From Ardenticatenales bacterium (lineage in GTDB: Bacteria; Chloroflexota; Anaerolineae; Epilineales; Epilineaceae), in the NCBI GenBank assembly GCA_020853525.1, contig JADYYS010000044.1, positions 1-64,000 of the forward strand: 64,000 nucleotides of DNA, in the 5' to 3' direction. The number at the start of each line of letters is the position of its first letter. Position 1 is the stretch's first letter. Under the pieces are notes generated by a model that saw nothing but the letters and a program-made list of their open reading frames with translations, made no database searches and was not told the origin of the DNA. Below are positions 1 to 64,000 of the stretch, piece after piece. Position numbers and translations under genes: made by a program.

Positions 1-1344
1 CCAATTTTCAATATAGTAGAGATCGTACTTCGTCCGCTCCTCGATGGACGTGTCCCCCCGCAGCCCGTTCACCTGCGCCCAGCCCGTCATCCCGCCGCGC
101 TCGCGGTGACGTTCGGCGTAGCGCGGGATGCGGCGGCGGAAGTCGGACACGAACTCCGGTCGCTCCGGACGCGGGCCGACGATGCTCATGTGGCCGAGGA
201 GCACGTTGATCAGCTGCGGCAGCTCGTCCAGGTTCGTGCGGCGGATGAAGCGGCCGAGGCGGGTCACGCGCGGGTCGCCGCGGCGGGCCCAGACGGCGCC
301 GGTGGCGGCTTCGGCGTCGGGGCGCATCGAGCGGATCTTGAGGATCGGGAACGGGCGCATGTCGAGGCCCATGCGCTCCTGGATGAAGAAGGCGGGGCCG
401 CGGCTCTCGAGCTTGACGAGCACGGCCAGCAACAGGATCAAGGGCGACAGGAAGACGAGCGCCGTGCCACTGATGACGACGTCCATGGCGCGCTTCAGCG
501 TCCGCCGCCAGCCGCGCAGCGCCACGTCGCGCACCGCCAGCAGCGGCAGCCCGTCCAGGTCGCTGATCTGGACCTCGTTGGCCAGCATGTGGAAGACGTC
601 GGGCAGGATCTTGATCGTGATGCCGTCCCGGTCGCAGCGGTTGATCAGCTCCGTCAGCACCGCCCGACTGGCCTCGGGCATGGCGATCAGCACCTCCTCG
701 ATAGCGTGCGCCTGGACGATGTCGGCCAGCTGCTCCGTCGTCCCGAGGATCGGCACGCCGCGCGCCCGGGTTCGTCCCGGCGCGTCGTCCACGAAGCCGA
801 CGACGTGGTAGCCCAGCCACGGCCGCCGGTGCACCCGCGCCACCAGGTCCTGGCCGGCCGGCCCGGCGCCCACCACCAGCAGCCGCACCGCCCCGATCCC
901 GTTCTTTCGCAGCGACCCCCACAGGAAGCGGTGCAGCAGCCGCCCGATCGTCACGCAGCAGAGCGTCGTGAAGCCGTTGTAGACCAGGAGCACGTTCAGC
1001 AGCCAGCGCGGGAACGCCACGGACGGAAACAGGAAGTTGAACGCCGCGAACGTCACGATCATTCCGAGCGTCACCGCCCGCAGCAGCCGCCCGAACAAGT
1101 CGAAGCGCGACACGCCGTGCGGCTGGTGATAGAGCTTCTGGAGGAAGAACACGACGTTCAACAGCACGAGCTGCAGCACGACGTATACGCCAAGCGACGC
1201 GAACGGCGGCGGTACGAGGCCCATGGACGCGCCCATCGGCGTCCGCACGGCCAGCACGTACGCCAGCCGCAACCCGAGCCCGAAGGCCGCCAGGTCGATC
1301 GCCACGCAGCTCAGGCGCTCGAGCTGCCCGCGGGCACGGTTCAT
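1..1344 (-). CDS. Polyprenyl-phosphate sugar phosphotransferase (initiating transferase), C-terminus cut by window edge
   Basis: Membrane enzyme that moves a sugar-1-phosphate from a nucleotide sugar onto undecaprenyl phosphate, the first step of exopolysaccharide or glycan repeat assembly. The 448 visible codons begin with several hydrophobic segments (about residues 10-130). A Rossmann-like CoA-binding domain follows (VRLLVVGAGPAGQDL). The bacterial sugar transferase domain comes last: KRAMDVV, FFIQERMG, LDELPQLINVLLG, SIVGPRPERPEF, and GMTGWAQVNGLRG. The final residues DLYYIENW are the usual near-C-terminal signature, so only about 20-40 residues are missing. The ATG at 1344 overlaps the upstream glycosyltransferase stop (ATGA), implying translational coupling. 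The family assignment is firm. The sugar specificity cannot be read from sequence. Confidence 0.93.
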   Translation of the reverse strand, partial: MNRARGQLERLSCVAIDLAAFGLGLRLAYVLAVRTPMGASMGLVPPPFASLGVYVVLQLVLLNVVFFLQKLYHQPHGVSRFDLFGRLLRAVTLGMIVTFAAFNFLFPSVAFPRWLLNVLLVYNGFTTLCCVTIGRLLHRFLWGSLRKNGIGAVRLLVVGAGPAGQDLVARVHRRPWLGYHVVGFVDDAPGRTRARGVPILGTTEQLADIVQAHAIEEVLIAMPEASRAVLTELINRCDRDGITIKILPDVFHMLANEVQISDLDGLPLLAVRDVALRGWRRTLKRAMDVVISGTALVFLSPLILLLAVLVKLESRGPAFFIQERMGLDMRPFPILKIRSMRPDAEAATGAVWARRGDPRVTRLGRFIRRTNLDELPQLINVLLGHMSIVGPRPERPEFVSDFRRRIPRYAERHRERGGMTGWAQVNGLRGDTSIEERTKYDLYYIENW

Positions 1345-2324
1345 CCGCCGGACTCCATCCGCACCGGCGCTTCGCCCCGCTCCGCCCATATCTCCCCCGC
1401 CAACCGCCGCCCCCCCTTGATCGCCAGCCCAAGCCGCACAGCGCCCCGCACCCACCACGCCGCGCCGGCATCGTAGTGCTTGCGGTAGAACAGCCACATG
1501 GCCCGCGTGAACTCGTAGCGGGCGCGGGGACTGTGGCGGCTGGCGGCGCGCTTCACGTGGTGGACGGTCACGTGCGGCCGGTAGCCGACGCGCCAGCCGG
1601 CGCGCTTCAGCCGCAGCGCCCAGTCCAGATCCTCACCGTACATCCAGAATCGCTCGTCCAGCAAGCCCACCTGTTCCACCGCCGCGCCCCGGACCAGCAT
1701 GCACGCCCCGACGACGCTGTCGACGTCGGCCGGCGCATCGACGTCCAGGAACGTCATGTTGTAGCGCCCGAAACGCCGGCTGCGCGGGAACAGCCGCGCC
1801 AGCCCACTGAAGCGATAGAACGACACCGCCGGGGTCGGGAAGCCGCGCCGACACGCCCGGTCGAGCGTCCCGTCGGCCAGGAGGAGCTTCGGCCCGACGG
1901 CGCCGAGGTCCGGCTCGGCATCGAGGCACGCCGTGAGCGCGGCCAGAGCGCCGGGCGGCACGACGGTGTCGGGGTTGAGGAGCAGGACGTGGGGCCGAGC
2001 GGTCCGGTCGCCGACCGCTGCGGCGCCACCTTCAGCAGCGACGGTCGCGACAGCGGCGCCATCGAACCCCACCGCCCGCAGCGCCACGTTGTTCGCCGCC
2101 GCGTAGCCCACATTGCCGCCGCTGTCGATCACCTCGGCCCACGGGAATGCCGCCCGCACCATCGCGGCGCTTCCGTCCGTCGACGCATTGTCCACCACGA
2201 TCACGTGCGGCGCGGCCAGACCGGCCAGCCCCCCGTCCCGGAGGGATGTCATGCAGTCGGCGAGCAGGTCACGCGTGTTGAAGTTGACGATGACGACGAC
2301 GAGACTCGGGCGCCGGTCCGTCAT
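1341..2324 (-). CDS. Family 2 glycosyltransferase (rhamnosyltransferase-like)
   Basis: A 327-residue cytoplasmic GT-A enzyme that transfers a sugar from a nucleotide donor, presumably in the same glycan pathway as the downstream sugar transferase. Visible landmarks are VVIVNFNTRDLL near the N-terminus, VVDNASTDGS, GNVGYAAANN, the metal-binding LLNPDTVV region, VVGACMLVRG, and FWMYGEDLDWALRLKRAGW with its catalytic ED pair. These match the WbbL/rhamnosyltransferase branch of GT2. The ATG at 2324 overlaps the selB stop by four bases and the gene's own stop overlaps the next start, so three consecutive genes are coupled. Donor and acceptor are unknown. Confidence 0.93.
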   Translation of the reverse strand: MTDRRPSLVVVIVNFNTRDLLADCMTSLRDGGLAGLAAPHVIVVDNASTDGSAAMVRAAFPWAEVIDSGGNVGYAAANNVALRAVGFDGAAVATVAAEGGAAAVGDRTARPHVLLLNPDTVVPPGALAALTACLDAEPDLGAVGPKLLLADGTLDRACRRGFPTPAVSFYRFSGLARLFPRSRRFGRYNMTFLDVDAPADVDSVVGACMLVRGAAVEQVGLLDERFWMYGEDLDWALRLKRAGWRVGYRPHVTVHHVKRAASRHSPRARYEFTRAMWLFYRKHYDAGAAWWVRGAVRLGLAIKGGRRLAGEIWAERGEAPVRMESGG

Positions 2325-4333
2325 GGGGGCGTCTCGCGATCGCCCGCCGGCCGCCCTGGCCCGGCACCCACGAGGACCCGCGCGTCGCCCACCCGCCGCG
2401 TGACGCGGATGCGGTCGAGGTGTTCGAGGAACGGCAGCGCGTACTTGCGGCTCGTCAGGAAGCGGTCGCGCAGGTCCGCCACGGTGATCGCCGGGTGGTC
2501 GGCCAAGTGGGCGCGGACGAACGATACCAACCGCTCGAACGCCGCCGCCTCGAAGAGCACATCGGCGCCGACGTTCACCAGTCGGCCCTGCGCGATGAGG
2601 GCGCCCAGGACGCGCGCCCCGACCGCCTCTTCGGCCTCCTTGGCGGACGGCGGCGCGTACGGGGCCTCGGCGTACCGCGCCATCAGGGCGTCGACGGCCT
2701 GCTGGTCGCGCGGCCCGAACGCCACGCTGTGCGACGCCAGCCGCAGCGTACCGCCGTCCCGCACCAGCCAGCCGGCGGCAGTGGCCTCGTCCAGGACGGC
2801 GGCGAAAGGATCGGGGGTCAGGCGCAGCCGGGCGCGCAGTTCCTCGGGCGGCGGGCCGAGCTTGAGCGGCTGGTGCGCGTGGTGATCCCCGACGATGCCG
2901 CGCGCGCGCTCGGCGAGCGCCGCCCATCCGTCGGCGGTCATCCAGACGTCCCGCCCGCCCAGCCTGAGCGCCCGACCGTCCGCCGCCAGCTCGGCGAGGA
3001 CGATGTCGCGCTCCGCCGCGGTCAGGCCGAGGTCGGCGGGGGCGAGCGCCTCGGCGCGGCACGGCTCGCGTTCGGAAAGCACCTGGGCCACGCGCTCCGC
3101 GGCGTCGCCGGACGAAAGTGCCTGGAAGTGCGACAGCGCGCCTGCGCGAAAGCGGCGCCAGCGGCGCGCCGGGTGCGGGTCGAGCACCTCGCCGCCGCCG
3201 ACGGTCTGTCCGGGCGAGGCAAGGCGCAGCACGAACCGATCGCCGGCGGCCAGAACGGTCGGGCGGGCGAGGAAGAACTGGACGTGGCCGCTCCGGCCCG
3301 GGGCGATGCTCTCCACACCGATGAGTCGGGCGCCGGCCGGCACCTCGGTGGCGCCGTGGAACAGGTGCAGAACGCGGTCGTGCTTGAGAGGCGAGGGCGC
3401 ATCGGCCAGCAGCGTGACCTCGGCATCGACGAGCTGGGTCGGCGCGTATGCGTCCTGCGCCGTCACCCAATCCCCCCGCTCGATGTCGGCCACCTCGATG
3501 CCGACGAGGTTGATCGCCACGCGCGTTCCGGGCTGCGCCTCCGCCACGACGCTGCCGTGCGATTGCAGCCCACGGATGCGCGTCGTGCGCCCCCCCGGCT
3601 GCACCGCAACGGTGTCGCCGACGCGCAGCCGGCCATCGCGCAGCGTGCCGGTGACAACGGTGCCGAAGCCGGCCATCGTGAACACGCGGTCGACGGACAG
3701 GCGCGCCCGATCGTGGTCGGGCGCGGTCGGCACCCCCTCGATCTGACCTTCGATCGCCGCGATGAGGGCCTCGATCCCGATCCCGGTGACCGCGCTCACC
3801 GGGACGATCGGCACGTGCGCCAGCGACGTCGGCCCGATGAGCGCCGCCACGTCGTCGACGACGAGGGCGAGCCAATCGGCGTCCACGGCGTCGGACTTCG
3901 TCACGGCCACGACGCCATGGGAGAGGCGCAGCAGGTCCAGGATCGCCAAGTGCTCGCGCGTTTGCGGCATCGGACCCTCGTCGGCCGCGACGACGAGGAG
4001 CGCCATGTCGATCCCACCGGCGCCGGCCAGCGCATTCTTGATGAAGTCCTCGTGCCCCGGCACGTCGACGAAGCTGGCCACGCTGCCGCCCGGCAGCGCG
4101 CAGTGCGCGAAGCCGAGGTCGATCGTCATGCCGCGTGCCTTCTCCTCGGCCAGGCGATCCGGATCCGTTCCGGTCAGCGCCTTGACCAGCGTGCTCTTGC
4201 CGTGGTCCACGTGGCCGGCCGTGCCGATGACGATCGTGCGGCGGGGAAGGACGACGCCGTCCTCGCCAGCCGCCGCTGGGAAGGACCGGCCACGCTCCGC
4301 GCGGCGGGAGGCGGCACCGGCATCACCGCTCAT
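2321..4333 (-). CDS. selB: Selenocysteine-specific elongation factor SelB
   Basis: GTPase that carries selenocysteinyl-tRNA to the ribosome and reads UGA in a SECIS context. The 670-residue protein has G1 GHVDHGKST at about 40-48, the switch segment ARGMTIDLGF, G3 DVPGHEDF and G4 TKSD. Beta-barrel domains follow, then C-terminal winged helices ending with the SelB-like stretch FLTSRKYALPFLEHLDRI. The start chosen is ATG 4333, which overlaps the upstream coiled-coil gene by 11 bases; an in-frame ATG at 4378 lies deeper in that gene. Length and domain order are normal for bacterial SelB. No selA, selD or tRNA-Sec gene is seen in the window, which is odd because selA and selB are often adjacent. 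It sits inside a surface-glycan gene chain. Confidence 0.95.
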   Translation of the reverse strand: MSGDAGAASRRAERGRSFPAAAGEDGVVLPRRTIVIGTAGHVDHGKSTLVKALTGTDPDRLAEEKARGMTIDLGFAHCALPGGSVASFVDVPGHEDFIKNALAGAGGIDMALLVVAADEGPMPQTREHLAILDLLRLSHGVVAVTKSDAVDADWLALVVDDVAALIGPTSLAHVPIVPVSAVTGIGIEALIAAIEGQIEGVPTAPDHDRARLSVDRVFTMAGFGTVVTGTLRDGRLRVGDTVAVQPGGRTTRIRGLQSHGSVVAEAQPGTRVAINLVGIEVADIERGDWVTAQDAYAPTQLVDAEVTLLADAPSPLKHDRVLHLFHGATEVPAGARLIGVESIAPGRSGHVQFFLARPTVLAAGDRFVLRLASPGQTVGGGEVLDPHPARRWRRFRAGALSHFQALSSGDAAERVAQVLSEREPCRAEALAPADLGLTAAERDIVLAELAADGRALRLGGRDVWMTADGWAALAERARGIVGDHHAHQPLKLGPPPEELRARLRLTPDPFAAVLDEATAAGWLVRDGGTLRLASHSVAFGPRDQQAVDALMARYAEAPYAPPSAKEAEEAVGARVLGALIAQGRLVNVGADVLFEAAAFERLVSFVRAHLADHPAITVADLRDRFLTSRKYALPFLEHLDRIRVTRRVGDARVLVGAGPGRPAGDRETPP

Positions 4334-5558
4334 CGCCCGCCCCTTCGCGTCGCACGCGCATCGCCCGCCGCAGCGCATTGCGCCGTTCGGCCAGCATCGC
4401 CGGCTGCGCCTCGGCCGGCAGCGGCGCCTCGAAGATGCGGGCCCCGCCGACGAACGCGTCGCGGATGGCCGCGAACGCCTCGGCCAGCTGCTGATAGAGC
4501 ACCAACGTTTCCTCGCCCCGACGATCGAGCCCGTCGTTCAGCGCCGTCTGCAGCGACTGCAGCCGCGCTTCGAACCCGCTGAACAGCTCGTCCTGCGCCG
4601 CCTGGCGGTCCGCGGCGCGCTGGGCGCGCTCACGCTCGGCTTGGACGCGCGCGGCATCATGCTGCGCCAAGTGCTGGCGCCATTCCTCGGTCGCCTCCTG
4701 GCGGAATGCGTCGAGCGACGACTCGACGCGCGCCTCGAACACGCGCGCCGCTTCGGCCATTACGCGCTCACCGTCGCGGATGGCCTCGGCTGTACGCTCG
4801 ACGCCGGCGCCGATCGCCCGCACTTCGCTGACCGTGCGCTCCTGGTTCTCGATGCGGGCCTGCCAACTCTGGTGCAGCTCGTGCAGATCATCGACACGCT
4901 TGTTCAAGCCATCGACCCGCACCGCAACCGCCGACTCGTGGCGTCGCGTGACGTCCTCCAGCGCGGTCCGCTCGCCGCCGAGCGCCTCGACGCGCGCCGT
5001 GAGACGGCCGAGGGCGTCGAACGTCTCCTGGCGGGCGCGGTCCTGGGCGATGAACCGCTCGTTGGCGGCGTCCTTGGTCAACAGGCTGTCGCGCAGTTGG
5101 CTGAGCGCAACGGCGGTCTCGGCGGCCAGGCTCGCGTGCCGCCGTTCCTGCTCGGCGCCGGCCGCGCGGCCGCGGTCCTCGAGTTGCTTGAGCTGGTCGG
5201 CCAGCTCGGATCGAACCTGACCGAGACCGGACTCCACGCGGCCGAGCCGCGCCACGTCGCCCGCCAGCGCCTCGACGCGCTCGGACGTCCGCTCGCCGGC
5301 GGCCTGCGCGGCCGTCAGGCGCTCCTCGAGCGGCGCCAGACGGTCGAGCGCGGTCAGGCGATGGGCGACCTGGGCGATCTGATCCGCGTTCGCGGTCTGG
5401 ATGTCCCGCAGCCCGGCGAGCTGTGTGGTCAGCGTATCGACATGGCCGCGCATCGCCACCAGCGCGCTGTGCAGCGCCGTGATGTCCACGGCGGCCTGCT
5501 CGTTGGACAGCGCCAGCTGGTTCAGGCGATCGAGGGCGGTCTCGTTTGCAGGATCCAT
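4323..5558 (-). CDS. Long coiled-coil protein of unknown function
   Basis: A 411-residue protein made almost entirely of heptad-like Leu/Ala/Glu/Arg repeats, with no signal peptide and no obvious catalytic motif. It is predicted to be an extended cytoplasmic coiled coil. The start is ATG 5558 (MDPANETALDRL); an ATG at 5615 in frame would add a basic, non-helical leader and is less likely. The end overlaps the selB start by 11 bases, so the two are probably co-translated. Residues about 380-400 contain a Pro/Ala break before a basic tail (RRNALRRAMRVRR). It could be a structural or polymer-length-regulating partner of the downstream glycan genes, but that is only context. I do not recognise a named family. 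Confidence 0.8.
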   Translation of the reverse strand: MDPANETALDRLNQLALSNEQAAVDITALHSALVAMRGHVDTLTTQLAGLRDIQTANADQIAQVAHRLTALDRLAPLEERLTAAQAAGERTSERVEALAGDVARLGRVESGLGQVRSELADQLKQLEDRGRAAGAEQERRHASLAAETAVALSQLRDSLLTKDAANERFIAQDRARQETFDALGRLTARVEALGGERTALEDVTRRHESAVAVRVDGLNKRVDDLHELHQSWQARIENQERTVSEVRAIGAGVERTAEAIRDGERVMAEAARVFEARVESSLDAFRQEATEEWRQHLAQHDAARVQAERERAQRAADRQAAQDELFSGFEARLQSLQTALNDGLDRRGEETLVLYQQLAEAFAAIRDAFVGGARIFEAPLPAEAQPAMLAERRNALRRAMRVRREGAGDER

Positions 5559-5633
5559 CGCTTCTCTACCGCCTTCCGTCCTTCGATCGACCGCGCCTCG
5601 GACCGACATCGTCATCCGCCGGGCCGATCGTCC

Positions 5634-5662
5634 GCCGCGCGGCCACGCGACGGCCGCGCGGC
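5634..5662 (-). terminator. GC hairpin just after phoU
   Basis: A perfect 11-base inverted repeat (gccgcgcggcc / ggccgcgcggc) with a 7-base loop begins three bases past the phoU stop codon. There is no T-tract, so it is either a GC-rich terminator-like hairpin or an mRNA-stabilising structure. Confidence 0.45.
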
Positions 5663-5665
5663 AGG

Positions 5666-6322
5666 TCAGCTGTTGAGCTCGACGTGCTCACCGGTGGCCA
5701 GGAACACCACCCGCTCGCCGATATTCGTGGCATGGTCGCCGATCCGCTCGAGCCGGAGCGCCGCATTGAGGATCCGCTGCGCCTCGACGATCCCCTCCGC
5801 ATTGCGCGCCATGTGGGCCAGGAGATCGCGCTGTGCGGCCTGATACAGTCCGTCGATATCGGCATCGCGCGACGTCGCGGTGCGCGCCGCTTCAGGGTCG
5901 CGGTGGGCGAAGGCGGCCAAGACATCGCGCAGCAGCCCCTGCGCCGCGTCGGCCATCCGCTCGAGGGTGACGAGGGCTCCGGCGGGCGCGGAGCTGTCGC
6001 TTTCGTACGCGCAGCGGGCGATGCTCTTCGCGTGGTCCCCGCTGCGCTCGAGATCGGTCGCGATCGCGAGCACGGCCAGCACCTCGCGCAGGTCGCTGGC
6101 CACCGGCGCCTGGAGCGCCATCAGCTCCTGCACCTGTTGCTCGATGCCGACCCACAGGCGGTTGACCTCGCCCTCGCGCTCCAGCACCGCGTCGGCCAGC
6201 GCCAGGTCGCGCAGGACCAGCGCGCGCACGCCGTCCACCGTCGCGCGGCCGACCAAATCGCCCATCGCCTGGATGTCGTTTTCGAGCGCCCTGAGCGTCT
6301 CGGATAAGGTGTGCCGGATCAT
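5666..6322 (-). CDS. phoU: Phosphate signalling complex protein PhoU
   Basis: Cytoplasmic helical-bundle regulator that links the Pst phosphate transporter to the PhoR kinase and represses the phosphate-starvation response. The 218 residues form the usual two three-helix repeats, each with the metal-binding E/DxxxD signature: ATDLERSGDHAKSIA and LRLERIGDHATNIGE. The N-terminus is typical (TLSETLRALENDIQAMGDLV). No pst or phoR gene lies next to it, which is unusual but not rare. A TATAAT box eight bases upstream of its ATG suggests a leaderless transcript. The downstream coiled-coil gene is 107 bases away, past a strong hairpin, so phoU is probably transcribed alone. Confidence 0.96.
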   Translation of the reverse strand: MIRHTLSETLRALENDIQAMGDLVGRATVDGVRALVLRDLALADAVLEREGEVNRLWVGIEQQVQELMALQAPVASDLREVLAVLAIATDLERSGDHAKSIARCAYESDSSAPAGALVTLERMADAAQGLLRDVLAAFAHRDPEAARTATSRDADIDGLYQAAQRDLLAHMARNAEGIVEAQRILNAALRLERIGDHATNIGERVVFLATGEHVELNS

Positions 6323-6330
6323 GACGCAGG

Positions 6331-6336
6331 ATTATA
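6331..6336 (-). promoter_or_regulatory. Consensus -10 box for phoU, leaderless position
   Basis: A perfect TATAAT on the minus strand lies 8 bases before the phoU ATG. Transcription would start at or within two bases of the A of ATG. No good -35 is visible 16-18 bases upstream (GTAGTC at 17). Confidence 0.6.
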
Positions 6337-6355
6337 CCGCGTCGCGCCCCGACGA

Positions 6356-9300
6356 CTACGGATCCACGTTCCGCTGCCGCAGGACGACCGGGAACAGCAC
6401 GTACGGCCGCGCCCACGCCGTGGCCGTCAGCTCGCGCGCGCCGTCATCGGCGGTGACGACGGCCCGGTTCCGCAGCGGACCGCCGACGCGCGAGAGGACG
6501 CGGGCCCGGTAGCGCAGCGTTGCCACGCCGTCGACGGGCAGCGCACCCTGCCACAGCAGGCGCCCGTTGGCCACATCGCCCGTCACGGTGCCGCCGACGG
6601 CTCCGCCGACCGTCCGCCAGCTGCCCTCCACCAAGCGGAGGCCGGACGGCAGCGTGTCCGTCACGCTGAAGCGCGCCGCGTCGCGCGTGCCGCTGTTCGT
6701 CAGGTTGATGTAGAAGCCGATCGTGTCGTCGAAGGCGTACAACCGGTTCGGATCCTCGACGCTCTTGGCCGAGCCCGAAAGGTCGGCGGCGTTCACCCGC
6801 CACGGCAGGCGGCGCGTCAGCGTCAGCCCCTCGGCCCGCAGCAGGACCGTCGTGGAGAGGACGGCTCCGGCGTCGAGGCCGTCGGCCAGGCGGGCGGAGA
6901 CCTTGGCGCGGACGGCGGCGTCCGGCGCCACCCGGCCGTTCCAGCGCACCGTTCGACCGTCCGGCTCGAGGTGCCAGCCGAACGGCAGCGCGTCCGACAC
7001 GACGTCGGCACCGGGCGGGAACGTCCAGCGGGCGTCGACCGCCTCGAGCGCACGCGGCCCTTCGTTTTGAAGCGACAGCTCGAACGGCATCACCTCGCCG
7101 CTGCCGAACGTGCGCCGGGCGGAGGGGCGGCCGTCGGCGTCGAGGACCTTCACGGCGCTCGGTGACAACGGGTGGAACCAGTCGAGCGCGGCGCCGATCA
7201 CCTGGCCCGGGCAGGCGCCCGGTTGCAGCTGGCCGAAATCGAACGCCAGGAAGAGCGTCTTGAAGCCGCGGTTCGCCAACTGCGTTGCGATCACCTCGGC
7301 GGTGGCGCTGCGGAGCGCCGGCACGGCGCCGGGCGCCGGCACGAGGGCGTCGCTGCCGTCCGAGCGCGCTTCCTGGTAGAAGAGCTCGCACGGCCCGATG
7401 CCGCCGAGCGTGCTCGGCGGCTGGCCGATGAACGGTCCCTGGTAGGCGCCGCCCGCATTGTCGGCCCAGGTCTGGACGCCGAGGTAGCGCTGGTGGAAGT
7501 AGAGTCCCGCGCGGTACGGCTCCGAACCACGGGCGTACAGGTAGTCCTCGCTGACGAACATCAGCCGGCCGCCGCCTTCGAGGTAGTCCGCCAACAGGGC
7601 CTGTCCTTCCGGCGGCAGGTTGCCCTTGGGGCGGAAGTCGTGGCCGGCGAAGAGGATGACGGCCGGGTAGGCCGCCAGCGTGGCGCTCGTCGGCAGCGTC
7701 GGGCGCGGCTTGAGGAAGCCGAGCTCCCAGCGGTCGTACGGCACGCCGAGCGCGTCGAGCGCGTCCTGGTAGCGGCCCTCGCTCTGGCGGTCGAAGTCGC
7801 CGTCGATGAGGAGCACCGGCGCCGGCGTGCGCGCCGTGAGCGGCAGCCGAACCTCCGCCGTGCCCCCGACGGCCCGGATGCGCAGCGCCGCGCCGCCCCG
7901 GCCGCCCCGCTCGGTGCCCGCCGGCACGTGGATCTGCACCGCGAACGACGTGGCGCGGCACGACGGGAGCGCCAGCGTTTGCGAGAGCGGATCGGTCAGG
8001 CCGGCGGTGCGCACCTCGGCCGGCCAGCTTGCCGGCTCGCCCGGCGCAGCGGTGTCGATCGCGAGGTCGAATGCGCGCGTCACGAGCCCGGTGTTCGCCA
8101 GCGTCACGGTGAACGTGGCCGTTCCGCCCGGTGGCTGGACGCGCTCGAGAACGTCGGCCGTGACGTGGAGCCCGTCCTGCGGCGGGGGCGACACGAGGAC
8201 GTCCAGCGCGCGGCCCATCAGGGCGTTGCGGGACGCGGCGTCGCGCACGCCCTCGAAGCCGAAGCCGAGGATGAGCGCCCGCCACGGGGAGCAGCGGTGC
8301 ACGAGCGCACCGGCAACGCCGCCGTCGCCGTAGCGCAGCACGGCTTCGGTCGTCAGGTCGTCCAGGATGCCGAGGACGTCGGGCGTGAACTGGTTGTCGA
8401 GGCTGTCGCCGCCGTTCAGCGTGAGCGCCAGGCCGGCCAGCGGGCTGCCGTCCACGCCGTTCACCGCCCGGCTCAGCGCGGCATCGGCGACGGCGCGGAC
8501 ATGGAGCTTGTCCTTGAGATAGGGGTGCGGGCGGCTGTTCGCCAGGCAAGGCCCCCTGGCGTTCTCCATGCCGCCGTCGATGCACGCCGCGTCCTGACCG
8601 GTGAGCAGCAGCCGACCACCGCCCTCCAGATAGGTCGACAGCGCCGCCGCGCCGCGTACGAAGGCCGGGCCGGTCGTCGGGCTCGACCAGATGACGACAT
8701 CATAGCGCCCGAGCAACGCGGCGTCCGGCGGGCCGCCCGGCGCGCCGGCGCCGACCGCCTCTCGCGTCACCTCGTGGACGTGGTAGAGGTAGCCGAGGGC
8801 ATCGAGCGATCGGCGGTGGTAGCCGAGGGCGTTCGTGAACGCCCAGGCGTCGCCGTCGACGAGGAGGATGCGTGGGGCGGGCTGCAGGGCGTAGTTCCGC
8901 TCGACGGGTGCGCCGGCGACGACCTTGACGGCCTCGTCGACGAGCACGCGATGGCCGAAGATCGCCAGGCGAACGCGGTAGGTCCGGGCCGGGAGCTGGA
9001 CGGCGAAGAAGCCGAGCTCGTCCACCGGCACGCTGAACGGCACACCGACGAGCTCGAGCGTGCCGCTGATCGGCGCGCCGCTGACGGCATCCGTCACACG
9101 CCCGACGAGCTGGCCGCGCGGCAGCTCGAGCGCCAGCCCGACGTCGCCGAGGTCGTGCGTTCCATCGGCGCCGATCTCGACCGGCCGCCAGGCGCGGCTG
9201 GCGAAGCCGAAGGCGTCGATGAAGACGGCGTAGCTGCCCGGCCGAAGATCGATCGCAAAGCGCCCGTCGGCGTCCACGTCCGCCCGGGTCACCGGGTCGC

Positions 9301-10975
9301 CGTCGATCTCCGTGACGCGCACGACGGCGTACGGGATCGCCACGCCGTCGACCTCACGCATGACGCGGCCCGTGATCCGGCCGGCATCGCTCACCGCCAG
9401 GACGGCCGCGTAGGCGTCGATCCGGCCGTAGCCACTGTTGTCCGCCCGCGGCTCGGCGCCGAGCGGGCGGGCGGTGCGGGTCAGGACGTCACGGACCTCC
9501 GCCGGCGCCAAACCGGGACGTGCCTGGCGCATGAGCGCCGCGACGCCCGCCACATGCGGCGCCGCCATGCTGGTTCCCGTCAGGCGACCGAAGCCTCCGC
9601 CCGGCACGGTCGAGGTCACGCCGGCGCCGGGCGCCATGACGTCCGGCTTCCACCAGCCCCACTGCGTGCGATCGAACGTGCTGCTGGGCCAGCGCACGTC
9701 GGCCCCCGTCGTCGCACCGACGCCGATCACACCGCGGAACATCGCCGGCGCGCCGAGCGGCCCGCCGTTGCCCGTCGAGGCGACGACGACGACGCCGGCC
9801 GCAAGCAGGCGCTCGATGATGCCGACGAATGCGATCGCCTCGTCCGGATGGATCGTCAGGCTGGCGTTCAGCACGTCCGGCCGCCGATCGCCCAGCTCGA
9901 GCAGCCACTCCAGGCCCTGCAGAACGGGCAGCGCGCTGCAGCGCGTCTCGGCGCATGCCCGGACGGCGATCCAGCGTGCGCCGGGCGCCACCCCGTAGCC
10001 GTCGCCCGCCGTGGCGATTCCGGTCACGTGCGTCCCGTGGCCGACGCCGTCCACCGGAAACAGCGGGCGCGGACTGCACAGGAGGTCGTTCAGCTGGCAC
10101 CACCAGTTGCCGGCATTCGAGGGCACGGGGCTGGCAGCGAGGTAGCCGCGGTAGCGCGACTGCAGCAGCGGGTGGTGATAGTCGACGCCGGAGTCGATCA
10201 CCGCCACCGTGACGCCGGTGCCGTCGATGCCGAGCCGCGCCCAGACTTCGGGGGCGCGGATCCGGGCGAGGTTCCACTCGATGTGTTCGGCCGGGGCGCC
10301 CGCCGTCGACGTCGGATCGATGTCGGCGGCGGTGGCCCGTTCGGCGGCATCGAGCCGTACGTCCCGGGCGGCGACGATCGCCCGGACGCGCGGGGCCGCG
10401 GCCAGGTCGGGCAGAGCTGCGGCGCGCACCTCGGCATGGATCACGTCGGCCGACCAGAGGGGCAGCACCGCCCGTGCCTCGCCGCGCCGCTCGGCGGCGG
10501 CGAGGGCGGCGCGGGCGGGCGCGGCGGCGGTCGCGAAATCCGCCCGCCCTGCCGCCAGCCAAGCATCGACGTCGGCAGCGATGGCCGCCCGGGTTGCGGA
10601 CTCGGTTGCGGCGGGGTCCGTCGCGCCGCTTCGCCTGATCCGGGCAGCCGGGTCACCCGTTGCGTTCGTCGATCCCGTCGCTTTCGATTCGACGACGACG
10701 AACACCTGCTGCCACGCCGACGGCGCCGCCGCCATGCGTCGGGTGAGGTCCGGGGCGATGAAGGCGCGCGGGCCGTCGCCGAAGCGTTGCGGGGCGTCGG
10801 CGAATCCGTGGGGTGCGTCGTCGATCCCGTGCGGCGCTGCCGGTGCACCCGGCGCCGCACGGACGTCACCGGGCGGCGGACCGGCCGCCCGGCCCGCGCC
10901 GAATGCGACGGTCAACGCGAGCGCGGCGAGAGCGCCGGCGCGGCTGCAGCGGGGAACGCGTCGGGCTGCGGTCAT
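6356..10975 (-). CDS. Secreted multidomain subtilisin-like (S8) serine protease
   Basis: A 1539-residue exported protease. A signal peptide (about residues 1-31) is followed by a propeptide-like region, then the S8 catalytic domain with Asp261 (VAVIDSGVD), His313 (GHGTHV), oxyanion Asn403 (STGNGG) and Ser469 (GTSMAAPHVAG). Two carboxypeptidase-regulatory-like beta domains follow (ITGRVMREVDGV and LVGRVTDAVSGA). Two ILLVDGD/LLIDGDFD segments resembling class-I amidotransferase or ThuA-like folds come next, and then DUF11-like beta domains (FSVTDTLPSGLRL). The protein ends VLFPVVLRQ plus six residues, the LP-type tail shared by other secreted proteins here. The start is ATG 10975; longer in-frame reading into the cupin gene is low-complexity and rejected. 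It lies 13 bases after the cupin gene, likely the same transcript. Confidence 0.93.
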   Translation of the reverse strand: MTAARRVPRCSRAGALAALALTVAFGAGRAAGPPPGDVRAAPGAPAAPHGIDDAPHGFADAPQRFGDGPRAFIAPDLTRRMAAAPSAWQQVFVVVESKATGSTNATGDPAARIRRSGATDPAATESATRAAIAADVDAWLAAGRADFATAAAPARAALAAAERRGEARAVLPLWSADVIHAEVRAAALPDLAAAPRVRAIVAARDVRLDAAERATAADIDPTSTAGAPAEHIEWNLARIRAPEVWARLGIDGTGVTVAVIDSGVDYHHPLLQSRYRGYLAASPVPSNAGNWWCQLNDLLCSPRPLFPVDGVGHGTHVTGIATAGDGYGVAPGARWIAVRACAETRCSALPVLQGLEWLLELGDRRPDVLNASLTIHPDEAIAFVGIIERLLAAGVVVVASTGNGGPLGAPAMFRGVIGVGATTGADVRWPSSTFDRTQWGWWKPDVMAPGAGVTSTVPGGGFGRLTGTSMAAPHVAGVAALMRQARPGLAPAEVRDVLTRTARPLGAEPRADNSGYGRIDAYAAVLAVSDAGRITGRVMREVDGVAIPYAVVRVTEIDGDPVTRADVDADGRFAIDLRPGSYAVFIDAFGFASRAWRPVEIGADGTHDLGDVGLALELPRGQLVGRVTDAVSGAPISGTLELVGVPFSVPVDELGFFAVQLPARTYRVRLAIFGHRVLVDEAVKVVAGAPVERNYALQPAPRILLVDGDAWAFTNALGYHRRSLDALGYLYHVHEVTREAVGAGAPGGPPDAALLGRYDVVIWSSPTTGPAFVRGAAALSTYLEGGGRLLLTGQDAACIDGGMENARGPCLANSRPHPYLKDKLHVRAVADAALSRAVNGVDGSPLAGLALTLNGGDSLDNQFTPDVLGILDDLTTEAVLRYGDGGVAGALVHRCSPWRALILGFGFEGVRDAASRNALMGRALDVLVSPPPQDGLHVTADVLERVQPPGGTATFTVTLANTGLVTRAFDLAIDTAAPGEPASWPAEVRTAGLTDPLSQTLALPSCRATSFAVQIHVPAGTERGGRGGAALRIRAVGGTAEVRLPLTARTPAPVLLIDGDFDRQSEGRYQDALDALGVPYDRWELGFLKPRPTLPTSATLAAYPAVILFAGHDFRPKGNLPPEGQALLADYLEGGGRLMFVSEDYLYARGSEPYRAGLYFHQRYLGVQTWADNAGGAYQGPFIGQPPSTLGGIGPCELFYQEARSDGSDALVPAPGAVPALRSATAEVIATQLANRGFKTLFLAFDFGQLQPGACPGQVIGAALDWFHPLSPSAVKVLDADGRPSARRTFGSGEVMPFELSLQNEGPRALEAVDARWTFPPGADVVSDALPFGWHLEPDGRTVRWNGRVAPDAAVRAKVSARLADGLDAGAVLSTTVLLRAEGLTLTRRLPWRVNAADLSGSAKSVEDPNRLYAFDDTIGFYINLTNSGTRDAARFSVTDTLPSGLRLVEGSWRTVGGAVGGTVTGDVANGRLLWQGALPVDGVATLRYRARVLSRVGGPLRNRAVVTADDGARELTATAWARPYVLFPVVLRQRNVDP

Positions 10976-10988
10976 GGCCGGGTGCGTG

Positions 10989-11903
10989 TCAACCGGGCCC
11001 GGAGCGATCGTCGGGCTCGGCGGGGGCGTTGCCGTCATCGGGGGTGTCGATGTTGTCTCGCGATTCGGCGGCGTCGGGGGTATCGGCCGCGTCCGTCTTG
11101 TCGACGGCATCGATGGCATCCACTCCGCTCGAGGCGTCGACGGCATCGACTGCGCTCGCGGCATCGACGGCGTCCGGCGGCATGGCGTCGGCGCGGATGG
11201 CGGCGCGGGGGAGCGGGGCGCCCTGGCGGGCGATGACGAGGACCGTTGCGCCGCGCTCGGAGGCCATCCGGATGCGCCGGCCGGCGGGCACGACGAGGAG
11301 CTGGCTGCCGACGATCGTGTCCGGCTCCGCGCCGTCGGCGCCGTCGGCGCTGTCGACGCTTTCGGCACCGACGTCGAGGATGCCGCGGAAGACGAGGACG
11401 AGCAACGAGCCCGGCGGCGAAACGAACGGTTGACTCGGCCCGGTCAGGCGCGCCGCCGAGGCAACGTAGCCGCCGACGCGGCCGAGGCGCAGCCAGTCGT
11501 ACGCGGCGTTCGACCGGACGCGTGCCGCAAACTCGGTGCGGCTGGCGAGCTCGCGGTCGGTGGTCGGGGCGCCGTGGTAGCCGTTGGCGTTGAACGGCCT
11601 GTCGCGCTCCTGGCACAGGACGGCGATCGACCGCATGCCCGACCACCACGCCATCGTGATGCTGCTCGGGATGTTCGCCACATCGCCCTCGTTGGCGATG
11701 ACGCGCTGCGTGTTGCCCTGGATCGTCACGTGGCCCTCGAGGACGATGAGGAGCTCGTCGCGCTGGGCGCTGCGCTGCCATTTCTTCGACCCGCCGCACA
11801 CGACGAGCGACGCCTCGATCGCACCGAACGACACGAGCGGCACGGGCCGATAGGGCGTGGCGATGGACTCGGCGATCGCGGCCAGGTCAAGCTTTTGGAG
11901 CAC
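10989..11903 (-). CDS. Cupin-fold protein with acidic low-complexity tail
   Basis: A 304-residue cytoplasmic protein starting at GTG 11903, preceded by a strong purine-rich ribosome site (GGGGAGGGA). Residues about 40-100 fit a cupin barrel: LLIVLEGHVTIQGN followed by EGDVANIPSS. A second, weaker beta region (LLVLVFRGILDVG) follows. The last 80 residues are a repetitive Asp/Ala/Val run (AVDAVDASSGVDAIDAVD) with no predicted fold. The usual cupin metal histidines are not obvious, so catalysis is doubtful. A sensory or binding role is possible. The gene is probably the first of a two-gene unit with the S8 protease. Confidence 0.75.
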   Translation of the reverse strand: MLQKLDLAAIAESIATPYRPVPLVSFGAIEASLVVCGGSKKWQRSAQRDELLIVLEGHVTIQGNTQRVIANEGDVANIPSSITMAWWSGMRSIAVLCQERDRPFNANGYHGAPTTDRELASRTEFAARVRSNAAYDWLRLGRVGGYVASAARLTGPSQPFVSPPGSLLVLVFRGILDVGAESVDSADGADGAEPDTIVGSQLLVVPAGRRIRMASERGATVLVIARQGAPLPRAAIRADAMPPDAVDAASAVDAVDASSGVDAIDAVDKTDAADTPDAAESRDNIDTPDDGNAPAEPDDRSGPG

Positions 11904-11950
11904 GATGGCGGGGTCCCTCCCCTCGATCGACGATCGCGCCGACGGCGTCG

Positions 11951-11956
11951 ATTATA
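11951..11956 (-). promoter_or_regulatory. -10 box upstream of the cupin gene
   Basis: A perfect TATAAT on the minus strand sits 47 bases before the GTG start. The -35 position is poor (ATGCCC at spacing 17). It would drive the cupin gene and the protease behind it. Confidence 0.5.
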
Positions 11957-12007
11957 GAGGCGGGGGCGGGCCGGGCATAACGGGTATCCGTCGGTCCCGG
12001 GAGCCCG

Positions 12008-13069
12008 CTATCCCGCGCCCACCCGCCGCAACGCCCCGACCACCCGCCCGACCTCGATCGTCCGCACGCATGGATGGTCGGCGGGGTCGGGCCAGTCCAA
12101 CCGGCCGCACGGGGCGCAGACCAGGCCGCCGGCGACGACGGCGTGGCGCTCGGCGGCACCCCACGGGCCGAAGCGCGCCGCGTCGGCCGGGCCGAACAGG
12201 TGAACCGTCGGCGTCCCGACCGCAACCGCCAGGTGCAGCGGCCCGCTGTCCGGCCCGGCGACCGCGCGGCAACGGGCGAAGACGGCGGCCAGCGTCGGAA
12301 TGTCGGTGCGGCCCGCGAGGTCGATGACGGGCCGGCCGAGCGCCGCCGCCACCTCGGCGACGAGCGTCGCCTCGTCCGGGCCGCCGGTGAGCACGACGGG
12401 CTCGTCCGGCGCCGTCACCGCCCGCACGGCGGCGCCCCACGACGCCGGTGTCCAGCGCTTGATCGGCGAACCGGAGCCGGGGTGGATGGCCAGGGGCGCG
12501 CGGGGGGCGGCGGATCCCAGCAGAACGGCGGCCCGAGCGTGGTCGTCGTCCGTCAGGCGGAAGGACATCGGGTGGGCGGCGGGTGATGGAGATGCTGTGT
12601 CGATGAGCGCAACGCCCGCCGCCGCCACATGGGCCGGCCGGCGCGCGGCGGGCAGGCGGTGCGTGAGGACCCACCGGGTGCGCCGTGTGTCATGGCCGGC
12701 GACGATCGGAATGCCGGCGGCGCGGGCGAGGAGTGCGCTCCAGCGGTCGTCGTCGCGGGCGATGACGGCCGCATCGTAGCGCGGCGACGTCTGGCGCAGC
12801 GCGCGGCCGGCGGTGAACAGGCGGCGGTACGGGTCGAGCAGCGATGCGCGGGGGAGGCGGTCGAAGTACGGGAAGGCGAGCGTCTCGACGTGGTCGACGC
12901 CGGGCAGGCGCGCAGCGACATCGGCGCACCACGGGCCGACGACGAGCGTGACGTCGACCGCGGGCCAGCGGCTTCGGATCTGGGCCAGCATCGGTCCCGC
13001 CAGCAGTACATCGCCCAGATGGTCGGGGCGGAAGACGACGATACGGTCGGGCGGAGGAATGGGTGTCAT
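12008..13069 (-). CDS. Family 9 glycosyltransferase (heptosyltransferase-like)
   Basis: A 353-residue GT-B enzyme of the ADP-heptose:LPS heptosyltransferase family. Landmarks: N-terminal RIVVFRPDHLGDVLLAGPML, mid-protein LAIHPGSGSPIKRWTPASW, VVLTGGPDE, and the donor-site segment VAGPDSGPLHLAVAVGTPTVHLFGP. A late cysteine pair (VCAPCGRLDW) also occurs in many GT9 proteins. It is the last gene of a minus-strand glycosyltransferase run. Members outside Gram-negative LPS producers act on other surface glycans, so the acceptor is open. A 104-base gap separates it from the cupin transcription unit. Confidence 0.94.
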   Translation of the reverse strand: MTPIPPPDRIVVFRPDHLGDVLLAGPMLAQIRSRWPAVDVTLVVGPWCADVAARLPGVDHVETLAFPYFDRLPRASLLDPYRRLFTAGRALRQTSPRYDAAVIARDDDRWSALLARAAGIPIVAGHDTRRTRWVLTHRLPAARRPAHVAAAGVALIDTASPSPAAHPMSFRLTDDDHARAAVLLGSAAPRAPLAIHPGSGSPIKRWTPASWGAAVRAVTAPDEPVVLTGGPDEATLVAEVAAALGRPVIDLAGRTDIPTLAAVFARCRAVAGPDSGPLHLAVAVGTPTVHLFGPADAARFGPWGAAERHAVVAGGLVCAPCGRLDWPDPADHPCVRTIEVGRVVGALRRVGAG

Positions 13070-13083
13070 CGCACGGTCCGATT

Positions 13084-13125
13084 CCTCATGACCCGTACAA
13101 CGCTCCTCATGAACCGTACAACGCC
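13084..13125. repeat. Tandem 21-base duplication at the end of a glycosyltransferase gene
   Basis: Two adjacent 21-base copies (13084-13104 and 13105-13125) differ at two positions. Each carries the codons for the last residues and the stop of the GT4 gene, so the second stop is a duplicate outside the gene. Confidence 0.75.
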
Positions 13126-14390
13126 TCGATACCCGGCACCAGCGTCGACCATCGGTAATCCCGCATCACGCGCTCGCGGGCCGCCCTGCCGAGCGCCGTG
13201 CGCTCGGCCGGGTCGGCAGCCAGGCGCAGCACGGCCGCCGCGAGATCGGACGGCGTGTCGGCCACGACCACCTCGCGGCCGGGGACGAGGTCGAGGCCCT
13301 CGACGGCCAGCGACGTCGCAGCGACGGCCTTGCCCATCGCCATCGCCTCGAGCACCTTGAGACGCGTCCCGCCGCCGACACGCAACGGGACGACCACGAC
13401 GCCCGCCGCAGCGAGGTGCGGCCGGACGTCCGGCACGGCCCCGGTGACCTCGATGCCCGTCGTCGCATCGTCCAGTGCCGCGACGCGCGGCGACGGGTCG
13501 CGGCCGACAATGCGCAGGCGGGCGGTCGGGCGGGCAGCGCGGACCCGGCCCCAGACGTCGTGGACGAACCACGCCACACCGTCGACGTTCGGGCGGAAGT
13601 CCATCTTGCCGGTGAACACGCACAGGTCATCGTCCTCCGGCGCGCCCGTCGGCGCATACGCATCCGTATCGATGCCGTTGGGGACGACGGTCAGGCGGGC
13701 GTTCGGGGCCAGCGGTTGGAGCGTAGCGGCGTCCGCGGCGCTGACGGCGACGCAGGCGTCGGCGGCCGCCAAGAGGCGGGCCTCGAAGCGCCGGAGTTTG
13801 GCGGTCTGCAGCCGCGAGTAGAGCGCGGCGGGCCAGCCGGCGAGCCGCCGCGCGTCGGCCCGCCAGGCACGGTCCTGGAGGCGCCACTCGGCGTTGTGGG
13901 CATCGTAGATCAGCCGCGGGCGGCGGCCGTCCAGGGCCAGCGGCGCGAAGGCGAGGGCGTGCCAGCCGTGGCGGGCCATCTCGAGGCCTTCGATTTGGAC
14001 AACGTCATACGGATCGGCGCGCACGTCGGCCAGGTGGGCGACGATGGCCTCGGAGAGGGCGGGCGCGTCCAGGCGGCGGGCGAGGTCGGGATCGCGCGTG
14101 CCGGGCAGGTCCGCCAGGCGGCGGGCGATCGGGCGGGGGGGCGGGGCCGGGACGGTGATCAGCATGGCGCCGAGGGCCTCGATCCGTTCGCGCGCTTCCC
14201 GGTCGCCGTCGCCGTGGCCCGCGCCGTTGCCCGTTCCGTGGCCCTTTCCGCCGCCCACACCGCCCCGGTCGAAGGCGACGACGGTGACGCGGTGGCGCTT
14301 GGCGATCTCGGTGAGGATGCCCCAGTTGCGCATGGAGGTGCCCTGATGAGGCGGCCACGGCACTTGCGGGCAGAGGAGGAGGATGCGCAT
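13107..14390 (-). CDS. Family 4 glycosyltransferase
   Basis: A 427-residue GT-B enzyme, ATG start at 14390. N-terminal LLLCPQVPWPPHQGTSMRN is typical of the sugar-transfer group that includes PEP-CTERM/XrtA-associated GT4 enzymes. The C-terminal donor domain shows VFTGKMDFRPNVDGV, LRIVGRDPSP, VTGAVPDVRPHLAAAGVVVVPLRVGGGTRLKVLEAMAMGKAVAAT, split here only by description, and ends WSTLVPGIEALYGS. A glycine-rich insert (GGVGGGKGHGTGNGAGHG) near residue 45 is low-complexity. The gene lies 12 bases behind the next GT4 gene upstream and belongs to the same run. Confidence 0.93.
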   Translation of the reverse strand: MRILLLCPQVPWPPHQGTSMRNWGILTEIAKRHRVTVVAFDRGGVGGGKGHGTGNGAGHGDGDREARERIEALGAMLITVPAPPPRPIARRLADLPGTRDPDLARRLDAPALSEAIVAHLADVRADPYDVVQIEGLEMARHGWHALAFAPLALDGRRPRLIYDAHNAEWRLQDRAWRADARRLAGWPAALYSRLQTAKLRRFEARLLAAADACVAVSAADAATLQPLAPNARLTVVPNGIDTDAYAPTGAPEDDDLCVFTGKMDFRPNVDGVAWFVHDVWGRVRAARPTARLRIVGRDPSPRVAALDDATTGIEVTGAVPDVRPHLAAAGVVVVPLRVGGGTRLKVLEAMAMGKAVAATSLAVEGLDLVPGREVVVADTPSDLAAAVLRLAADPAERTALGRAARERVMRDYRWSTLVPGIEALYGS

Positions 14391-14402
14391 GGGCTGGGCG
14401 GG

Positions 14403-15662
14403 TCAGCGCCGCTCGCCGGCCACCGCCTCGCGGTAGACATCGAGCGTGGCGCGGGCCATGCGCTCCAACGTGAACCCTTCCGCTCGCGCACGCCCCGCGC
14501 CGGCCATGCAGCGCGCCAGCGCGGCGTCGTCCAGGACGCGGCGGATGGCCTCCGCCCAGGCCGCCGGGTCGTCGGGCGGCACCACGAGCGCGGCGTCGCC
14601 GGTCACTTCGGGCAGGCTGCCGGCGGCGCTGACGACGGTCGGCGTGCCGCACGCCATCGCCTCGACCGGCGTCAGGCCGAAGCCCTCGTCGACCGCCGGG
14701 TGGGCGAGGCAGGCGGCGGTGCGGTAGAGGGCGACGAGGTCGTCGTCCGGCACCCAGCCGAGGAAGCGCAACCGGTCGCCCAGGCCGAGGTCGCGGGCGT
14801 GGTCGGTGATCGCCTCGCTGTGCCAGCCGTCGGCGCCGGCGAGCGCAAGCGTGAGGTCGGTGCGGTCGCGGGCGAGAGCGGCGAAGGCGTCGAGCAGCAC
14901 GCCGACGTTCTTGCGCGGCTCGATCGTGCTGACGAACAGGACGAACGGGCTCGTCAGACCAAGGCGCGCACACGCGGCGCGGTCGGCGTCGGCATCGGCC
15001 GGGCCGTCGGCCGGGCGGAAGCGGTCGTCGACGGCGTTCGGGACGACGCGGATCCGGCGCGGATCGATGCGCGTGAGGGCGGTGAGCTCGCGCGCGGTGT
15101 GGTCGGAGACGGCGATGACGCGTCGGGCGCGGCGGACGGTGCGGTGCACGCGTGCGTAGTAGCGGAGGCTGTCGGCGGTGAGGCGCTCGGGGTGGCGGAG
15201 GAACGCGACGTCATGCACCGTCGCCACGATCGGGCCCAGCCACAGTGTCGGGACGGCCACGTCCGGGCAGTGCAGCAGGCCGCGCGGCGGGCAGCCGGCC
15301 AGCGCGGCGTCGATGGGCAGCGTGAAGGCCTCGAAGCGGTGGTGCGGTGGGGTGCGCAAGTGGCGACGCCGGAAGACGTCGTCGGCGCGGTCGCCCAGCG
15401 TGCCCGGTGCGGACGCGGCGATCACGGCGTCGGAGGGATCGGAGGGATCGGAGGGATCGACGCCCGTCCTCCCCGCACCACCCACTTCACCCGGCCCCCC
15501 CACCGCCCGCCGATGCGCGAGCACCGTCACGCGCCACGCCTCGCGCTCGACCGCCGGCAACGCGGCGATGCCGGCGAGCAGGCGCCGCGTGTGCTCGGCG
15601 ATGCCGCCGCCGCGGTACGCCGCGAGGCGGGCGTCGACGGCGACGGAGCGCGGACGCGCCAA
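14403..15662 (-). CDS. Family 4 glycosyltransferase (mannosyltransferase-like)
   Basis: A 419-residue GT-B enzyme. N-terminal VAVDARLAAYRGGGIAEHTRR and PIVATVHDVAFLRHPE match the GT4 branch of mannosyl- and rhamnosyltransferases. The donor domain shows FVLFVSTIEPRKNVGVLL, LRFLGWVPDDDLVALYR and the catalytic-site HPAVDEGFGLTPVEAMACG (E-x7-E type). Only a TTG (15662), five bases after the upstream protease stop, can serve as start without deleting the conserved VAVDAR strand. A 9-base triplicated unit gives (DPS)3 near residue 70. Likely co-transcribed with the protease upstream and the two glycosyltransferases downstream. Confidence 0.93.
   Translation of the reverse strand: MARPRSVAVDARLAAYRGGGIAEHTRRLLAGIAALPAVEREAWRVTVLAHRRAVGGPGEVGGAGRTGVDPSDPSDPSDAVIAASAPGTLGDRADDVFRRRHLRTPPHHRFEAFTLPIDAALAGCPPRGLLHCPDVAVPTLWLGPIVATVHDVAFLRHPERLTADSLRYYARVHRTVRRARRVIAVSDHTARELTALTRIDPRRIRVVPNAVDDRFRPADGPADADADRAACARLGLTSPFVLFVSTIEPRKNVGVLLDAFAALARDRTDLTLALAGADGWHSEAITDHARDLGLGDRLRFLGWVPDDDLVALYRTAACLAHPAVDEGFGLTPVEAMACGTPTVVSAAGSLPEVTGDAALVVPPDDPAAWAEAIRRVLDDAALARCMAGAGRARAEGFTLERMARATLDVYREAVAGERR
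15432..15458. repeat. Three copies of a 9-base in-frame unit
   Basis: Unit ggagggatc, three exact copies, encodes Asp-Pro-Ser repeats in the GT4 gene. Confidence 0.8.
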
Positions 15663-15667
15663 GGTGC

Positions 15668-18600
15668 CTACGGCGCGCTGCCGAACACGTCGCGGGCCAG
15701 GGCGGCCGGCAGGTAGATGTGCGGCCGCGGCCCCTCCGGCGTCGACGGTCGCGTCGGCACGGGCGTGTTAAAGACGATCGGCGTCGGCGTCGGCTCGGCG
15801 CGGGTGGTCGCGGTGGCGGTCACGGTGGGCGGCGGGGCGACGGAACCGTCCTCGAGGCGCAGGATCTGGATGTCGTCCGGGCCGGGCAGGTTGTGGGTGT
15901 AGACGACCATCACCTTGTCCAGCTTGCCGCCGGCCTTGCGCGTCACCGCCGCGAAGCCCTCGCTGCTGCGGCCGACGTCGACGGACCAGCGGTCGACGCT
16001 GAAGCCGATGTCCTTCTCGTCGAACGTCAGCCGCCCGTCCAGAAGGGCGGCCGACCCGTCGCGCCCCTCGATGAAGCCGTTGTTGGGCATGGCGTCGTAC
16101 GGGTCGCGGATGGACGGGCCGCGCACGTCGTCGAAGCTGGCGTGGTGCCAGAGAACGGCGTTGAACGCCACCGGCGCAGCGTCCGCGAAGCCGAGGTCGG
16201 CGGCGTAGGCGCGCAGGATGATCAGTCGGCTGTCGAGCGTCACCTCGGCGAAGGCGGCCAGCGGCTTGCTGTCGAAGTTCACCAGCGGGAAGCGGAAGCT
16301 GAGCGGCGCGTGGCCGGCGACGTCCATCATCAGCATCCGCTGCGAGCCGTCGACGCGCAGGCCCTGCACCTGGATGCCGAGCTGCGACAGGAACCACGCC
16401 TGGTCGTCGTTGAACAGCATCTTGTCCATCTTCCCGTCGCGGTTCGTGTCGAGGAAGAGGCGAAAGGACGTCTCGAGCGGGATGTCGCGCCGCCGGACCG
16501 TCTGGATGGCGATCTCGACGAGGCGCGCGTTCTGCGGATCCCGCACGATCCGGATGCCGACGTTCTCGAGGTTCATGCCGCCCTCGGTGTTGTCCTGCTC
16601 GTCGACCGCCCAGTGGACGAAGAGCTCGGCCTTGCCCGGCACCGGCGAGGCGTTGATCAGGTTCAGCGGCCCGACGCCCGTCGTCCGGTCGACGATGATC
16701 TTCTCGGGATCGGTCGTGCGGATGTCGCTCACCGGGCGCGGCACGAGGTAGACCGGAACGTGGGCCACGTCGCCGTCGGCCACCACCGCGCCCGCGGCGT
16801 CGATCTCCGTGGCGGTCACATGCGTGTCGGCCTCCGCATCCGTCAGGCCGCGGCTCATGACGTTGTTGCCGCCGTAGGCGCCGTATGGCTTCAGCTTGCT
16901 CGGGTCGACGGTCGTCTTCAGCGTCACGACCTTGGACGAGCGCGCCGGAACGCTGATCATGTTGCGGTCGACCTCGGACGAAACGTAGCTGTACGTGATC
17001 GCGCCGGTGTCGTCGTTGGCGAAGAGGTACGGCGTCGAGAGGCGGTAGCGCTTCGGGGCATCCGTGATGTTGATGATCTTGATCGCCACCGGATCGAGCT
17101 CGCGCGTCGCGGCGAACGCCTTGCGGCCGTAGTTCACCGCGGCGATCGTCCCGGCGCGCACGATGGTGCCGCCGCGGACGGCGCGGAGCACGCTGACGCG
17201 GCCGCTGCCGCTGCGGGCAAGGGCGACCGGGTTCTTGAGGCGGTTGTCGCCCTGGTAGACGATCTCGGTGTAGTTCATCAGCATGGACAGCACGTCCAGC
17301 GCCCCGAGCCCGACCGGGCTGAGCGCCGGGTCCAGCGGCCGGCCCTCGGGCGCAAGACCGTCCTTGCGCAGCCGCTCGATGACGAGCGCCGCGACGCCGC
17401 AGACCATCGGCGTGGCCATCGACGTGCCCGAGATCGTCAGCGGGCCGTCGCCGGTCCCGATCTGCGGCGCGGTGATGTTCGAGCCGGGCGCGGCGATCTC
17501 GGGTTTGAACGCACCGGCGCGGCTCGGGCCGCGGCTCGAGAAGTCCGACACGGTGTCGGCCAGCGTGTCCTTCTGGATGCTGTTCTTGAACGATTCCGAG
17601 AACGTCACCTTGACGGCCGTGCCACGCGCCAGCGCATCGCGCAGCCGCGTGCCGTCGCCGAGCGCGATGCCGAACGACGGGATCTCGACGCGGTCGCCGA
17701 ACTTGCCGGTGTCCGAGTTCGGGCTGAACAGATCGTCGCTGCTGTTGAACAGCAAGGCGCCGGTGGCCCCCTCGGCCTTCGCGCGGCCGATGACCTCGTT
17801 CGTCGAGCACCCGCCGTAGGCGATGAGCGCGATCTTCCCGTTCACGTCGGCCACGCTGGTGTCGCCGGTGCAGCCGCGCCCGAGGAATGCGAGGTCGGCG
17901 GTCAGGCTGCCGACGGCCGCCATCTGCGGCGCGAACGTCGGGTCGGCCTCCAGCGCCTCGATGTCCTGGCTCGCACCGCCGACTTCGGCGACGATCTTGT
18001 CCACGCGCGTGCCGCCGGCGAACGTGCTGGCGACCGAGATGCCGAAGCCCGTGGCGGCCGGCGCGCTCGTGATGAACGCGATGTCGCCGGCGTTGCCCGA
18101 GGCGGAGATGACGGCGACGCCGGCCTCGGCCGCCCGCCGCACGACGTTCTCCTCGGTGGCGACCTCGTACGACCAGTTCGCGCCGAGGCTCATGTTGATC
18201 ACGTCGCACCGCTGAGGGATGCCCGACGGCCGCCGGCCGAGGTTGGCCTCGACGCACCACTCGACGGCCGGGACGATGACGTTCGTGCCGCCGGACGGGC
18301 CGAAGACCTTGAGGGCGATGAGGGTCGCGTCCGGTGCGACGCCGTGCGGGACGCGCGGGTTGCCGGTCATGCCGGCGACGATGCCGCCGACGTGCGTGCC
18401 GTGCATGTGCTGGTCGAGCGGGTCGGCATCCGGCGCCGGAACCCCATTGCCGTAGTTGCCGACGAAGTCCCAGCCGCCGATGACCTTGTTGTTCGGGAAC
18501 GTGCCGGCCTCGATGAAGCTCGGGTCGTTATTGCGGTAGTCGGACACCGTGCCCTTGCCGCCCAGCGAACGGTGCGTGTAGTCGATGCCGGTGTCGATGA

Positions 18601-19231
18601 TCGCCACCTGTACGCCCTTGCCGCCGATGCCCATCTGATTGAAGACACGGTCCGCGCCGATCGTCGGGACGGCCTTGTCGAGCAGCGGGTAGTACGTCGG
18701 CGAGACCTCGATGTAGTCCAAGCCCGGCAAGCGGCTGAGGGCGATCAGCTGACGGCGCGTCGCGCGAACCAGGAACCCGTTCGCCACGGCGTCCATCTCG
18801 CCGTCGACGGCCGCCCCGCTGGCCAGGACGGCGGCGCGCACGGGCGCGTGCTGCGCCTCGAGGCGCGCGAACGCCCCGTCGCGGGCCGCGACGCCGGCGG
18901 CGGACGCATCCCCCACCGGGAATCCGGCGGCGCGGTACAGGTCGAATGCCGTCGGACCGTGCAGGATGACGTAGGCGTTCATCCGCGCCGCTTCACCGCC
19001 GGGTGCGGTACCGAGCCAGACGGGATGGTCGGTCACGGACTGCCGCAGCCTGGCGAGATCCGGGCCGGCCGGGGCGCCGACGGGCGGCGCCGACGGGCCG
19101 GCGCCGACCGGGGCGCCCGGGCCCAGCGGGGCGGCGTCGGCGGGCACCGCGCCGGCGGCGCCCACGGCCAGCACAACGGCGAAGGCAAGCGCCGGGATGA
19201 GTGCGACAAGCGGCGAAGGACGGGGGGTCAT
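15668..19231 (-). CDS. Secreted subtilisin-like (S8) protease with PA domain
   Basis: A 1187-residue exported serine protease. Signal peptide about 1-33, inhibitor-I9-like propeptide to about 180, then catalytic Asp213 (VAIIDTGID), His277 (HMHGTHVGG) and Ser604 (ISGTSMATPMV). A PA domain of roughly 430-540 is inserted between His and Ser (GGCSTNEVIGRAKAEGATGA). This is the lactocepin/cucumisin-type arrangement. After the catalytic core come fibronectin-like beta domains and a Pro/Thr-rich stalk (PTVTATATTRAEPTPTP), ending IYLPAALARDVFGSAP. The start at ATG 19231 is fixed by an AGGAGG ribosome site seven bases upstream and by the signal peptide. It is probably the first gene of the run reaching 12008, since the next start follows five bases after its stop. 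Confidence 0.95.
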   Translation of the reverse strand: MTPRPSPLVALIPALAFAVVLAVGAAGAVPADAAPLGPGAPVGAGPSAPPVGAPAGPDLARLRQSVTDHPVWLGTAPGGEAARMNAYVILHGPTAFDLYRAAGFPVGDASAAGVAARDGAFARLEAQHAPVRAAVLASGAAVDGEMDAVANGFLVRATRRQLIALSRLPGLDYIEVSPTYYPLLDKAVPTIGADRVFNQMGIGGKGVQVAIIDTGIDYTHRSLGGKGTVSDYRNNDPSFIEAGTFPNNKVIGGWDFVGNYGNGVPAPDADPLDQHMHGTHVGGIVAGMTGNPRVPHGVAPDATLIALKVFGPSGGTNVIVPAVEWCVEANLGRRPSGIPQRCDVINMSLGANWSYEVATEENVVRRAAEAGVAVISASGNAGDIAFITSAPAATGFGISVASTFAGGTRVDKIVAEVGGASQDIEALEADPTFAPQMAAVGSLTADLAFLGRGCTGDTSVADVNGKIALIAYGGCSTNEVIGRAKAEGATGALLFNSSDDLFSPNSDTGKFGDRVEIPSFGIALGDGTRLRDALARGTAVKVTFSESFKNSIQKDTLADTVSDFSSRGPSRAGAFKPEIAAPGSNITAPQIGTGDGPLTISGTSMATPMVCGVAALVIERLRKDGLAPEGRPLDPALSPVGLGALDVLSMLMNYTEIVYQGDNRLKNPVALARSGSGRVSVLRAVRGGTIVRAGTIAAVNYGRKAFAATRELDPVAIKIINITDAPKRYRLSTPYLFANDDTGAITYSYVSSEVDRNMISVPARSSKVVTLKTTVDPSKLKPYGAYGGNNVMSRGLTDAEADTHVTATEIDAAGAVVADGDVAHVPVYLVPRPVSDIRTTDPEKIIVDRTTGVGPLNLINASPVPGKAELFVHWAVDEQDNTEGGMNLENVGIRIVRDPQNARLVEIAIQTVRRRDIPLETSFRLFLDTNRDGKMDKMLFNDDQAWFLSQLGIQVQGLRVDGSQRMLMMDVAGHAPLSFRFPLVNFDSKPLAAFAEVTLDSRLIILRAYAADLGFADAAPVAFNAVLWHHASFDDVRGPSIRDPYDAMPNNGFIEGRDGSAALLDGRLTFDEKDIGFSVDRWSVDVGRSSEGFAAVTRKAGGKLDKVMVVYTHNLPGPDDIQILRLEDGSVAPPPTVTATATTRAEPTPTPIVFNTPVPTRPSTPEGPRPHIYLPAALARDVFGSAP

Positions 19232-19274
19232 GAGGCCTCCTCGCGCGGGTCGTGTCGGCATCGATCGAAAAGAA

Positions 19275-19292
19275 GGTCGACGAGCGTCGACC
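19275..19292. promoter_or_regulatory. Inverted repeat in the protease leader
   Basis: ggtcgacg-AG-cgtcgacc, a perfect 8-base inverted repeat, lies between the predicted promoter and the ATG of the S8 protease. The two-base centre disfavours an RNA hairpin loop, so an operator for a dimeric regulator is as likely as a leader structure. Confidence 0.35.
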
Positions 19293-19320
19293 GGGATCGA
19301 GTCCGAGCGCGCAGCCGACA

Positions 19321-19348
19321 ATGGTATCGGGTTGAGGGGTGGCGTCAA
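19321..19348 (-). promoter_or_regulatory. Promoter of the S8 protease-glycosyltransferase run
   Basis: On the minus strand TTGACG (19348-19343), 16-base spacer, TACCAT (19326-19321). The start site would fall near 19313, leaving a leader of about 80 bases. Confidence 0.5.
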
Positions 19349-19383
19349 AGGGGTGACGCTGCGGCAGAGCGCGCGCGGAAAGG

Positions 19384-19389
19384 TATCAT
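19384..19389 (+). promoter_or_regulatory. -10 box at leaderless distance from a membrane glycosyltransferase
   Basis: TATCAT followed by exactly 8 bases and then ATG 19398, the same geometry as phoU. No convincing -35 is visible, and there is no Shine-Dalgarno sequence before this ATG. Confidence 0.45.
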
Positions 19390-19397
19390 CGTCCGTC

Positions 19398-21053
19398 ATG
19401 CCCTCCCCTCGGCCCGTCGACAGGGCCACCGAAGCAACCCTTGGCGCGCGCGGTCACGGCGCCGCAGCGCGCTGGCGCATCCTCGGCGCGGCGCTCGGGC
19501 TGGCCTACGTGGCCTTCAGCCTGTCGCACCTCGGGGGGGCGTATTGGGACTCGGACGAAGGCTTGAACCTGATGAAGGGACGGCTCTTCGGCCTGGGGTA
19601 CGCGCTCTACGATCCGATCTGGTCCGATCAGCCGCCCGGCTACACCGGCCTGCTGGCCCTGGCGTTCACCGTCGCCGGCCCGTCCGTGGCGGCGGCGCGG
19701 GCGGTGACCTTCGCGTTCGCGCTGCTGGCGATGTGGGCCGGCGCACGGATCGCGGGCGAGCTCGGCGGTGGGCGACCGGCACGGATGGCGGCGGCGGCGG
19801 CGCTGGCTCTGGCGCCCAACTTCTTCTGGGCTTCGCGCGCAGCGATGATCGGCCTGCCGGCGCTGGCGCTGGCGGCGGCGGCGATGGCGATGACGCTGGG
19901 CTATGCGGCACGCGGGCGGCGGCGGGATCTGGCGCTGGCGGGGCTGCTGCTCGGGCTGAGCTGCTGGATGAAGCTGATCGGCGCCTACCTGGTCGTGCCG
20001 ATCGGGCTGGCGGTCTGGCTGCGCCGTCGCGACGTCCGGGCCGATCGGAACGGCGCCGGGCCGCACGGGCCGGCGCGTCGGCAGGATGAGGTCGTCCGCG
20101 ACCTGGCGGCGCTGGCGCTGGCGATCGGGCTGCCGCTGGCCGCGATGCTCCTCCTGTTCGACGGGCGGGCGCTGCTCGGGCAGGTCGTCGGCACCGTCGT
20201 CGGGGCGCGCGGCGCGGAACCGCTGGACGTGGCGTGGAACGCGGTCAAGCTGGCGGACTGGGGGATCGCACGGGACATCGGGCGGGCGGACTGGACGTTC
20301 GGCGACCACGCTTGGCTCGTGGCGCCGGCGCTCGCGGGACTCGTCGTCGCGTTGCGGCGGCGGCGGGAGGCGGGCATCGTCGTCGGGGTCTGGCTGGGGT
20401 TGACGCTGATCGCCCTGCTGGTGCAGAACCCGCTCTGGCCGAAGCACCATTTCCTGGCGCTGCTCGTCCTGATGGCGCCGCTGGCCGGGCTCGGGATCGA
20501 GTGGGCGACGTCGTCGCTGATCACGGAGTGGCGGGCGCGTGCCGGTTCGGCGGCGGGAAGCGGTGCCGACGTCACGTTCGGCGTCGGCCTCCTGGGTGCG
20601 CTCGTCATAGCGGCGACGGTCGTGCCGCTGCCGGCGGCGATTCGGGCCGACGTCGCCCGCGTCTCGGCCGTGCCGCTCAAGGAAAGCGGCAAGCTGCCGA
20701 GCCACTCCGACAGCTGGTTGACGCTGGACGAGGCGGTCGTGTTCCTGCGAGCGCACACCCGGCCGGGCGACTGGGTGGTCACCGACCACGCGTTCGTGGC
20801 GTTCACGGCGGACCGGCCGGTGCCGCCGGAGCTGGCGGTGATCTCGTCGAAACGCGTGGCCACCGGGAGGCTGACGGCCGAGGAGATCATCGCGGTCACG
20901 CGTCGGCGGAACGCGGCAGCCGTGCTGTTCTGGGACGGGGACCGGCTGACGGACGCGTTCCCGGCGTTCGTGGACTGGGTGGCGTGGAACTACGAGGCGG
21001 TCCATGGGGCGCCGGCGGGGTGGGCGTTGTGGGTGCGGAAGGAGGGGTCATGA
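19398..21053 (+). CDS. Membrane glycosyltransferase of the GT39/ArnT fold
   Basis: A 551-residue integral membrane protein with about 10-12 hydrophobic segments. Family signature: the first periplasmic loop AYWDSDEGLNLMKGRLFGLG, holding the catalytic DE pair, followed by LYDPIWSDQPPGY (the D-QPP motif). These enzymes take the sugar from a polyprenyl-phosphate donor and transfer it outside the membrane to protein, lipid or glycan. The C-terminal soluble part (DWVVTDHAFVAFTADRPVPPEL) resembles the outer domain of other bacterial members. The start at ATG 19398 agrees with the -10 box position. Its neighbour at 21105 is a paralogue with the same layout, so the two may act in sequence. Confidence 0.9.
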   Translation: MPSPRPVDRATEATLGARGHGAAARWRILGAALGLAYVAFSLSHLGGAYWDSDEGLNLMKGRLFGLGYALYDPIWSDQPPGYTGLLALAFTVAGPSVAAARAVTFAFALLAMWAGARIAGELGGGRPARMAAAAALALAPNFFWASRAAMIGLPALALAAAAMAMTLGYAARGRRRDLALAGLLLGLSCWMKLIGAYLVVPIGLAVWLRRRDVRADRNGAGPHGPARRQDEVVRDLAALALAIGLPLAAMLLLFDGRALLGQVVGTVVGARGAEPLDVAWNAVKLADWGIARDIGRADWTFGDHAWLVAPALAGLVVALRRRREAGIVVGVWLGLTLIALLVQNPLWPKHHFLALLVLMAPLAGLGIEWATSSLITEWRARAGSAAGSGADVTFGVGLLGALVIAATVVPLPAAIRADVARVSAVPLKESGKLPSHSDSWLTLDEAVVFLRAHTRPGDWVVTDHAFVAFTADRPVPPELAVISSKRVATGRLTAEEIIAVTRRRNAAAVLFWDGDRLTDAFPAFVDWVAWNYEAVHGAPAGWALWVRKEGS

Positions 21054-21104
21054 GGACGCGACGCGGATGGGCGATTCGATGACGACGAAAACGATGACAC
21101 GACG

Positions 21105-22730
21105 ATGACTTCCCCGTCGCCGACGCCGCGCCGCGATGTCGCGTGCGGGCTGGCCCTCATCGCCCTGTGCGCCGCGTTCTTCGCCCTCTCCACGCGCTGG
21201 TTCGGCTTCTACGCCTGGGGCATCGACGAGGGGATGTACGTGATGCGCGCCCGGATGATGGGCGAGGGCTTTGCGCTCTACCGCGACATCTGGTTCAACC
21301 ATCCGCCGCTGCTCGTGCTGCTGGTCAGGGCGATGTTCGATGCCCGGGGCGAGTCGGTGGAGGCGGCCCGCCTCGTGCCGCTCTTCTGCGCGACGCTCGG
21401 CCTCGCGGCGACGGTCGTCATCGCGCGGGCGCTCGGCGGCTGGCGGGCGGGGTTCGCGGCGGGCACGCTGCTCGTCGTGTCGCCCCTCTGGTTCAGCCTG
21501 TCGCGCGCGGTCATGGCCACGCTGCCGGCGCTCAGCCTGGCGATGGTGTCGATGGCGCTGATCGTCGGCTACCGGGCAGCGACGCGGGACGGACGGCGGG
21601 CGTGGGCGATCGCGGCGCTCGTGACGTCGGGCTTGGCGTTCGGCATCGGGCTGGCCGTCAAGTTGATCGCCCTGCCGTGGCTGGTGCCGCTGGCGCTGCT
21701 CGCGCTGGACGGGCACGTCGGCAAAGTCGAGGGCAGTGGCAGGCCGACATGGCGCACGCCGCATGCGTGGCCGTGGGGGCGGATCGCCGTCGACGCGCTG
21801 CTGTGGGCCGTCGCGGCGGCGGCGCCTCTGGCGTGGGTCGTGGCGACGTACGGCATCGGCGCGGTCGCGTCGCAGGCGGTGGGAAGCTTGGTGACGGCGC
21901 GGGCGGCGCTCGGATTCGACTTCAGCGGGAATGTCGCCAAGCTGTTGGAGGCGGGGGTGGAGGGGCAGCTCGGGATCCTGGCCCTCGGCGTGTTCGCGGT
22001 GGCATTCGGGCTGTCAAATCGGCCCGGCGGCGGGCGCGATGCGCGCGGTGTAGGGGCACGGCATGCCGTGCCCACGCCCACAACAACCGCCGGCAACCAC
22101 TCTGCTGTGGCCGACGATGGTCGCCGATTGTGGTGGATCGTCGCGGTGTGGCTGATCGTCGGACTGGCGGCGGTGCTGCTGCACGCGCCGATCTGGTCGC
22201 ACCACTACCTCCTCCTCGTCTACCCCCTCGCCGTCGCTGCCGGCTGCGGCCTCTGGGCGGTCGTCGACAGCGTCGCTCCCGCTGCCCGCGACGACGACGC
22301 CGGCTGGCGCGCGTTCGCCTTCACCGTCGCCGGCGCCGTCCTCCTGTCGCTGCCCGTGCAGGCCGTGCGGCTCGTCGACTCGACGCGGGCGTGGGACGAC
22401 GCGGCGGGCGAGGCGATCGCGCGGCTCGGCGATGTCGCGAAGCCCGGCGACTACGTGATCACGGACAGCCCGATGATCGCCTTCCGGGCCGGGCTGAACG
22501 TGCCGCCGGACCTGTGCGATCCGGGCAAGAAGCGGATCGACGCGGGCGAGCTGACGATGGACGCCGTGCTGGCCGACATCGAGCGCTTCCAGCCGAGCGC
22601 GGTGCTGTTCTGGGAGGGACGGTTGTCGCGGGGGCCGTTCGGGGGGTTCCCGGCGGCGGTCGAGGGGGCAGGGTTCGTGCGGGTGGCGGAGCTCGACGCG
22701 CGGGCGGAGCGGTGGTTGTACGGGCGGTGA
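21105..22730 (+). CDS. Second membrane glycosyltransferase of the GT39/ArnT fold
   Basis: A 541-residue multi-pass protein paralogous to the one just upstream. First outer loop: FYAWGIDEGMYVMRARMMGEG, then LYRDIWFNHPPLLV. The C-terminal domain shares DYVITDSPMIAFRAGLNVPPDL and VLFWEGRL with the neighbour's DWVVTDHAF and VLFWDGDRL. The gene begins 51 bases after the upstream stop, so the pair is probably one transcript. Around residues 310-335 an in-frame stretch (GARHAVPTPTTT) is encoded by a dispersed 20-base palindrome. It falls in a loop between membrane helices and leaves the reading frame intact. Confidence 0.9.
   Translation: MTSPSPTPRRDVACGLALIALCAAFFALSTRWFGFYAWGIDEGMYVMRARMMGEGFALYRDIWFNHPPLLVLLVRAMFDARGESVEAARLVPLFCATLGLAATVVIARALGGWRAGFAAGTLLVVSPLWFSLSRAVMATLPALSLAMVSMALIVGYRAATRDGRRAWAIAALVTSGLAFGIGLAVKLIALPWLVPLALLALDGHVGKVEGSGRPTWRTPHAWPWGRIAVDALLWAVAAAAPLAWVVATYGIGAVASQAVGSLVTARAALGFDFSGNVAKLLEAGVEGQLGILALGVFAVAFGLSNRPGGGRDARGVGARHAVPTPTTTAGNHSAVADDGRRLWWIVAVWLIVGLAAVLLHAPIWSHHYLLLVYPLAVAAGCGLWAVVDSVAPAARDDDAGWRAFAFTVAGAVLLSLPVQAVRLVDSTRAWDDAAGEAIARLGDVAKPGDYVITDSPMIAFRAGLNVPPDLCDPGKKRIDAGELTMDAVLADIERFQPSAVLFWEGRLSRGPFGGFPAAVEGAGFVRVAELDARAERWLYGR
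22054..22073. repeat. Dispersed 20-base palindrome inside a coding region
   Basis: gggcacggcatgccgtgccc, a perfect palindrome, identical to a copy at 58144-58163. Here it lies inside the second membrane glycosyltransferase gene and is translated in frame. Confidence 0.8.
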
Positions 22731-22821
22731 CGGGTGCCCGGCGGCGAGGGGATTTCCTTCGCGTCGCAGGGAAGTGGAACGGGCCGGGTCAGCGAAGCCC
22801 GTCCGGCGGGTTAATCCAGGC

Positions 22822-24201
22822 ATGGTTGCGCCAACACCGCCCTCCCGCTCACACCGCCCGCATTCGAGCCGACCGCCGCGCGCCACCCACCGCTTCGCCC
22901 GCGGCCACGCGATCATCGTCGGCGCGGCCCGATTCCTGGCAGCCGTCGCCATCGCCGCCATCGCTCATCTCAGCGTGTTGCGCGCCATCGCCGCGCGCGC
23001 GCAGGAAAACCCGCCCTACTTCGTCCTGCTGTGGGGCGAACCCGTGTCCGGCGTCACGCTGTCCTTGCGCTCCGAGCCCGGCAGCCGCTGCTGGCGCGGC
23101 GCGTGCGTCGATACGGGCGGCACCGTCACGCTCGTCGAGCCGCTGACGGTCACGCTCGGCACGACCGCGACGGTGTTCATGAATCGGAATCGGGACGAGC
23201 CCCATCGGATGACGGCCACGTGGCATCCCGTCGGGCGGTCGGACGGCGAGGCGATCGACGCGCTCACCCAGCGGTGGCGGGCGCTGCCGCCCGGTCGGTC
23301 CGTGGATCTCGGCACCACGGGCATCGCCACGGTCACGCTGCCGGACGAAGAAGGCTGGTGGGTGCTCGCCGTGCACACGGTATGGGGCGACGCGACGCGC
23401 TCGGAGGTCAACTGGGGCATGTTGCTCAACGTGATCGACGGGACGGGCGAACGGGAGTTCACCGGTACGTACTTCCGGCGATTCGAAGCTTCCGCGTTCA
23501 CACCGGGCGAGGGCAGATGTTATCAAGACGCGGGGACGTGGTGGCTCGATGCCACCGACCGCACGGGCTTCTATTCTCGCTACGATGCAATTCAGGCCGA
23601 CGTGTCCGGTGCACCGTGGCGTAGCAACGCGTATGACTTCGTCGTGGTGAACGTCACGTTCCGCGGCTTCGTGGAGCCGTATGGGGCCGCAGGCGCCTCA
23701 TGGGCACGTGCCGGCGGCAGGCGAGATGTCTTCGTCACCGAGTTGCTCGACATGCAGCCGACGCTCCTGTGCGGCGGCGACAAGCCGGATCTGCTCCTGG
23801 CGGACGCTGCCGTCGATGCCGCCGATTGCGTGCGCGGCAAAGTGAGCGAGCGCATCCGCGTGGCGGTCCGCAACGTCGGCTCGCAGCCGTCCGATGCGTA
23901 CCGAGTGACCGTCACGGACGCGACGGGCGCCTCGATCCAGACTTGGCGTGGCGATTCTCTGGCCGCAGGAGAGTCGTTCACCTTCCAGACGGTTCGCACC
24001 CGTTGGCCCGAAGAGTCCACCGCCGCCGGTGCGATCGTCACGTCCGACGATCCGTTTACCGAGCGCTTCCCGTGGTCGAACAACGACCGCGCGTTCGTTC
24101 TGCCGGCCCCGGTGCCGACGGCCTGCCCTCCGCCCCGCCCGGGCGAGGCCGCGCAACGGCTCTGGCTGCCCGTTCTGTCGCTGAATCGACGGTGGCGCTG
24201 A
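22822..24201 (+). CDS. Secreted protein with CARDB-like C-terminal domain and LP tail
   Basis: A 459-residue exported protein from ATG 22822; a GTG at 22774 in frame would add 16 residues. A basic N-terminus precedes a hydrophobic segment (IIVGAARFLAAVAIAAIAHL). The body is beta-rich with few recognisable motifs. Residues near 340-420 (RIRVAVRNVGSQPSDAYRV to ESFTFQTV) resemble a CARDB-type cell-adhesion beta sandwich. The protein ends RLWLPVLSLNRRWR, the same LP-type tail as the S8 proteases. I do not recognise the N-terminal half. The four cysteines suggest an exported, possibly disulfide-bonded, protein. Confidence 0.75.
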   Translation: MVAPTPPSRSHRPHSSRPPRATHRFARGHAIIVGAARFLAAVAIAAIAHLSVLRAIAARAQENPPYFVLLWGEPVSGVTLSLRSEPGSRCWRGACVDTGGTVTLVEPLTVTLGTTATVFMNRNRDEPHRMTATWHPVGRSDGEAIDALTQRWRALPPGRSVDLGTTGIATVTLPDEEGWWVLAVHTVWGDATRSEVNWGMLLNVIDGTGEREFTGTYFRRFEASAFTPGEGRCYQDAGTWWLDATDRTGFYSRYDAIQADVSGAPWRSNAYDFVVVNVTFRGFVEPYGAAGASWARAGGRRDVFVTELLDMQPTLLCGGDKPDLLLADAAVDAADCVRGKVSERIRVAVRNVGSQPSDAYRVTVTDATGASIQTWRGDSLAAGESFTFQTVRTRWPEESTAAGAIVTSDDPFTERFPWSNNDRAFVLPAPVPTACPPPRPGEAAQRLWLPVLSLNRRWR

Positions 24202-24303
24202 GCGACGTCGACGTCCGGGCCGGCACATCGCCCAAACTGGGCCGACGACTAGAATGGACCGCGTCGCCACGCCCGACGTTGCCCATCCGGAGCCGCCACG
24301 CCC

Positions 24304-24939
24304 ATGCCCCTCGCCAAGCCCGCCGACACCGCCGCCCCCCTCCACCCCCCCCTCCGCGCCCGCTGGAGCCCCCGCGCCTTCAGCCCTCGCCCCGTCCCGT
24401 CCGCCGCACTCCGCACGCTCTTCGAGGCCGCGCGCTGGGCGCCGTCGTCCGGGAACAACCAGCCGTGGCGCTTCGTCGTCGCCACCATCGACGGCGAGCC
24501 CGAGGCGCACGCGCGGCTCGTCGGCTGCCTGAACGAGGGCAACCGGCGGTGGGCGTTCCGCGCGCCGGTCCTCGTGTTCGCCTGCACGAAGTTGACGATC
24601 GAACGCCCCGACCGCCCGCCGCGCGACAACGCCCACGCCTGGTACGACCTCGGTCAGGCCGTGGCGCACCTTAGCGTGCAGGCGACGGCCGACGGGCTGT
24701 TCATCCACCAGATGGCCGGCTTCGACGCCGCGGCGGCGCGCGCGGCGTGCGGCGTGCCGGAGGGGTTCGACGTCGTGACGGCCGTCGCGATCGGGTACTT
24801 CGGGGACGTCGAGGACCTCGACGAGGACCTGCAGGTGCGCGAGCGGGCGTCGCGGGGGCGGCGGGTGGCGGGAGAGAGCGTGTGGCGGGGGCGGTGGGAC
24901 GATCGCGCAACGTGGACATGGGATGATGGGGCGGCGTGA
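24304..24939 (+). CDS. Nitroreductase-family flavoprotein
   Basis: A 211-residue FMN-dependent oxidoreductase. Family features: RWSPRAFSPRPVPSAALRTL and the FMN-binding AARWAPSSGNNQPWRFVVAT at about 45-60. Next come WYDLGQAVAHLSVQATADGL and the late AVAIGYFGDVEDL, typical of the Frm2/HBN1 and TdsD-like nitroreductases. Length is normal. The natural substrate cannot be told; relatives reduce nitro groups, quinones or flavin. A TAGAAT box at 24250-24255 could be its -10, without a clear -35. Confidence 0.9.
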   Translation: MPLAKPADTAAPLHPPLRARWSPRAFSPRPVPSAALRTLFEAARWAPSSGNNQPWRFVVATIDGEPEAHARLVGCLNEGNRRWAFRAPVLVFACTKLTIERPDRPPRDNAHAWYDLGQAVAHLSVQATADGLFIHQMAGFDAAAARAACGVPEGFDVVTAVAIGYFGDVEDLDEDLQVRERASRGRRVAGESVWRGRWDDRATWTWDDGAA

Positions 24940-24953
24940 GCGGATCGACCGCG

Positions 24954-24983
24954 TTGCTCGGGCCGACCACGCCGTGCTATCGT
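24954..24983 (+). promoter_or_regulatory. Promoter of the toxin-antitoxin pair
   Basis: TTGCTC, 18-base spacer, TATCGT, about 90 bases before the antitoxin ATG. It overlaps the end of the nitroreductase neighbourhood. Confidence 0.45.
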
Positions 24984-25073
24984 AGCGGTCGAGTCAAAGT
25001 GAGTCACCAGCGCGTGATCCCGTCGCGGGTCCGCCGCCCTCGTCGCGAGACGGCAGATGGAGGCACAACCGAA

Positions 25074-25349
25074 ATGCGCCAGATCACGATTCGACTGACC
25101 GACGAAGCGTTGCAGAAGGCCGTCGAGGAAACCGCGCGGCGCGAGGACATCTCGCTCAACAAGGCCGTCGTTCGCCTTCTGCGCCGCGGTGCGGGCCTCG
25201 ATCCCGAGCCGGACGATGTCGTCGGGAACGCGCTGGACCACCTCTTCGGCACCTGGACCGAGGAGGAGTACCAGGAGTTCGAGGAGGCGGTCCGCATCTT
25301 CGAAGAGATCGATCCCGATGAGTGGTCGAACGGGGAGACCCCGGCGTGA
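25074..25349 (+). CDS. VapB-like antitoxin (ribbon-helix-helix type)
   Basis: A 91-residue protein partner of the PIN toxin that follows. The N-terminus RQITIRLTDEALQKAVEETARREDISLNKAVVRLLRR is a classic ribbon-helix-helix DNA-binding unit; the acidic C-terminus (EEEYQEFEEAVRIFEEID) would wrap the toxin. The ATG at 25074 has a GGAGG ribosome site; the longer in-frame ORF from 24936 lacks one and reads into non-conserved sequence. The stop overlaps the toxin GTG by four bases. Autorepression of the promoter upstream is expected for this family. Confidence 0.88.
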   Translation: MRQITIRLTDEALQKAVEETARREDISLNKAVVRLLRRGAGLDPEPDDVVGNALDHLFGTWTEEEYQEFEEAVRIFEEIDPDEWSNGETPA

Positions 25350-25744
25350 CCGTCGTCCTCGACACGAACATCTACAGCGCGTGGCGGCGCGGCGACCCGC
25401 GGGTCCGATCGCACGTAACGCAGGCCAACGCGCTGCTGCTGCCGGTGATCGTCATCGGCGAGCTGCTGGCCGGGTTCCGGCGCGGAACGCGGCTGCAGCG
25501 GAATCTCGATGACCTCCAAACCATGCTCGACCTCCCGCAGGTGAGAGTCGTCGACGTCTCGACCCGGACGGCGGACCGCTACGGCCGGATCGAGGCGATC
25601 CTCCGCCGCCGCGGCCGGCCGATCCCACCCAACGACGTTTGGATCGCCGCCACCGCATCCGATCACGGCGTCCCGCTCCTGTCCTTCGATCGCCACTTCG
25701 CCACAGTCCCGGGCATCGATTGGATCGACCCGGCACGTCCGTGA
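25346..25744 (+). CDS. vapC: VapC-like PIN-domain ribonuclease toxin
   Basis: A 132-residue PIN-domain RNase, magnesium dependent in the family. All four acidic residues are present: Asp6 (VVLDTNIYSA), Glu39 (VIGELLAGF), Asp97 (PPNDVWIAATA) and Asp115 (LLSFDRHF). The GTG start at 25346 overlaps the antitoxin stop (GTGA) and is preceded by GGGGAG. An ATG at 25322 in frame is also possible but sits before the ribosome site. Likely target RNAs (tRNA or rRNA in known members) cannot be predicted. Confidence 0.93.
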   Translation: MTVVLDTNIYSAWRRGDPRVRSHVTQANALLLPVIVIGELLAGFRRGTRLQRNLDDLQTMLDLPQVRVVDVSTRTADRYGRIEAILRRRGRPIPPNDVWIAATASDHGVPLLSFDRHFATVPGIDWIDPARP

Positions 25745-25780
25745 GAAGGTCGTTCGCGCCCCAAGGCGGCCCACCTGTGT

Positions 25781-25797
25781 TGGACGACAATCGTCCA
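25781..25797. promoter_or_regulatory. Inverted repeat upstream of the sigma factor gene
   Basis: tggacga-caa-tcgtcca, perfect 7-base arms, in the 220-base gap between the toxin and the sigma factor. It is a candidate operator; the rest of the gap shows no clear promoter. Confidence 0.3.
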
Positions 25798-25964
25798 CGC
25801 ATGATCGTCGGTGCTAATCCTCGCCCCTCCACGCACGTCATGCCCCGTAGATGCGCGCCGATGACGCGCACCCGTCCACCCGGCGCCCGCCGCCGTCGCC
25901 GCCCATCGCCTTGCTTGGCCATGCGGTGGCCGCCGACGACTTGCGCCCCCCCAAGGAGTCTGAC

Positions 25965-26546
25965 GTGCCCATGCTCACCCGGCGCATCCCGGCGCCGGCC
26001 GGCCTCGCGGTCGTGAGCCGGTCGCGGGCGCTCGACGCCGGTGCGCTCTACGCGGCGCACGCACGCGACGTGTTCCGCGCCGCGCACCGCATCACCGGCA
26101 GCGTCCAGGACGCGGAGGACGTGCTGCAGACCGTCTTCCTGCGCCTGATGCGCACGCCCGAAGCCGCCGACCTCGACAACGCGGCCGGCTACCTCCATCG
26201 CTCGGCCGTCAACGCCGCGCTCGATCTGCTGCGCCAGCGCCGCCGCCGCGCCGCCGTCTCGCTGGACGGTGCCACCGACGACGACGCCCCGCTGCCGATC
26301 GCCCGCGAGGCGGCCGACGCGGCGGTCACGCCGCCCACCGACAACACCCTGCGCGATGCGCTGCGGACCGCGGTTGCGGCGCTGCCGGCGCGCACGGCCC
26401 AGATCTTCGCCCTCCGTTACTTCGAGGGCTACTCCAACCGACAGATCGCAGATTTGCTCGATTCGACCGAAAACAGCATCGGCGTCACCCTCCACCGTGC
26501 CCGCGCGCGGCTGCGAGTGGACCTGACCCCGTGGCTGACGGCCTAA
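25965..26546 (+). CDS. ECF-type RNA polymerase sigma factor
   Basis: A 193-residue group-4 sigma factor. Region 2: YAAHARDVFRAAHRITGSVQDAEDVLQTVFLRL. Region 4: LPARTAQIFALRYFEGYSNRQIADLLDSTENSIGVTLHRARARL, quoted here by position about 145-185. The GTG at 25965 is preferred over ATG 25971 because AAGGAG (25953-25958) lies exactly six bases before it. The gene is followed 26 bases later by a FecR-type membrane protein, the standard sigma/anti-sigma arrangement, so its activity is probably held at the membrane until an outside signal arrives. Confidence 0.93.
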   Translation: MPMLTRRIPAPAGLAVVSRSRALDAGALYAAHARDVFRAAHRITGSVQDAEDVLQTVFLRLMRTPEAADLDNAAGYLHRSAVNAALDLLRQRRRRAAVSLDGATDDDAPLPIAREAADAAVTPPTDNTLRDALRTAVAALPARTAQIFALRYFEGYSNRQIADLLDSTENSIGVTLHRARARLRVDLTPWLTA

Positions 26547-26572
26547 CGGCCTGACGAGGAGGACTGTTTCCC

Positions 26573-29500
26573 ATGAACGACCCAGTGCACGACCCAGAGA
26601 TGACTTCCGTCGATCCACACATCGACGCTGATGCCGACGCCGCCTCGGACATCGCCCTCGACGCCCTCATCGACCGCGCCGCCGCCCGCGTCGCCGCCGA
26701 CGATCCGTCCGACGCCGTCGTGCAGGCGGCCGTCGAGCGCACGTGGGCGCGGCTGCAGGGCGCCGACGCGCAGATGGGCGCGGACGGCGCCACCGACTAC
26801 CGCTCGCTGATCCCGACGTTCCTGTCCGGCGGCCTGTCGAGCGGGCAGCGGATGCTGCTGGCCGACCACATGCGGGAGAACCCCGCCTTCCGCGCCGAGG
26901 TCGAGGCGCAGCGCACCGGCAGCCGCCGGCTCGATCTGACCGCCGTGCGCGGCGGGAAGGCCGTGACCACGGTCAGCCGCTGGACGCGCGGCCGCGTCGG
27001 AGCCGTCGCCGCCACGCTCGCCCTCGCGGCCGGCGTCGGCGCGTTCGTCCTCGCCCGCGACCTCGTCCAGCCGAACCGCGTGCTCGCCCAGGTGGCCGAC
27101 ATCGACGGCGCGCTCGTCACGCTGGCCGATGCCGACGGCGCGCACCCGCTGGCCGTGGGCGATGCGATCCGGCCGCGGCAGGCGCTGCGGGCGGCGGGCG
27201 GCGGCGCCGTCGTGACGCTTCACGACGGCTCGAAGCTCGAGCTCGACGACCGCTCGCAGGTCAGCCTGCGCTCGCGCTGGGACGGGCTGGCCATCCACCT
27301 GGACCGCGGCAACGTGATCGTCCAGGCCTCGGAGCAGGGCAGCGGCCACCTCGTCGTCGAGACGGACGACCTGGGCGTGAGCGTCCAGGGCACCGTATTC
27401 AGCGTCCGCCACGGCACCAAGGGCTCGCGCGTCTCGGTCGTCGAGGGCGCGGTCAAGGTGAGCGGCGCGGCGGGCGCGCGGACGCTCGGCGGCGGCGAGC
27501 AGTACGTTTCGAACGCGGCCGTCGGCACCGTGCCCGTGATCGCCGACTTCAGCTGGAGCCGCGACAAGGCGCACTACGGCCAGTTGCTCGGCGAGCTGGC
27601 GCAGCTCGGGCAGGAGATCGACGAGGCCGTCGAGGGTCCGGCGCCGCGCAAAGCATCGGCGCTCCTCGACCGCCTGCCGTCCGACACCGCCGTCGTCGTC
27701 GCCCTGCCCAACCTCGGACCGACGCTGGCCGAGAAGTACAAGCTCTTCGAGTCACGTGTGGCGGCCTACCCGGCCCTGGCCGAATGGTGGAGCGCGAACA
27801 TGGCCGACCCCGAGGACAAGGCGCGCCTCGACGCGCTGATCGAAGCCGTCGCCAAGGTCGGCGACCAGGTCGGCGACGAGGTCCTCGTCAGCGTCCGCTT
27901 CGGCGCCGACGGCGAGCCCGCCATGCCGGTCGTCCTGGCCGCCGTGGCCGACGAGGCCGCGTTCCGCCGCGAGCTCGAGGCCCGCTTCGCCGACCTCTCC
28001 AACAAGCTGGGCGACGGCGGCGATCCGGCCGACGCACCGGCCCTGTCCATTCTGACGGATCGCGCGGCCCTCGATGCCGCGGCGGCGGTCGAGACGGCGC
28101 GCGACGACGCACGGGATGCGACGTCCGAGGCGCAGGACGGCGCGGCGGACGCGGCGGACGGCGTCGTCGGATCGGACGTCGACGGCACGGGCGACGACGC
28201 GGCGACGGATGCGGACGCCGCCGATGACGCGGAGGACCGCCTCCAGGTCTGGATCGGCGGCGGGATCGTCGCCGCGTCACCGGCGGCCACGAGCCTGCAG
28301 GGCGTCGTCGGGACCGGCGGCGGACTGGACGCGGGGTTCGAGGCGGCGGTGGACGCGGCCTACGCGCGCGGCATCGATGCGCTCGTGGCCGTCGACCTCC
28401 AGCGGATCGTCACGGAAGCCCGCGCTGCGGCGCGGAACGGCGACGACGACGGCGCCGGTGCCGACGCTGCACGTGAAGACGCGGACGAAGCCGAGGCGGC
28501 CGAGGCGGCGATCGACTTCACGGGCATGGCCGGCGCGCGCTACTTCGTCCTGTCGCAGGTCGAGGTGGACGGACGGTCGCAGCTCGAGGCGGACGCCACG
28601 TTCGACGGGCCGCGGACCGGGGTGGCCGGCTGGCTGGCGGCCCCGGGACCGATGGGCGCGCTGGACTTCGTCTCGCCGGACGCGTACGTCGCGGGCGCGG
28701 CGGTGATCGAGGCGCCGGAGCGGATCGTCGCACAGTTCCTCGGGCTGGCGGACAAGATGGGCGACGCGAGGGATCGGCACGCCGACGGCGGCGATGGGGC
28801 CGGGACGTCGGTCGATCCGCACGACGACTTCACCGAAGCGGACGAGGCGTTCGTCGCGGCGACGCTCACCCAGTTGGCCAACGGCCTCGGCGGTGAGGTG
28901 GCGTTCGCCGTCGACGGGCCGCTCCTGCCCAAGCCGGCGTGGAAGATGATCGTCGAAGTCGACGACGCGGCGGCGGTGCAGGCGGCGATCTCGGCGGCGG
29001 TGGCGGGGATCAACGAGCGGATGAAGGGCGTGACGTCCGCGGGCGCCCACCGGCTCGCGCTCACGTCGGCGGAGACGAGCGGTCGGACGGTGTGGTCGCT
29101 GTCGGCCGAGGGCGTCGAGGAGCTCGGCGCTGCGACGACGGGCGACCGCCCGACGGTGCGCTGGCTGTACGCCGACGGCTACCTGCTGGCCGCGGCCGAC
29201 GCGCCGCTGCTGTTGCAGGCGCTCAAGACGCGGGATAGCGGCGTGAGCCTCATCGACGCGCCGGCCTTCCGCGCGGCGCTGCCCAGCGGCGCCGAGACGG
29301 ACTTCTCCGCCCTCGTCTGGCAGGACATCAGCCGCCTGACGAAGGTCATGGCGGGCGGGATGTCGGGCGCGGGTGCCGGCGACGGCGCGGAGGACGGGAA
29401 CGCGTCCGGTACCGGCGGGGACGCCGCCGCGGCGGCCGAAGCGCTGTCCGAGATGGCCGGCAAGATCACGCCGTCGTTGATCTACGCCTGGGCCGACGCC

Positions 29501-29683
29501 GACCGACTGCGCTTCGCGGCCTCGAGCGACATGAGCCCGTTCGGGCTTGGGGTGCTCCTGCAGCTCCTCGGCGGGGCGGGCGAAGGCGGCGGGCCGTCGG
29601 GTCCGGGGATGCGCGGCGTACCCGGCCTGCCCGGGCTGCCGTTCGATGCCGACGTCGACATCGACGCCGGCGGGAATGCGTGA
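26573..29683 (+). CDS. FecR-type membrane anti-sigma protein with large outer domain
   Basis: A 1036-residue single-pass protein. The cytoplasmic N-terminus (to about 140) carries an anti-sigma-like helix set ([25 protein letters not shown]). The usual HxxxCxxC zinc site is altered: His99 is kept but the cysteine positions are Asn103 and Phe106. One membrane helix spans about 142-162. A FecR domain follows (165-310: [39 protein letters not shown]). The remaining 700 residues resemble DUF3352-type sequence ([35 protein letters not shown]), broken by Asp/Ala-rich linkers near 510-560. A GAGGAGG ribosome site precedes ATG 26573. The stop overlaps the ABC ATPase start, tying signal sensing to export genes. 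Confidence 0.85.
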
Positions 29684-30702
29684 GCGCGGTCATCGCGCTG
29701 GAAGGATTGGGCGTCCGCCTCGGCGGGCGCCCGATCCTGCACGACCTGACGGTGCGGCTGAAAGGCCGCGCCGTCGGGTTGCTCGGCCCGAACGGCGCAG
29801 GCAAGACGACGCTCGTCCACACCCTGCTCGGCTTCCACCCGGCGTCGTCGGGCACCGCGCAGGTGCTCGGCCACGACATCCGCAGCACGCGCGACCTGAA
29901 GGCGATCCGCGCCGTCGTGGGCTACATGCCCGAGCGGGACGCGTTCCTGGGCGACGTGTCGGCCATCCGCCAGGTCCGCCTTTTCGCCGAGCTGTCCGGC
30001 CTGCCGCCCAAAGCTGCGCTCGAGCGCGCGCACGAGGCGCTGATCGCCGTCGGGCTCGGTGAGGCGCGCTACCGCGAGGTCCGGACGTACAGCCTCGGGA
30101 TGAAGCAGCGCGTGAAGCTGGCCCAGGCGATCGCCCACGGGCCGCAGGTTCTCTTCCTGGACGAGCCGACGAACGGCCTCGACCCGACCGGCCGCGCCCG
30201 GATGCTCCAGCTGATCGCGGAAATCCGCGACAGCGGCGTCACGGTCGTCGTCAGCAGCCACCTGCTGCGCGATGTCGAGCAGGTCTGCGACGAGGTCCTC
30301 GTCCTCAAGGACGGCCGCGTGGCGCTGCACGCCGACCTGGCCGCCCAGCGCCAGTCGAACACGCGCTTCGTGGACGTCGAGGTCCGCGGCGAGCGGGCAG
30401 CGTTCGCCCAGGCGCTCGGCGCCGTCGGCTGCGAGGTGGCGGTGCATGGGCGCTGGCGGCTCAAGGTGGTGCTCCCGACCGGCTGGGGGATGCGCGAGGT
30501 GTACGCGACGGCCGCCGAGTCGGGCGCGCAGGTCCGGCGGTTGACCTACCGCCAGCACTCGCTCGAGGACCTGTTCCTGCATGCGATGGGGCTCCCCACG
30601 GCGTTCGAGCCGGATGTGGCGAGGGACGACGGGGTGAGGGACGACGGGGTGCGGGATGATGTGGTGAGGGAAACGGAGGCAGCCGATGTCCGCGTCGGTT
30701 AG
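29680..30702 (+). CDS. ABC-2 type exporter ATP-binding protein (first pair)
   Basis: A 340-residue ATPase: Walker [11 protein letters not shown]-loop region [11 protein letters not shown], signature [18 protein letters not shown], Walker [14 protein letters not shown], and switch His SSHLL. The C-terminal extension (about 240-315) is typical for exporter ATPases. The tail contains a short repeat ([15 protein letters not shown]). The GTG start at 29680 overlaps the FecR gene stop (GTGA), and the end overlaps the permease gene by 17 bases. It pairs with the permease at 30686 to form one exporter. The substrate is unknown. Confidence 0.94.
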
Positions 30703-31570
30703 CCGCGCCTTCCGCCCGTACGACGGCGAGCGCGTCGGCGCCGCGGGCCAGTTCTGGGTGATCCCGCGCTACGGCTACCGCGAGCTTTTCAAGTCGCGCG
30801 TCACGCTGATCCTGTTCGTCAGCGGCTTCTTCTTCCCGGTCGTCTTCCTGGCGGCCATCTACGCCCGCCAGAACGCGCAGGTCCTGGCGATCTTCGGCCA
30901 GAGCGTCATCGATGAGATCGACATCGACGCCAGTGCGTACATCGTGTTCACGTATGCCCAGTCCTGGATCGCGTTCTACCTCGCGCTCTGGGCCGGGCCG
31001 ACGCTTCTCGGGCGGGACCTGGCAAACAACGGCCTGCCGCTCTACCTGAGCCGCCCGCTGACCCGCACCGCCTACATCGCCGGCAAGGCGCTCGTGCTCC
31101 TCGGGCCGCTGTCGATCGTGACGTGGGTCGTCGGGCTCCTCGTCGTGCTCTTCCAGGCGTCGTTCGAGCCGGCGTCGTGGCTGGCGGCGAACGCGCGGAT
31201 GGCCACGGCCATCGTCGTCGGCTCGTGGGTCTCGATCGTCTTCTACAGCCTGATCGCGCTGGCGCTGTCCGCGATGATGCGGCGGCGATGGATGGCGCGC
31301 GGGGCGATGCTCGGCTCGCTGTTCATCCTGCGCGGCGTCGCGGCGGTCGTCAACGAGTTGTTCGGCACGGGCTGGGGCAGCCTGCTCTCGCCGACCGAGG
31401 TCCAGGTGGCCATCCTGTCGGGCCTGTTCGGCGAGGACCGCTGGTTCGGGGCGATCAGCATGCGCCCCGACGTCCCGACGTGGTCGGCGTGGTTCGTGTT
31501 CGGTGCGATCTGCGCCGCCTGCCTGGCGATCCTGTACCGCCGGGTCCGCGCCTACGAGGTCGTGCGATGA
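30686..31570 (+). CDS. ABC-2 type exporter permease (first pair)
   Basis: A 294-residue membrane protein with about six hydrophobic segments ([64 protein letters not shown], and a last one [16 protein letters not shown]). The [18 protein letters not shown] loop between helices 2 and 3 is the conserved cytoplasmic coupling region of ABC-2 permeases. GGAGG precedes ATG 30686. The stop overlaps the next ATPase gene start (ATGA), so both transporter pairs are made from one coupled message. Confidence 0.88.
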
Positions 31571-32580
31571 GTGCGCTGAACGGCCGCAACGGCTACGATT
31601 CCGAGACGGAGGCGTCCGGGACAATGGCCACAGAAGCCCCCGACACGATCGTCTTCTCGAACGTCTCGAAGTTCTACGGCGAGATCCTGGGCGTGAACCG
31701 GGTGAACCTCGTCATCCGGCCCGGCATCACGAGCCTTGTCGGCCCGAACGGGTCCGGCAAGACGACGCTGATGAACCTGGTGAGCGGTCTCCTCCGGCCG
31801 TCGCGAGGCACCATCACCGTCCTCGGCGTGCCGGTCGACGACGCCGAGGGGCTCGGGCGACGCGTAGGCTACTGCACCCAGGTGGACAGCTTCCCGCCCG
31901 GCATGACGGGCTACGACTTCGTCTACGGCTTCCTCCGCGTCGGAGGCTGCCCGGCCGCCGAGGCCGCCACCCGCGCCTGGGCCGCGATCGAGCGCGTCGA
32001 CCTCGTCGACGCCGCGAAGCGCAAGGTGGCCGGCTACTCGAAGGGCATGCGCCAGCGGATCAAGCTGGCGCTGGCGATCAGCCACGGCCCGCGCATCCTC
32101 GTCCTCGACGAGCCGATGAACGGACTCGACCCGATGGCGCGGGCCGAGATGGCGGCGCTGTTCCAGGCGTTGGCGGCCGAGGGTCACTTCGTGATCATCT
32201 CGAGCCACATCCTGCACGAGGTCGATACGCTCTCGGACGCCGTCGTGGTCATCAACCACGGCTACGTCCTGGCCGAGGGCGGAATCTCCAACGTGCGGGA
32301 CGCGATGGACGCCGAGCACCCGCTCGGCATCCTCATCCGGTGCGACAAGCCGGGCCAGCTCGCCCGCCACGTCTTCGGCCACGAGCACGTGATCGAGGCG
32401 CGCGTCCACGACGACGGCCTCGGCTTGTTGGTCCGGACGCGCGATTCCGACGGCTTCTTCCGGGCGCTCGGCGAGATCGCCCTCACGACCGACCTCGTCA
32501 TCGACTCGGTGACGCCGGCCGACGACGACGTCGAGGCGGTGTACCGCTATTTGATCGGCGGCAGCGGAGAGACGACATGA
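31567..32580 (+). CDS. ABC-2 type exporter ATP-binding protein (second pair)
   Basis: A 337-residue ATPase with Walker [26 protein letters not shown] at the Q-loop, signature [18 protein letters not shown], Walker [14 protein letters not shown] and SSHILHEVD. It is about as similar in layout to the first ATPase as typical paralogues, with its own C-terminal beta region. The N-terminal 25 residues are an unstructured extension; an internal ATG at 31624 could also start translation. It lies directly before its permease, ten bases apart. The two exporters may form one heteromeric complex or two parallel pumps. Confidence 0.94.
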
Positions 32581-32590
32581 GGGCGACGAC

Positions 32591-33517
32591 ATGAACGGTG
32601 CGGCGATCGCGACAGGTGCGGACACCGCCGCCGGCGACGGCCGGGCAGCGGGCGGAATCGGTCCGGATGGGTTCGCGTCGACCGGAGGCGCGGCGCTGTG
32701 GGGGCGGCAGGTCGGCGGGATCGTCCGACTCGAGCTCGGCAAGGTGCTCTTCAGCCGGCGCGCGCTGATCGGCTGGGGCCTGGCGGCGGCGCCGGTACTG
32801 CTGCTCGGCACGCGGATGCTCGCCATCCTCCTCTTCGGCGGCCTGGACGAAGCGGGTCGCCTGCCGACGATCATCGAAGAGGAGCAGGTGTACGCCCAGG
32901 TCTACCAGACGCTGATCATGCGGCTGTGCCTCTACTTCGGCTGCGCCGCGATCTTCCTCGGCCTGATCCGCGGCGAGGTGAACGATCGGGCGCTGCACTA
33001 CTACCTCCTCGCGCCGCTGAAGCGCGAGGTTCTCATCGCCGGCAAGTTCGTCGGCGGTCTCGTCGGCGCGTTCACCCTCTTCAGCCTGAGCACGCTGCTC
33101 ACCCGCCTGCTGATGCTCGCCTTCGCCCCGGCCGACGCGGCGCGGGCGATGTTCTCCGCGCCGTGGCTGACCCACACGCTGATGTACCTCGGGATCACGT
33201 TCCTGGCGTGCCTCGGCTACGGCGCCGTCTTCCTGGCCGTCGGCGTGGCGCGCGTGAACCCGATCATTCCGACGCTGATCCTGTTCGGCCTCGAGTCCGT
33301 GAACATCTTCCTGCCGGCCGTCCTCAAGCAGCTGAGCGTCGTCTACTACCTGACCTCGCTCTGCCCCGTCCCGCTCGACCTCGGCCCGATTGCGATCGTC
33401 GCCACCCCCGTCGCGGCCCCAGTGGCGATCCTCGGGCTCATCGCCCTCGCCGGGGCGCTCCTGGCGTGGTCCATGCGGCGGTCGCGGCGCCTCGAGGTCG
33501 ACTACGGCGAAGAGTGA
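32591..33517 (+). CDS. ABC-2 type exporter permease (second pair)
   Basis: A 308-residue membrane protein. After about 45 Gly/Ala-rich residues come six hydrophobic stretches, including ALIGWGLAAAPVLLLGTRML, LCLYFGCAAIFLGL, ITFLACLGYGAVFLAVGVA and a final IVATPVAAPVAILGLIALAG. The central loop RALHYYLLAPLKREVLIAGKF matches the conserved position of the first permease. It ends MRRSRRLEVDYGEE at a TGA (33515-33517). A GTG overlaps that stop, the usual coupling signal here, but it is out of frame with thiL (see the thiL entry). Confidence 0.88.
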   Translation: MNGAAIATGADTAAGDGRAAGGIGPDGFASTGGAALWGRQVGGIVRLELGKVLFSRRALIGWGLAAAPVLLLGTRMLAILLFGGLDEAGRLPTIIEEEQVYAQVYQTLIMRLCLYFGCAAIFLGLIRGEVNDRALHYYLLAPLKREVLIAGKFVGGLVGAFTLFSLSTLLTRLLMLAFAPADAARAMFSAPWLTHTLMYLGITFLACLGYGAVFLAVGVARVNPIIPTLILFGLESVNIFLPAVLKQLSVVYYLTSLCPVPLDLGPIAIVATPVAAPVAILGLIALAGALLAWSMRRSRRLEVDYGEE

Positions 33518-34646
33518 CGCCGGCGGCGAGTTCGCCCTCATCGCCCGCCTCGCCGCAGCCCTCCGCACCGCCGGCGCCGACGGCTCCGTCGGCGCCGGCG
33601 GCCGTCTCGCGTCCGGCGGACCGAACGCCGCCGACGTCATCCTCGGTATCGGCGACGACGTCGCCGTCCTCGACCTCGGCGGCCCGGAGCACGTCCTCGC
33701 AACGGTCGACGCCCAGGTCGAGGGCGTCCACTGGCGGGCCGACCTGCTGTCCCCGGCCGACATCGGCCACCGCGCCCTCGCGGCGAGCGCCAGCGACATC
33801 GCCGCGTGCGGCGGCCGGCCGCGCCACGCCCTCGTCGCCCTCGCCATACGATCCTTCGAGGAGCGATCCGACGCCTCGCGATCCGCCGTCGGATCGCACG
33901 ACATCGGGCGACCCGGCACCGACGGCGCATGGTGGGAGGCCGTCTACCGCGGCCTCGGCGAGGCGGCGGCCCGCTGGGGCATCGCCGTCGTCGGCGGCAA
34001 CATCGCCCGGATCGGCGGCCCGATCGTCATCGACGTCACGATGCTCGGCACCGCTCCGCCGGCGCACATCGTCCGCCGCGACGGCGCGCGCGCGGGTGAT
34101 CGCGTCGTCGTCGTCGGCGCCCTCGGCGCCGCGGCCGCCGGCCTGCACGTCGCGCTCGACAAGTCGGGGGACGGCGCGTTCGCCGCCCGCCTGACCCCCT
34201 CCGACCGCCGCACCCTCCTCCGCGCCTGGCGCCGTCCGATCCCCCAGCTCGCCGCCGCCGCCACGATCGCCGCCTCCGGCACCGCCACGGCGATGATCGA
34301 CGTCAGCGACGGACTGACCGCAGACGTGGGGCACATCTGCGACGCCAGCGGCGTCGGCGTCGAGCTCGTCGCGGCCCGCCTGCCGATCCCGCCGGCCGCA
34401 CGTCGCGCCGCCGCCTTCGTCGGCCCCGCGCAAGCCGAAGCGTGGGCGCTGGGCGGGGGCGAGGACTACGCGCTCTGCCTGACCGTCGGGCCGCACGCCG
34501 TCGACGACCTCGTCGACCGTGTTCGGGCCGCAGGAGCGCGGGCGGTCGACGTCGGCGTCGTCCTGCCGGCGGGCGAGGAGCGGCGGGTGGTCGGGGCGGA
34601 CGGCGACGTGCAGGCACTGGGCGACGGCGGGTGGCGACACGTGTGA
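33390..34646 (+). CDS. thiL: Thiamine-monophosphate kinase ThiL, start unresolved
   Basis: ATP-dependent kinase making thiamine diphosphate from thiamine monophosphate. Family motifs: GEFALIARLAAAL, ILGIGDDVAVLD, ATVDAQVEGVHW, ALAASASDIAACGGRPRHAL, GGNIARIGGPIVIDV, MIDVSDGLTADVGHICDASG, and ALGGGEDYALCLTV. Homology starts at about 33525. The only in-frame start codon before it is TTG 33390, deep inside the permease gene. The natural-looking GTG at 33514 is one base out of frame. Either a rare start is used or one base is missing between 33517 and 33528 in this sequence. From the homology start the protein is about 374 residues, slightly longer than usual because of an insert near ERSDASRSAVGSHDIG. 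Confidence 0.85.
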   Translation: MRSSPPPSRPQWRSSGSSPSPGRSWRGPCGGRGASRSTTAKSDAGGEFALIARLAAALRTAGADGSVGAGGRLASGGPNAADVILGIGDDVAVLDLGGPEHVLATVDAQVEGVHWRADLLSPADIGHRALAASASDIAACGGRPRHALVALAIRSFEERSDASRSAVGSHDIGRPGTDGAWWEAVYRGLGEAAARWGIAVVGGNIARIGGPIVIDVTMLGTAPPAHIVRRDGARAGDRVVVVGALGAAAAGLHVALDKSGDGAFAARLTPSDRRTLLRAWRRPIPQLAAAATIAASGTATAMIDVSDGLTADVGHICDASGVGVELVAARLPIPPAARRAAAFVGPAQAEAWALGGGEDYALCLTVGPHAVDDLVDRVRAAGARAVDVGVVLPAGEERRVVGADGDVQALGDGGWRHV

Positions 34647-34783
34647 CGAAGGATGTTGCGAAACGCTAATCCCCCCCCAATCCACCCGCAACCCCGCCCG
34701 CCTATCCTCATCGGCGTCCCCGCCCCGACGAACGAACCGTCGGGCGCCGGCGCCCCCGCGCCCAACCCTGTTGGAGGATCCAC

Positions 34784-36421
34784 ATGACGAAGAAACTCGT
34801 AACGATCGGCCTCGTCCTCACCGCCGTGCTGGCCGTCGGCATCGGCCTCGCGTTCCGCTCCGTCGTGAGCGCCGTATCCGGCTCCCAGCCGGGCCGAAGC
34901 GCGCTCGCCCAACTGGAGCGGGCGCTGAACGCCGACGAGGTCGACGCCCAGCCGAGCACGGGCGCCTCGCCCGCCGACCCGAATGCCGACCCGGATACCG
35001 TCACGGGCGTCGTCGTAACCAGCGCCGTCGCCGCCGCACGCATCGACGAAGGGCCTGGCGTGCTCGTCACCGGCTTGGTGAAGGACGGGGCGGCCGCCAA
35101 GGCCGGCATCGCGCGCGGCGACATCATCCTTGGCATCGACGGCAAGGACATCCAGCGCTTCGCCGACCTAACGAAGGCGCTGAAGGGCAAGGCCGCGGGC
35201 GACACCGTGCAGCTCAAGGTCCAGCACGGCGACGACGTCCGCGATCGCGACGTCACGCTGCAGAGCGGCGGCGGCGCGGCACAGCTCGGCATCGCCAGCT
35301 GCGGTGGCGGGATGGCGCCCCGGATCGCGATCCGCCACGCGATCGGCGGCGGGCCGGCCGTCGTCGACACCGTGACCGCGGACAGCCCGGCCGCGAAGGC
35401 CGGCCTCAAGGAGGGCGATCGGATCACGGCCGTCGACGGCGAGAAGCTGACGGGCGGGACGATCGCCTTCGCGCACGGCTCGATGCATAGCGGCCCATCC
35501 CACGGCATGGGCTTCCTCCGCCGCCTCTTCGGCCACGACGAGACGCAGGCCGACCCGTCGACCGCGCCGAGCGCCGACGATCCGGCCACGGCGGACGGAG
35601 CGGAAGGCGGTCCGGACCAAGTGCCCGGCGTCGCCGCGCTGCCCGCCGAGCCGTCGGCGGACGCCGTGCCGCTCGGCGAGGCCGAGCGGGGCCTGACGCT
35701 GGCCGATGCGATCGCCCGCCACAAGCCCGGCGACACCGTGAAGCTGACCGTCGAGCACGACGGCGAGGCGGCCCGCGAGGTCAGCGTCGTCCTCGGCGCC
35801 CATCCGGACGATGCCGCGAAGGCATTCCTGGGGGTGACGTACGGCCACACGATGGACACGATGGCGATGCCCGAGGCGATGATGCAGGTCATGCCGTTCT
35901 CGGGCGACGCGATGGGCGCGGTGCCGGCGATGCCGCCGTTCGGCGGGATGCACGATGACCCGGCGATGCGCGAGCTGTTCGAGCAGCTGGGCGACGACGT
36001 CGGCGGCATCGTCGTGGGCGATGTGACGGCGGACAGCGCGGCGGCGAAGGCCGGCGTGCAGGCCAAGGACGTGATCACCAAGCTCGACGGTCGGGCGGTG
36101 GACGGCCCCGAGGCGCTGGCGACGGCGATCGGCGCCAAGAAGCCGGGCGAGACCGTGACGCTGACCGTCGTTCGTCCGAACGCCGAGCCCACCGACATCA
36201 CCGTGACGCTGGGCGCGAACCCCGACGACGCGTCCAAGGGATTCCTCGGTCTGTCGATGACCGGCTTCTTCCTCCGTCACATCGGCCCGGCCGGCAGCGG
36301 CCCGGACGGCGCCGGCGACAACACCATGTTCGAGTGGAAGGTCGCACCGTCGATGCCCGCCCAGCCGGCCACCGAGCCGTTCGAGACCCGGATCGACGCA
36401 CCGCCGTCCAGCGACGCCTGA
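34784..36421 (+). CDS. Exported protein with three PDZ domains
   Basis: A 545-residue protein with an N-terminal membrane anchor (VTIGLVLTAVLAVGIGLAF) and an outer part containing three PDZ-like units. Each has the core pattern of a hydrophobic loop, AAKAG, then D-I/V-I and DG: GPGVLVTGLVKDGAAAKAG (about 88-106), VVDTVTADSPAAKAGLKEGD (about 193-213) and VVGDVTADSAAAKAGVQAKD (about 410-430). Two repeats end with KPGDTV/KPGETV strands. Unlike HtrA, no trypsin-like domain precedes them. It may scaffold or recognise C-termini of exported proteins. A TTGGAGG ribosome site lies six bases before ATG 34784. The Met-rich segment 360-395 (MAMPEAMMQVMP) is unusual and might bind metal. Confidence 0.85.
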   Translation: MTKKLVTIGLVLTAVLAVGIGLAFRSVVSAVSGSQPGRSALAQLERALNADEVDAQPSTGASPADPNADPDTVTGVVVTSAVAAARIDEGPGVLVTGLVKDGAAAKAGIARGDIILGIDGKDIQRFADLTKALKGKAAGDTVQLKVQHGDDVRDRDVTLQSGGGAAQLGIASCGGGMAPRIAIRHAIGGGPAVVDTVTADSPAAKAGLKEGDRITAVDGEKLTGGTIAFAHGSMHSGPSHGMGFLRRLFGHDETQADPSTAPSADDPATADGAEGGPDQVPGVAALPAEPSADAVPLGEAERGLTLADAIARHKPGDTVKLTVEHDGEAAREVSVVLGAHPDDAAKAFLGVTYGHTMDTMAMPEAMMQVMPFSGDAMGAVPAMPPFGGMHDDPAMRELFEQLGDDVGGIVVGDVTADSAAAKAGVQAKDVITKLDGRAVDGPEALATAIGAKKPGETVTLTVVRPNAEPTDITVTLGANPDDASKGFLGLSMTGFFLRHIGPAGSGPDGAGDNTMFEWKVAPSMPAQPATEPFETRIDAPPSSDA

Positions 36422-36440
36422 CGGCCGCCGGCGTGCACTA

Positions 36441-36458
36441 GGGGCCGGCGCCGGCCCC
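36441..36458. terminator. Palindromic hairpin after the PDZ gene
   Basis: ggggccggcgccggcccc, a perfect 18-base palindrome beginning 20 bases after the stop. There is no T-run. It probably acts with the larger hairpin just downstream. Confidence 0.4.
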
Positions 36459-36478
36459 GCAGACGATCGACCGGCGCC

Positions 36479-36518
36479 GGGGTGGGCGTGGCCGTCGCAC
36501 GACGGTCGCGCCCGCCCC
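36479..36518 (+). terminator. Long hairpin before the histidine kinase gene
   Basis: Arms of about 17-19 bases pair with only three mismatches, two of which are G-U in RNA, around a small CA-centred loop. It lies 26 bases before the kinase ATG. It could end the PDZ transcript or attenuate kinase expression. Confidence 0.4.
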
Positions 36519-36543
36519 TGATTCGTCCAACGGCAGGTGACTC

Positions 36544-38349
36544 ATGGTTGTCCGATCGATCCGCACCCGACTCGTCGCCAGCTACATGATCGTCGGCCTC
36601 GTCAGCGTGGCGGTGGCCGGCGTCCTCGCCCAATCGCTCGTCGCGCGCGTCATCGGCGCGCGGCAGACCGAGGCGCTGCGGCAGACCGCCGTGGCGATCG
36701 CCGACCAGGCGCAGCCGTGGGTGGTCGGTGCCAAAGCGCCGATGCCCATCCTGGACGAGCTGACGCGCACCTCGAGCTTCCTGGCCGACGCGCACGTCAC
36801 GATCCTCGACCGCGCGCACCAGGTGCTGGCCGATTCCGGGCCGCGCGACGCGTTCGACCACTTCGTGTTCCTGTCGGGCGAGGAGGGCGCGGCCGCATCC
36901 GTGCCGATCAGCCCGACGGTGTTCATGCGACGGCGGAGCGGCCCTCTCGGCGAGCACGTCGCGCTGGCGGCCGGGGCGGCCATCGAGGTCGACGGCGCGT
37001 TCGTCGACGGCGGATTGCGCGAGCGTGCGTTGTTGGGGGTACCGCCCCAGCCCGACCCTGCCCGGACCGCCGCCGGCGGCGTGGCGCTGCGGATCGTCGT
37101 CGACCAAAAGTTCGAAACCGGACACGCGCCCGCGACGCAGGCGCGCGGCGCAGACGAAGCTCCGTTCGCCGCCGCCGTCCCCTCTGGGCACGACGGCGGC
37201 GCGGCGCCGTCCCACGCCGCCACGGTATTCCGCCTGGCCGTCGGCGGCCGCGCCGCGCCGGACGGCGTCGGGTCGATCCGCGTGCCGATCGGCGATCCTG
37301 CCCGGCCGGCCGGCTACGTCCAGCTGCGCGAGGCCGGCGACGCGCGGGCGACCGCCCTGGCGACGACGCGCCGCTCGTTCACGATCGCGGCGCTGTTCGC
37401 AGCGCTCGTTGCAGGCGCGTTCGGCGTCGTCGTGGCGCGCGGGATGCACGCGCCGTTGGCCGAGCTGACGGCGGTGACCGCCCAGATGAGCGCCGGCGAC
37501 CTCCAGGCGCGGGCGAGGGTGCAGGGTCGCGACGAGATCGCCCAGCTGGGCGGCCAGTTCAACACGATGGCCGATGCGCTGGCCGCCAGCTTCGCGGCGC
37601 TCGAGGCGGAGCGCGACGCGTTGCGCGCCTTCATCGCCGACGCCTCGCACGAGCTCCGAACGCCGATTACGGCGCTCTCGAACTTCAACGAGCTCATCGC
37701 CGGCGCCGCGGCGGACGACACCGTCGCCCGGGCCGAGTTCGTCGCCGAGAGCCGTCGCCAGATCGAGCGCCTGCGCTGGCTGACGACGCACCTGCTCGAC
37801 CTCTCCCGTCTCGACGCGGGGCTTGTCGCCCTCGAGCGCGAGACCGTCGACGTCGGCGAGCTGCTGGACGAAGTGGCCCAAGCCCACGCCACCGCCGCCG
37901 CCGAACGCGGTGTCGCCCTCGCCGTGCAGCCCCCCGCCGACGGCCCGCTGACGCTTCCGGCCGATCGGGCGCGGCTCAGCGTCGCTCTCTCGAACCTCGT
38001 CGACAACGCCGTGAAGTACACGCCGGCCGGCGGCACCGTGACCATCGGCGCCGACGCCGGCGCGGCCGTCGGCGCCGATGAAGCCGCTGTCGAGCCGACG
38101 TCTGAGACGGTGCGCCTGTGGGTCGCCGACACCGGCGTCGGACTCGATCCGGCCGACGCGCCCCACGTCTGGGACCGCTTCTTCCGCGGCCGCCGCGGCA
38201 CGGACGGCGTCGAAGGCACCGGGCTGGGGCTGGCGATCGTGCAGAGCATCGCCCGCGCACACGGCGGCGCGGCGTCCGTTACGGCGCGCGACGGAGGGGG
38301 GACGCGGTTCGAGGTGCGGCTGCGCGGGGGGAAAGGAGGACGCGCGTAG
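36544..38349 (+). CDS. Membrane sensor histidine kinase
   Basis: A 601-residue two-component sensor. First helix about 10-32, outer sensing region to about 275, second helix (SFTIAALFAALVAGAFGVVVA), HAMP linker (APLAELTAVTAQMSAGDLQAR), then HisKA with phospho-acceptor His369 (ADASHELRTPITAL). The ATPase domain shows N484/N488 (LSNLVDNAVKYTPAGG), G1 (WVADTGVGLDPAD) and G2 (GTGLGLAIVQSIARAHGG). It is complete, so it should be active. No response-regulator gene is next to it in either direction, so it is an orphan. The outer domain is not one I recognise. An AGGTGA site precedes ATG 36544. Confidence 0.95.
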   Translation: MVVRSIRTRLVASYMIVGLVSVAVAGVLAQSLVARVIGARQTEALRQTAVAIADQAQPWVVGAKAPMPILDELTRTSSFLADAHVTILDRAHQVLADSGPRDAFDHFVFLSGEEGAAASVPISPTVFMRRRSGPLGEHVALAAGAAIEVDGAFVDGGLRERALLGVPPQPDPARTAAGGVALRIVVDQKFETGHAPATQARGADEAPFAAAVPSGHDGGAAPSHAATVFRLAVGGRAAPDGVGSIRVPIGDPARPAGYVQLREAGDARATALATTRRSFTIAALFAALVAGAFGVVVARGMHAPLAELTAVTAQMSAGDLQARARVQGRDEIAQLGGQFNTMADALAASFAALEAERDALRAFIADASHELRTPITALSNFNELIAGAAADDTVARAEFVAESRRQIERLRWLTTHLLDLSRLDAGLVALERETVDVGELLDEVAQAHATAAAERGVALAVQPPADGPLTLPADRARLSVALSNLVDNAVKYTPAGGTVTIGADAGAAVGADEAAVEPTSETVRLWVADTGVGLDPADAPHVWDRFFRGRRGTDGVEGTGLGLAIVQSIARAHGGAASVTARDGGGTRFEVRLRGGKGGRA

Positions 38350-38362
38350 CGCGCCCGAGGGA

Positions 38363-38385
38363 GGGCGGCCACGAGGCGGCCGCCC
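38363..38385. terminator. Hairpin between convergent genes
   Basis: gggcggcc / ggccgccc with a 7-base loop lies between the histidine kinase stop (38349) and the PspC-domain gene stop (38402). It is positioned to act as a bidirectional terminator. Confidence 0.45.
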
Positions 38386-38401
38386 CGACCGGGGATGGCG
38401 A

Positions 38402-38749
38402 TTACGCGACGTTGCCCCCGCCGCCCGATCCGCCAGAGTCGCTCGTGGCGCGATCGATCGCGCTCTCGATCTTCTCGACGATCTCGCCGCCGAGGGTTGC
38501 GCCGGCCGGCGGGGCCGGTGCGGTCGTGGTCGTCGGCGCCGCAGCTGCGATCGCATCGTCCGGGTTGCCGTTGGGCATGATCAGGACGAGGACGAAGTAG
38601 AGCGGGATGCCGGTGCCGGCCGAGGCGATCGTCAGGAGCACCCAGAGGATGCGGATGACCGTCGGGTCGATGCCGAAGTACGCGGCGAGGCCGGCGCAGA
38701 CGCCGAACAGCGCGCGATCCTGGGGTCGGACCAGTCGCTTGGTGGGCAT
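38402..38749 (-). CDS. PspC-domain membrane protein
   Basis: A 115-residue small membrane protein. The PspC domain is clear: RLVRPQDRALFGVCAGLAAYFGIDPTVIRILWVLLTIASAG, described as residues about 4-45, followed by a membrane helix (IPLYFVLVLIMPNGN). The C-terminal half is Ala/Thr/Pro-rich, then an acidic helix (LGGEIVEKIESAIDRA) and a glycine-rich end. PspC proteins sense membrane stress. The start is ATG 38749 with an AGGAG ribosome site; the longer in-frame ORF is not conserved. No pspA is seen nearby. Confidence 0.9.
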   Translation of the reverse strand: MPTKRLVRPQDRALFGVCAGLAAYFGIDPTVIRILWVLLTIASAGTGIPLYFVLVLIMPNGNPDDAIAAAAPTTTTAPAPPAGATLGGEIVEKIESAIDRATSDSGGSGGGGNVA

Positions 38750-38835
38750 GGGGGAACTCCTATTCCTGGACAGTTGGCCGGAGACGGCGCACCGGAACGG
38801 ATGATTCGTCGGATCGCGCCGCAAGGCAAGCGCGA

Positions 38836-38864
38836 TTGACCCGCTCCGACCGTCGGCCTAGAGT
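38836..38864 (+). promoter_or_regulatory. Promoter of the DUF493-like gene
   Basis: TTGACC (38836-38841), 17-base spacer, TAGAGT (38859-38864). The leader would be about 95 bases. Confidence 0.6.
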
Positions 38865-38966
38865 TGAGCGGCACGTACGGTACGGTCATCGTACCGAAAC
38901 GTGGCGTACGCACGTTCCGCGTCGGGCGTTGCACCGACGCGGCCGAATTGGACGAGGCGAAGCCCC

Positions 38967-39338
38967 ATGGCCACGCATGCCCCCGACCGTGAAGTCCCGG
39001 CCTCACCGCCTGCCGAAGCGGACGGCGATGCGGCCCCCGAGGCAACCGACGGCGTCCTCGACGAGGCGACGCAGATACAGCTCCTCGAAACGTACCACAC
39101 GTTCCCCGGCCCGTTCACGATCGTCCTGATCACGAGCGCCGACGAAGCGTTCGTTGCCCTGCTTCAGGCCACCGTCGCCGCCGAGCAAGGGATCGACTCG
39201 TTCGAGATCGAGGTCCGGCCGTCGCGCAAAGGGAACTACGTGGCCTATCGCATCCACGTCCACGTGGCCAACGCCCGCGCCGCGCTCGACCGCCGCCGCG
39301 TGCTGGCGACGCTGCCCGACCTCTACGCCGTGTTCTGA
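38967..39338 (+). CDS. DUF493 (YbeD-like) domain protein
   Basis: A 123-residue cytoplasmic protein. After a low-complexity N-terminus, residues about 45-123 fit the small alpha/beta ACT-like fold of DUF493: FPGPFTIVLITSADEAFVALL, the diagnostic VRPSRKGNYVAYRIHVHV, and a C-terminal VLATLPDLYAVF. The biochemical role of this family is unknown. ATG 38967 is chosen because GAGG precedes it; the ORF upstream to 38901 is not conserved. The end overlaps the convergent glycosyltransferase gene by 16 bases. Confidence 0.8.
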   Translation: MATHAPDREVPASPPAEADGDAAPEATDGVLDEATQIQLLETYHTFPGPFTIVLITSADEAFVALLQATVAAEQGIDSFEIEVRPSRKGNYVAYRIHVHVANARAALDRRRVLATLPDLYAVF

Positions 39339-42300
39339 TCGCGTGCCGCGGTCCGTTCGGTCGCGTCCAGCCGGCGCCAGCGGGCCATCGACTTGACCTC
39401 GCGCACAAGCGCCACCGGGCCGTAGCGCCACAGCGTGCCGAGCGCCTTGACGTGGGCCGGCGCATCGGGCGGCCACGGCCGGCGGTCGATGGCGGGCAGC
39501 GGACGCCCGCCGATGAGCCAAGCCGCGGCGCGGATCGGCCATAGCTGCGCCACGGCGCGCTCGGTGCGCTGCCATTCGGCCGCATTGGCGACCGCCAGGT
39601 CGAGCGCATCGGCCAGCGCTGACGCGTCGCCCTCGGGCAGGAGCGTGCCCGCATCGGCCGGCGGCTCGGCCCAGAGTCGGAAGCTGGGCGACCAAGCCTC
39701 GCTGACGGCATCATCGACGACGCCGCCGGCGTCGGCCAGGGCGGAGCCGTGGATGCCGAGCAGCCGCGGCGGCACCGCGACGCCGCCGCCCGTGTCGGCG
39801 TCGCGGTCACCGGCCCACGTCAACCGGAACGTCCACCATCGCCCGGCGCTTTCCGGCAGCGGCGGGAAACGGAACGTCAGCCACTCCTCGGCCCGCCCCT
39901 CCCGCTCGGCGGTGGCCGTGCGGACGGGCGCGACCCCCGTTGCCGGCAGTCCCGCCGCGACGGTCAGCCGCAGCCGGGCCGCATCGTCGAGCCCGAGCGG
40001 GCACACCGCCGCGGTGCCGTCGGCGCCGTCCGTTCCGTCCGTGCCGATGACATCTTGTCCCTGCACGACTTCGCCCCGCACGACGCGCAGGTCGATCCGA
40101 CAGAGGCCGCTGCGGCGGGCGACGACGGTCAGCCCGACGCCGCGGCCCGCCGACAGCTCCGGACCGCGGTCGCCGCCGCGCGGCTGGAGGCGGTCGAGCT
40201 GCCAGGCCCACGGCAACGGCCCACACGTCGACGATGGGTCGGCCGCGGCGAGCGAGGCGACGGCGGCCCGGCACCGGCCGGCGGAGTGGCGCTCGACCGC
40301 GGCGCTGCCGGCCTCGCCGACGAGCGCGCGCAGGGCGTCGTCGCGAACGAGCCGGACGATCGCCCCGGCCAGCAGGTCCGGCTGCGGCCGGCCGAGGCAC
40401 GCGGTGGCCCCGTCCTGCAGGAGCCAGCGCACGGCAGGCACGTCGGCCGCGGCCACCGCCGTGCCGCACGCCATCGCCTCGAGGACGACGGACGGCACGT
40501 TGCCGAAGCACGGGGCCAGCAGGACCGTCCCGGGCGCGAACAGCGCCGCGCGCGCGTCCGCGTCCAGCACGCCCAGCCAGCGCCAGCCCGGTCGGTCGAC
40601 GTCCGCCGCGTCGGGCGGCGGGGCGGAGGCGTCGCGGGCGAACAGCCGGACGGTCAGCGCGGGCACGGTGTCGGCGGCGATGTGCAGGGCGGACAGCGCC
40701 AATCGACGGGTCGAGTCGCGGGCGATGCCCAGATCGCACAGCACGACCGGGCGCGCCGGGGGGGCGAGCGGTGGCGGCTGGACGCGTGACAGCATCGAAC
40801 CCGGTTCCGACCGCCCGTCGGCTTGGCCGTCGCCGCCGGTTCGACCGACCCGTCCGACGCGGCAGAATCGTGCCGCGTCGATCGGGTAGGGGAGCGGGAC
40901 GACATGTGTTGGGCGGGCATCTCCGATGGGGAGTGGCTCGACTCCGTCGCCGTGGCCTTGGATGACGCGCGCCAGCCGCGCCGTCAGCCATGGCCCGAGC
41001 GCACCGATGCGCTCGGCCGACCGGAGCGCCCGTTCGGCCGCCACGACCTCGGCGCCCATCGGCCCGCTGGTGACCGTCGGGTCGTCGTCCAGCACGAGCA
41101 TCGCGGATGGCGGCGGCGTGCCGTCGAGCGCGGCACGGATGGCGGCTTCGATCGTGGCAGGGGATCGCACATCCGCGTCGATTGCGTCGATTGCGTCGAT
41201 TGCGTCGATTGCGTCGATTGCGTCGATTGGGCGAACGTTGGCACCGCGCCCGCCGTCGCGGCGCCGCCCGTCCTTCGCCCCGTGCGTGAGGCCGTCGATC
41301 GCGGCGAGCCAGGCCGGGCCGCGGACGTCGGTGAGGTGGGCGTCCAGCACGGCGACGCGGGCGGCGCGGCCAACTGCCTCGCGGCGGCCCGGGTCGGCGG
41401 CAAGGGCGAGGAGGGCGTTGCGCCAAGCCTCGGGCACGGCGGCGAGGAAGCCGTCGCGGCCGTCGCGGATCGCGCCGCCGAACACGGCGGTCGCGCTGGC
41501 GACGGTCGGCACGCCGACGGCGGCGGCCTCGAACCACTTCAGGGCGCTCTTGGCCTCGCAGAACGCATCGCCGATGACGAGCGGCGCAAGGTTGATGTCG
41601 AGATCGGCCAGGGCGGCCGGCAGATCGCGCCACGGCATGTGGTCGATGCGCTCCACACGCTCGGACCACGGTTCCCAGGATGGGTCGAGGGCAAGCGGGC
41701 CGATCAGCCGGAACCGGGCGCGCGGCTCGGCCGCCAGGACGGCCTGCACCGCGGCGGCGCACACGGCCAGGTCGCGGTCATGCGTCGGCGTGCCGCTGGC
41801 GTAGCCGATGACGAGGGCATCGCCGCGCCGCGCCCGACGGGCAAGCGCGTCGCCCGACAGCCGCCAGAGCTCGAGGTCGATCGCGTTCGGCACGATCCAC
41901 GCCGGCACGCCGAGCCGCTCGACGGCCTCGGCCAGCGGCGCGGTGCTGACGATGCAGCCGTCGCACGCCGTGAGGACGCGGCGGTGGTGCGCCGGCGGGG
42001 CGAGCGAGCGGGCGGCATCCGCATGCGCGACGACGTCCGTTCGACCGTCGCCGACACCGCCCGCGGCACCGCCCTCCGCTGCCGCGTCGCCGTCCACCCC
42101 GCTCGCGTCGAACACCAGGTCGTCCGTGTCGTAGAGCACCGTGCCGCCGCCGGCGCGCACGGCCCCGATCCAGCCGTCCACGTCGGGGTGCCACGCGACG
42201 CGGTGCAGGATCAGGACGGGCGCGCCGGCCAGCTCGTCGGCGGCGGGCGGATCGGCCTCGACGGTGCGGACGCGGATCGGGCGGCCGGCGAGGGCCATCG

Positions 42301-42376
42301 CCTCGGCGGCGTGCCAGGCGCGGTAGCGGCGCGTGTCGCCGGCGCAGCCGCTGACGAGGAGGGGCGGGGGGATCAT
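39323..42376 (-). CDS. Large glycosyltransferase with two GT-B-type parts and a C-terminal beta domain
   Basis: A 1017-residue protein. The N-terminal part starts PPLLVSGCAGDTRRYRAWHAAEAM, with VLILHRVAWHPDVDGWIG and TVLYDTDDLVFDASG. It continues RFRLIGPLALDPSWEPW and FCEAKSALKWFEAAAVGVPTVASA, a GT4-like donor site. A six-copy Ile-Asp-Ala linker (about 400-417) separates it from a second GT4-like unit (LLAPCFGNVPSVVLEAMACGTAVAAADVP). A beta-sandwich-like region (RSGLCRIDLRVVRGE to WWTFRLTWAG) and a helical end (RPWPPDAPAHVKALGTLWRYGP) complete it. The last two parts match the neighbour at 42373-45807, so the two genes are tandem paralogues. ATG 42376 overlaps that gene's stop. Predicted to build or decorate a surface glycan. 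Confidence 0.82.
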   Translation of the reverse strand: MIPPPLLVSGCAGDTRRYRAWHAAEAMALAGRPIRVRTVEADPPAADELAGAPVLILHRVAWHPDVDGWIGAVRAGGGTVLYDTDDLVFDASGVDGDAAAEGGAAGGVGDGRTDVVAHADAARSLAPPAHHRRVLTACDGCIVSTAPLAEAVERLGVPAWIVPNAIDLELWRLSGDALARRARRGDALVIGYASGTPTHDRDLAVCAAAVQAVLAAEPRARFRLIGPLALDPSWEPWSERVERIDHMPWRDLPAALADLDINLAPLVIGDAFCEAKSALKWFEAAAVGVPTVASATAVFGGAIRDGRDGFLAAVPEAWRNALLALAADPGRREAVGRAARVAVLDAHLTDVRGPAWLAAIDGLTHGAKDGRRRDGGRGANVRPIDAIDAIDAIDAIDAIDADVRSPATIEAAIRAALDGTPPPSAMLVLDDDPTVTSGPMGAEVVAAERALRSAERIGALGPWLTARLARVIQGHGDGVEPLPIGDARPTHVVPLPYPIDAARFCRVGRVGRTGGDGQADGRSEPGSMLSRVQPPPLAPPARPVVLCDLGIARDSTRRLALSALHIAADTVPALTVRLFARDASAPPPDAADVDRPGWRWLGVLDADARAALFAPGTVLLAPCFGNVPSVVLEAMACGTAVAAADVPAVRWLLQDGATACLGRPQPDLLAGAIVRLVRDDALRALVGEAGSAAVERHSAGRCRAAVASLAAADPSSTCGPLPWAWQLDRLQPRGGDRGPELSAGRGVGLTVVARRSGLCRIDLRVVRGEVVQGQDVIGTDGTDGADGTAAVCPLGLDDAARLRLTVAAGLPATGVAPVRTATAEREGRAEEWLTFRFPPLPESAGRWWTFRLTWAGDRDADTGGGVAVPPRLLGIHGSALADAGGVVDDAVSEAWSPSFRLWAEPPADAGTLLPEGDASALADALDLAVANAAEWQRTERAVAQLWPIRAAAWLIGGRPLPAIDRRPWPPDAPAHVKALGTLWRYGPVALVREVKSMARWRRLDATERTAARDQNTA
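41175..41228. repeat. Six-copy 9-base in-frame tandem array
   Basis: Unit gcgtcgatt, six exact copies, encodes (Ile-Asp-Ala)6 at a domain boundary of the large glycosyltransferase. Confidence 0.95.
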
Positions 42377-45300
42377 CGGCCGGCCGCCCGGCGGTGCCGC
42401 CAGAGCGCCGCCGCCTCGCGTGCGACGGCGATCGGGCCGTAGCGCCTGAGGCCCTCGAGCAGCTTGACGCGCGCCGGCGCATCGGCCGGCCACGGGCGGA
42501 GCGGCACGGGCGGCAGCGGCGCGGCGAGGCGCGCCCAGGCGGCGAGCGGGCGGCGGACGGCAGCATGCCGCTCTCGCCAGCCGGCGGCGCGGCGCAGCTC
42601 GAGGGCGGCGCGGCGGCGCGCGGCCAGGCGGGTGAACGCGAACGGATCAGCCGACGCCGGGTCGTGTGCGCCATCGAGGGCGAAGGTGCGGTGGGCGGGC
42701 AGCGGGAGGTGAGCGATGGACGACGCGGGCCGGACCGGCAGCTGCGACGGCGGCACGCCGGCGACGTCGGCGACGTCGGCGACGTCGGCGAAGTCGGCGA
42801 CGTCGGCGCCCGACCTGTCGATGCTCGCCCCGCCGACGCCAGACCCGCCGACGCCGGCCCCGCCGACGACCACCCTGTCGATGCCCGCCCCGCCGACGAC
42901 CTCGCACGCCAGCTCGACCGCCAGCGCGTCATCGGCGGTGCCGGCCGGTCGATCGTCGGTCCGGGGCAGGTAGGACAGCACTGCCCAGAGCGTGCGGCCG
43001 GCGACGTCGGCCAGGGGGGTGAACGGGAACGCGGTCCAGCCGTCGGGCACGAGGTCGGCGGTGTCGACGTCGGCACGCGCCAGGTCGAACGGGGCGCTCG
43101 GCAGCGCCTTGATGCGCAGAACGACGAGGCCGTCGCAGCGTCGGCCGGGCACGGCGGGGAAGCGGAGTTCGACGCGGCACAGACCGTCGCGGCCGGGCGC
43201 GATCGGCCAGGCCATCTCGCGCACGTCGATGCCCGACGTGCGCACGTCGGCCCGCCCGCCGTCGCCCACTGTCCAGCCGTCGAGGTGGCGGGCGGCGATG
43301 CGCGTCGGGGGTGGGCCGGTGGGCGCCGGCGCGCCGCCCGGTCGATCGGCGCGGTCCTCGGCCGCGTAGCGCGCCACGTGGGCAGCGAACTGGCGCCCGC
43401 TCTCGTCCCAGCTGGCGGCGGCCACTGCGGCGCGGCCGCCGGCGACGAGCCGGTCGCGGAGCGCGGCGTCGTCGATGACGCGGAGGATCGCTGTCGCCAG
43501 GTCCGATACCGTCGGCGCGGCGACGACGCAGTTCTCGCCGTCGCGCTCGAACCAGCGCGTCGATCGGCTGGCCGCGGCGACGACGCACAGGCCGCAGGCC
43601 ATCATCTCCAACGGCACGAGCGACAGGTTCGTGAAGGACATCGCCAGGCCGACGGTGGCGCTGCGGTAGAGATCGGCCAGCGCGGGCGCATCGAGCACGC
43701 CCGCCTGGACGTGAGGGAAGTCGGCCAGCCCGGGCTGCGGTGCGCCGCCGTACAACACCACTTCGACGTCCGGTCGTTCGGCCTGCACGCGCGCCAGCGC
43801 CGCCAAGCCGAGCGCGACGCCCCGGCGCGGCGTCGTGGCGCGGGCGTAGAAGACGACGCGCGGCCGGGCCGGCGGCGGCGCGGCGCCGGGGCGGTAGACG
43901 GCGTGGTCGACACCGAAGTCGACGGCGCGCGCACGGCCGCCGAAGCGCGCCTCGATCAACTCCGCCAGCCATGGCCCGATCGTGATGTGGCCGAGGCCGA
44001 GGCGGTAGGTCCGCGCGGCGGCCGCGTAATCGGCGGAGAGGGACTGGAAGGACGGCTCGTGATCCTGCACGAAGTACAGCCGAGTGCCGATGCCCCGCGC
44101 GCGCGCCACGGCCGCGGCCGTCGTCCAGCCGGTGGCGATCGCGACGTCGGCCGGCGGGAGGTCACCGCCGAGCCGCACGGCGGCGGCGCTCGGCGGAAAG
44201 TTCGCGCGCACGTAGCGCGCGGCGTCGGCCTCGCTCACGTCGCGCATGAGCGGCCCGCGCTCGATGTGGACCGTGACGTCGTGCCCGGCCTCGCACAGGC
44301 CGGCGACCATCCGCATGAGCGTCGTGTGGCCGCCGGAGCCGGGCGGGGGCTCGGGCATGAGGACGCGGATCGTGAGAGGCGCACCGACGTCGCCGTCCGT
44401 CGCTCCGACGGGCGGCTTCGATCGTCCCGCTGTCGCCGTCGCCGCCGCGGCGCGCAGCGTCGCCACCGTCCGTTCGGCCTGCGCGGCCGTCGTGCGGTGC
44501 GCTTGCACCCACGCGGCGGCGGCGCTGCCGAGGGCGGCGCGCCGCCGCGGGTCGGCCGCGAGGCCGTCGATGGCGGCCTCCCAGGCGTCGACATCCTCCG
44601 CGAGAAGGCCGAGCGCCGTCGGCGGACCGGCGACTGCGGCGGCCGTCGAACCCGCCGGGCCGGCGGCATCGCCCTCCCCGCCCTCCGCTTCGTCGACCAG
44701 TGCCTCATCACGCAGTGCCTCGTCACGCAGTGCCTCATCACGCAGTGCCTCATCACGCAGTGCCTCATCACGCAGTGCCTCGTCACCCAGTGCGCCGCCG
44801 AGGGCGCTGGCGAACGCCTGCGTGGCCACGGCGACGGTCGGCACGGCGCAGGCGGCGGCCTCGAGCCATTTCAGCTCGCTCTTGCACTGGCAGAACAGGT
44901 TGTCGACCTCGAGCGGCGCCACGTTCACGTCAAAGGCGGCGATCACCTCGGGCAGTGCGCGCCAGTCGACGGCCGGCACGCGGACGACGCGCTCGCCCAT
45001 CGCCGCCCAGTCGTCGTCGAGCGCCAGCGGGCCGACGACGTGGAACACGACGTCCGGGCGGCGCGCCATCACGCGCAGCAGCGCCGGTCCGCAGGCGGCA
45101 TTGAAGTCGCGGTCGTGCGTCCGCGTCCCACTGGCGTAGCCGACGACGACGGTCGGCCCGTGCATGGCGCGATGGACGGCCGCTGCGCGATGAACATCGC
45201 CGACCCACCGGGCGCCGGCATCGTTCGGCCGGGCGCCGGCATCGTCCGCGCGGCCGCCGGCCGTCCGGATCGAGAGGCCGAGCAACTCGAGGTCGACGGC

Positions 45301-45807
45301 GTTGCGGCGGATGAAGGCCAGCCGTCCGGCGCGCCGGACGCGCGCGGCGAGGGCGGCGGTGGGCACGAGGGCGGCGTCGCAGGCCAGCAGCGTGCGGCGG
45401 TAGCGGCGGACGCCCTGGTGGTACAGCGCCTTCTCGTCCGGCGTGAGCGCCTGGACGCCATGGTGCCAGTGGGTCGATTCGGGCTCGAAGACGAGGTCGT
45501 CGACGTCGAACAGCACGACGCCGCCCGCGTCGCGGGTCCGATCGATGAGCGATTGCACGAGCGGATCCCAAGCCACACGATGCAGGACGACGATCGGCCA
45601 CGCCGGCGAACGGGCGAGGAGCGCGGCGTCGATCCGCGGCGCGACGGTCGCCATCACGCCGGCCAGCTCGAGCTCCTCGGCCAGGTCGTAGGCGCGGTAG
45701 CGGCGCGTGGCGCCGTCGGCACCGCTCACGACGAGAACGGGGCCGATGTCGGGGCGGTACCGCAGGGGCGACGCGGGCGTCGTCGGCATGGCAGCGCCGA
45801 CCGGCAT
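42373..45807 (-). CDS. Giant glycosyltransferase: GT4-like part, WsaF-like GT4 part, C-terminal beta domain
   Basis: An 1144-residue protein. Part 1 (to about 350): VLVVSGADGATRRYRAYDLAEEL, IVVLHRVAWDPLVQSLID, VVLFDVDDLVFEPES, VVGPLALDDDWAAMG, LFCQCKSELKWLEAAACAVPTV, clearly paralogous to the start of its neighbour. A six-copy RDEAL linker follows. Part 2 resembles the WsaF rhamnosyltransferase branch: GGHTTLMRMVAGLCEAGHDV, YFVQDHEPSFQSLSADY, VVFYARATTPRRGVALGL, SFTNLSLVPLEMMACGLCV. Then come the beta domain (GRDGLCRVELRFPAV), a Gly/Val/Ala repeat linker, and RPWPADAPARVKLLEGLRRYGP. ATG 45807 overlaps the FG-GAP gene stop. Donor and acceptor are unknown. Confidence 0.82.
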   Translation of the reverse strand: MPVGAAMPTTPASPLRYRPDIGPVLVVSGADGATRRYRAYDLAEELELAGVMATVAPRIDAALLARSPAWPIVVLHRVAWDPLVQSLIDRTRDAGGVVLFDVDDLVFEPESTHWHHGVQALTPDEKALYHQGVRRYRRTLLACDAALVPTAALAARVRRAGRLAFIRRNAVDLELLGLSIRTAGGRADDAGARPNDAGARWVGDVHRAAAVHRAMHGPTVVVGYASGTRTHDRDFNAACGPALLRVMARRPDVVFHVVGPLALDDDWAAMGERVVRVPAVDWRALPEVIAAFDVNVAPLEVDNLFCQCKSELKWLEAAACAVPTVAVATQAFASALGGALGDEALRDEALRDEALRDEALRDEALRDEALVDEAEGGEGDAAGPAGSTAAAVAGPPTALGLLAEDVDAWEAAIDGLAADPRRRAALGSAAAAWVQAHRTTAAQAERTVATLRAAAATATAGRSKPPVGATDGDVGAPLTIRVLMPEPPPGSGGHTTLMRMVAGLCEAGHDVTVHIERGPLMRDVSEADAARYVRANFPPSAAAVRLGGDLPPADVAIATGWTTAAAVARARGIGTRLYFVQDHEPSFQSLSADYAAAARTYRLGLGHITIGPWLAELIEARFGGRARAVDFGVDHAVYRPGAAPPPARPRVVFYARATTPRRGVALGLAALARVQAERPDVEVVLYGGAPQPGLADFPHVQAGVLDAPALADLYRSATVGLAMSFTNLSLVPLEMMACGLCVVAAASRSTRWFERDGENCVVAAPTVSDLATAILRVIDDAALRDRLVAGGRAAVAAASWDESGRQFAAHVARYAAEDRADRPGGAPAPTGPPPTRIAARHLDGWTVGDGGRADVRTSGIDVREMAWPIAPGRDGLCRVELRFPAVPGRRCDGLVVLRIKALPSAPFDLARADVDTADLVPDGWTAFPFTPLADVAGRTLWAVLSYLPRTDDRPAGTADDALAVELACEVVGGAGIDRVVVGGAGVGGSGVGGASIDRSGADVADFADVADVADVAGVPPSQLPVRPASSIAHLPLPAHRTFALDGAHDPASADPFAFTRLAARRRAALELRRAAGWRERHAAVRRPLAAWARLAAPLPPVPLRPWPADAPARVKLLEGLRRYGPIAVAREAAALWRHRRAAGR
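42761..42805. repeat. Five-copy 9-base in-frame tandem array
   Basis: Unit gcgacgtcg, five copies with one variant base in the fourth, encodes repeated Asp-Val-Ala in the C-terminal linker of the giant glycosyltransferase. A less regular Gly/Val repeat continues to about 42900. Confidence 0.9.
44698..44787. repeat. Six-copy 15-base in-frame tandem array
   Basis: Unit cagtgcctcatcacg with few substitutions, six copies, encodes (Arg-Asp-Glu-Ala-Leu) repeats between the two glycosyltransferase parts. Confidence 0.95.
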
Positions 45808-47594
45808 CACGGTGCCATCGTATGTTCGCCCGGCACGAACGGCACCGGGTCCCGGCCCTGGACGACGTGATACCACCGGCCGGCGGCCACGTCCGCGTAC
45901 GTCGTTTCGGCGCCGCCGGGCCACTGGATGCGGATGTCGGCGGTGGCGGCGGAGGCCAGGCCGAGGAGGACGCGGGCGTCGTTCACCGACAGGAAGCTCG
46001 ACCCGCCGAGGCGCTGGGCGGTGGGCGTGCGATCGCCGGCCGAGGCCGTGATCCGCGCTCCGATGGCGGAGCGGTTGGCGCCGGCGGCCACATCGCCCTC
46101 GAGCCAGAGTCCGAGCCACCGGCCGGCGGCCATCGTCTCGTTGTGTGCGACCTCGAGCGGTCCGCCGTTGTTGCCGACGACGACGTCGAGGCGGCCGTCG
46201 CCGTCGAGATCGCCGGTGGCGAGTCCGCGGCTCCCGAGGGCGGCGGTGAAGGCATCGCCGACGGCGGCCGAGACGTCGCTGAACGTCCCGTCGCCGCGGT
46301 TCTCGAACAGCGTGTTCGTCTGGCCGAAGGCGACGTCGCCCATGAAGCTGCCCATGTTGTCGTACAAGTACCCGTTGGCGATCAGGATGTCGGTGTCGCC
46401 GTCCGCATCCAGGTCGGCGAGGTCGATGCCCCACTTCAGGCGCGCGCGCGCCGCGACGCCGATGCCGACGGCGTCGGACACCTCGCGGAACAGGAGCCGG
46501 CCGGGTCCGATCGGCGGTTCCTGGAGGTAGGTGCTGGCGGACTCGCCCTGGAAGTTGGCGGCGATCAGATCCGGCCGGCCGTCGCCGTCGACGTCGCCGA
46601 GGTCGGTGCCCATGCCGGCCTCCTCGGCGCCGTTGCTGGAGTACGCAACGCCCGCGACGGAGCCGACGTCGGTGAAGCGTCCGGCGCCGTCGTTCAGCCA
46701 GAGTTCGTTGCGGTCGAGGTCGTTTGCGACGTAGACGTCGGTGTCGCCGTCCAGGTCGATGTCGCCGGCGACGAGCGCGAGGCCGCGGGTCGGCACGTCG
46801 GCGGTGATGCCGGCTTCTTCGGATCCGTCGGTGAACGTGCCGTCGCCATTGTTGCGCCAGTAGCGGTCGTGGACGCCCGCGTACATCTCGGGCGTGCAGT
46901 ACACGTGGACCCGGTTGAGGTGGCACTTGATCGCGTTCGCCATCGTGTAGTCGACGTAGCGCGTCACCCAGAGGTCGAGGTCGCCGTCGCCGTCGCCGTC
47001 CAGGAAGGCCGAGCTCATGCTCCAGCGCTTGTCGTCCGTCAGGCCCGCGGCGGCGGTGACGTCCTGGAAGCCCGTGCCGGTGTTGCGCAAGAGGGTGTCG
47101 CCGCCGCCGTAGTTCGACAGAAAGAGGTCGGTCCAACCGTCATTGTTCCAGTCGCCGGCCGCGACGCCCATGCCGTAACCCCGGCTCGGCAGCCCCCAGG
47201 CCGCCGTGGTATCGGTGAAGTGGCCACGGCCGTCGTTCAGGAAGAGACGATTGGCCGCCTCGGGCGCCCGCACGGCCTGCCCGACCGTCCCGCTGTTCGT
47301 CACGACGAGGTCCGGTGCGCCGTCGCGGTTCACGTCGACGAGGGCGACGCCGGAACCCATGAACTCCGGCATGTACTTGTCGGCGGAGTAGGTCGGAACG
47401 TGGCGGTACGCGCCGAGGCCGACCTGCGCTGCGACCTCGCGAAAGCGGAGGGATGTGGTCGACGTGGCGGCTGCGATCGACGGCGGCGCAGGGCTCGCGG
47501 CTTCAGGTGAAGGCGTTGACGCGGGGCGCCGGCATGCGGCCAGCGTGAAGACGAGAGAGGCCGCGATGGCGGCGCGGCGGGCCCTCGCCCTCAC
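45807..47594 (-). CDS. FG-GAP/VCBS and ASPIC-UnbV (CRTAC1-like) lipoprotein
   Basis: A 595-residue exported protein from GTG 47594, overlapping the TPR gene stop (GTGA). A lipobox VFTLAAC puts the acylated cysteine at residue 21. The body holds multiple calcium-binding FG-GAP repeats of the form DxNxDGxxD: LVDVNRDGAPDLVV, AGDWNNDGWTDLFLSN, AGDIDLDGDTDVYVAN, LGDVDGDGRPDLIAAN, TGDLDGDGRLDVVVGN. They form a predicted beta-propeller. The C-terminal ASPIC/UnbV domain follows (IGARITASAGDRTPTAQRLGG to IQWPGGAETTYADV). These proteins act outside the cell, probably in binding. In many genomes they sit beside TPR proteins, as here. Confidence 0.93.
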   Translation of the reverse strand: MRARARRAAIAASLVFTLAACRRPASTPSPEAASPAPPSIAAATSTTSLRFREVAAQVGLGAYRHVPTYSADKYMPEFMGSGVALVDVNRDGAPDLVVTNSGTVGQAVRAPEAANRLFLNDGRGHFTDTTAAWGLPSRGYGMGVAAGDWNNDGWTDLFLSNYGGGDTLLRNTGTGFQDVTAAAGLTDDKRWSMSSAFLDGDGDGDLDLWVTRYVDYTMANAIKCHLNRVHVYCTPEMYAGVHDRYWRNNGDGTFTDGSEEAGITADVPTRGLALVAGDIDLDGDTDVYVANDLDRNELWLNDGAGRFTDVGSVAGVAYSSNGAEEAGMGTDLGDVDGDGRPDLIAANFQGESASTYLQEPPIGPGRLLFREVSDAVGIGVAARARLKWGIDLADLDADGDTDILIANGYLYDNMGSFMGDVAFGQTNTLFENRGDGTFSDVSAAVGDAFTAALGSRGLATGDLDGDGRLDVVVGNNGGPLEVAHNETMAAGRWLGLWLEGDVAAGANRSAIGARITASAGDRTPTAQRLGGSSFLSVNDARVLLGLASAATADIRIQWPGGAETTYADVAAGRWYHVVQGRDPVPFVPGEHTMAP

Positions 47595-50500
47595 GGTGCC
47601 GCCGCCTCGACGCGCGCCGCCTCCGCCTGCGCCGTTGCGGCCAGATCCGCCTCTCCCTGCGCCTGGTAGACCGCCGCCGCGAACTGCCAGATCTCCCGCC
47701 GCGTGGCCGGGTCGGCGCTTTCGACCTCGGGCAGCATGGCATCGATCGTCGTGCGGGCGGTCGCGACATCGCCGGCTTCCCACGCCGCCTTGAGCGCCAC
47801 CGCACGTGCCGACAGGCGCATGAGGCGGGCGTTGTGGTCGTCCTCGCGGTCGTGGATGGCGGCGACCCGATCGTACGCTGCTTGCGCGCCGGCGGCATCG
47901 CCGAGCCCGGCGCGGGCGCGACCGAGGGCGTTGTAGGCCGGGAAGTAGTCGTCGCGCAGGGTCGTGGCCTGTTCGAGGACGGCGATCGCGGCCTCGCTCT
48001 CGCCCTCCTCCAGGTGCAACAGGCCGCGCAGGGTCAGCGCATCCACACGGTCGGCCGTGGCGAGGCCGGCGCCGGCGCGATCGAGGATCGCTGCGGCGGC
48101 GGCGATTTCGCCCAGGCGCGCGAGGGGCAGCGCGGCGGAGTAGGCGGCGGCGGGGTCGGTGGGCGCGGCGTCGGACAGCGGGCGGGCGATCGCCGCCGCG
48201 TCGGACCATCGGCCGAGATTGATGTAGACCTTGGCCAGCGTGGCCTGTTCGGCCGCCGACAGCACCGGTCGGCTGGTCAGGACGGCGGCGAGGCCGGTCC
48301 AGTCGTCCCGCGAGATGAGCGCGGCCCGAAGCACGCCGTCGACCTCGGCCGACGTGGGGTGGGCGCCGTACAGGGCGCGCAGCGTGGCGAGGTGATCGTC
48401 CGTCACGCGCTTGGACGCCAGAGCCGACTGGACCGCCGCGAGCGAGGCGCGTTCGGCCTCGCTCAGCGGGGCGCCGCGCGCGGGGCTGGCCGGCGTCGCG
48501 GCGCCGCCGGCGGCGCCGGTCCCATCGGCCCCGGCACCATCGGCTCCACCGGCCGCATTCGCCGTCGATCCCGATGCGCCGCCCGTCGAAACGGGGCCGG
48601 TGCCGCGGCTGCCGCCCGGCCCGCACCCGGCCAGCGTGCCGCCGACGACGACCGCGGCCGCGACCGCCGCGAGCCACCGCCCGAGCCAGCCCAGCACCTC
48701 GCCGTACCAGTGGCGGCTGTTCTGCGGCTTGAGGATCCAGTGGTTCTCGTCCGGATAGACGACGAGGCGCGCCGGCAGGCCGCGGGCACGGTAGACGTTG
48801 TAGATGGCCAGCCCCTGGTTGTAGGGCACGCGGTAGTCGCGCTGGCCGTGGACGACGAGCATCGGCGTCTGGAAGCCGGCGGCGTGGCGGAGGGGGTTGA
48901 AACGATCGAGGCCGTCGATATCGCCCCAGAGCTCGCCGCCCATCGAGCGCTCGCGGCCCTGGGTGACGTCGGTGGCGAACTGCGTCTGGAAGTCCGACAC
49001 GCCGGCGTGGTTCACGGCGCAGGCGTAGCGATTCGTCTTGCCGCACAGCCAGCTGACGAGGTAGCCGCCGTACGAGCCGCCCGTGATCGCCATCCGGTCC
49101 GGGTCGGCGATGCCCCGTTCCACGAGGAGGTCGGTGGCGGCCTCGATGTCACGGCCGGGCTGATCGCCCCAGGTCCCGAGGATCGACTTGGTGAACGCGT
49201 CGCCGAAGCCCGTGCTGCCGTGGAAGTTCACGAGCGCGACGACGTAGCCCGGCGCCGCGAACGCATGGGCGCACCACCGCCAGTGCCAGCCGTCGCCGAA
49301 CGTGCCGTGCGGGCCGCCATGGATCATGTGCACCAGCGGCCACGGCTTGGCCGGGCGCTCGCCCGGCGCCGGGACGCGCGCGCCGGGCGGGTAGACGACG
49401 AACATCTGGACGGCGTCGCCGTCCGCGCCCGTGAACGTGACGTCCTCGACGTCGCCGAGGGCGATATCGGCCAGGATCACATCGCCGAAGCCGCCGATGC
49501 GGTCGACGTTGCGTGTGCCTCCGCCTGCGTCGTCGCGACCGGCCGCGAACCACGCCGCGCTCGGCGGGGCGGTCAGCGCGGCGTGGGTGCAGAAGACGCG
49601 GCCGCCGGCAGGCTGGGGCGAGGCGAGCGTGCCGTCGCACGCGCGCAGCACCGGCGTCACGCCGCGCGGGTCGGCCGTCGATGCGGCGACCGCGGCGGCG
49701 ATATCGAGCGACCAGACGGCGTTGCGCGGTCCGATTTCGCCGGTGAACCAGAGCGTCGCCGGCGCGTCGGGGTCGAACGTCCACTCTCCGGCCGAGGTGT
49801 CCCAACCTTCGGTGAGGACGGTGTGTGTGCCCGCGGCGCGGTCGAGGGCGACGAGGCGCATGCGGTCGGCGTAGAAGTCGAACTCGACCTGCATGCCGTA
49901 CACCAGCCAGCGGCCGTCGGGCGAGAAGACGGGGCGGTGGGCCTCGTGCTGGTCTGCCGCATCGGCGTGGCCGGCGGCATCGGCGGGGGGCGGCGCGACG
50001 AGGCGCGGCGGGGAGACGCTGTCGGGCGCGGCGGCGGCTGCTGCGGCGGCGGCAAGGTCGTTCGGGACGTCGACGACGAACGCGCCCCACAGCACCCGGT
50101 CGTACGGCGGATCGGAGCGACAGGCGTCGAACGCGATCGCTCCCCCGTCCGGGCTCACGGACACGCCGTTGCCCGGGCCCATCAGGTAGAGCCAGCGGCG
50201 CATCGCGGGCGTGACGTCCGCCAGCTCGCCGCGGTCCACGTCGAGGACGTAGATGTGGTGGACGATCCCGTCCGTCAGCCAGCGGTCCCAGTAGCGGTAG
50301 ACCCGGTCCTCGGTGACGTAGGCCTTGACGGCGTCGTCCTCGCGTGCCTTGTGGCGCCCGGCCGTGCCGGCCAACGACGGCGCATCGGCGTATACCGGGG
50401 CGACGAAGGCGATCCGGCGGCCGTCCGGGAACCAGACCGGCGTGCCGACGCCGAGCGTGAGGTCCGTGCACCGGACGGCCTCGCCGCCGTCGAGCGGCAT

Positions 50501-50926
50501 CACCCAGAGCTGGTCGACCTCGCCGAAGCGGGCCGGGCCGTCGGCGAGGCCGGAGATCGACGACGATGCCGTGCCCGCAGCATCCGGCTTGGCCGCCGCA
50601 TCCGCCTTGGCCTTGCCGCCCTTCCCCGCCGGCGCCCCCGGCTTGCGGACGAAGGCGAGCCGCGCGCCGTCCGGGCTGACGGCCGGCTGGCTCGACGAGA
50701 CGTCGGCGGCGGTGAGTGCGCGCGGGGCGGGAGCGGGGGCCGCGGAAGGGTCGCCGTCGCCGCCCGTTGTCGCCGGCACGCGCCACAACCGCGTCGTGCC
50801 GACGTTCGCCGCGACATCGTACGTCGTGACGGGTACGATGCACCCCGAGCCGTCCGGCAGCGGCGCCGGCGTGCCGACGCGCGGCAGGGACCAGAGGCGG
50901 TCGACGGACATCGGTTCCTTGGGCAT
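47591..50926 (-). CDS. S9 prolyl-oligopeptidase-type hydrolase fused in frame to a TPR lipoprotein
   Basis: An 1111-residue reading frame. Residues 1-500 form a beta-propeller with repeated SPDG motifs (PAVSPDGARLAFV, VSVSPDGGAIAF, PVFSPDGRWLVYG). Residues about 500-752 are an alpha/beta hydrolase with Ser618 (GGSYGG), Asp697 (HGQRDYRVP) and His729 (DENHW). The S9 domain should end at about 752 (EVLGWLGRWL). With no stop it runs into AAVAAAVVVGGTLAGC, a lipoprotein-type signal with its lipobox cysteine at 768. A Gly/Ala linker and TPR-like helical repeats follow (GRWSDAAAIARPLSDAAPTDPAAAYSAALP) to the end. An in-frame GTG at residue 744 (position 48697) could begin a separate 368-residue TPR lipoprotein. 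GAAGGA precedes ATG 50926. Confidence 0.88.
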   Translation of the reverse strand: MPKEPMSVDRLWSLPRVGTPAPLPDGSGCIVPVTTYDVAANVGTTRLWRVPATTGGDGDPSAAPAPAPRALTAADVSSSQPAVSPDGARLAFVRKPGAPAGKGGKAKADAAAKPDAAGTASSSISGLADGPARFGEVDQLWVMPLDGGEAVRCTDLTLGVGTPVWFPDGRRIAFVAPVYADAPSLAGTAGRHKAREDDAVKAYVTEDRVYRYWDRWLTDGIVHHIYVLDVDRGELADVTPAMRRWLYLMGPGNGVSVSPDGGAIAFDACRSDPPYDRVLWGAFVVDVPNDLAAAAAAAAAPDSVSPPRLVAPPPADAAGHADAADQHEAHRPVFSPDGRWLVYGMQVEFDFYADRMRLVALDRAAGTHTVLTEGWDTSAGEWTFDPDAPATLWFTGEIGPRNAVWSLDIAAAVAASTADPRGVTPVLRACDGTLASPQPAGGRVFCTHAALTAPPSAAWFAAGRDDAGGGTRNVDRIGGFGDVILADIALGDVEDVTFTGADGDAVQMFVVYPPGARVPAPGERPAKPWPLVHMIHGGPHGTFGDGWHWRWCAHAFAAPGYVVALVNFHGSTGFGDAFTKSILGTWGDQPGRDIEAATDLLVERGIADPDRMAITGGSYGGYLVSWLCGKTNRYACAVNHAGVSDFQTQFATDVTQGRERSMGGELWGDIDGLDRFNPLRHAAGFQTPMLVVHGQRDYRVPYNQGLAIYNVYRARGLPARLVVYPDENHWILKPQNSRHWYGEVLGWLGRWLAAVAAAVVVGGTLAGCGPGGSRGTGPVSTGGASGSTANAAGGADGAGADGTGAAGGAATPASPARGAPLSEAERASLAAVQSALASKRVTDDHLATLRALYGAHPTSAEVDGVLRAALISRDDWTGLAAVLTSRPVLSAAEQATLAKVYINLGRWSDAAAIARPLSDAAPTDPAAAYSAALPLARLGEIAAAAAILDRAGAGLATADRVDALTLRGLLHLEEGESEAAIAVLEQATTLRDDYFPAYNALGRARAGLGDAAGAQAAYDRVAAIHDREDDHNARLMRLSARAVALKAAWEAGDVATARTTIDAMLPEVESADPATRREIWQFAAAVYQAQGEADLAATAQAEAARVEAAAP

Positions 50927-50962
50927 CGGTCGTCCTTCACGGGGCGCGATCGGGGACGGGCG

Positions 50963-50991
50963 ACGTTACCGCGGGGGGTGGGGTGGGTCAA
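50963..50991 (-). promoter_or_regulatory. Promoter of the S9-TPR/FG-GAP/glycosyltransferase operon
   Basis: On the minus strand TTGACC (50991-50986), 17-base spacer, TAACGT (50968-50963). The start site near 50956 leaves about 30 bases of leader with the ribosome site. Confidence 0.6.
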
Positions 50992-51006
50992 GTCGGTCGG
51001 GGGCCG

Positions 51007-51035
51007 TTCCCTCCTCCCCCATTTGGTGATAGAGT
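51007..51035 (+). promoter_or_regulatory. Possible promoter of the secreted protein gene
   Basis: TTCCCT, 17-base spacer, TAGAGT. The leader would be about 150 bases. The -35 match is weak. Confidence 0.35.
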
Positions 51036-51190
51036 CCCGCTGCGCGACGCTTCGGGGGGACTGTCGCCGCCGGCAATGACGGTGCGGAGGGGCATCGGAT
51101 GGGCTGTCGTCCCATCCTGAGCTCGCCGCCCTGTGCACCTCCATCGGACGCGCTCGCTCGCCTCTCCGGCATCGTCCAAGGAGCCGTCCC

Positions 51191-53320
51191 ATGCCGTCAC
51201 GTCGCCGCGCGCCGTTCGCTGCCGGGGTTGCCGCCGTGGTCCTCGCCGCGCTGGCTGCCGTGTTTGACGCCGCTCGGGGCGACACCGGCGCGACACCGGA
51301 ATCGTCGTCTCTCAGTGCGCAGAACATTCGCCTCCACTTCCCGGACGCCGGCACGGATCGCATCTTCGATTTCGGAGCCGATCCCGGAGCCGACGCCGTT
51401 CGTCTCGGCGCGCCGGAGATACGTCCGGATGCGCGGTCGGCGGCCCTCGCGCCGCTCGGACAGGTGGGCTACGGTCGCACGAGCATCGAGGCGCTCAACC
51501 GCACGCAGTCGGCGGCGTCCATCGACGTCCGCGCGTTCGCCAAGCATGACGGCGTGGAGGCGGCAACGGCGCACCACGACCTGCCGGCGGGCGACTCGCG
51601 CGCATTCGACCTCATGTCGCTGACTGCAGCCGATGCGGCCGGCCGATACGGTGTCGAGATCGAGTCCAGCGGGACGCTGGCCGCCTTGGCCCGGACGCGC
51701 TGGGCCAGCGGCGCCGGCGTGGCGTACGAGGCTCCGCTCGCGGCGCGCGAAATCATCGTGCCACTGTTCGTCGTGAACCAGGCAGGCCAGTCGAGCTTCC
51801 TGTTCGCGCATGGCGGCGACCCCGACGTCACGATCGACCTGGCGATCCACCAACCCGACAGCGGGGCGATCGGCGTGAGCACGCAGTCGACGGTCGGGGC
51901 GCACCAGGTCATGGAGTGGGACTCGGCGAACGACAGCACGCTGTTCGGACCACAGAACCTGGCGCCGAACGCCGCCGGAGGCTTCATCGGCACGGCGCGC
52001 GTCTCGGCGAACCGGCCGGTGGCCGTCCTGAGCTATGTCGACGTCGGCGGTCCGGCCACGGCGGCGCTCGTCGGGCGCGGCGTGGCGGACGCCGCGCGGG
52101 TGCAGGTACTGCCGAGCGTCCGCGCGCACGTGGACGGCGGCAGCCTGATCGCCGTGGCAAACGCGTCCGGCAGCCGCGCGAACGTTTCGGCGACTTTCGT
52201 CTCCATGGCCGGGGCGACGGTGGCGACGGCGCGCTTCCTGATCGATCCGCGCGGCGCCGCGTACCTCGATCTCTCGGGCGCCGGCCGCAGCCCGCAAGCC
52301 ATCGCGCCGCTGCCGCCGGCGGGCTTCGCCGGAAGCGCGATCATCGAGAGCACGCAGCCCGTCCTCGCCGCGTCGCTCGAGGACTGGCGGGCCGGCGCGA
52401 CCGTCGAGCGGCTGGCCGCATACAACGCCCTCGGGCCGCGCGATCTCAGCCGCAGCTGGGTCGTGCCCGTCGTGAAACGCGCGACGGACTTCGTTTCGAC
52501 GCGGATCGTCGTGCACAACCCGAACCCGGGCACGGCCGTCGCCCACATCGTCGCGCTTGCCGGCGGCGATGAACCGGCGGTCGACGCGACGCGGTCCCTC
52601 GCCCCAGGCGCGTCGCTCCAGCTCGATCTCGGCGGGGAGACCGCGTTCCCAATCGGCACCGGCCGCGCGAGCGTCACGGCCGACCTGCCGCTGGCTGTTG
52701 TCGTCTACGAGCGCCGGGACGACAGCCGCGCCTACCCGATCCCGCCGCTCACGATGGTCATCGACAAGGAGTTCAACTCCGAGGTCATGGCCAGAGCCGT
52801 GCTGAATCAAGAAGGCGACGATGTGCGAATCGTCATCACCCAGACCGAAGGGGACCGCAACTCCTTCTCGGCCTTCGTCCAGGCCGCCACGTGCTCGCTC
52901 GAGGATGCCGATGCCAAGCACACCCTCGCCGACGTCACCGGCGGCCGCTCGACGTCGCTCGTGAAGAACATCGATCTGCGCTCGATCAGCGACGGCCAGC
53001 ACGCGATCCGCCTGAAGCGCGGGCGCTGGCGGCAGGCCTGCGGGATCATCCCCGAGCTGCACGGTGTCGAAGCGGCCGACCACAGCATCGTCCGCGCGCT
53101 GGCCGCCGAGCCGGGCCCGGACGCGCTGCCGACCGCCGGCCTGCCGCCCACCGCCACCGCGGAATCGACGGCCGCGGCACCGACGTCGGTCACCACTGCC
53201 GCCGCGACCGAGGCCGCCACCGCAGCCGCGCCGACCGCCGCATCGACATCGCCCGCGACGCCCGCGACGCCCGCCGATGCGTCGCGGGTCTGGCTGCCGA
53301 TCGCACGGCGGGGGGAGTAG
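51191..53320 (+). CDS. Secreted beta-rich protein with Pro/Thr/Ala stalk and LP tail
   Basis: A 709-residue exported protein. Signal peptide about 1-30 (RRRAPFAAGVAAVVLAALAAVF). The body shows at least three related units with a turn such as VPLFVVNQAGQSSFLFAHG and VVPVVKRATDFVSTRIVVHNPN, plus PVAVLSYVDVGG and PVLAASLEDW. This resembles repeated adhesion-type beta sandwiches. The final 60 residues are an Ala/Thr/Pro stalk ending SRVWLPIARRGE, the LP tail seen on other secreted proteins here. AAGGAGC precedes ATG 51191. I do not recognise the repeats as a named family. Cell-surface display is likely. Confidence 0.78.
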   Translation: MPSRRRAPFAAGVAAVVLAALAAVFDAARGDTGATPESSSLSAQNIRLHFPDAGTDRIFDFGADPGADAVRLGAPEIRPDARSAALAPLGQVGYGRTSIEALNRTQSAASIDVRAFAKHDGVEAATAHHDLPAGDSRAFDLMSLTAADAAGRYGVEIESSGTLAALARTRWASGAGVAYEAPLAAREIIVPLFVVNQAGQSSFLFAHGGDPDVTIDLAIHQPDSGAIGVSTQSTVGAHQVMEWDSANDSTLFGPQNLAPNAAGGFIGTARVSANRPVAVLSYVDVGGPATAALVGRGVADAARVQVLPSVRAHVDGGSLIAVANASGSRANVSATFVSMAGATVATARFLIDPRGAAYLDLSGAGRSPQAIAPLPPAGFAGSAIIESTQPVLAASLEDWRAGATVERLAAYNALGPRDLSRSWVVPVVKRATDFVSTRIVVHNPNPGTAVAHIVALAGGDEPAVDATRSLAPGASLQLDLGGETAFPIGTGRASVTADLPLAVVVYERRDDSRAYPIPPLTMVIDKEFNSEVMARAVLNQEGDDVRIVITQTEGDRNSFSAFVQAATCSLEDADAKHTLADVTGGRSTSLVKNIDLRSISDGQHAIRLKRGRWRQACGIIPELHGVEAADHSIVRALAAEPGPDALPTAGLPPTATAESTAAAPTSVTTAAATEAATAAAPTAASTSPATPATPADASRVWLPIARRGE

Positions 53321-53360
53321 TCGGGCGGCCTGCGGCCCTCTCCCCCGACCCCCTCCCGAA

Positions 53361-53387
53361 CCCCACCGCACCGTCGGTGCGGCGGGG
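53361..53387. repeat. Hairpin core of a fold-back element upstream of clpB
   Basis: cccc-a-ccgcaccg-t-cggtgcgg-c-gggg folds on itself. Outer arms ctccccc (around 53340) and gggggag (around 53405) extend the structure to roughly 80 bases. It could end the secreted-protein transcript or be a small dispersed repeat. Confidence 0.5.
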
Positions 53388-53526
53388 ACCCCGTCGAGCA
53401 GTCTGGGGGAGGGGGAGGATCACGGGTTGTGGGTGGGCAAGATTCTGCACCGATCATCGGCGCCGTTTAGCACCGTTCTAGCATCCAGGGTGCATGCTTG
53501 GTCACATCCCGTGTCCAGGAGCCCCC

Positions 53527-56120
<2,594 letters not shown>

Positions 56121-56130
<10 letters not shown>

Positions 56131-56257
56131 AGCTGGCCGGCGATAGGCGTCCCTGACGGGCCGCCATGGCGCCCGCCTTCGCGGGCGCCCGAATCGGGGT
56201 GCCCGCGAAGGCGGGCACCATGGCCGAAGGCCCTCAGCCGGCCAGCTTCAGCTGCCG
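56121..56257. repeat. 137-base fold-back element overlapping the end of clpB
   Basis: Perfect 20-base terminal inverted repeats (cggcagctgaagctggccgg at 56121-56140 and its complement at 56238-56257). A second inner inverted repeat lies around 56167-56221, where gcccgccttcgcgggc is matched by its complement gcccgcgaaggcgggc. The clpB TGA (56128-56130) lies in the left arm. No protein is encoded in it. It may be a MITE-like repeat that also acts as the clpB terminator. Confidence 0.75.
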
Positions 56258-56293
56258 GCCCTTGTCGTGCGAACGCGCCCTCGCGCCCCATCG

Positions 56294-56322
56294 TTGACCC
56301 CCCCGCCCCGCCCCGCTACGAT
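56294..56322 (+). promoter_or_regulatory. Promoter of the membrane protein-carA unit
   Basis: TTGACC (56294-56299), 17-base spacer, TACGAT (56317-56322). The ATG is only 11 bases after the -10 box, so the mRNA leader would be about five bases. Confidence 0.65.
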
Positions 56323-56333
56323 TCCGCCCCGCC

Positions 56334-56888
56334 ATGACCGACCCCCACCCGCCCGCTGCCATCCCCGTCGACGCCGACGTCCGCATCGCCCCCGCCGACG
56401 CTGCTCCCCCCATCCTGTCCGACGTCGCCTCCGTTGCCGGCTACGTCCTCGGCGTGTCGTACCCCGTCCTGGCGCTGTCCACCGGGGTGCGCGGGATCTA
56501 CCAACTGTTCTTCAAGGCAGCGCCGGTCACCGACCTCGGCCCGGCGCTGTCCGTCCTCGCGGCGGCGTTCTACCTGGCGGCGACGCTCGGCTTCGTCATC
56601 CGCCGCCGCTGGGCCTGGCACGTCGGCGTCGGGCTGCTCGTGTTCGAGCTTGCCGGCGCCCTCGTCGTCGGAATGCTCAGCTTCGTCGTCCCGGCGACGA
56701 TCGGCCACACGGCGTGGGGCCGGTTCGGCGCCGATTACGGCTTCTTTCCGCTCTTCCAGCCGGCCCTCGGCCTGATCTGGCTCTTCTGGCCGCCGACAAT
56801 GCACCGCTACGGCGTCGACCCGCAGCGTTGGCCGCGCGTCCTCGGGTTCGCGCGCCGCGCACCGCACACCACGGACGCCCGCCCATGA
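56334..56888 (+). CDS. Small multi-pass membrane protein
   Basis: A 184-residue protein with four hydrophobic segments: VAGYVLGVSYPVLALSTGV, ALSVLAAAFYLAATLGFVI, VGLLVFELAGALVVGMLSFVV and FFPLFQPALGLIWLFW. No catalytic motif is visible. Proteins of this kind are found beside carA in related genomes, but I have no function to offer. The ATG at 56334 matches the promoter; its stop overlaps the carA start (ATGA), so the pair is translationally coupled. Confidence 0.8.
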   Translation: MTDPHPPAAIPVDADVRIAPADAAPPILSDVASVAGYVLGVSYPVLALSTGVRGIYQLFFKAAPVTDLGPALSVLAAAFYLAATLGFVIRRRWAWHVGVGLLVFELAGALVVGMLSFVVPATIGHTAWGRFGADYGFFPLFQPALGLIWLFWPPTMHRYGVDPQRWPRVLGFARRAPHTTDARP

Positions 56889-58090
56889 CGGACCGCGCCT
56901 ATCTCGCCCTCGTCGACGGCTCGGTCTGGGCCGGCCACCCGTACGGCGCCCGCGGCCAGCGGACGGGCGAGGTGGTGTTCAACACGAGCATGACGGGCTA
57001 TCAGGAAGTGCTGACCGACCCGTCCTACTGCCGCCAGATCGTCGTGATGACGGCGCCCCACATCGGCAACACCGGCGTGAACGCGGACGACGACGAGAGC
57101 GCCCGCATCTGGGTGGCCGGCTACGCGATGCGCCGCGGCAGCCCGGCCGCCAGCTCGTGGCGCGCCACGGACACGCTCGACGCGTACCTGCGCGCGCAGG
57201 CCGTCCCGGGGATCACCGACCTCGACACACGCGCGATCGTCCGCCACCTGCGCGACCGCGGCGCGATGCACGGCGCGATCGTGAGCGACGGGGGCGGGCC
57301 GGAAGACGCCGTGCGGTTGGCGAAGCTGGCGCCGGATATCAACCTGATGGACCTCGTCGGTGAGGTGTCGTGCGCGGCGCCGTACGCGTGGACGGAGGGG
57401 GCCGATCCGGCGTGGATGTCGTTTGCGCCGGGGATGGTGAACGCGGCCGACGACGATGGCGCCCCGCACGTGGGCCCGCACATCGTCGTCTACGACTACG
57501 GCGTGAAGCGCAACACGCTCCGCCTGCTCGCCGCGGCGGGCTGCCGGGTCACCGTCGTCCCGGCGCGCTGGCCGGCCGCCGAGACGCTGGCAATGCACCC
57601 CGACGGCGTCCTGCTGAGCAACGGCCCGGGCGACCCGGCGGCGCTGCACGACGTCATCGCGTGCGTGCGGCAGCTTGTGGGTCACGTGCCGCTGTTCGGG
57701 ATCTGCCTCGGCCATCAGCTCCTCGGGCTCGCGCTGGGGGGGCGGACGTTCAAGCTGAAGTTCGGGCACCGGGGTGGGAATCAGCCGGTGAAGCAGGTGG
57801 CGCCGCTCTCGTCGATGTCGACGACATCGACGTCGTCGTCCGCACCGCTCGCCGTCGCGATCACGAGCCAGAACCACGGCTTCGCGCTCAGCCCCGACGG
57901 CCTGCCGGGCGACGTCGTCGTGAGCCACGTCAGCCTGAACGACGGCAGCGTCGAGGGGTTGGCGGCGCCGTCGCGGCGGGCGTTCAGCGTGCAGTACCAT
58001 CCCGAGGCGGCGCCGGGGCCGCACGATGCGGTGGGGTTGTTCGGGGCGTTTTTGGGGATGGTGCGGAGTGGGATGGGGGTGCGGGTGTGA
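56885..58090 (+). CDS. carA: Carbamoyl-phosphate synthase small subunit
   Basis: Glutaminase subunit that supplies ammonia to CarB for pyrimidine and arginine synthesis. The N-terminal domain is typical (GEVVFNTSMTGYQEVLTDPSY, VPGITDLDTRAIVRHLRDRG). The glutaminase triad is complete: Cys274 (FGICLGHQLLGLALG), His372 and Glu374 (VQYHPEAAPGPHD). Length 401 is slightly long because of a Ser/Thr-rich insert (SSMSTTSTSSSAPL, about 309-321) just before the AITSQNHGFAL strand. ATG 56885 overlaps the upstream stop. carB lies 4.8 kb downstream instead of directly after, with three unrelated genes between. Confidence 0.96.
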   Translation: MTDRAYLALVDGSVWAGHPYGARGQRTGEVVFNTSMTGYQEVLTDPSYCRQIVVMTAPHIGNTGVNADDDESARIWVAGYAMRRGSPAASSWRATDTLDAYLRAQAVPGITDLDTRAIVRHLRDRGAMHGAIVSDGGGPEDAVRLAKLAPDINLMDLVGEVSCAAPYAWTEGADPAWMSFAPGMVNAADDDGAPHVGPHIVVYDYGVKRNTLRLLAAAGCRVTVVPARWPAAETLAMHPDGVLLSNGPGDPAALHDVIACVRQLVGHVPLFGICLGHQLLGLALGGRTFKLKFGHRGGNQPVKQVAPLSSMSTTSTSSSAPLAVAITSQNHGFALSPDGLPGDVVVSHVSLNDGSVEGLAAPSRRAFSVQYHPEAAPGPHDAVGLFGAFLGMVRSGMGVRV

Positions 58091-58143
58091 AGGTGTGTGT
58101 GAGGGTGGGCGCTGAGTCGGGGCCGGTCTGTGGGCGAGCGGGT

Positions 58144-58163
58144 GGGCACGGCATGCCGTGCCC
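58144..58163. repeat. Second copy of the 20-base palindrome
   Basis: gggcacggcatgccgtgccc, identical to 22054-22073. It starts 54 bases after the carA stop and could form a terminator hairpin there. Confidence 0.8.
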
Positions 58164-58313
58164 CTACCAACGTGGGTCGTGTGGAGTGCGGCGCGTGGGT
58201 TAACGGTTGCGCGGCGGTCGCGCGGCGGTTTCGGCATCGTTCGATCGGCTGGAAATAGGGTACGCTGGCGTGCAGTTTCACCGCTGCAGCCACGACAACC
58301 CTACGAGACCGAC

Positions 58314-61300
58314 ATGAACTACCATTGCACCCACGTTCGCCCGTTCGTCGCGCGAGGGATTTGCCTCTCTCTGGTCCTCGCAGCCGGCACGCTCCTCGCC
58401 GCCGCCTGCCGCCCCATCGTCCCCGCTACGCCCGCATCGCCGACGCGCGCCGCTGACGCTGCGCCGACCGCGTGGGCCGACGCCACGCCCGATGCCGCCG
58501 GCTACTATGCGAACCCGGACGGCAGCTGGTTCGAGCCCCTCGAAGCCGGCCCGCTCGGCCCGCTCCTCGTCGACGTCCATGCGGCGCTGGACGACGGGAT
58601 TGACGCCGGGCGACTCGTCGCACATATTGCACCGGACGGTGCCCGTGGACCGTCGATCATCGTCGCAGACGGCATCGCGGCCACGGCGGCGCTCACCGCG
58701 ACACGCAGCGCCGATGAAGTCTCGTCCGCGTTGGCTCGACTCCGCGACGCGGGTTCGACGCCGCGGGTTCAGGGGTTCGCGGCGCCGCCGATCATCCCGT
58801 GGCCGGATGAGGACGACAGCGACGTCTCCGCTTGGGTCGTGATCAACGGCTGGCAGGGCGAAGCCGGCCTGCTCGACGGCGGCACGGCACCCCGCGCCAG
58901 GCCGGGCGGCGACGCAATCGACGTCTGGCGGTTCGAGCGCTCCGGCGACGATTGGACGTGGGTGGAGTGGGCGATGCCTCAGCGCGGATTCCGGGCCGTC
59001 GTCGCCGACGCCCTTCAAGCGGCGGCCCCGCCGCGATCGGAGCGCGACGCGTACGGAAACACGGCGGTCTTCAGGAGCGTCCGCCCGCGCGCTTGGTGGC
59101 CGGAGAACAACGCGCCGTGCAAGGACGTCTCGGCGTCACCGGACGGCGCGTGGATCGCGTGCTCCGGGGAGCTGGGCGCCCAACCGTTCGGGCCGAGAAC
59201 AGACGACGACGCCGGCGGCTGGCGGCAAACCTACATGGCGCGCCGCCTCGAAGTCCGTTCGGCCGACGGGGACGTCGTCCACCGGCCGGTGGACGATTGG
59301 ACGGGCGACGGGGCGATCGGGGTGGAGTCTATCGGCGTCCTGGGGTGGCTGGACGCGCCGCCGCGGCTCGTCTTCGGCGGCTTCGCCACCGGCGATGGCT
59401 GCGGCCTGTTCCTGTACGGCGGCAACACGCGGCTGCTCGACCTCGCGACCGGCCGCGTGACGCCGATCGGATTCAGCGGCTACGACCTAAGCCTGGACGC
59501 CGCGCACCATCGCCTGGCGTCGGCCGGCGGCGCGATCGACCTCGACTCCGGCCGACGTTGGACGTTCGTGCGGGACGACGAGGATACGGCGTTTCAAAGC
59601 GGCAACGTCGTCTGGTCTCCGGACGGCGGGGCGGTCGTCGTGACGGATGCCTGGGACGCGTGCAGCGACGACTGGCGCGAGCGGATCGTCCGCTTCGACC
59701 TCGACGCCGGCACGCGCACCGTCCTCGTCCCGCCGACGCTCGGTACGCACCGCGTGGCGCGCTGGGGCCGCGATGACGTGCTGACGATCCAGGTCGACGA
59801 TCCGCCGTGGGCCGACAACAGCCCCTTGCGCATCGAGCGGCGCAACGCTCGGACCGGTGCGCTCGTCGATCCGGCGAACGATCCGGGCGCGAACGACCCG
59901 TTGGACGGCACGCTGACGCCATTCGGGCGCAACGTCGAGGGCCCGGACGATGCCGGCTACTTCGTCAGCCCGGACGCCGGGCTGCGCCACGCGTCCGGCT
60001 ACGTGCCCCTTGAGCTCGGCCCGGTCGGCGGCTTGCTCGTTGAGATGCAGGCCAAGCTGGCGGCGGAGGACTTCACGTGGCTGGCAGCGCGCATCGACCC
60101 GACGTCCGCCGAGCTGCGGATGCACGGCATGAACGAGGAATCGTCGCCCTTCGACGTCGCGGCGCCCGACGTCGCCGCCGCCCTGACGAACCTCGTGGCG
60201 CAAGGTTCACGGCCCGTCGTCCAAGGCTACTACGCCAGCGCGAACGGCGATCCCGTCGTCTTCGACGCCGCCGACGCGCGCGACCTCGTCACCGCCGACA
60301 CCGTCGACGTCGTCGTCGCCGGGTGGACGGGCACGAGTCGCCTGTTCACTTCGGCCATGAGGCCGAATCCCGCGCCCGGGGCGAGCGTATGGCGGTTCGT
60401 GCGCACGGGCGGTGTCGGCGGCGCCGACGGCGCCGACCCGGCCGACGCGCTTCGGTGGCGCTGGCAATCCTGGCGGTTCGTGGTGGCCGGCAACTACCCG
60501 TTCACCGTCGCGCGAATGGAGCACGCCCTGGCCGCGGCCGCCGAGGATCGCCCGCCGTACTACCACGTCGTCCGCCCCGCCGACCGCTGGCCGTCGCCCG
60601 TCCCGACCGTCGGCCGCGAGGTCCCGTCGCCCGACGGCCTGTGGACCGCGCGTGAGGTGTCGAGCGCGTACGTCCCGATCGAGCCGCGAGATCCGGTGTA
60701 CAAGCGCGAACTGACCGCGGTCGACGTCGTCGACGCGAAGGACAAGGTCGTCGGGCGGCCAGTGGCCTACTGGGAGGCCGGTGACATGGGCGGACGTTTC
60801 GCGAGCATCGAAGGCTGGTGGCCGGAACGCAACGAACTCCTCGTGGCCGATCTCTCAACGGGCGACGGTTGCATCCTCCATGCGCGCGGCTCGCTGTGGC
60901 GCTTCCAGCCGGCGACGGGCCGGACGATCCCGGTATCCATCGGTCCCGATGTCGTCTTCGACCCGGAAGGCCGACAAATGGCGGCCATCGGTCTCGTCGG
61001 CGATGGGCAGGACGACGACGGCCAGTTCCGATTCCGCGGCGTCGTCGAGGTGCTCGACGTCGATGCCGGCACCGTTGTGTCCGCGACGTTCGCTGCTGCC
61101 GAGTACGACGACCGGCCCGTCTGGTCGCCCGACGGCTCGGCCGTCGTGTTCACCGTCGTCGACGCGTACGAGATGTGCGCGGACTTCCGCGCCAGCCACA
61201 TCGCCCGCTTCGACGTCGCGACGCGCCGTGTCACGAACGTCACGGCGTCCGCGCCCGGCTTCCGGCGCGTCACGGCGTGGCGGCCGGACGGGACATTGGA

Positions 61301-61418
61301 CGTCGACGTGTTCGACGCGGGCTACGTGAAGTGGGACGATCCGGCGCCGCGGACGGAGCAGCGGGATGCGGTGACGGGGGCGCTGCTGAGCGCTGCGACG
61401 GCGACGCCACGTCCGTAG
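58314..61418 (+). CDS. Lipoprotein with internal duplication and beta-propeller-like repeats
   Basis: A 1034-residue exported protein. The lipobox LLAAAC places the acylated cysteine at residue 32. Two halves repeat the same plan. Half 1 begins AGYYANPDGSWFEPLEAGPLG; half 2 begins AGYFVSPDAGLRHASGYVPL at about 545. Each continues with a small alpha/beta part, then a WW-rich RPRAWWPENNAPCKDVSASPDG or RPADRWPSPVPTVGREVPSPDG turn, and a PD40-type propeller with VWSPDGGAVVV or VWSPDGSAVVF. ATG 58314 is chosen because the signal peptide starts there. No family name is recognised. The two halves suggest gene duplication and fusion. Confidence 0.8.
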   Translation: MNYHCTHVRPFVARGICLSLVLAAGTLLAAACRPIVPATPASPTRAADAAPTAWADATPDAAGYYANPDGSWFEPLEAGPLGPLLVDVHAALDDGIDAGRLVAHIAPDGARGPSIIVADGIAATAALTATRSADEVSSALARLRDAGSTPRVQGFAAPPIIPWPDEDDSDVSAWVVINGWQGEAGLLDGGTAPRARPGGDAIDVWRFERSGDDWTWVEWAMPQRGFRAVVADALQAAAPPRSERDAYGNTAVFRSVRPRAWWPENNAPCKDVSASPDGAWIACSGELGAQPFGPRTDDDAGGWRQTYMARRLEVRSADGDVVHRPVDDWTGDGAIGVESIGVLGWLDAPPRLVFGGFATGDGCGLFLYGGNTRLLDLATGRVTPIGFSGYDLSLDAAHHRLASAGGAIDLDSGRRWTFVRDDEDTAFQSGNVVWSPDGGAVVVTDAWDACSDDWRERIVRFDLDAGTRTVLVPPTLGTHRVARWGRDDVLTIQVDDPPWADNSPLRIERRNARTGALVDPANDPGANDPLDGTLTPFGRNVEGPDDAGYFVSPDAGLRHASGYVPLELGPVGGLLVEMQAKLAAEDFTWLAARIDPTSAELRMHGMNEESSPFDVAAPDVAAALTNLVAQGSRPVVQGYYASANGDPVVFDAADARDLVTADTVDVVVAGWTGTSRLFTSAMRPNPAPGASVWRFVRTGGVGGADGADPADALRWRWQSWRFVVAGNYPFTVARMEHALAAAAEDRPPYYHVVRPADRWPSPVPTVGREVPSPDGLWTAREVSSAYVPIEPRDPVYKRELTAVDVVDAKDKVVGRPVAYWEAGDMGGRFASIEGWWPERNELLVADLSTGDGCILHARGSLWRFQPATGRTIPVSIGPDVVFDPEGRQMAAIGLVGDGQDDDGQFRFRGVVEVLDVDAGTVVSATFAAAEYDDRPVWSPDGSAVVFTVVDAYEMCADFRASHIARFDVATRRVTNVTASAPGFRRVTAWRPDGTLDVDVFDAGYVKWDDPAPRTEQRDAVTGALLSAATATPRP

Positions 61419-61555
61419 CGGCGCGGCGCCCTTGTCTCCCCGACACCGTCACTCAGACGCACGCTCGTCCCCGCCCCGCCACCCTGTCACAACCCTGTCG
61501 CCAACGTGTCGCGCCCGCCCTTCCGATCGCCCTCCCGCGCCCATATCCTGCCGGC

Positions 61556-61561
61556 TATACT
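61556..61561 (+). promoter_or_regulatory. -10 box of the Uma2 gene
   Basis: TATACT about 65 bases before the ATG, with no good -35 at 16-18 bases. The remaining bases of the 207-base gap show no gene. Confidence 0.35.
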
Positions 61562-61625
61562 TGGACCGTGCTCCGCGCGCCGCATTCGGCAGCGATCCGT
61601 ATCGACCTCGACAGGACGGTAGCCC

Positions 61626-62225
61626 ATGGCCACTGCGACCCTCGTCCGGCCCGGCCGATCGACCCGAACGGCCGGTCGCTGGCGCTTCACAACGGACGAG
61701 TACTACCGCCTGTGGGAGACGGGTTTCTTTCCGGAAGAGGCGCGCACGGAGCTCATCGGCGGGGTGATCTACGAGATGCCTGTGCCCGGCCACGAACACG
61801 CGTTTTCGACCGCCTATCTCAACACTCTCTTGGCTCGCCACACGCCCGAGTCCATGTTCGTGGCCAGTCAGAACCCGCTCGTCCTCAGCGACGACACCGT
61901 CGTGCAGCCAGATGTCATGATCATCCGCGGCGACGCCATGGCCGAGCCCCGCCGGATGGCGGCCCCCGACGTACTCCTCGTCGTCGAGGTCGTCTTCACG
62001 ACCGAATACCACGACCGCCGCCGCAAGCTCCCGCGCTACGCCCGCACGCTCGTGCCCGAGGTCTGGCTCGTCCTCGTCGCGCGCGAACGCATCGAGGTCC
62101 ATCGGGAGCCGGTGGATGGGGTGTACACGTCGGTTACGGCGCACGAACGGGGCGATGTCGTGTCGCCGGTGGCGGCGCCGGACCTCGTGCTGGCGGTGGC
62201 GGATGTATTGGGAAAGCGGGGCTAG
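61626..62225 (+). CDS. Uma2 family (DUF820) putative nuclease
   Basis: A 199-residue PD-(D/E)XK-fold protein. Family hallmarks: FTTDEYYRLWETGFFPEEARTELIGG, the catalytic-type VVQPDVMIIRGD, LLVVEVVFTTEYHDRRRKLPRYARTLVPEVWLV (E-x-V then D-x3-K), and a late VHREPVDGVYTSV. Uma2 genes occur in many copies in Chloroflexota and cyanobacteria. Their biological role is unsettled; nuclease activity is inferred from the fold. The TAG stop lies in the first bases of an 81-base element with terminal inverted repeats, so the native C-terminus may have been altered by its insertion. Confidence 0.9.
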   Translation: MATATLVRPGRSTRTAGRWRFTTDEYYRLWETGFFPEEARTELIGGVIYEMPVPGHEHAFSTAYLNTLLARHTPESMFVASQNPLVLSDDTVVQPDVMIIRGDAMAEPRRMAAPDVLLVVEVVFTTEYHDRRRKLPRYARTLVPEVWLVLVARERIEVHREPVDGVYTSVTAHERGDVVSPVAAPDLVLAVADVLGKRG

Positions 62226-62301
62226 TACCCCACCACTGTAGAGTCTGGGGGTTCCCCACTCTGGTGGCCACCACGAGCGTGTTCAGTGGTGGGGTACTAG
62301 C
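62221..62301. mobile_element. 81-base MITE-like element with perfect 18-base terminal inverted repeats
   Basis: gctagtaccccaccactg (62221-62238) and its exact complement (62284-62301) bound a non-coding core. The left arm supplies the Uma2 stop codon. The arms are longer than a typical terminator and the core is unpaired or weakly paired. A transposase-mobilised miniature element is likely, but no second copy is present in the window. Confidence 0.6.
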
Positions 62302-62311
62302 GCGAGATAGC

Positions 62312-62330
62312 GGCAGGCACGGAGCCTGCC
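62312..62330. terminator. Short hairpin between Uma2 and VOC genes
   Basis: ggcaggc-acgga-gcctgcc, ten bases past the VOC stop on the minus strand. Its layout loosely resembles the dispersed palindrome at 22054 and 58144. Confidence 0.45.
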
Positions 62331-62340
62331 CCTGCAACGA

Positions 62341-62730
62341 CTACGCCGCACCCTCATCCGGCTGCAGCAACCCCATGATGTTCCCGTCCAAGTCCTTCAC
62401 GTACGCCAGCCACCCGACGCCCGGGATCGGCGCCTTGGGCAGCGCCACCGTGCCGCCCAGCGTCACCGCCTTGGTCACGGACGCATCGCAGTCCGCGACG
62501 CCGATCGTGCAGACGAAGGCATTCACGGCCGCGCCCTCCGCGGGCGCGTCGCCCATGCGGCGCATCAGGCCGCCGTTGATGCCCGGTGTGCCTTCCTCGC
62601 CCGTCACGATCTGCCAGTAGTCCATCGGACCACCCCACTTGTCGATCGTCCAGCCGAAGAGTTCGCGGTAGAACGTAGCCGAGCGCTCCGGGTCGGACGC
62701 GTGGATCTCGAAGTGAACCGGGCGGGACAT
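62341..62730 (-). CDS. VOC-fold (glyoxalase/bleomycin-resistance) protein
   Basis: A 129-residue vicinal-oxygen-chelate protein. Two beta-alpha-beta halves: VHFEIHASDPERSATFYRELFGW and VNAFVCTIGVADCDASVTKAV, ending VGWLAYVKDLDGNIMGLLQPD. The final metal glutamate of enzymatic members is replaced (NIMGLLQ), as in the CFP30B-like branch, so a binding role is more likely than a dioxygenase role. ATG 62730 has AAGGAGG upstream; the longer frame to 62937 crosses the promoter. It is transcribed away from carB. Confidence 0.9.
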   Translation of the reverse strand: MSRPVHFEIHASDPERSATFYRELFGWTIDKWGGPMDYWQIVTGEEGTPGINGGLMRRMGDAPAEGAAVNAFVCTIGVADCDASVTKAVTLGGTVALPKAPIPGVGWLAYVKDLDGNIMGLLQPDEGAA

Positions 62731-62810
62731 GGGGGCCTCCTTGTGGGGCTCGGGGCGGGGCGCAATCGTCGTCCCGCCGCGGATCGCGACGCTGGGCGCG
62801 ATGTCGCGAC

Positions 62811-62840
62811 AGTATAACAAATGTTCTAAGGACGAATCAA
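62811..62840 (-). promoter_or_regulatory. Promoter of the VOC gene
   Basis: On the minus strand TTGATT (62840-62835), 18-base spacer, TATACT (62816-62811). The leader to ATG 62730 is about 75 bases. Confidence 0.6.
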
Positions 62841-62844
62841 GACC

Positions 62845-62872
62845 CTGACCCGCCGCGTCCCCGTGGTATCCT
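62845..62872 (+). promoter_or_regulatory. Promoter of carB, leaderless geometry
   Basis: CTGACC (62845-62850), 16-base spacer, TATCCT (62867-62872), then six bases to the ATG at 62879. Transcription would start at or just inside the start codon. Confidence 0.5.
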
Positions 62873-62878
62873 CCGCCC

Positions 62879-64000
62879 ATGCCCAAGCGCAACGACCTCC
62901 GCACGATCCTCGTCATCGGCTCCGGCCCGATCGTCATCGGGCAGGCGTGCGAGTTCGACTACTCCGGGACGCAGGCCTGCAAGGCGCTCAAGGGCGAGGG
63001 CTACCGGGTGATCCTCGTGAACTCGAACCCGGCGACGATCATGACGGACCCCGAGTTGGCCGATGCGACGTACATCGAGCCGCTCAGCGTCGAGGCCGTC
63101 GAGAAGATCATCGACCGCGAGCGGCCGGACGCGATCCTGCCGACGGTCGGCGGTCAGACGGCGCTGAACCTGACCGTCCAGCTGGCCGAGGCGGGTGTAC
63201 TCGAGCGCTACGGCATCGAGCTGATCGGCGCCAAGCTCGAGAGCGTCCGCGTGGCGGAGAGCCGGGCGCTGTTCCACCAGGCGATGCTCGACGCCGGCCT
63301 GCCCGTCCCCGCCGGCCGCACCGTCGAGGCCGTCAGCGACGCTCTCTCGCTGGCCGAGGAGCTGGGCTATCCCGTCCTCGTCCGCCCGTCCTTCACGCTC
63401 GGCGGCACGGGGGGCGGCATCGCCTACGACGCGCGCGAGCTGTCGGCGGCGGCGGCGCGGGGCCTGCGCGAGAGCCCCACGGGCCAGGTCCTCATCGAGC
63501 AGAGCGTCCTGGGGTGGAAGGAGTACGAGCTCGAGGTCATGCGTGACGGCGCCGGCAACTTCGTCGTCGTCTGCACGATCGAGAACATCGACGCGATGGG
63601 CGTCCACACCGGCGACTCGATCACCGTAGCCCCCGCGATGACGCTCACGGACCGCGAGTACCAGCGCCTGCGCGACATGGCGCGCAAGGTGATGGACGTC
63701 GTCGGGATCGAGACGGGCGGCGCCAACGTCCAGTTTGCCGTCGACCCGGCCACGGGCACGCCGCTGATCATCGAGATGAACCCGCGTGTCAGCCGCAGCT
63801 CCGCCCTTGCCAGCAAGGCCACGGGCTTTCCGATCGCCAAGCTCGCCGCCTTGGTGGCCGTCGGCCACCGCCTGGACGAGATCCCCAACGACATCACGCG
63901 CGTCACGCCCGCCAGCTTCGAGCCGTCCCTGGACTACGTCGTCGTCAAGATCCCGCGCTTCGCGTTCGAGAAGTTCCCAGGCGTCGACCCGACGCTCGGC
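62879..64000 (+). CDS. carB: Carbamoyl-phosphate synthase large subunit, N-terminal part (cut by window edge)
   Basis: Large subunit that makes carbamoyl phosphate from bicarbonate, ammonia and two ATP. The 374 visible codons cover the first pre-ATP-grasp and most of the first ATP-grasp domain: [131 protein letters not shown]. The remainder of about 700 residues lies beyond the window. It is separated from carA by 4.8 kb and has its own promoter. Confidence 0.97.

Follow-up and report, generated by a model that had tools for sequence, protein, structure and literature searches.

The window analyzed here, a 64,000-nucleotide stretch from the genome of an uncultured Ardenticatenales bacterium of the class Anaerolineae, contains four co-directional genes (g1–g4) on the minus strand between positions 39323 and 50926, which form a tightly packed unit. 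The first encodes an S9 (acylaminoacyl-peptidase-like) peptidase fused to a TPR lipoprotein (g1: 47591–50926, 1111 residues); the same two parts are separate genes in G001, a relative from another genus. It is followed by an FG-GAP/UnbV_ASPIC (CRTAC1-like) lipoprotein (g2: 45807–47594, 595 residues) and two giant glycosyltransferases (GTs). One of these is a two-domain GT-B enzyme with a WsaF-like second half (g3: 42373–45810, 1145 residues), and the other is its paralogue, in which the second GT domain is more divergent (g4: 39323–42376, 1017 residues). All three junctions are four-base overlaps (GTGA at g1/g2 and g2/g3, ATGA at g3/g4), and the GTG start of g3 at 45810 is immediately followed by an ATG. 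Third-codon-position GC of approximately 0.82–0.97, mostly 0.87–0.95, indicates that all four genes are coding. Long open reading frames on the opposite strand (e.g., 42394–45870, plus strand) do not display this codon-position pattern and were rejected as spurious artefacts of the 73% GC content. An earlier note on this DNA had described a four-gene unit with four-base overlaps throughout, and its coordinates, strand, open frames, and overlap sequences all proved right. Pfam searches likewise bore out its domain content (S9 peptidase with TPR, FG-GAP_3/UnbV_ASPIC, and two GT-B glycosyltransferases); the paralogy of g3 and g4 and the lineage-specific fusion in g1 were absent from it.

A candidate promoter, TTGACC-N17-TAACGT, lies 36 bases upstream of g1 (50963–50991, minus strand), as the earlier note had also observed. 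Only 8 of its 12 positions agree with the sigma-70 consensus, and a generic promoter scan did not report it. The relaxed pattern TTGACC-N17-TANNNT is found at three sites in the window, all of them a short distance ahead of a gene start, against none expected from shuffled sequences; given that the pattern was picked after the first site had been seen, this recurrence is support rather than proof. The three sites (38836–38864, plus; 50963–50991, minus; 56294–56322, plus) precede unrelated genes, and the pattern is possibly a housekeeping promoter form of this genome. Elsewhere on the minus strand of the window are the gene for SelB, the selenocysteine-specific elongation factor (2321–4333), and separate glycan genes at 1–2324 and 12008–15662 (a Bac_transf initiating transferase, GT2, GT9, and two GT4). 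The Bac_transf gene (1–1344) is approximately 38 kb from the operon.

In surveys, four-base overlaps are the commonest gene spacing in prokaryotes and are overrepresented where genes encode heteromeric complexes (PMC10666635). The window's genome (G000; 4.27 Mb, 76 contigs) contains 15 such pairs with gene starts as called, rising to at most 23 of 83 co-directional pairs if alternative starts are permitted. As these overlaps are therefore ordinary in this genome, comparative data provide the useful evidence for an operon. The comparison drew on three genomes representing three genera of the family (G000, G001, and G002) and a class sample of 199 Anaerolineae genomes. A comparison of gene order, which the earlier note had called for, found the order kept on one strand at G001:C215: S9 peptidase, TPR lipoprotein, FG-GAP/ASPIC, a second FG-GAP/ASPIC, GT, and GT, with protein identities of approximately 50% to the window unit. 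In G001, where domain assignments were checked with Pfam and gene ends come from a simple codon-usage caller with approximate starts, a four-base gap separates the S9 and TPR genes, four-base overlaps join TPR to FG-GAP and the two FG-GAP genes to each other, and a 262-base spacer precedes the first GT, which may be expressed separately there. The third genome, G002 (81% complete), has the peptidase alone between unrelated genes, and no comparable unit was found in the 196 other Anaerolineae genomes. The order is thus kept in two genomes only. Conservation of flanking genes was sought between the window and its relatives and was not found.

The peptidase part of g1 (residues 1–752; 48671–50926, minus strand) shares 57–63% identity with stand-alone peptidases of the two related genera. 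Its Peptidase_S9 domain (residues 547–752) scores 1.7e-51 and 175.2 bits, against a curated cut-off of 22.6, and the catalytic triad residues are present: Ser618 in GGSYGG (from residue 616), Asp697 in GQRDYRVP (from 694), and His729 in DENHWIL (from 726). The TPR part (residues 769–1111; 47594–48622) shares 41% identity with the TPR lipoprotein that G001 encodes separately and 28–30% with two paralogues within the window's genome, and gives weak Pfam TPR matches at residues 895–1009. Strong matches to this part outside the window's genome were limited to G001 among the 199 Anaerolineae genomes. The fusion point (48623–48673, minus strand) consists of a hydrophobic segment with a lipobox inside the chain, LAAVAAAVVVGGTLAGC. 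No other stretch of g1 is as hydrophobic as this segment (mean KD 2.11), which aligns with the lipobox of the G001 TPR lipoprotein (...FGLLGCGP). Stand-alone peptidases terminate in GWLGRWLG (G002) or GWLARWLDAEAVG, whereas g1 runs from GWLGRWLA directly into AVAAAVVVGGTLAGCGPGG, which is the counterpart of the hydrophobic core plus lipobox in the G001 lipoprotein. The peptidase stop codon and the lipoprotein start are both missing, and the frame is continuous. Judged by these alignments, g1 is a lineage-specific fusion of a peptidase gene with the neighboring TPR lipoprotein gene, in which a cytosolic S9 peptidase would have been joined in frame to a TPR lipoprotein once the stop and the lipoprotein start had been lost.

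Among 45 peptidase matches in 44 Anaerolineae genomes, g1 is the sole open frame longer than 1,000 codons, the next being 888. This uniqueness, together with the fragmented state of the assembly, could be taken to mean that two separate genes were joined artificially during assembly. We regard such an artefact as very improbable, as the join is in frame, coding periodicity is kept, and the stop codon and the lipoprotein n-region would have to be lost simultaneously, and one frameshift does not explain the join. Both alternative frames are stop-free for at least 82 codons after the fusion, so that one indel cannot conceal a normal gene end, and a single frameshift or indel error was rejected as the source of the fusion.

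The lipobox of g1 is internal (residue 768) and would be N-terminal only in a chain beginning at 48697. No signal-peptide-like segment was found in the S9 peptidase relatives, and genes for Lgt and LspA are found in the window's genome. The fused protein is predicted to have its peptidase on the cytosolic side and its TPR part on the outer side of the membrane, and signal peptidase II may split the chain at the lipobox. It is possible, although we hold this only tentatively, that g1 is a single membrane-spanning precursor whose lipoprotein signal is internal, and that signal peptidase II cleaves it into a peptidase that stays in the cytosol and a TPR lipoprotein at the surface. Their ratio would be fixed by the fusion, and also fixed relative to the propeller lipoprotein and the glycosyltransferases through translational coupling. 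Two nested products in place of one fused protein appear unlikely. They would require the TPR lipoprotein to start within the peptidase frame at the GTG at 48695–48697 (minus strand), the only in-frame start codon near the fusion, giving a separate lipoprotein that begins MLGWLGRWLAAVAAAVVVGGTLAGC. This start would create an ordinary type II signal peptide (an Arg n-region, a hydrophobic core of approximately 15 residues, and LAGC), but no clear Shine-Dalgarno sequence precedes it at proper spacing, and the peptidase, still lacking a stop, would read through so that the fused product is made too. As a fusion, g1 is an uncomplicated natural example in which a cytosolic enzyme has been attached to a lipoprotein signal, and it raises the question of whether a folded domain of 750 residues ahead of the signal is tolerated by the lipoprotein pathway.

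To our knowledge, FG-GAP/ASPIC proteins have no settled function in bacteria. The g2 protein matches FG-GAP_3 (3.6e-43) and UnbV_ASPIC (1.1e-11), contains seven DxDxDG-type calcium motifs, and has an N-terminal lipoprotein signal with the lipobox FTLAAC (ARRAAIAASLVFTLAAC), in agreement with the pattern [LVI][ASTVI][GAS]C behind a short hydrophobic core. Its nearest solved relative is human CRTAC1 (PDB entry 9etn, E 1.2e-13). UnbV_ASPIC matches number 14, 12, and 7 in G000, G001, and G002, respectively, and none were above threshold in 98 of 120 Anaerolineae genomes. TPR proteins adjoin FG-GAP genes in the window and at C74, C42 (two), C61, and C56 of the window's genome, as well as at G002:C483 and G001:C215. 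The pairs at C74 and C42 are accompanied by neither S9 nor GTs of the g3/g4 type. A TPR profile built for this analysis lacked sensitivity and failed to recover proteins annotated as TPR by Pfam; no class-wide count of TPR genes beside FG-GAP genes is therefore claimed.

Several FG-GAP/TPR loci hold envelope or glycan genes (an O-antigen-ligase-like Wzy_C fused to TPR; MBOAT with SGNH; LPG_synthase_TM with GT2), an uncontrolled association that favors an envelope role. At L029:5831–8977, the FG-GAP gene is followed by a 1048-residue protein combining an O-antigen-ligase-like Wzy_C domain with TPR repeats. In all three genera of the family, an FG-GAP/ASPIC gene adjoins a similar, YLPPLLITLILIAGN-like membrane protein (L162:5832–6770, L167:5216–5995, and L173:6941–7792). 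A second conserved neighborhood, present in two genera, places genes for LPG_synthase_TM and a flavin amine oxidase close to FG-GAP/TPR genes (L023:5118–11392 and L028:3–5834).

The GT group 1 domains of g3 and g4 exceed the curated Pfam cut-off (Glyco_trans_1_4, 83 and 81.9 bits). In addition, g3 matches WsaF_C with 55.2 bits, and WsaF_N with 26.6 bits, just below the cut-off of 27. The nearest solved relatives of the two enzymes are PimA (PDB entry 2gej) and WsaF (2x0d). In a tree of 42 related N-terminal GT domains, including those of the G001:C215 glycosyltransferases GT1 and GT2, g3 groups with GT1 and g4 with GT2 (support 0.98 and 0.99), and all four group together (0.97). The tandem pair was thus duplicated before the genera split, and its order has been kept since. 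Strong matches to g3 occur in 3 of the 199 Anaerolineae genomes (G000, G001, and G140). Giant GTs with this two-domain architecture are widespread, with relatives in many phyla. The GT linkers of g3, g4, and L021:3255–7316 carry in-frame tandem amino-acid repeats (among them DEALRDEALRD, IDAIDAIDAID, and STAASESTAASES), which differ in each gene.

We consider it probable, with appreciable room for doubt, that g1–g4 constitute an envelope operon with lipoprotein partners, sequential GTs, and a fused peptidase, whose genes are co-transcribed and translationally coupled and which has been passed on vertically in two or more genera of a single Anaerolineae family. In this arrangement, g1–g4 would be expressed from one message with translational coupling at the overlaps. 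Outside the membrane, the TPR lipoprotein and the calcium-binding, CRTAC1-like propeller lipoprotein would probably form one complex. Inside, the two ancient paralogous GT-B enzymes would be cytosolic and probably act sequentially on the same product, either a surface glycan or a glycosylated component of the envelope, and the S9 peptidase would be an accessory of the operon.

The main alternative holds that the TPR/FG-GAP pair is the functional unit, and that the S9 peptidase and GTs are passengers that came to share the promoter by historical accident and have been kept only by common descent. It draws on the TPR/FG-GAP pairs without S9 or these GTs at C74 and C42, on the lone S9 gene in G002, and on the varied contexts of FG-GAP genes across Anaerolineae. 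Varied contexts are also illustrated by a CRTAC1-family gene reported beside hydrazine-synthase-like genes (PMC12758564). Relatives of the GTs, too, are spread over many phyla and lack FG-GAP, TPR, or S9 neighbors within 10 kb: at 80 loci with related GTs in named genomes, ranging from Paenibacillus to Cellulomonas and Caldilineaceae, no S9, TPR, or FG-GAP gene related to those of the unit was found within the fetched 10 kb flanks. We nevertheless consider the passenger explanation improbable, although it merits serious attention, because gene order and direction are kept at approximately 50% protein identity while the flanks differ, which is longer than chance retention would be expected to last between genomes as divergent as these.

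A surface-envelope role of the operon is likely. The earlier note went further in proposing one surface-glycan or glycoprotein assembly unit. Lipoboxes and genuine GTs keep that proposal plausible, but Pfam identified no initiating transferase, flippase or ABC exporter, polymerase, or ligase among g1–g4 or in the G001 unit, and neither is a complete surface-polysaccharide operon. The lone S9 gene of the third genus, the TPR/FG-GAP pairs that occur elsewhere without S9 or GTs, and the 0 of 80 GT loci linked to FG-GAP or S9 weigh further against a single assembly unit. A literature search for an FG-GAP/TPR/GT operon returned nothing direct. For the envelope operon, a conserved combination of FG-GAP and TPR lipoproteins with GTs narrows the tests to surface glycosylation, or to glycan-dependent assembly of a calcium-stabilized lipoprotein complex.

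Each component of the operon resembles a known system and departs from it. The nearest solved relatives of g1 are the S9 acylaminoacyl-peptidases/acyl-peptide hydrolases (PDB entries 8wt1, 5yzm, and 7px8), with which it shares PD40 propeller-type repeats and an alpha/beta hydrolase domain with intact catalytic residues; unlike these enzymes, g1 continues at its C-terminal end, via an internal lipobox, into a TPR lipoprotein. A literature search for fused precursors in which the lipoprotein signal is internal found nothing direct. Fused bacterial precursors that contain a signal peptide between their parts do exist, for example, Bradyrhizobium fbcH, which encodes cytochromes b and c1. Like fbcH, g1 has an internal export signal between two proteins in one reading frame; in contrast to fbcH, the signal is of the lipoprotein type and its cleavage is putative. 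The g2 protein has the seven DxDxDG repeats and C-terminal ASPIC domain of the CRTAC1/UnbV_ASPIC FG-GAP propeller proteins (PF13517 and PF07593; 9etn), but differs from CRTAC1 in being a bacterial lipoprotein, one of 14 copies in the window's genome, coupled to a TPR lipoprotein and GTs. As in the WsaF- and PimA-like GT-B enzymes (2x0d and 2gej), g3 and g4 possess GT-B C-terminal domains, with the WsaF_N/C match located in the second half of g3. Unlike WsaF and PimA, each combines two GT domains, repeat-bearing linkers, and a C-terminal conserved region in one chain, and each is accompanied by a tandem paralogue.

Follow-up and report, generated by a model that had tools for sequence, protein, structure and literature searches.

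A minus-strand reading frame of an Ardenticatenales bacterium (47591-50926, beginning at ATG 50926) encodes an S9 peptidase and continues without interruption, for 1,111 codons in all, through a lipoprotein signal and into a TPR solenoid. The frame lies in contig JADYYS010000044.1, whose positions 1 to 64,000 make up the stretch analysed here (hereafter the window). The observation that the peptidase frame runs into a lipoprotein signal and a TPR part, first made in a sequence-only reading of the window, was confirmed as real and beyond chance: the frame stays open over its whole length, AAVAAAVVVGGTLAGC carries a lipobox and the structure model contains the solenoid. Most likely two genes of known types have truly fused here, a rare event confined to this lineage and unusual in its consequence. 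The explanation that we favour as a whole, that two adjacent genes of an operon were joined in frame in this lineage and now yield one precursor, is probable. Among the evidence set out below, relatives keep the genes separate and the TPR part pairs with an UnbV/ASPIC gene.

Domains of the open frame

To the peptidase half, the Peptidase_S9 profile (PF00326) matched at residues 547-752 with an E-value of 1.7e-51 (175.2 bits against a cut-off of 22.6), and the closest solved chains were 8wt1, 7ep9 and 5yzm. The catalytic residues assigned by position, Ser618 (within GGSYGG), Asp697 and His729, are all invariant in 26 aligned relatives; no signal peptide was found at the N terminus of the peptidase. 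An AlphaFold2 model built with 26 relatives gave high confidence for the peptidase and placed its final helix at residues 734-752, in which W740, E743 and W747 are invariant and R750 is nearly invariant among the aligned relatives. The earlier proposal that the hydrolase fold should end at residue 752 agrees with both the end of the Pfam match and the last modelled helix. The protein resembles S9 family peptidases in its β-propeller and α/β-hydrolase domains, its Ser-Asp-His triad and its domain end at residue 752, but it runs 359 residues further, whereas the S9 relatives compared all stop near that position; ending soon after the last helix is usual in these relatives, though family membership does not formally demand it.

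Past the peptidase, model confidence collapses at residues 755-817 (pLDDT <50), and the remainder was modelled as an all-helical repeat solenoid with helical pairs over residues 823-1109. TPR profile signals at residues 962-1009 fell slightly short of the Pfam thresholds, with 24.8 bits for TPR_8 (cut-off 25.7) and 21.4 bits for TPR_11 (cut-off 26.8). The coordinates of all features are collected in Table 1.

Table 1 Features of the fused frame and the gene that follows it (window coordinates)
Feature	Position	Strand	Basis
S9 part (prolyl oligopeptidase / acylaminoacyl-peptidase type), codons 1-752	48671..50926	(-)	PF00326; catalytic triad; AlphaFold2
Last peptidase helix, codons 734-752, PQNSRHWYGEVLGWLGRWL	48671..48727	(-)	AlphaFold2 helix; family conservation
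GTG codon 744, proposed nested start	48695..48697	(-)	probably a valine codon only
Hydrophobic stretch and lipobox, codons 753-768, AAVAAAVVVGGTLAGC	48623..48670	(-)	hydropathy; G001 counterpart
Cys768 of the lipobox	48625-48623	(-)	
Gly/Ala/Ser/Thr-rich linker, codons 769-822	48461..48622	(-)	sequence; pLDDT <50 at 755-817
TPR solenoid, codons 823-1111	47594..48460	(-)	sub-threshold TPR_8/TPR_11 hits; AlphaFold2 helical pairs; 41% identity to the G001 TPR gene
UnbV/ASPIC FG-GAP lipoprotein gene, start GTG 47594	45807..47594	(-)	directly downstream of the fused frame

The two genes are separate in relatives

Comparison with public genomes revealed that the peptidase stops within 0-16 residues (median 2) of the position equivalent to 752 in 80 of 80 related loci fetched. 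The sequence-only reading had suggested looking among relatives for separate halves with a stop at about residue 752; the stop is present in all of these loci. It had also held that a conserved single long protein in relatives would speak against its view; this form was looked for, and none of the 80 loci is fused. In a genome of the same family (G001), the locus matches a public contig of Anaerolineae bacterium OFTM155. Here a 735-residue peptidase ends in GEVLGWLARWLDAEAVG and a stop codon and is followed, after 4 nt, by a separate gene for a 416-residue TPR lipoprotein with its own signal and lipobox and then by an UnbV/ASPIC gene, which is the gene order of the window. The TPR part of the fused protein is 41% identical to this separate TPR protein. 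Peptidase and TPR rows were aligned separately. Set against G001, the fused locus lacks a stop codon for the peptidase as well as a start and a charged n-region for the TPR gene. In G002, also of the same family, the peptidase ends in GEVLGWLGRWLG and a stop codon one residue after the position of 752, and no TPR gene lies behind it. We infer that the ancestral order was S9 peptidase, TPR lipoprotein, UnbV/ASPIC lipoprotein.

At its downstream end the TPR part shares 4 nt with the UnbV gene, its stop codon overlapping the UnbV start (GTGA, 47591-47594), and a TPR-lipoprotein gene stands directly upstream of an UnbV/ASPIC gene three times in this genome (C42:3513-6247, C74:33696-36478 and window 45807-48625). 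As such pairs recur in C42 and C74, where each TPR paralogue is a lipoprotein of the usual kind with its signal at the N terminus, we assign the TPR part to the UnbV gene, its natural partner. The pairs in C42, C74 and contig C215 of G001 share with the present locus the solenoid, the hydrophobic signal, the lipobox and the UnbV/ASPIC gene directly downstream; they differ in that each TPR gene has its own start codon and charged n-region, both of which are replaced here by the peptidase tail. UnbV/ASPIC matches number 15 in this genome in total.

A bifunctional enzyme of ancient origin, conserved and ending in an ordinary TPR tail, would account for the open frame and for two well-formed halves. 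We rejected it as extremely improbable, since none of the 80 relatives shows the fusion and the two genes stand apart in the sister genome. A search of 396 genomes of the class with the TPR half gave no match at E ≤ 1e-12 beyond its own genome (its two paralogues included) and G001, and these 396 genomes therefore showed no older form of the fusion.

The presence of a stop in every relative could also be read as a sign that a stop codon or a short intergenic stretch was lost here in metagenome assembly; the fusion was found in one genome only, a metagenome-assembled genome of 76 contigs that is the single representative of its species. However, a one-base error would hardly restore two normal genes: the two conserved ends meet in a single frame, with no space between them in which the TPR gene could have its own start and n-region, and a shift into either of the other frames would extend the peptidase by 68 or at least 500 codons. 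No direct repeat suggesting an assembly collapse was found within 250 bases of the junction. We consider such an artefact quite unlikely.

A lipobox-type signal inside the frame

By hydropathy, residues 753-768 mark the top 19-residue segment of the whole protein, and the lipobox cysteine follows their hydrophobic core. This lipobox-type signal sits 752 residues inside the frame and not at its translated N terminus. As a baseline we used 452 kb of the genome, including the window, with 196 predicted genes and 98,150 residues. The same lipobox rule found five N-terminal signals in this set, and the present signal was the only one located far inside a protein. The sole other internal match lay at residue 99 of a 1,122-residue frame (L142, 9379-12747, minus strand), whose start codon was probably called too early.

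AAVAAAVVVGGTLAGC has its counterpart in VFAAAVLVPVVLAFGLLGC, the signal encoded by the separate TPR gene of G001. Its hydrophobic core and lipobox have been retained despite an identity of only about 41% between the fused and the G001 TPR proteins, a pattern that points either to continued use of the signal or to a recent fusion. Upstream, the last peptidase helix, itself conserved, passes straight into the hydrophobic core, and its tail, WLGRWL, happens to supply the charged n-region. In the peptidase family Trp747 does not vary and Arg750 hardly varies; the charge of this n-region is inherited from the peptidase and is not newly evolved.

Codon 744 as a possible nested start

The sequence-only reading had left open whether the locus encodes one protein or two nested genes, and had named GTG 48697 as the start of the second. 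With a nested start there, the TPR lipoprotein would be translated separately (MLGWLGRWLAAVAAAVVVGGTLAGC) besides the long product, and the last nine peptidase codons would double as the n-region of its signal. The GTG is in frame and at a suitable distance, one arginine precedes the hydrophobic core and the lipobox is good; moreover, the TPR paralogues carry their lipoprotein signals at the N terminus in the ordinary way, which leads one to expect that this protein, too, must be exported.

The start site itself argues against this arrangement. The anti-Shine-Dalgarno (SD) duplex at codon 744 reaches -1.8 kcal/mol, compared with medians of -2.5 for internal GTG codons and -5.3 for ATG starts, and 67% of internal GTG codons have stronger SD pairing. 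Its 60-base context folds at -23.7 kcal/mol, typical of internal codons (median -23.2) and more closed than that of starts (median -17.1), 85% of ATG starts being in a more open context. The peptidase start, ATG 50926, has a good SD (-5.8) in an open context (-11.6). Furthermore, 36% of valine codons in this genome are GTG, the same valine is encoded by GTC in the sister genomes G001 and G002, the probability that chance alone places a start-like codon in the 25-codon stretch where one would be needed is 73%, and no stop lies nearby to couple re-initiation. Given the weak SD, the structured context, GTC in the sisters and the 73% chance, we found no positive sequence support for a nested start: codon 744 is probably an ordinary valine codon, a nested gene is unlikely, and weak internal initiation may occur at this site. 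The proposed TPR start was accordingly not borne out, and of the two arrangements first put forward the single fused frame is favoured. GTG 700 (48829) was considered as an alternative start and dropped, having an SD of -1.1 and an n-region that would exceed 50 residues.

Predicted fate of the fused product

In the favoured reading of an in-frame fusion, ribosomes would start at ATG 50926 and produce a single 1,111-residue precursor whose peptidase would fold in the cytoplasm. Residues 753-768 would then act as an internal signal-anchor in the N-in/C-out orientation, with the positive R738 and R750 staying inside, and the TPR domain would be exported across the membrane. Both Lgt and LspA are encoded in this genome. 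If they accept the signal, a cut before Cys768 would yield two products, a peptidase with a membrane tail and a TPR protein held by a lipid anchor; if they do not, the two halves would remain joined as one bitopic protein. The more specific proposal, a precursor split at its internal lipobox by way of Lgt and LspA into a membrane-tailed cytoplasmic peptidase and an outside, lipid-anchored TPR protein, with the peptidase helix serving as n-region, is tentative. Counting against the fusion reading, a signal that is never used would leave the TPR part stranded in the cytoplasm. The earlier statement that such a signal would be useless inside an intact enzyme was too strong, as internal signals can insert as anchors or be cleaved.

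A signal that follows a folded domain of 750 residues could plausibly insert into the membrane. In Bradyrhizobium, fbcH encodes cytochrome b and cytochrome c1 as one gene whose product is cut at an internal signal. The present locus is alike in that one frame holds the export signal of a second protein inside it, but fbcH combines an integral membrane protein with a type I signal, whereas here a soluble enzyme is joined to a lipobox (type II) signal whose processing is predicted. A literature search on internal signal peptides, fbcH and stop-loss fusions found nothing directly usable.

If the fusion is real, it shows how the tail of a cytoplasmic enzyme can become part of an export signal once the boundary between neighbouring genes is lost, so that a cytosolic protein is tied to an extracytoplasmic one in a one-to-one ratio. 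The locus would then be a test of whether lipoprotein processing tolerates a 750-residue folded domain ahead of the signal. Automated annotation would label the frame a plain S9 peptidase and overlook the lipoprotein.

Neighbouring genes

Downstream of the fused frame, the UnbV stop overlaps the ATG of the next, glycosyltransferase-like gene as TGATG (window 45805-45809), and the genes around this site are packed very tightly. The glycosyltransferase-like frame, on the minus strand, contains a 15-bp tandem array (window 44698-44793; 6.4 copies, 95% matches) that encodes LRDEA units.
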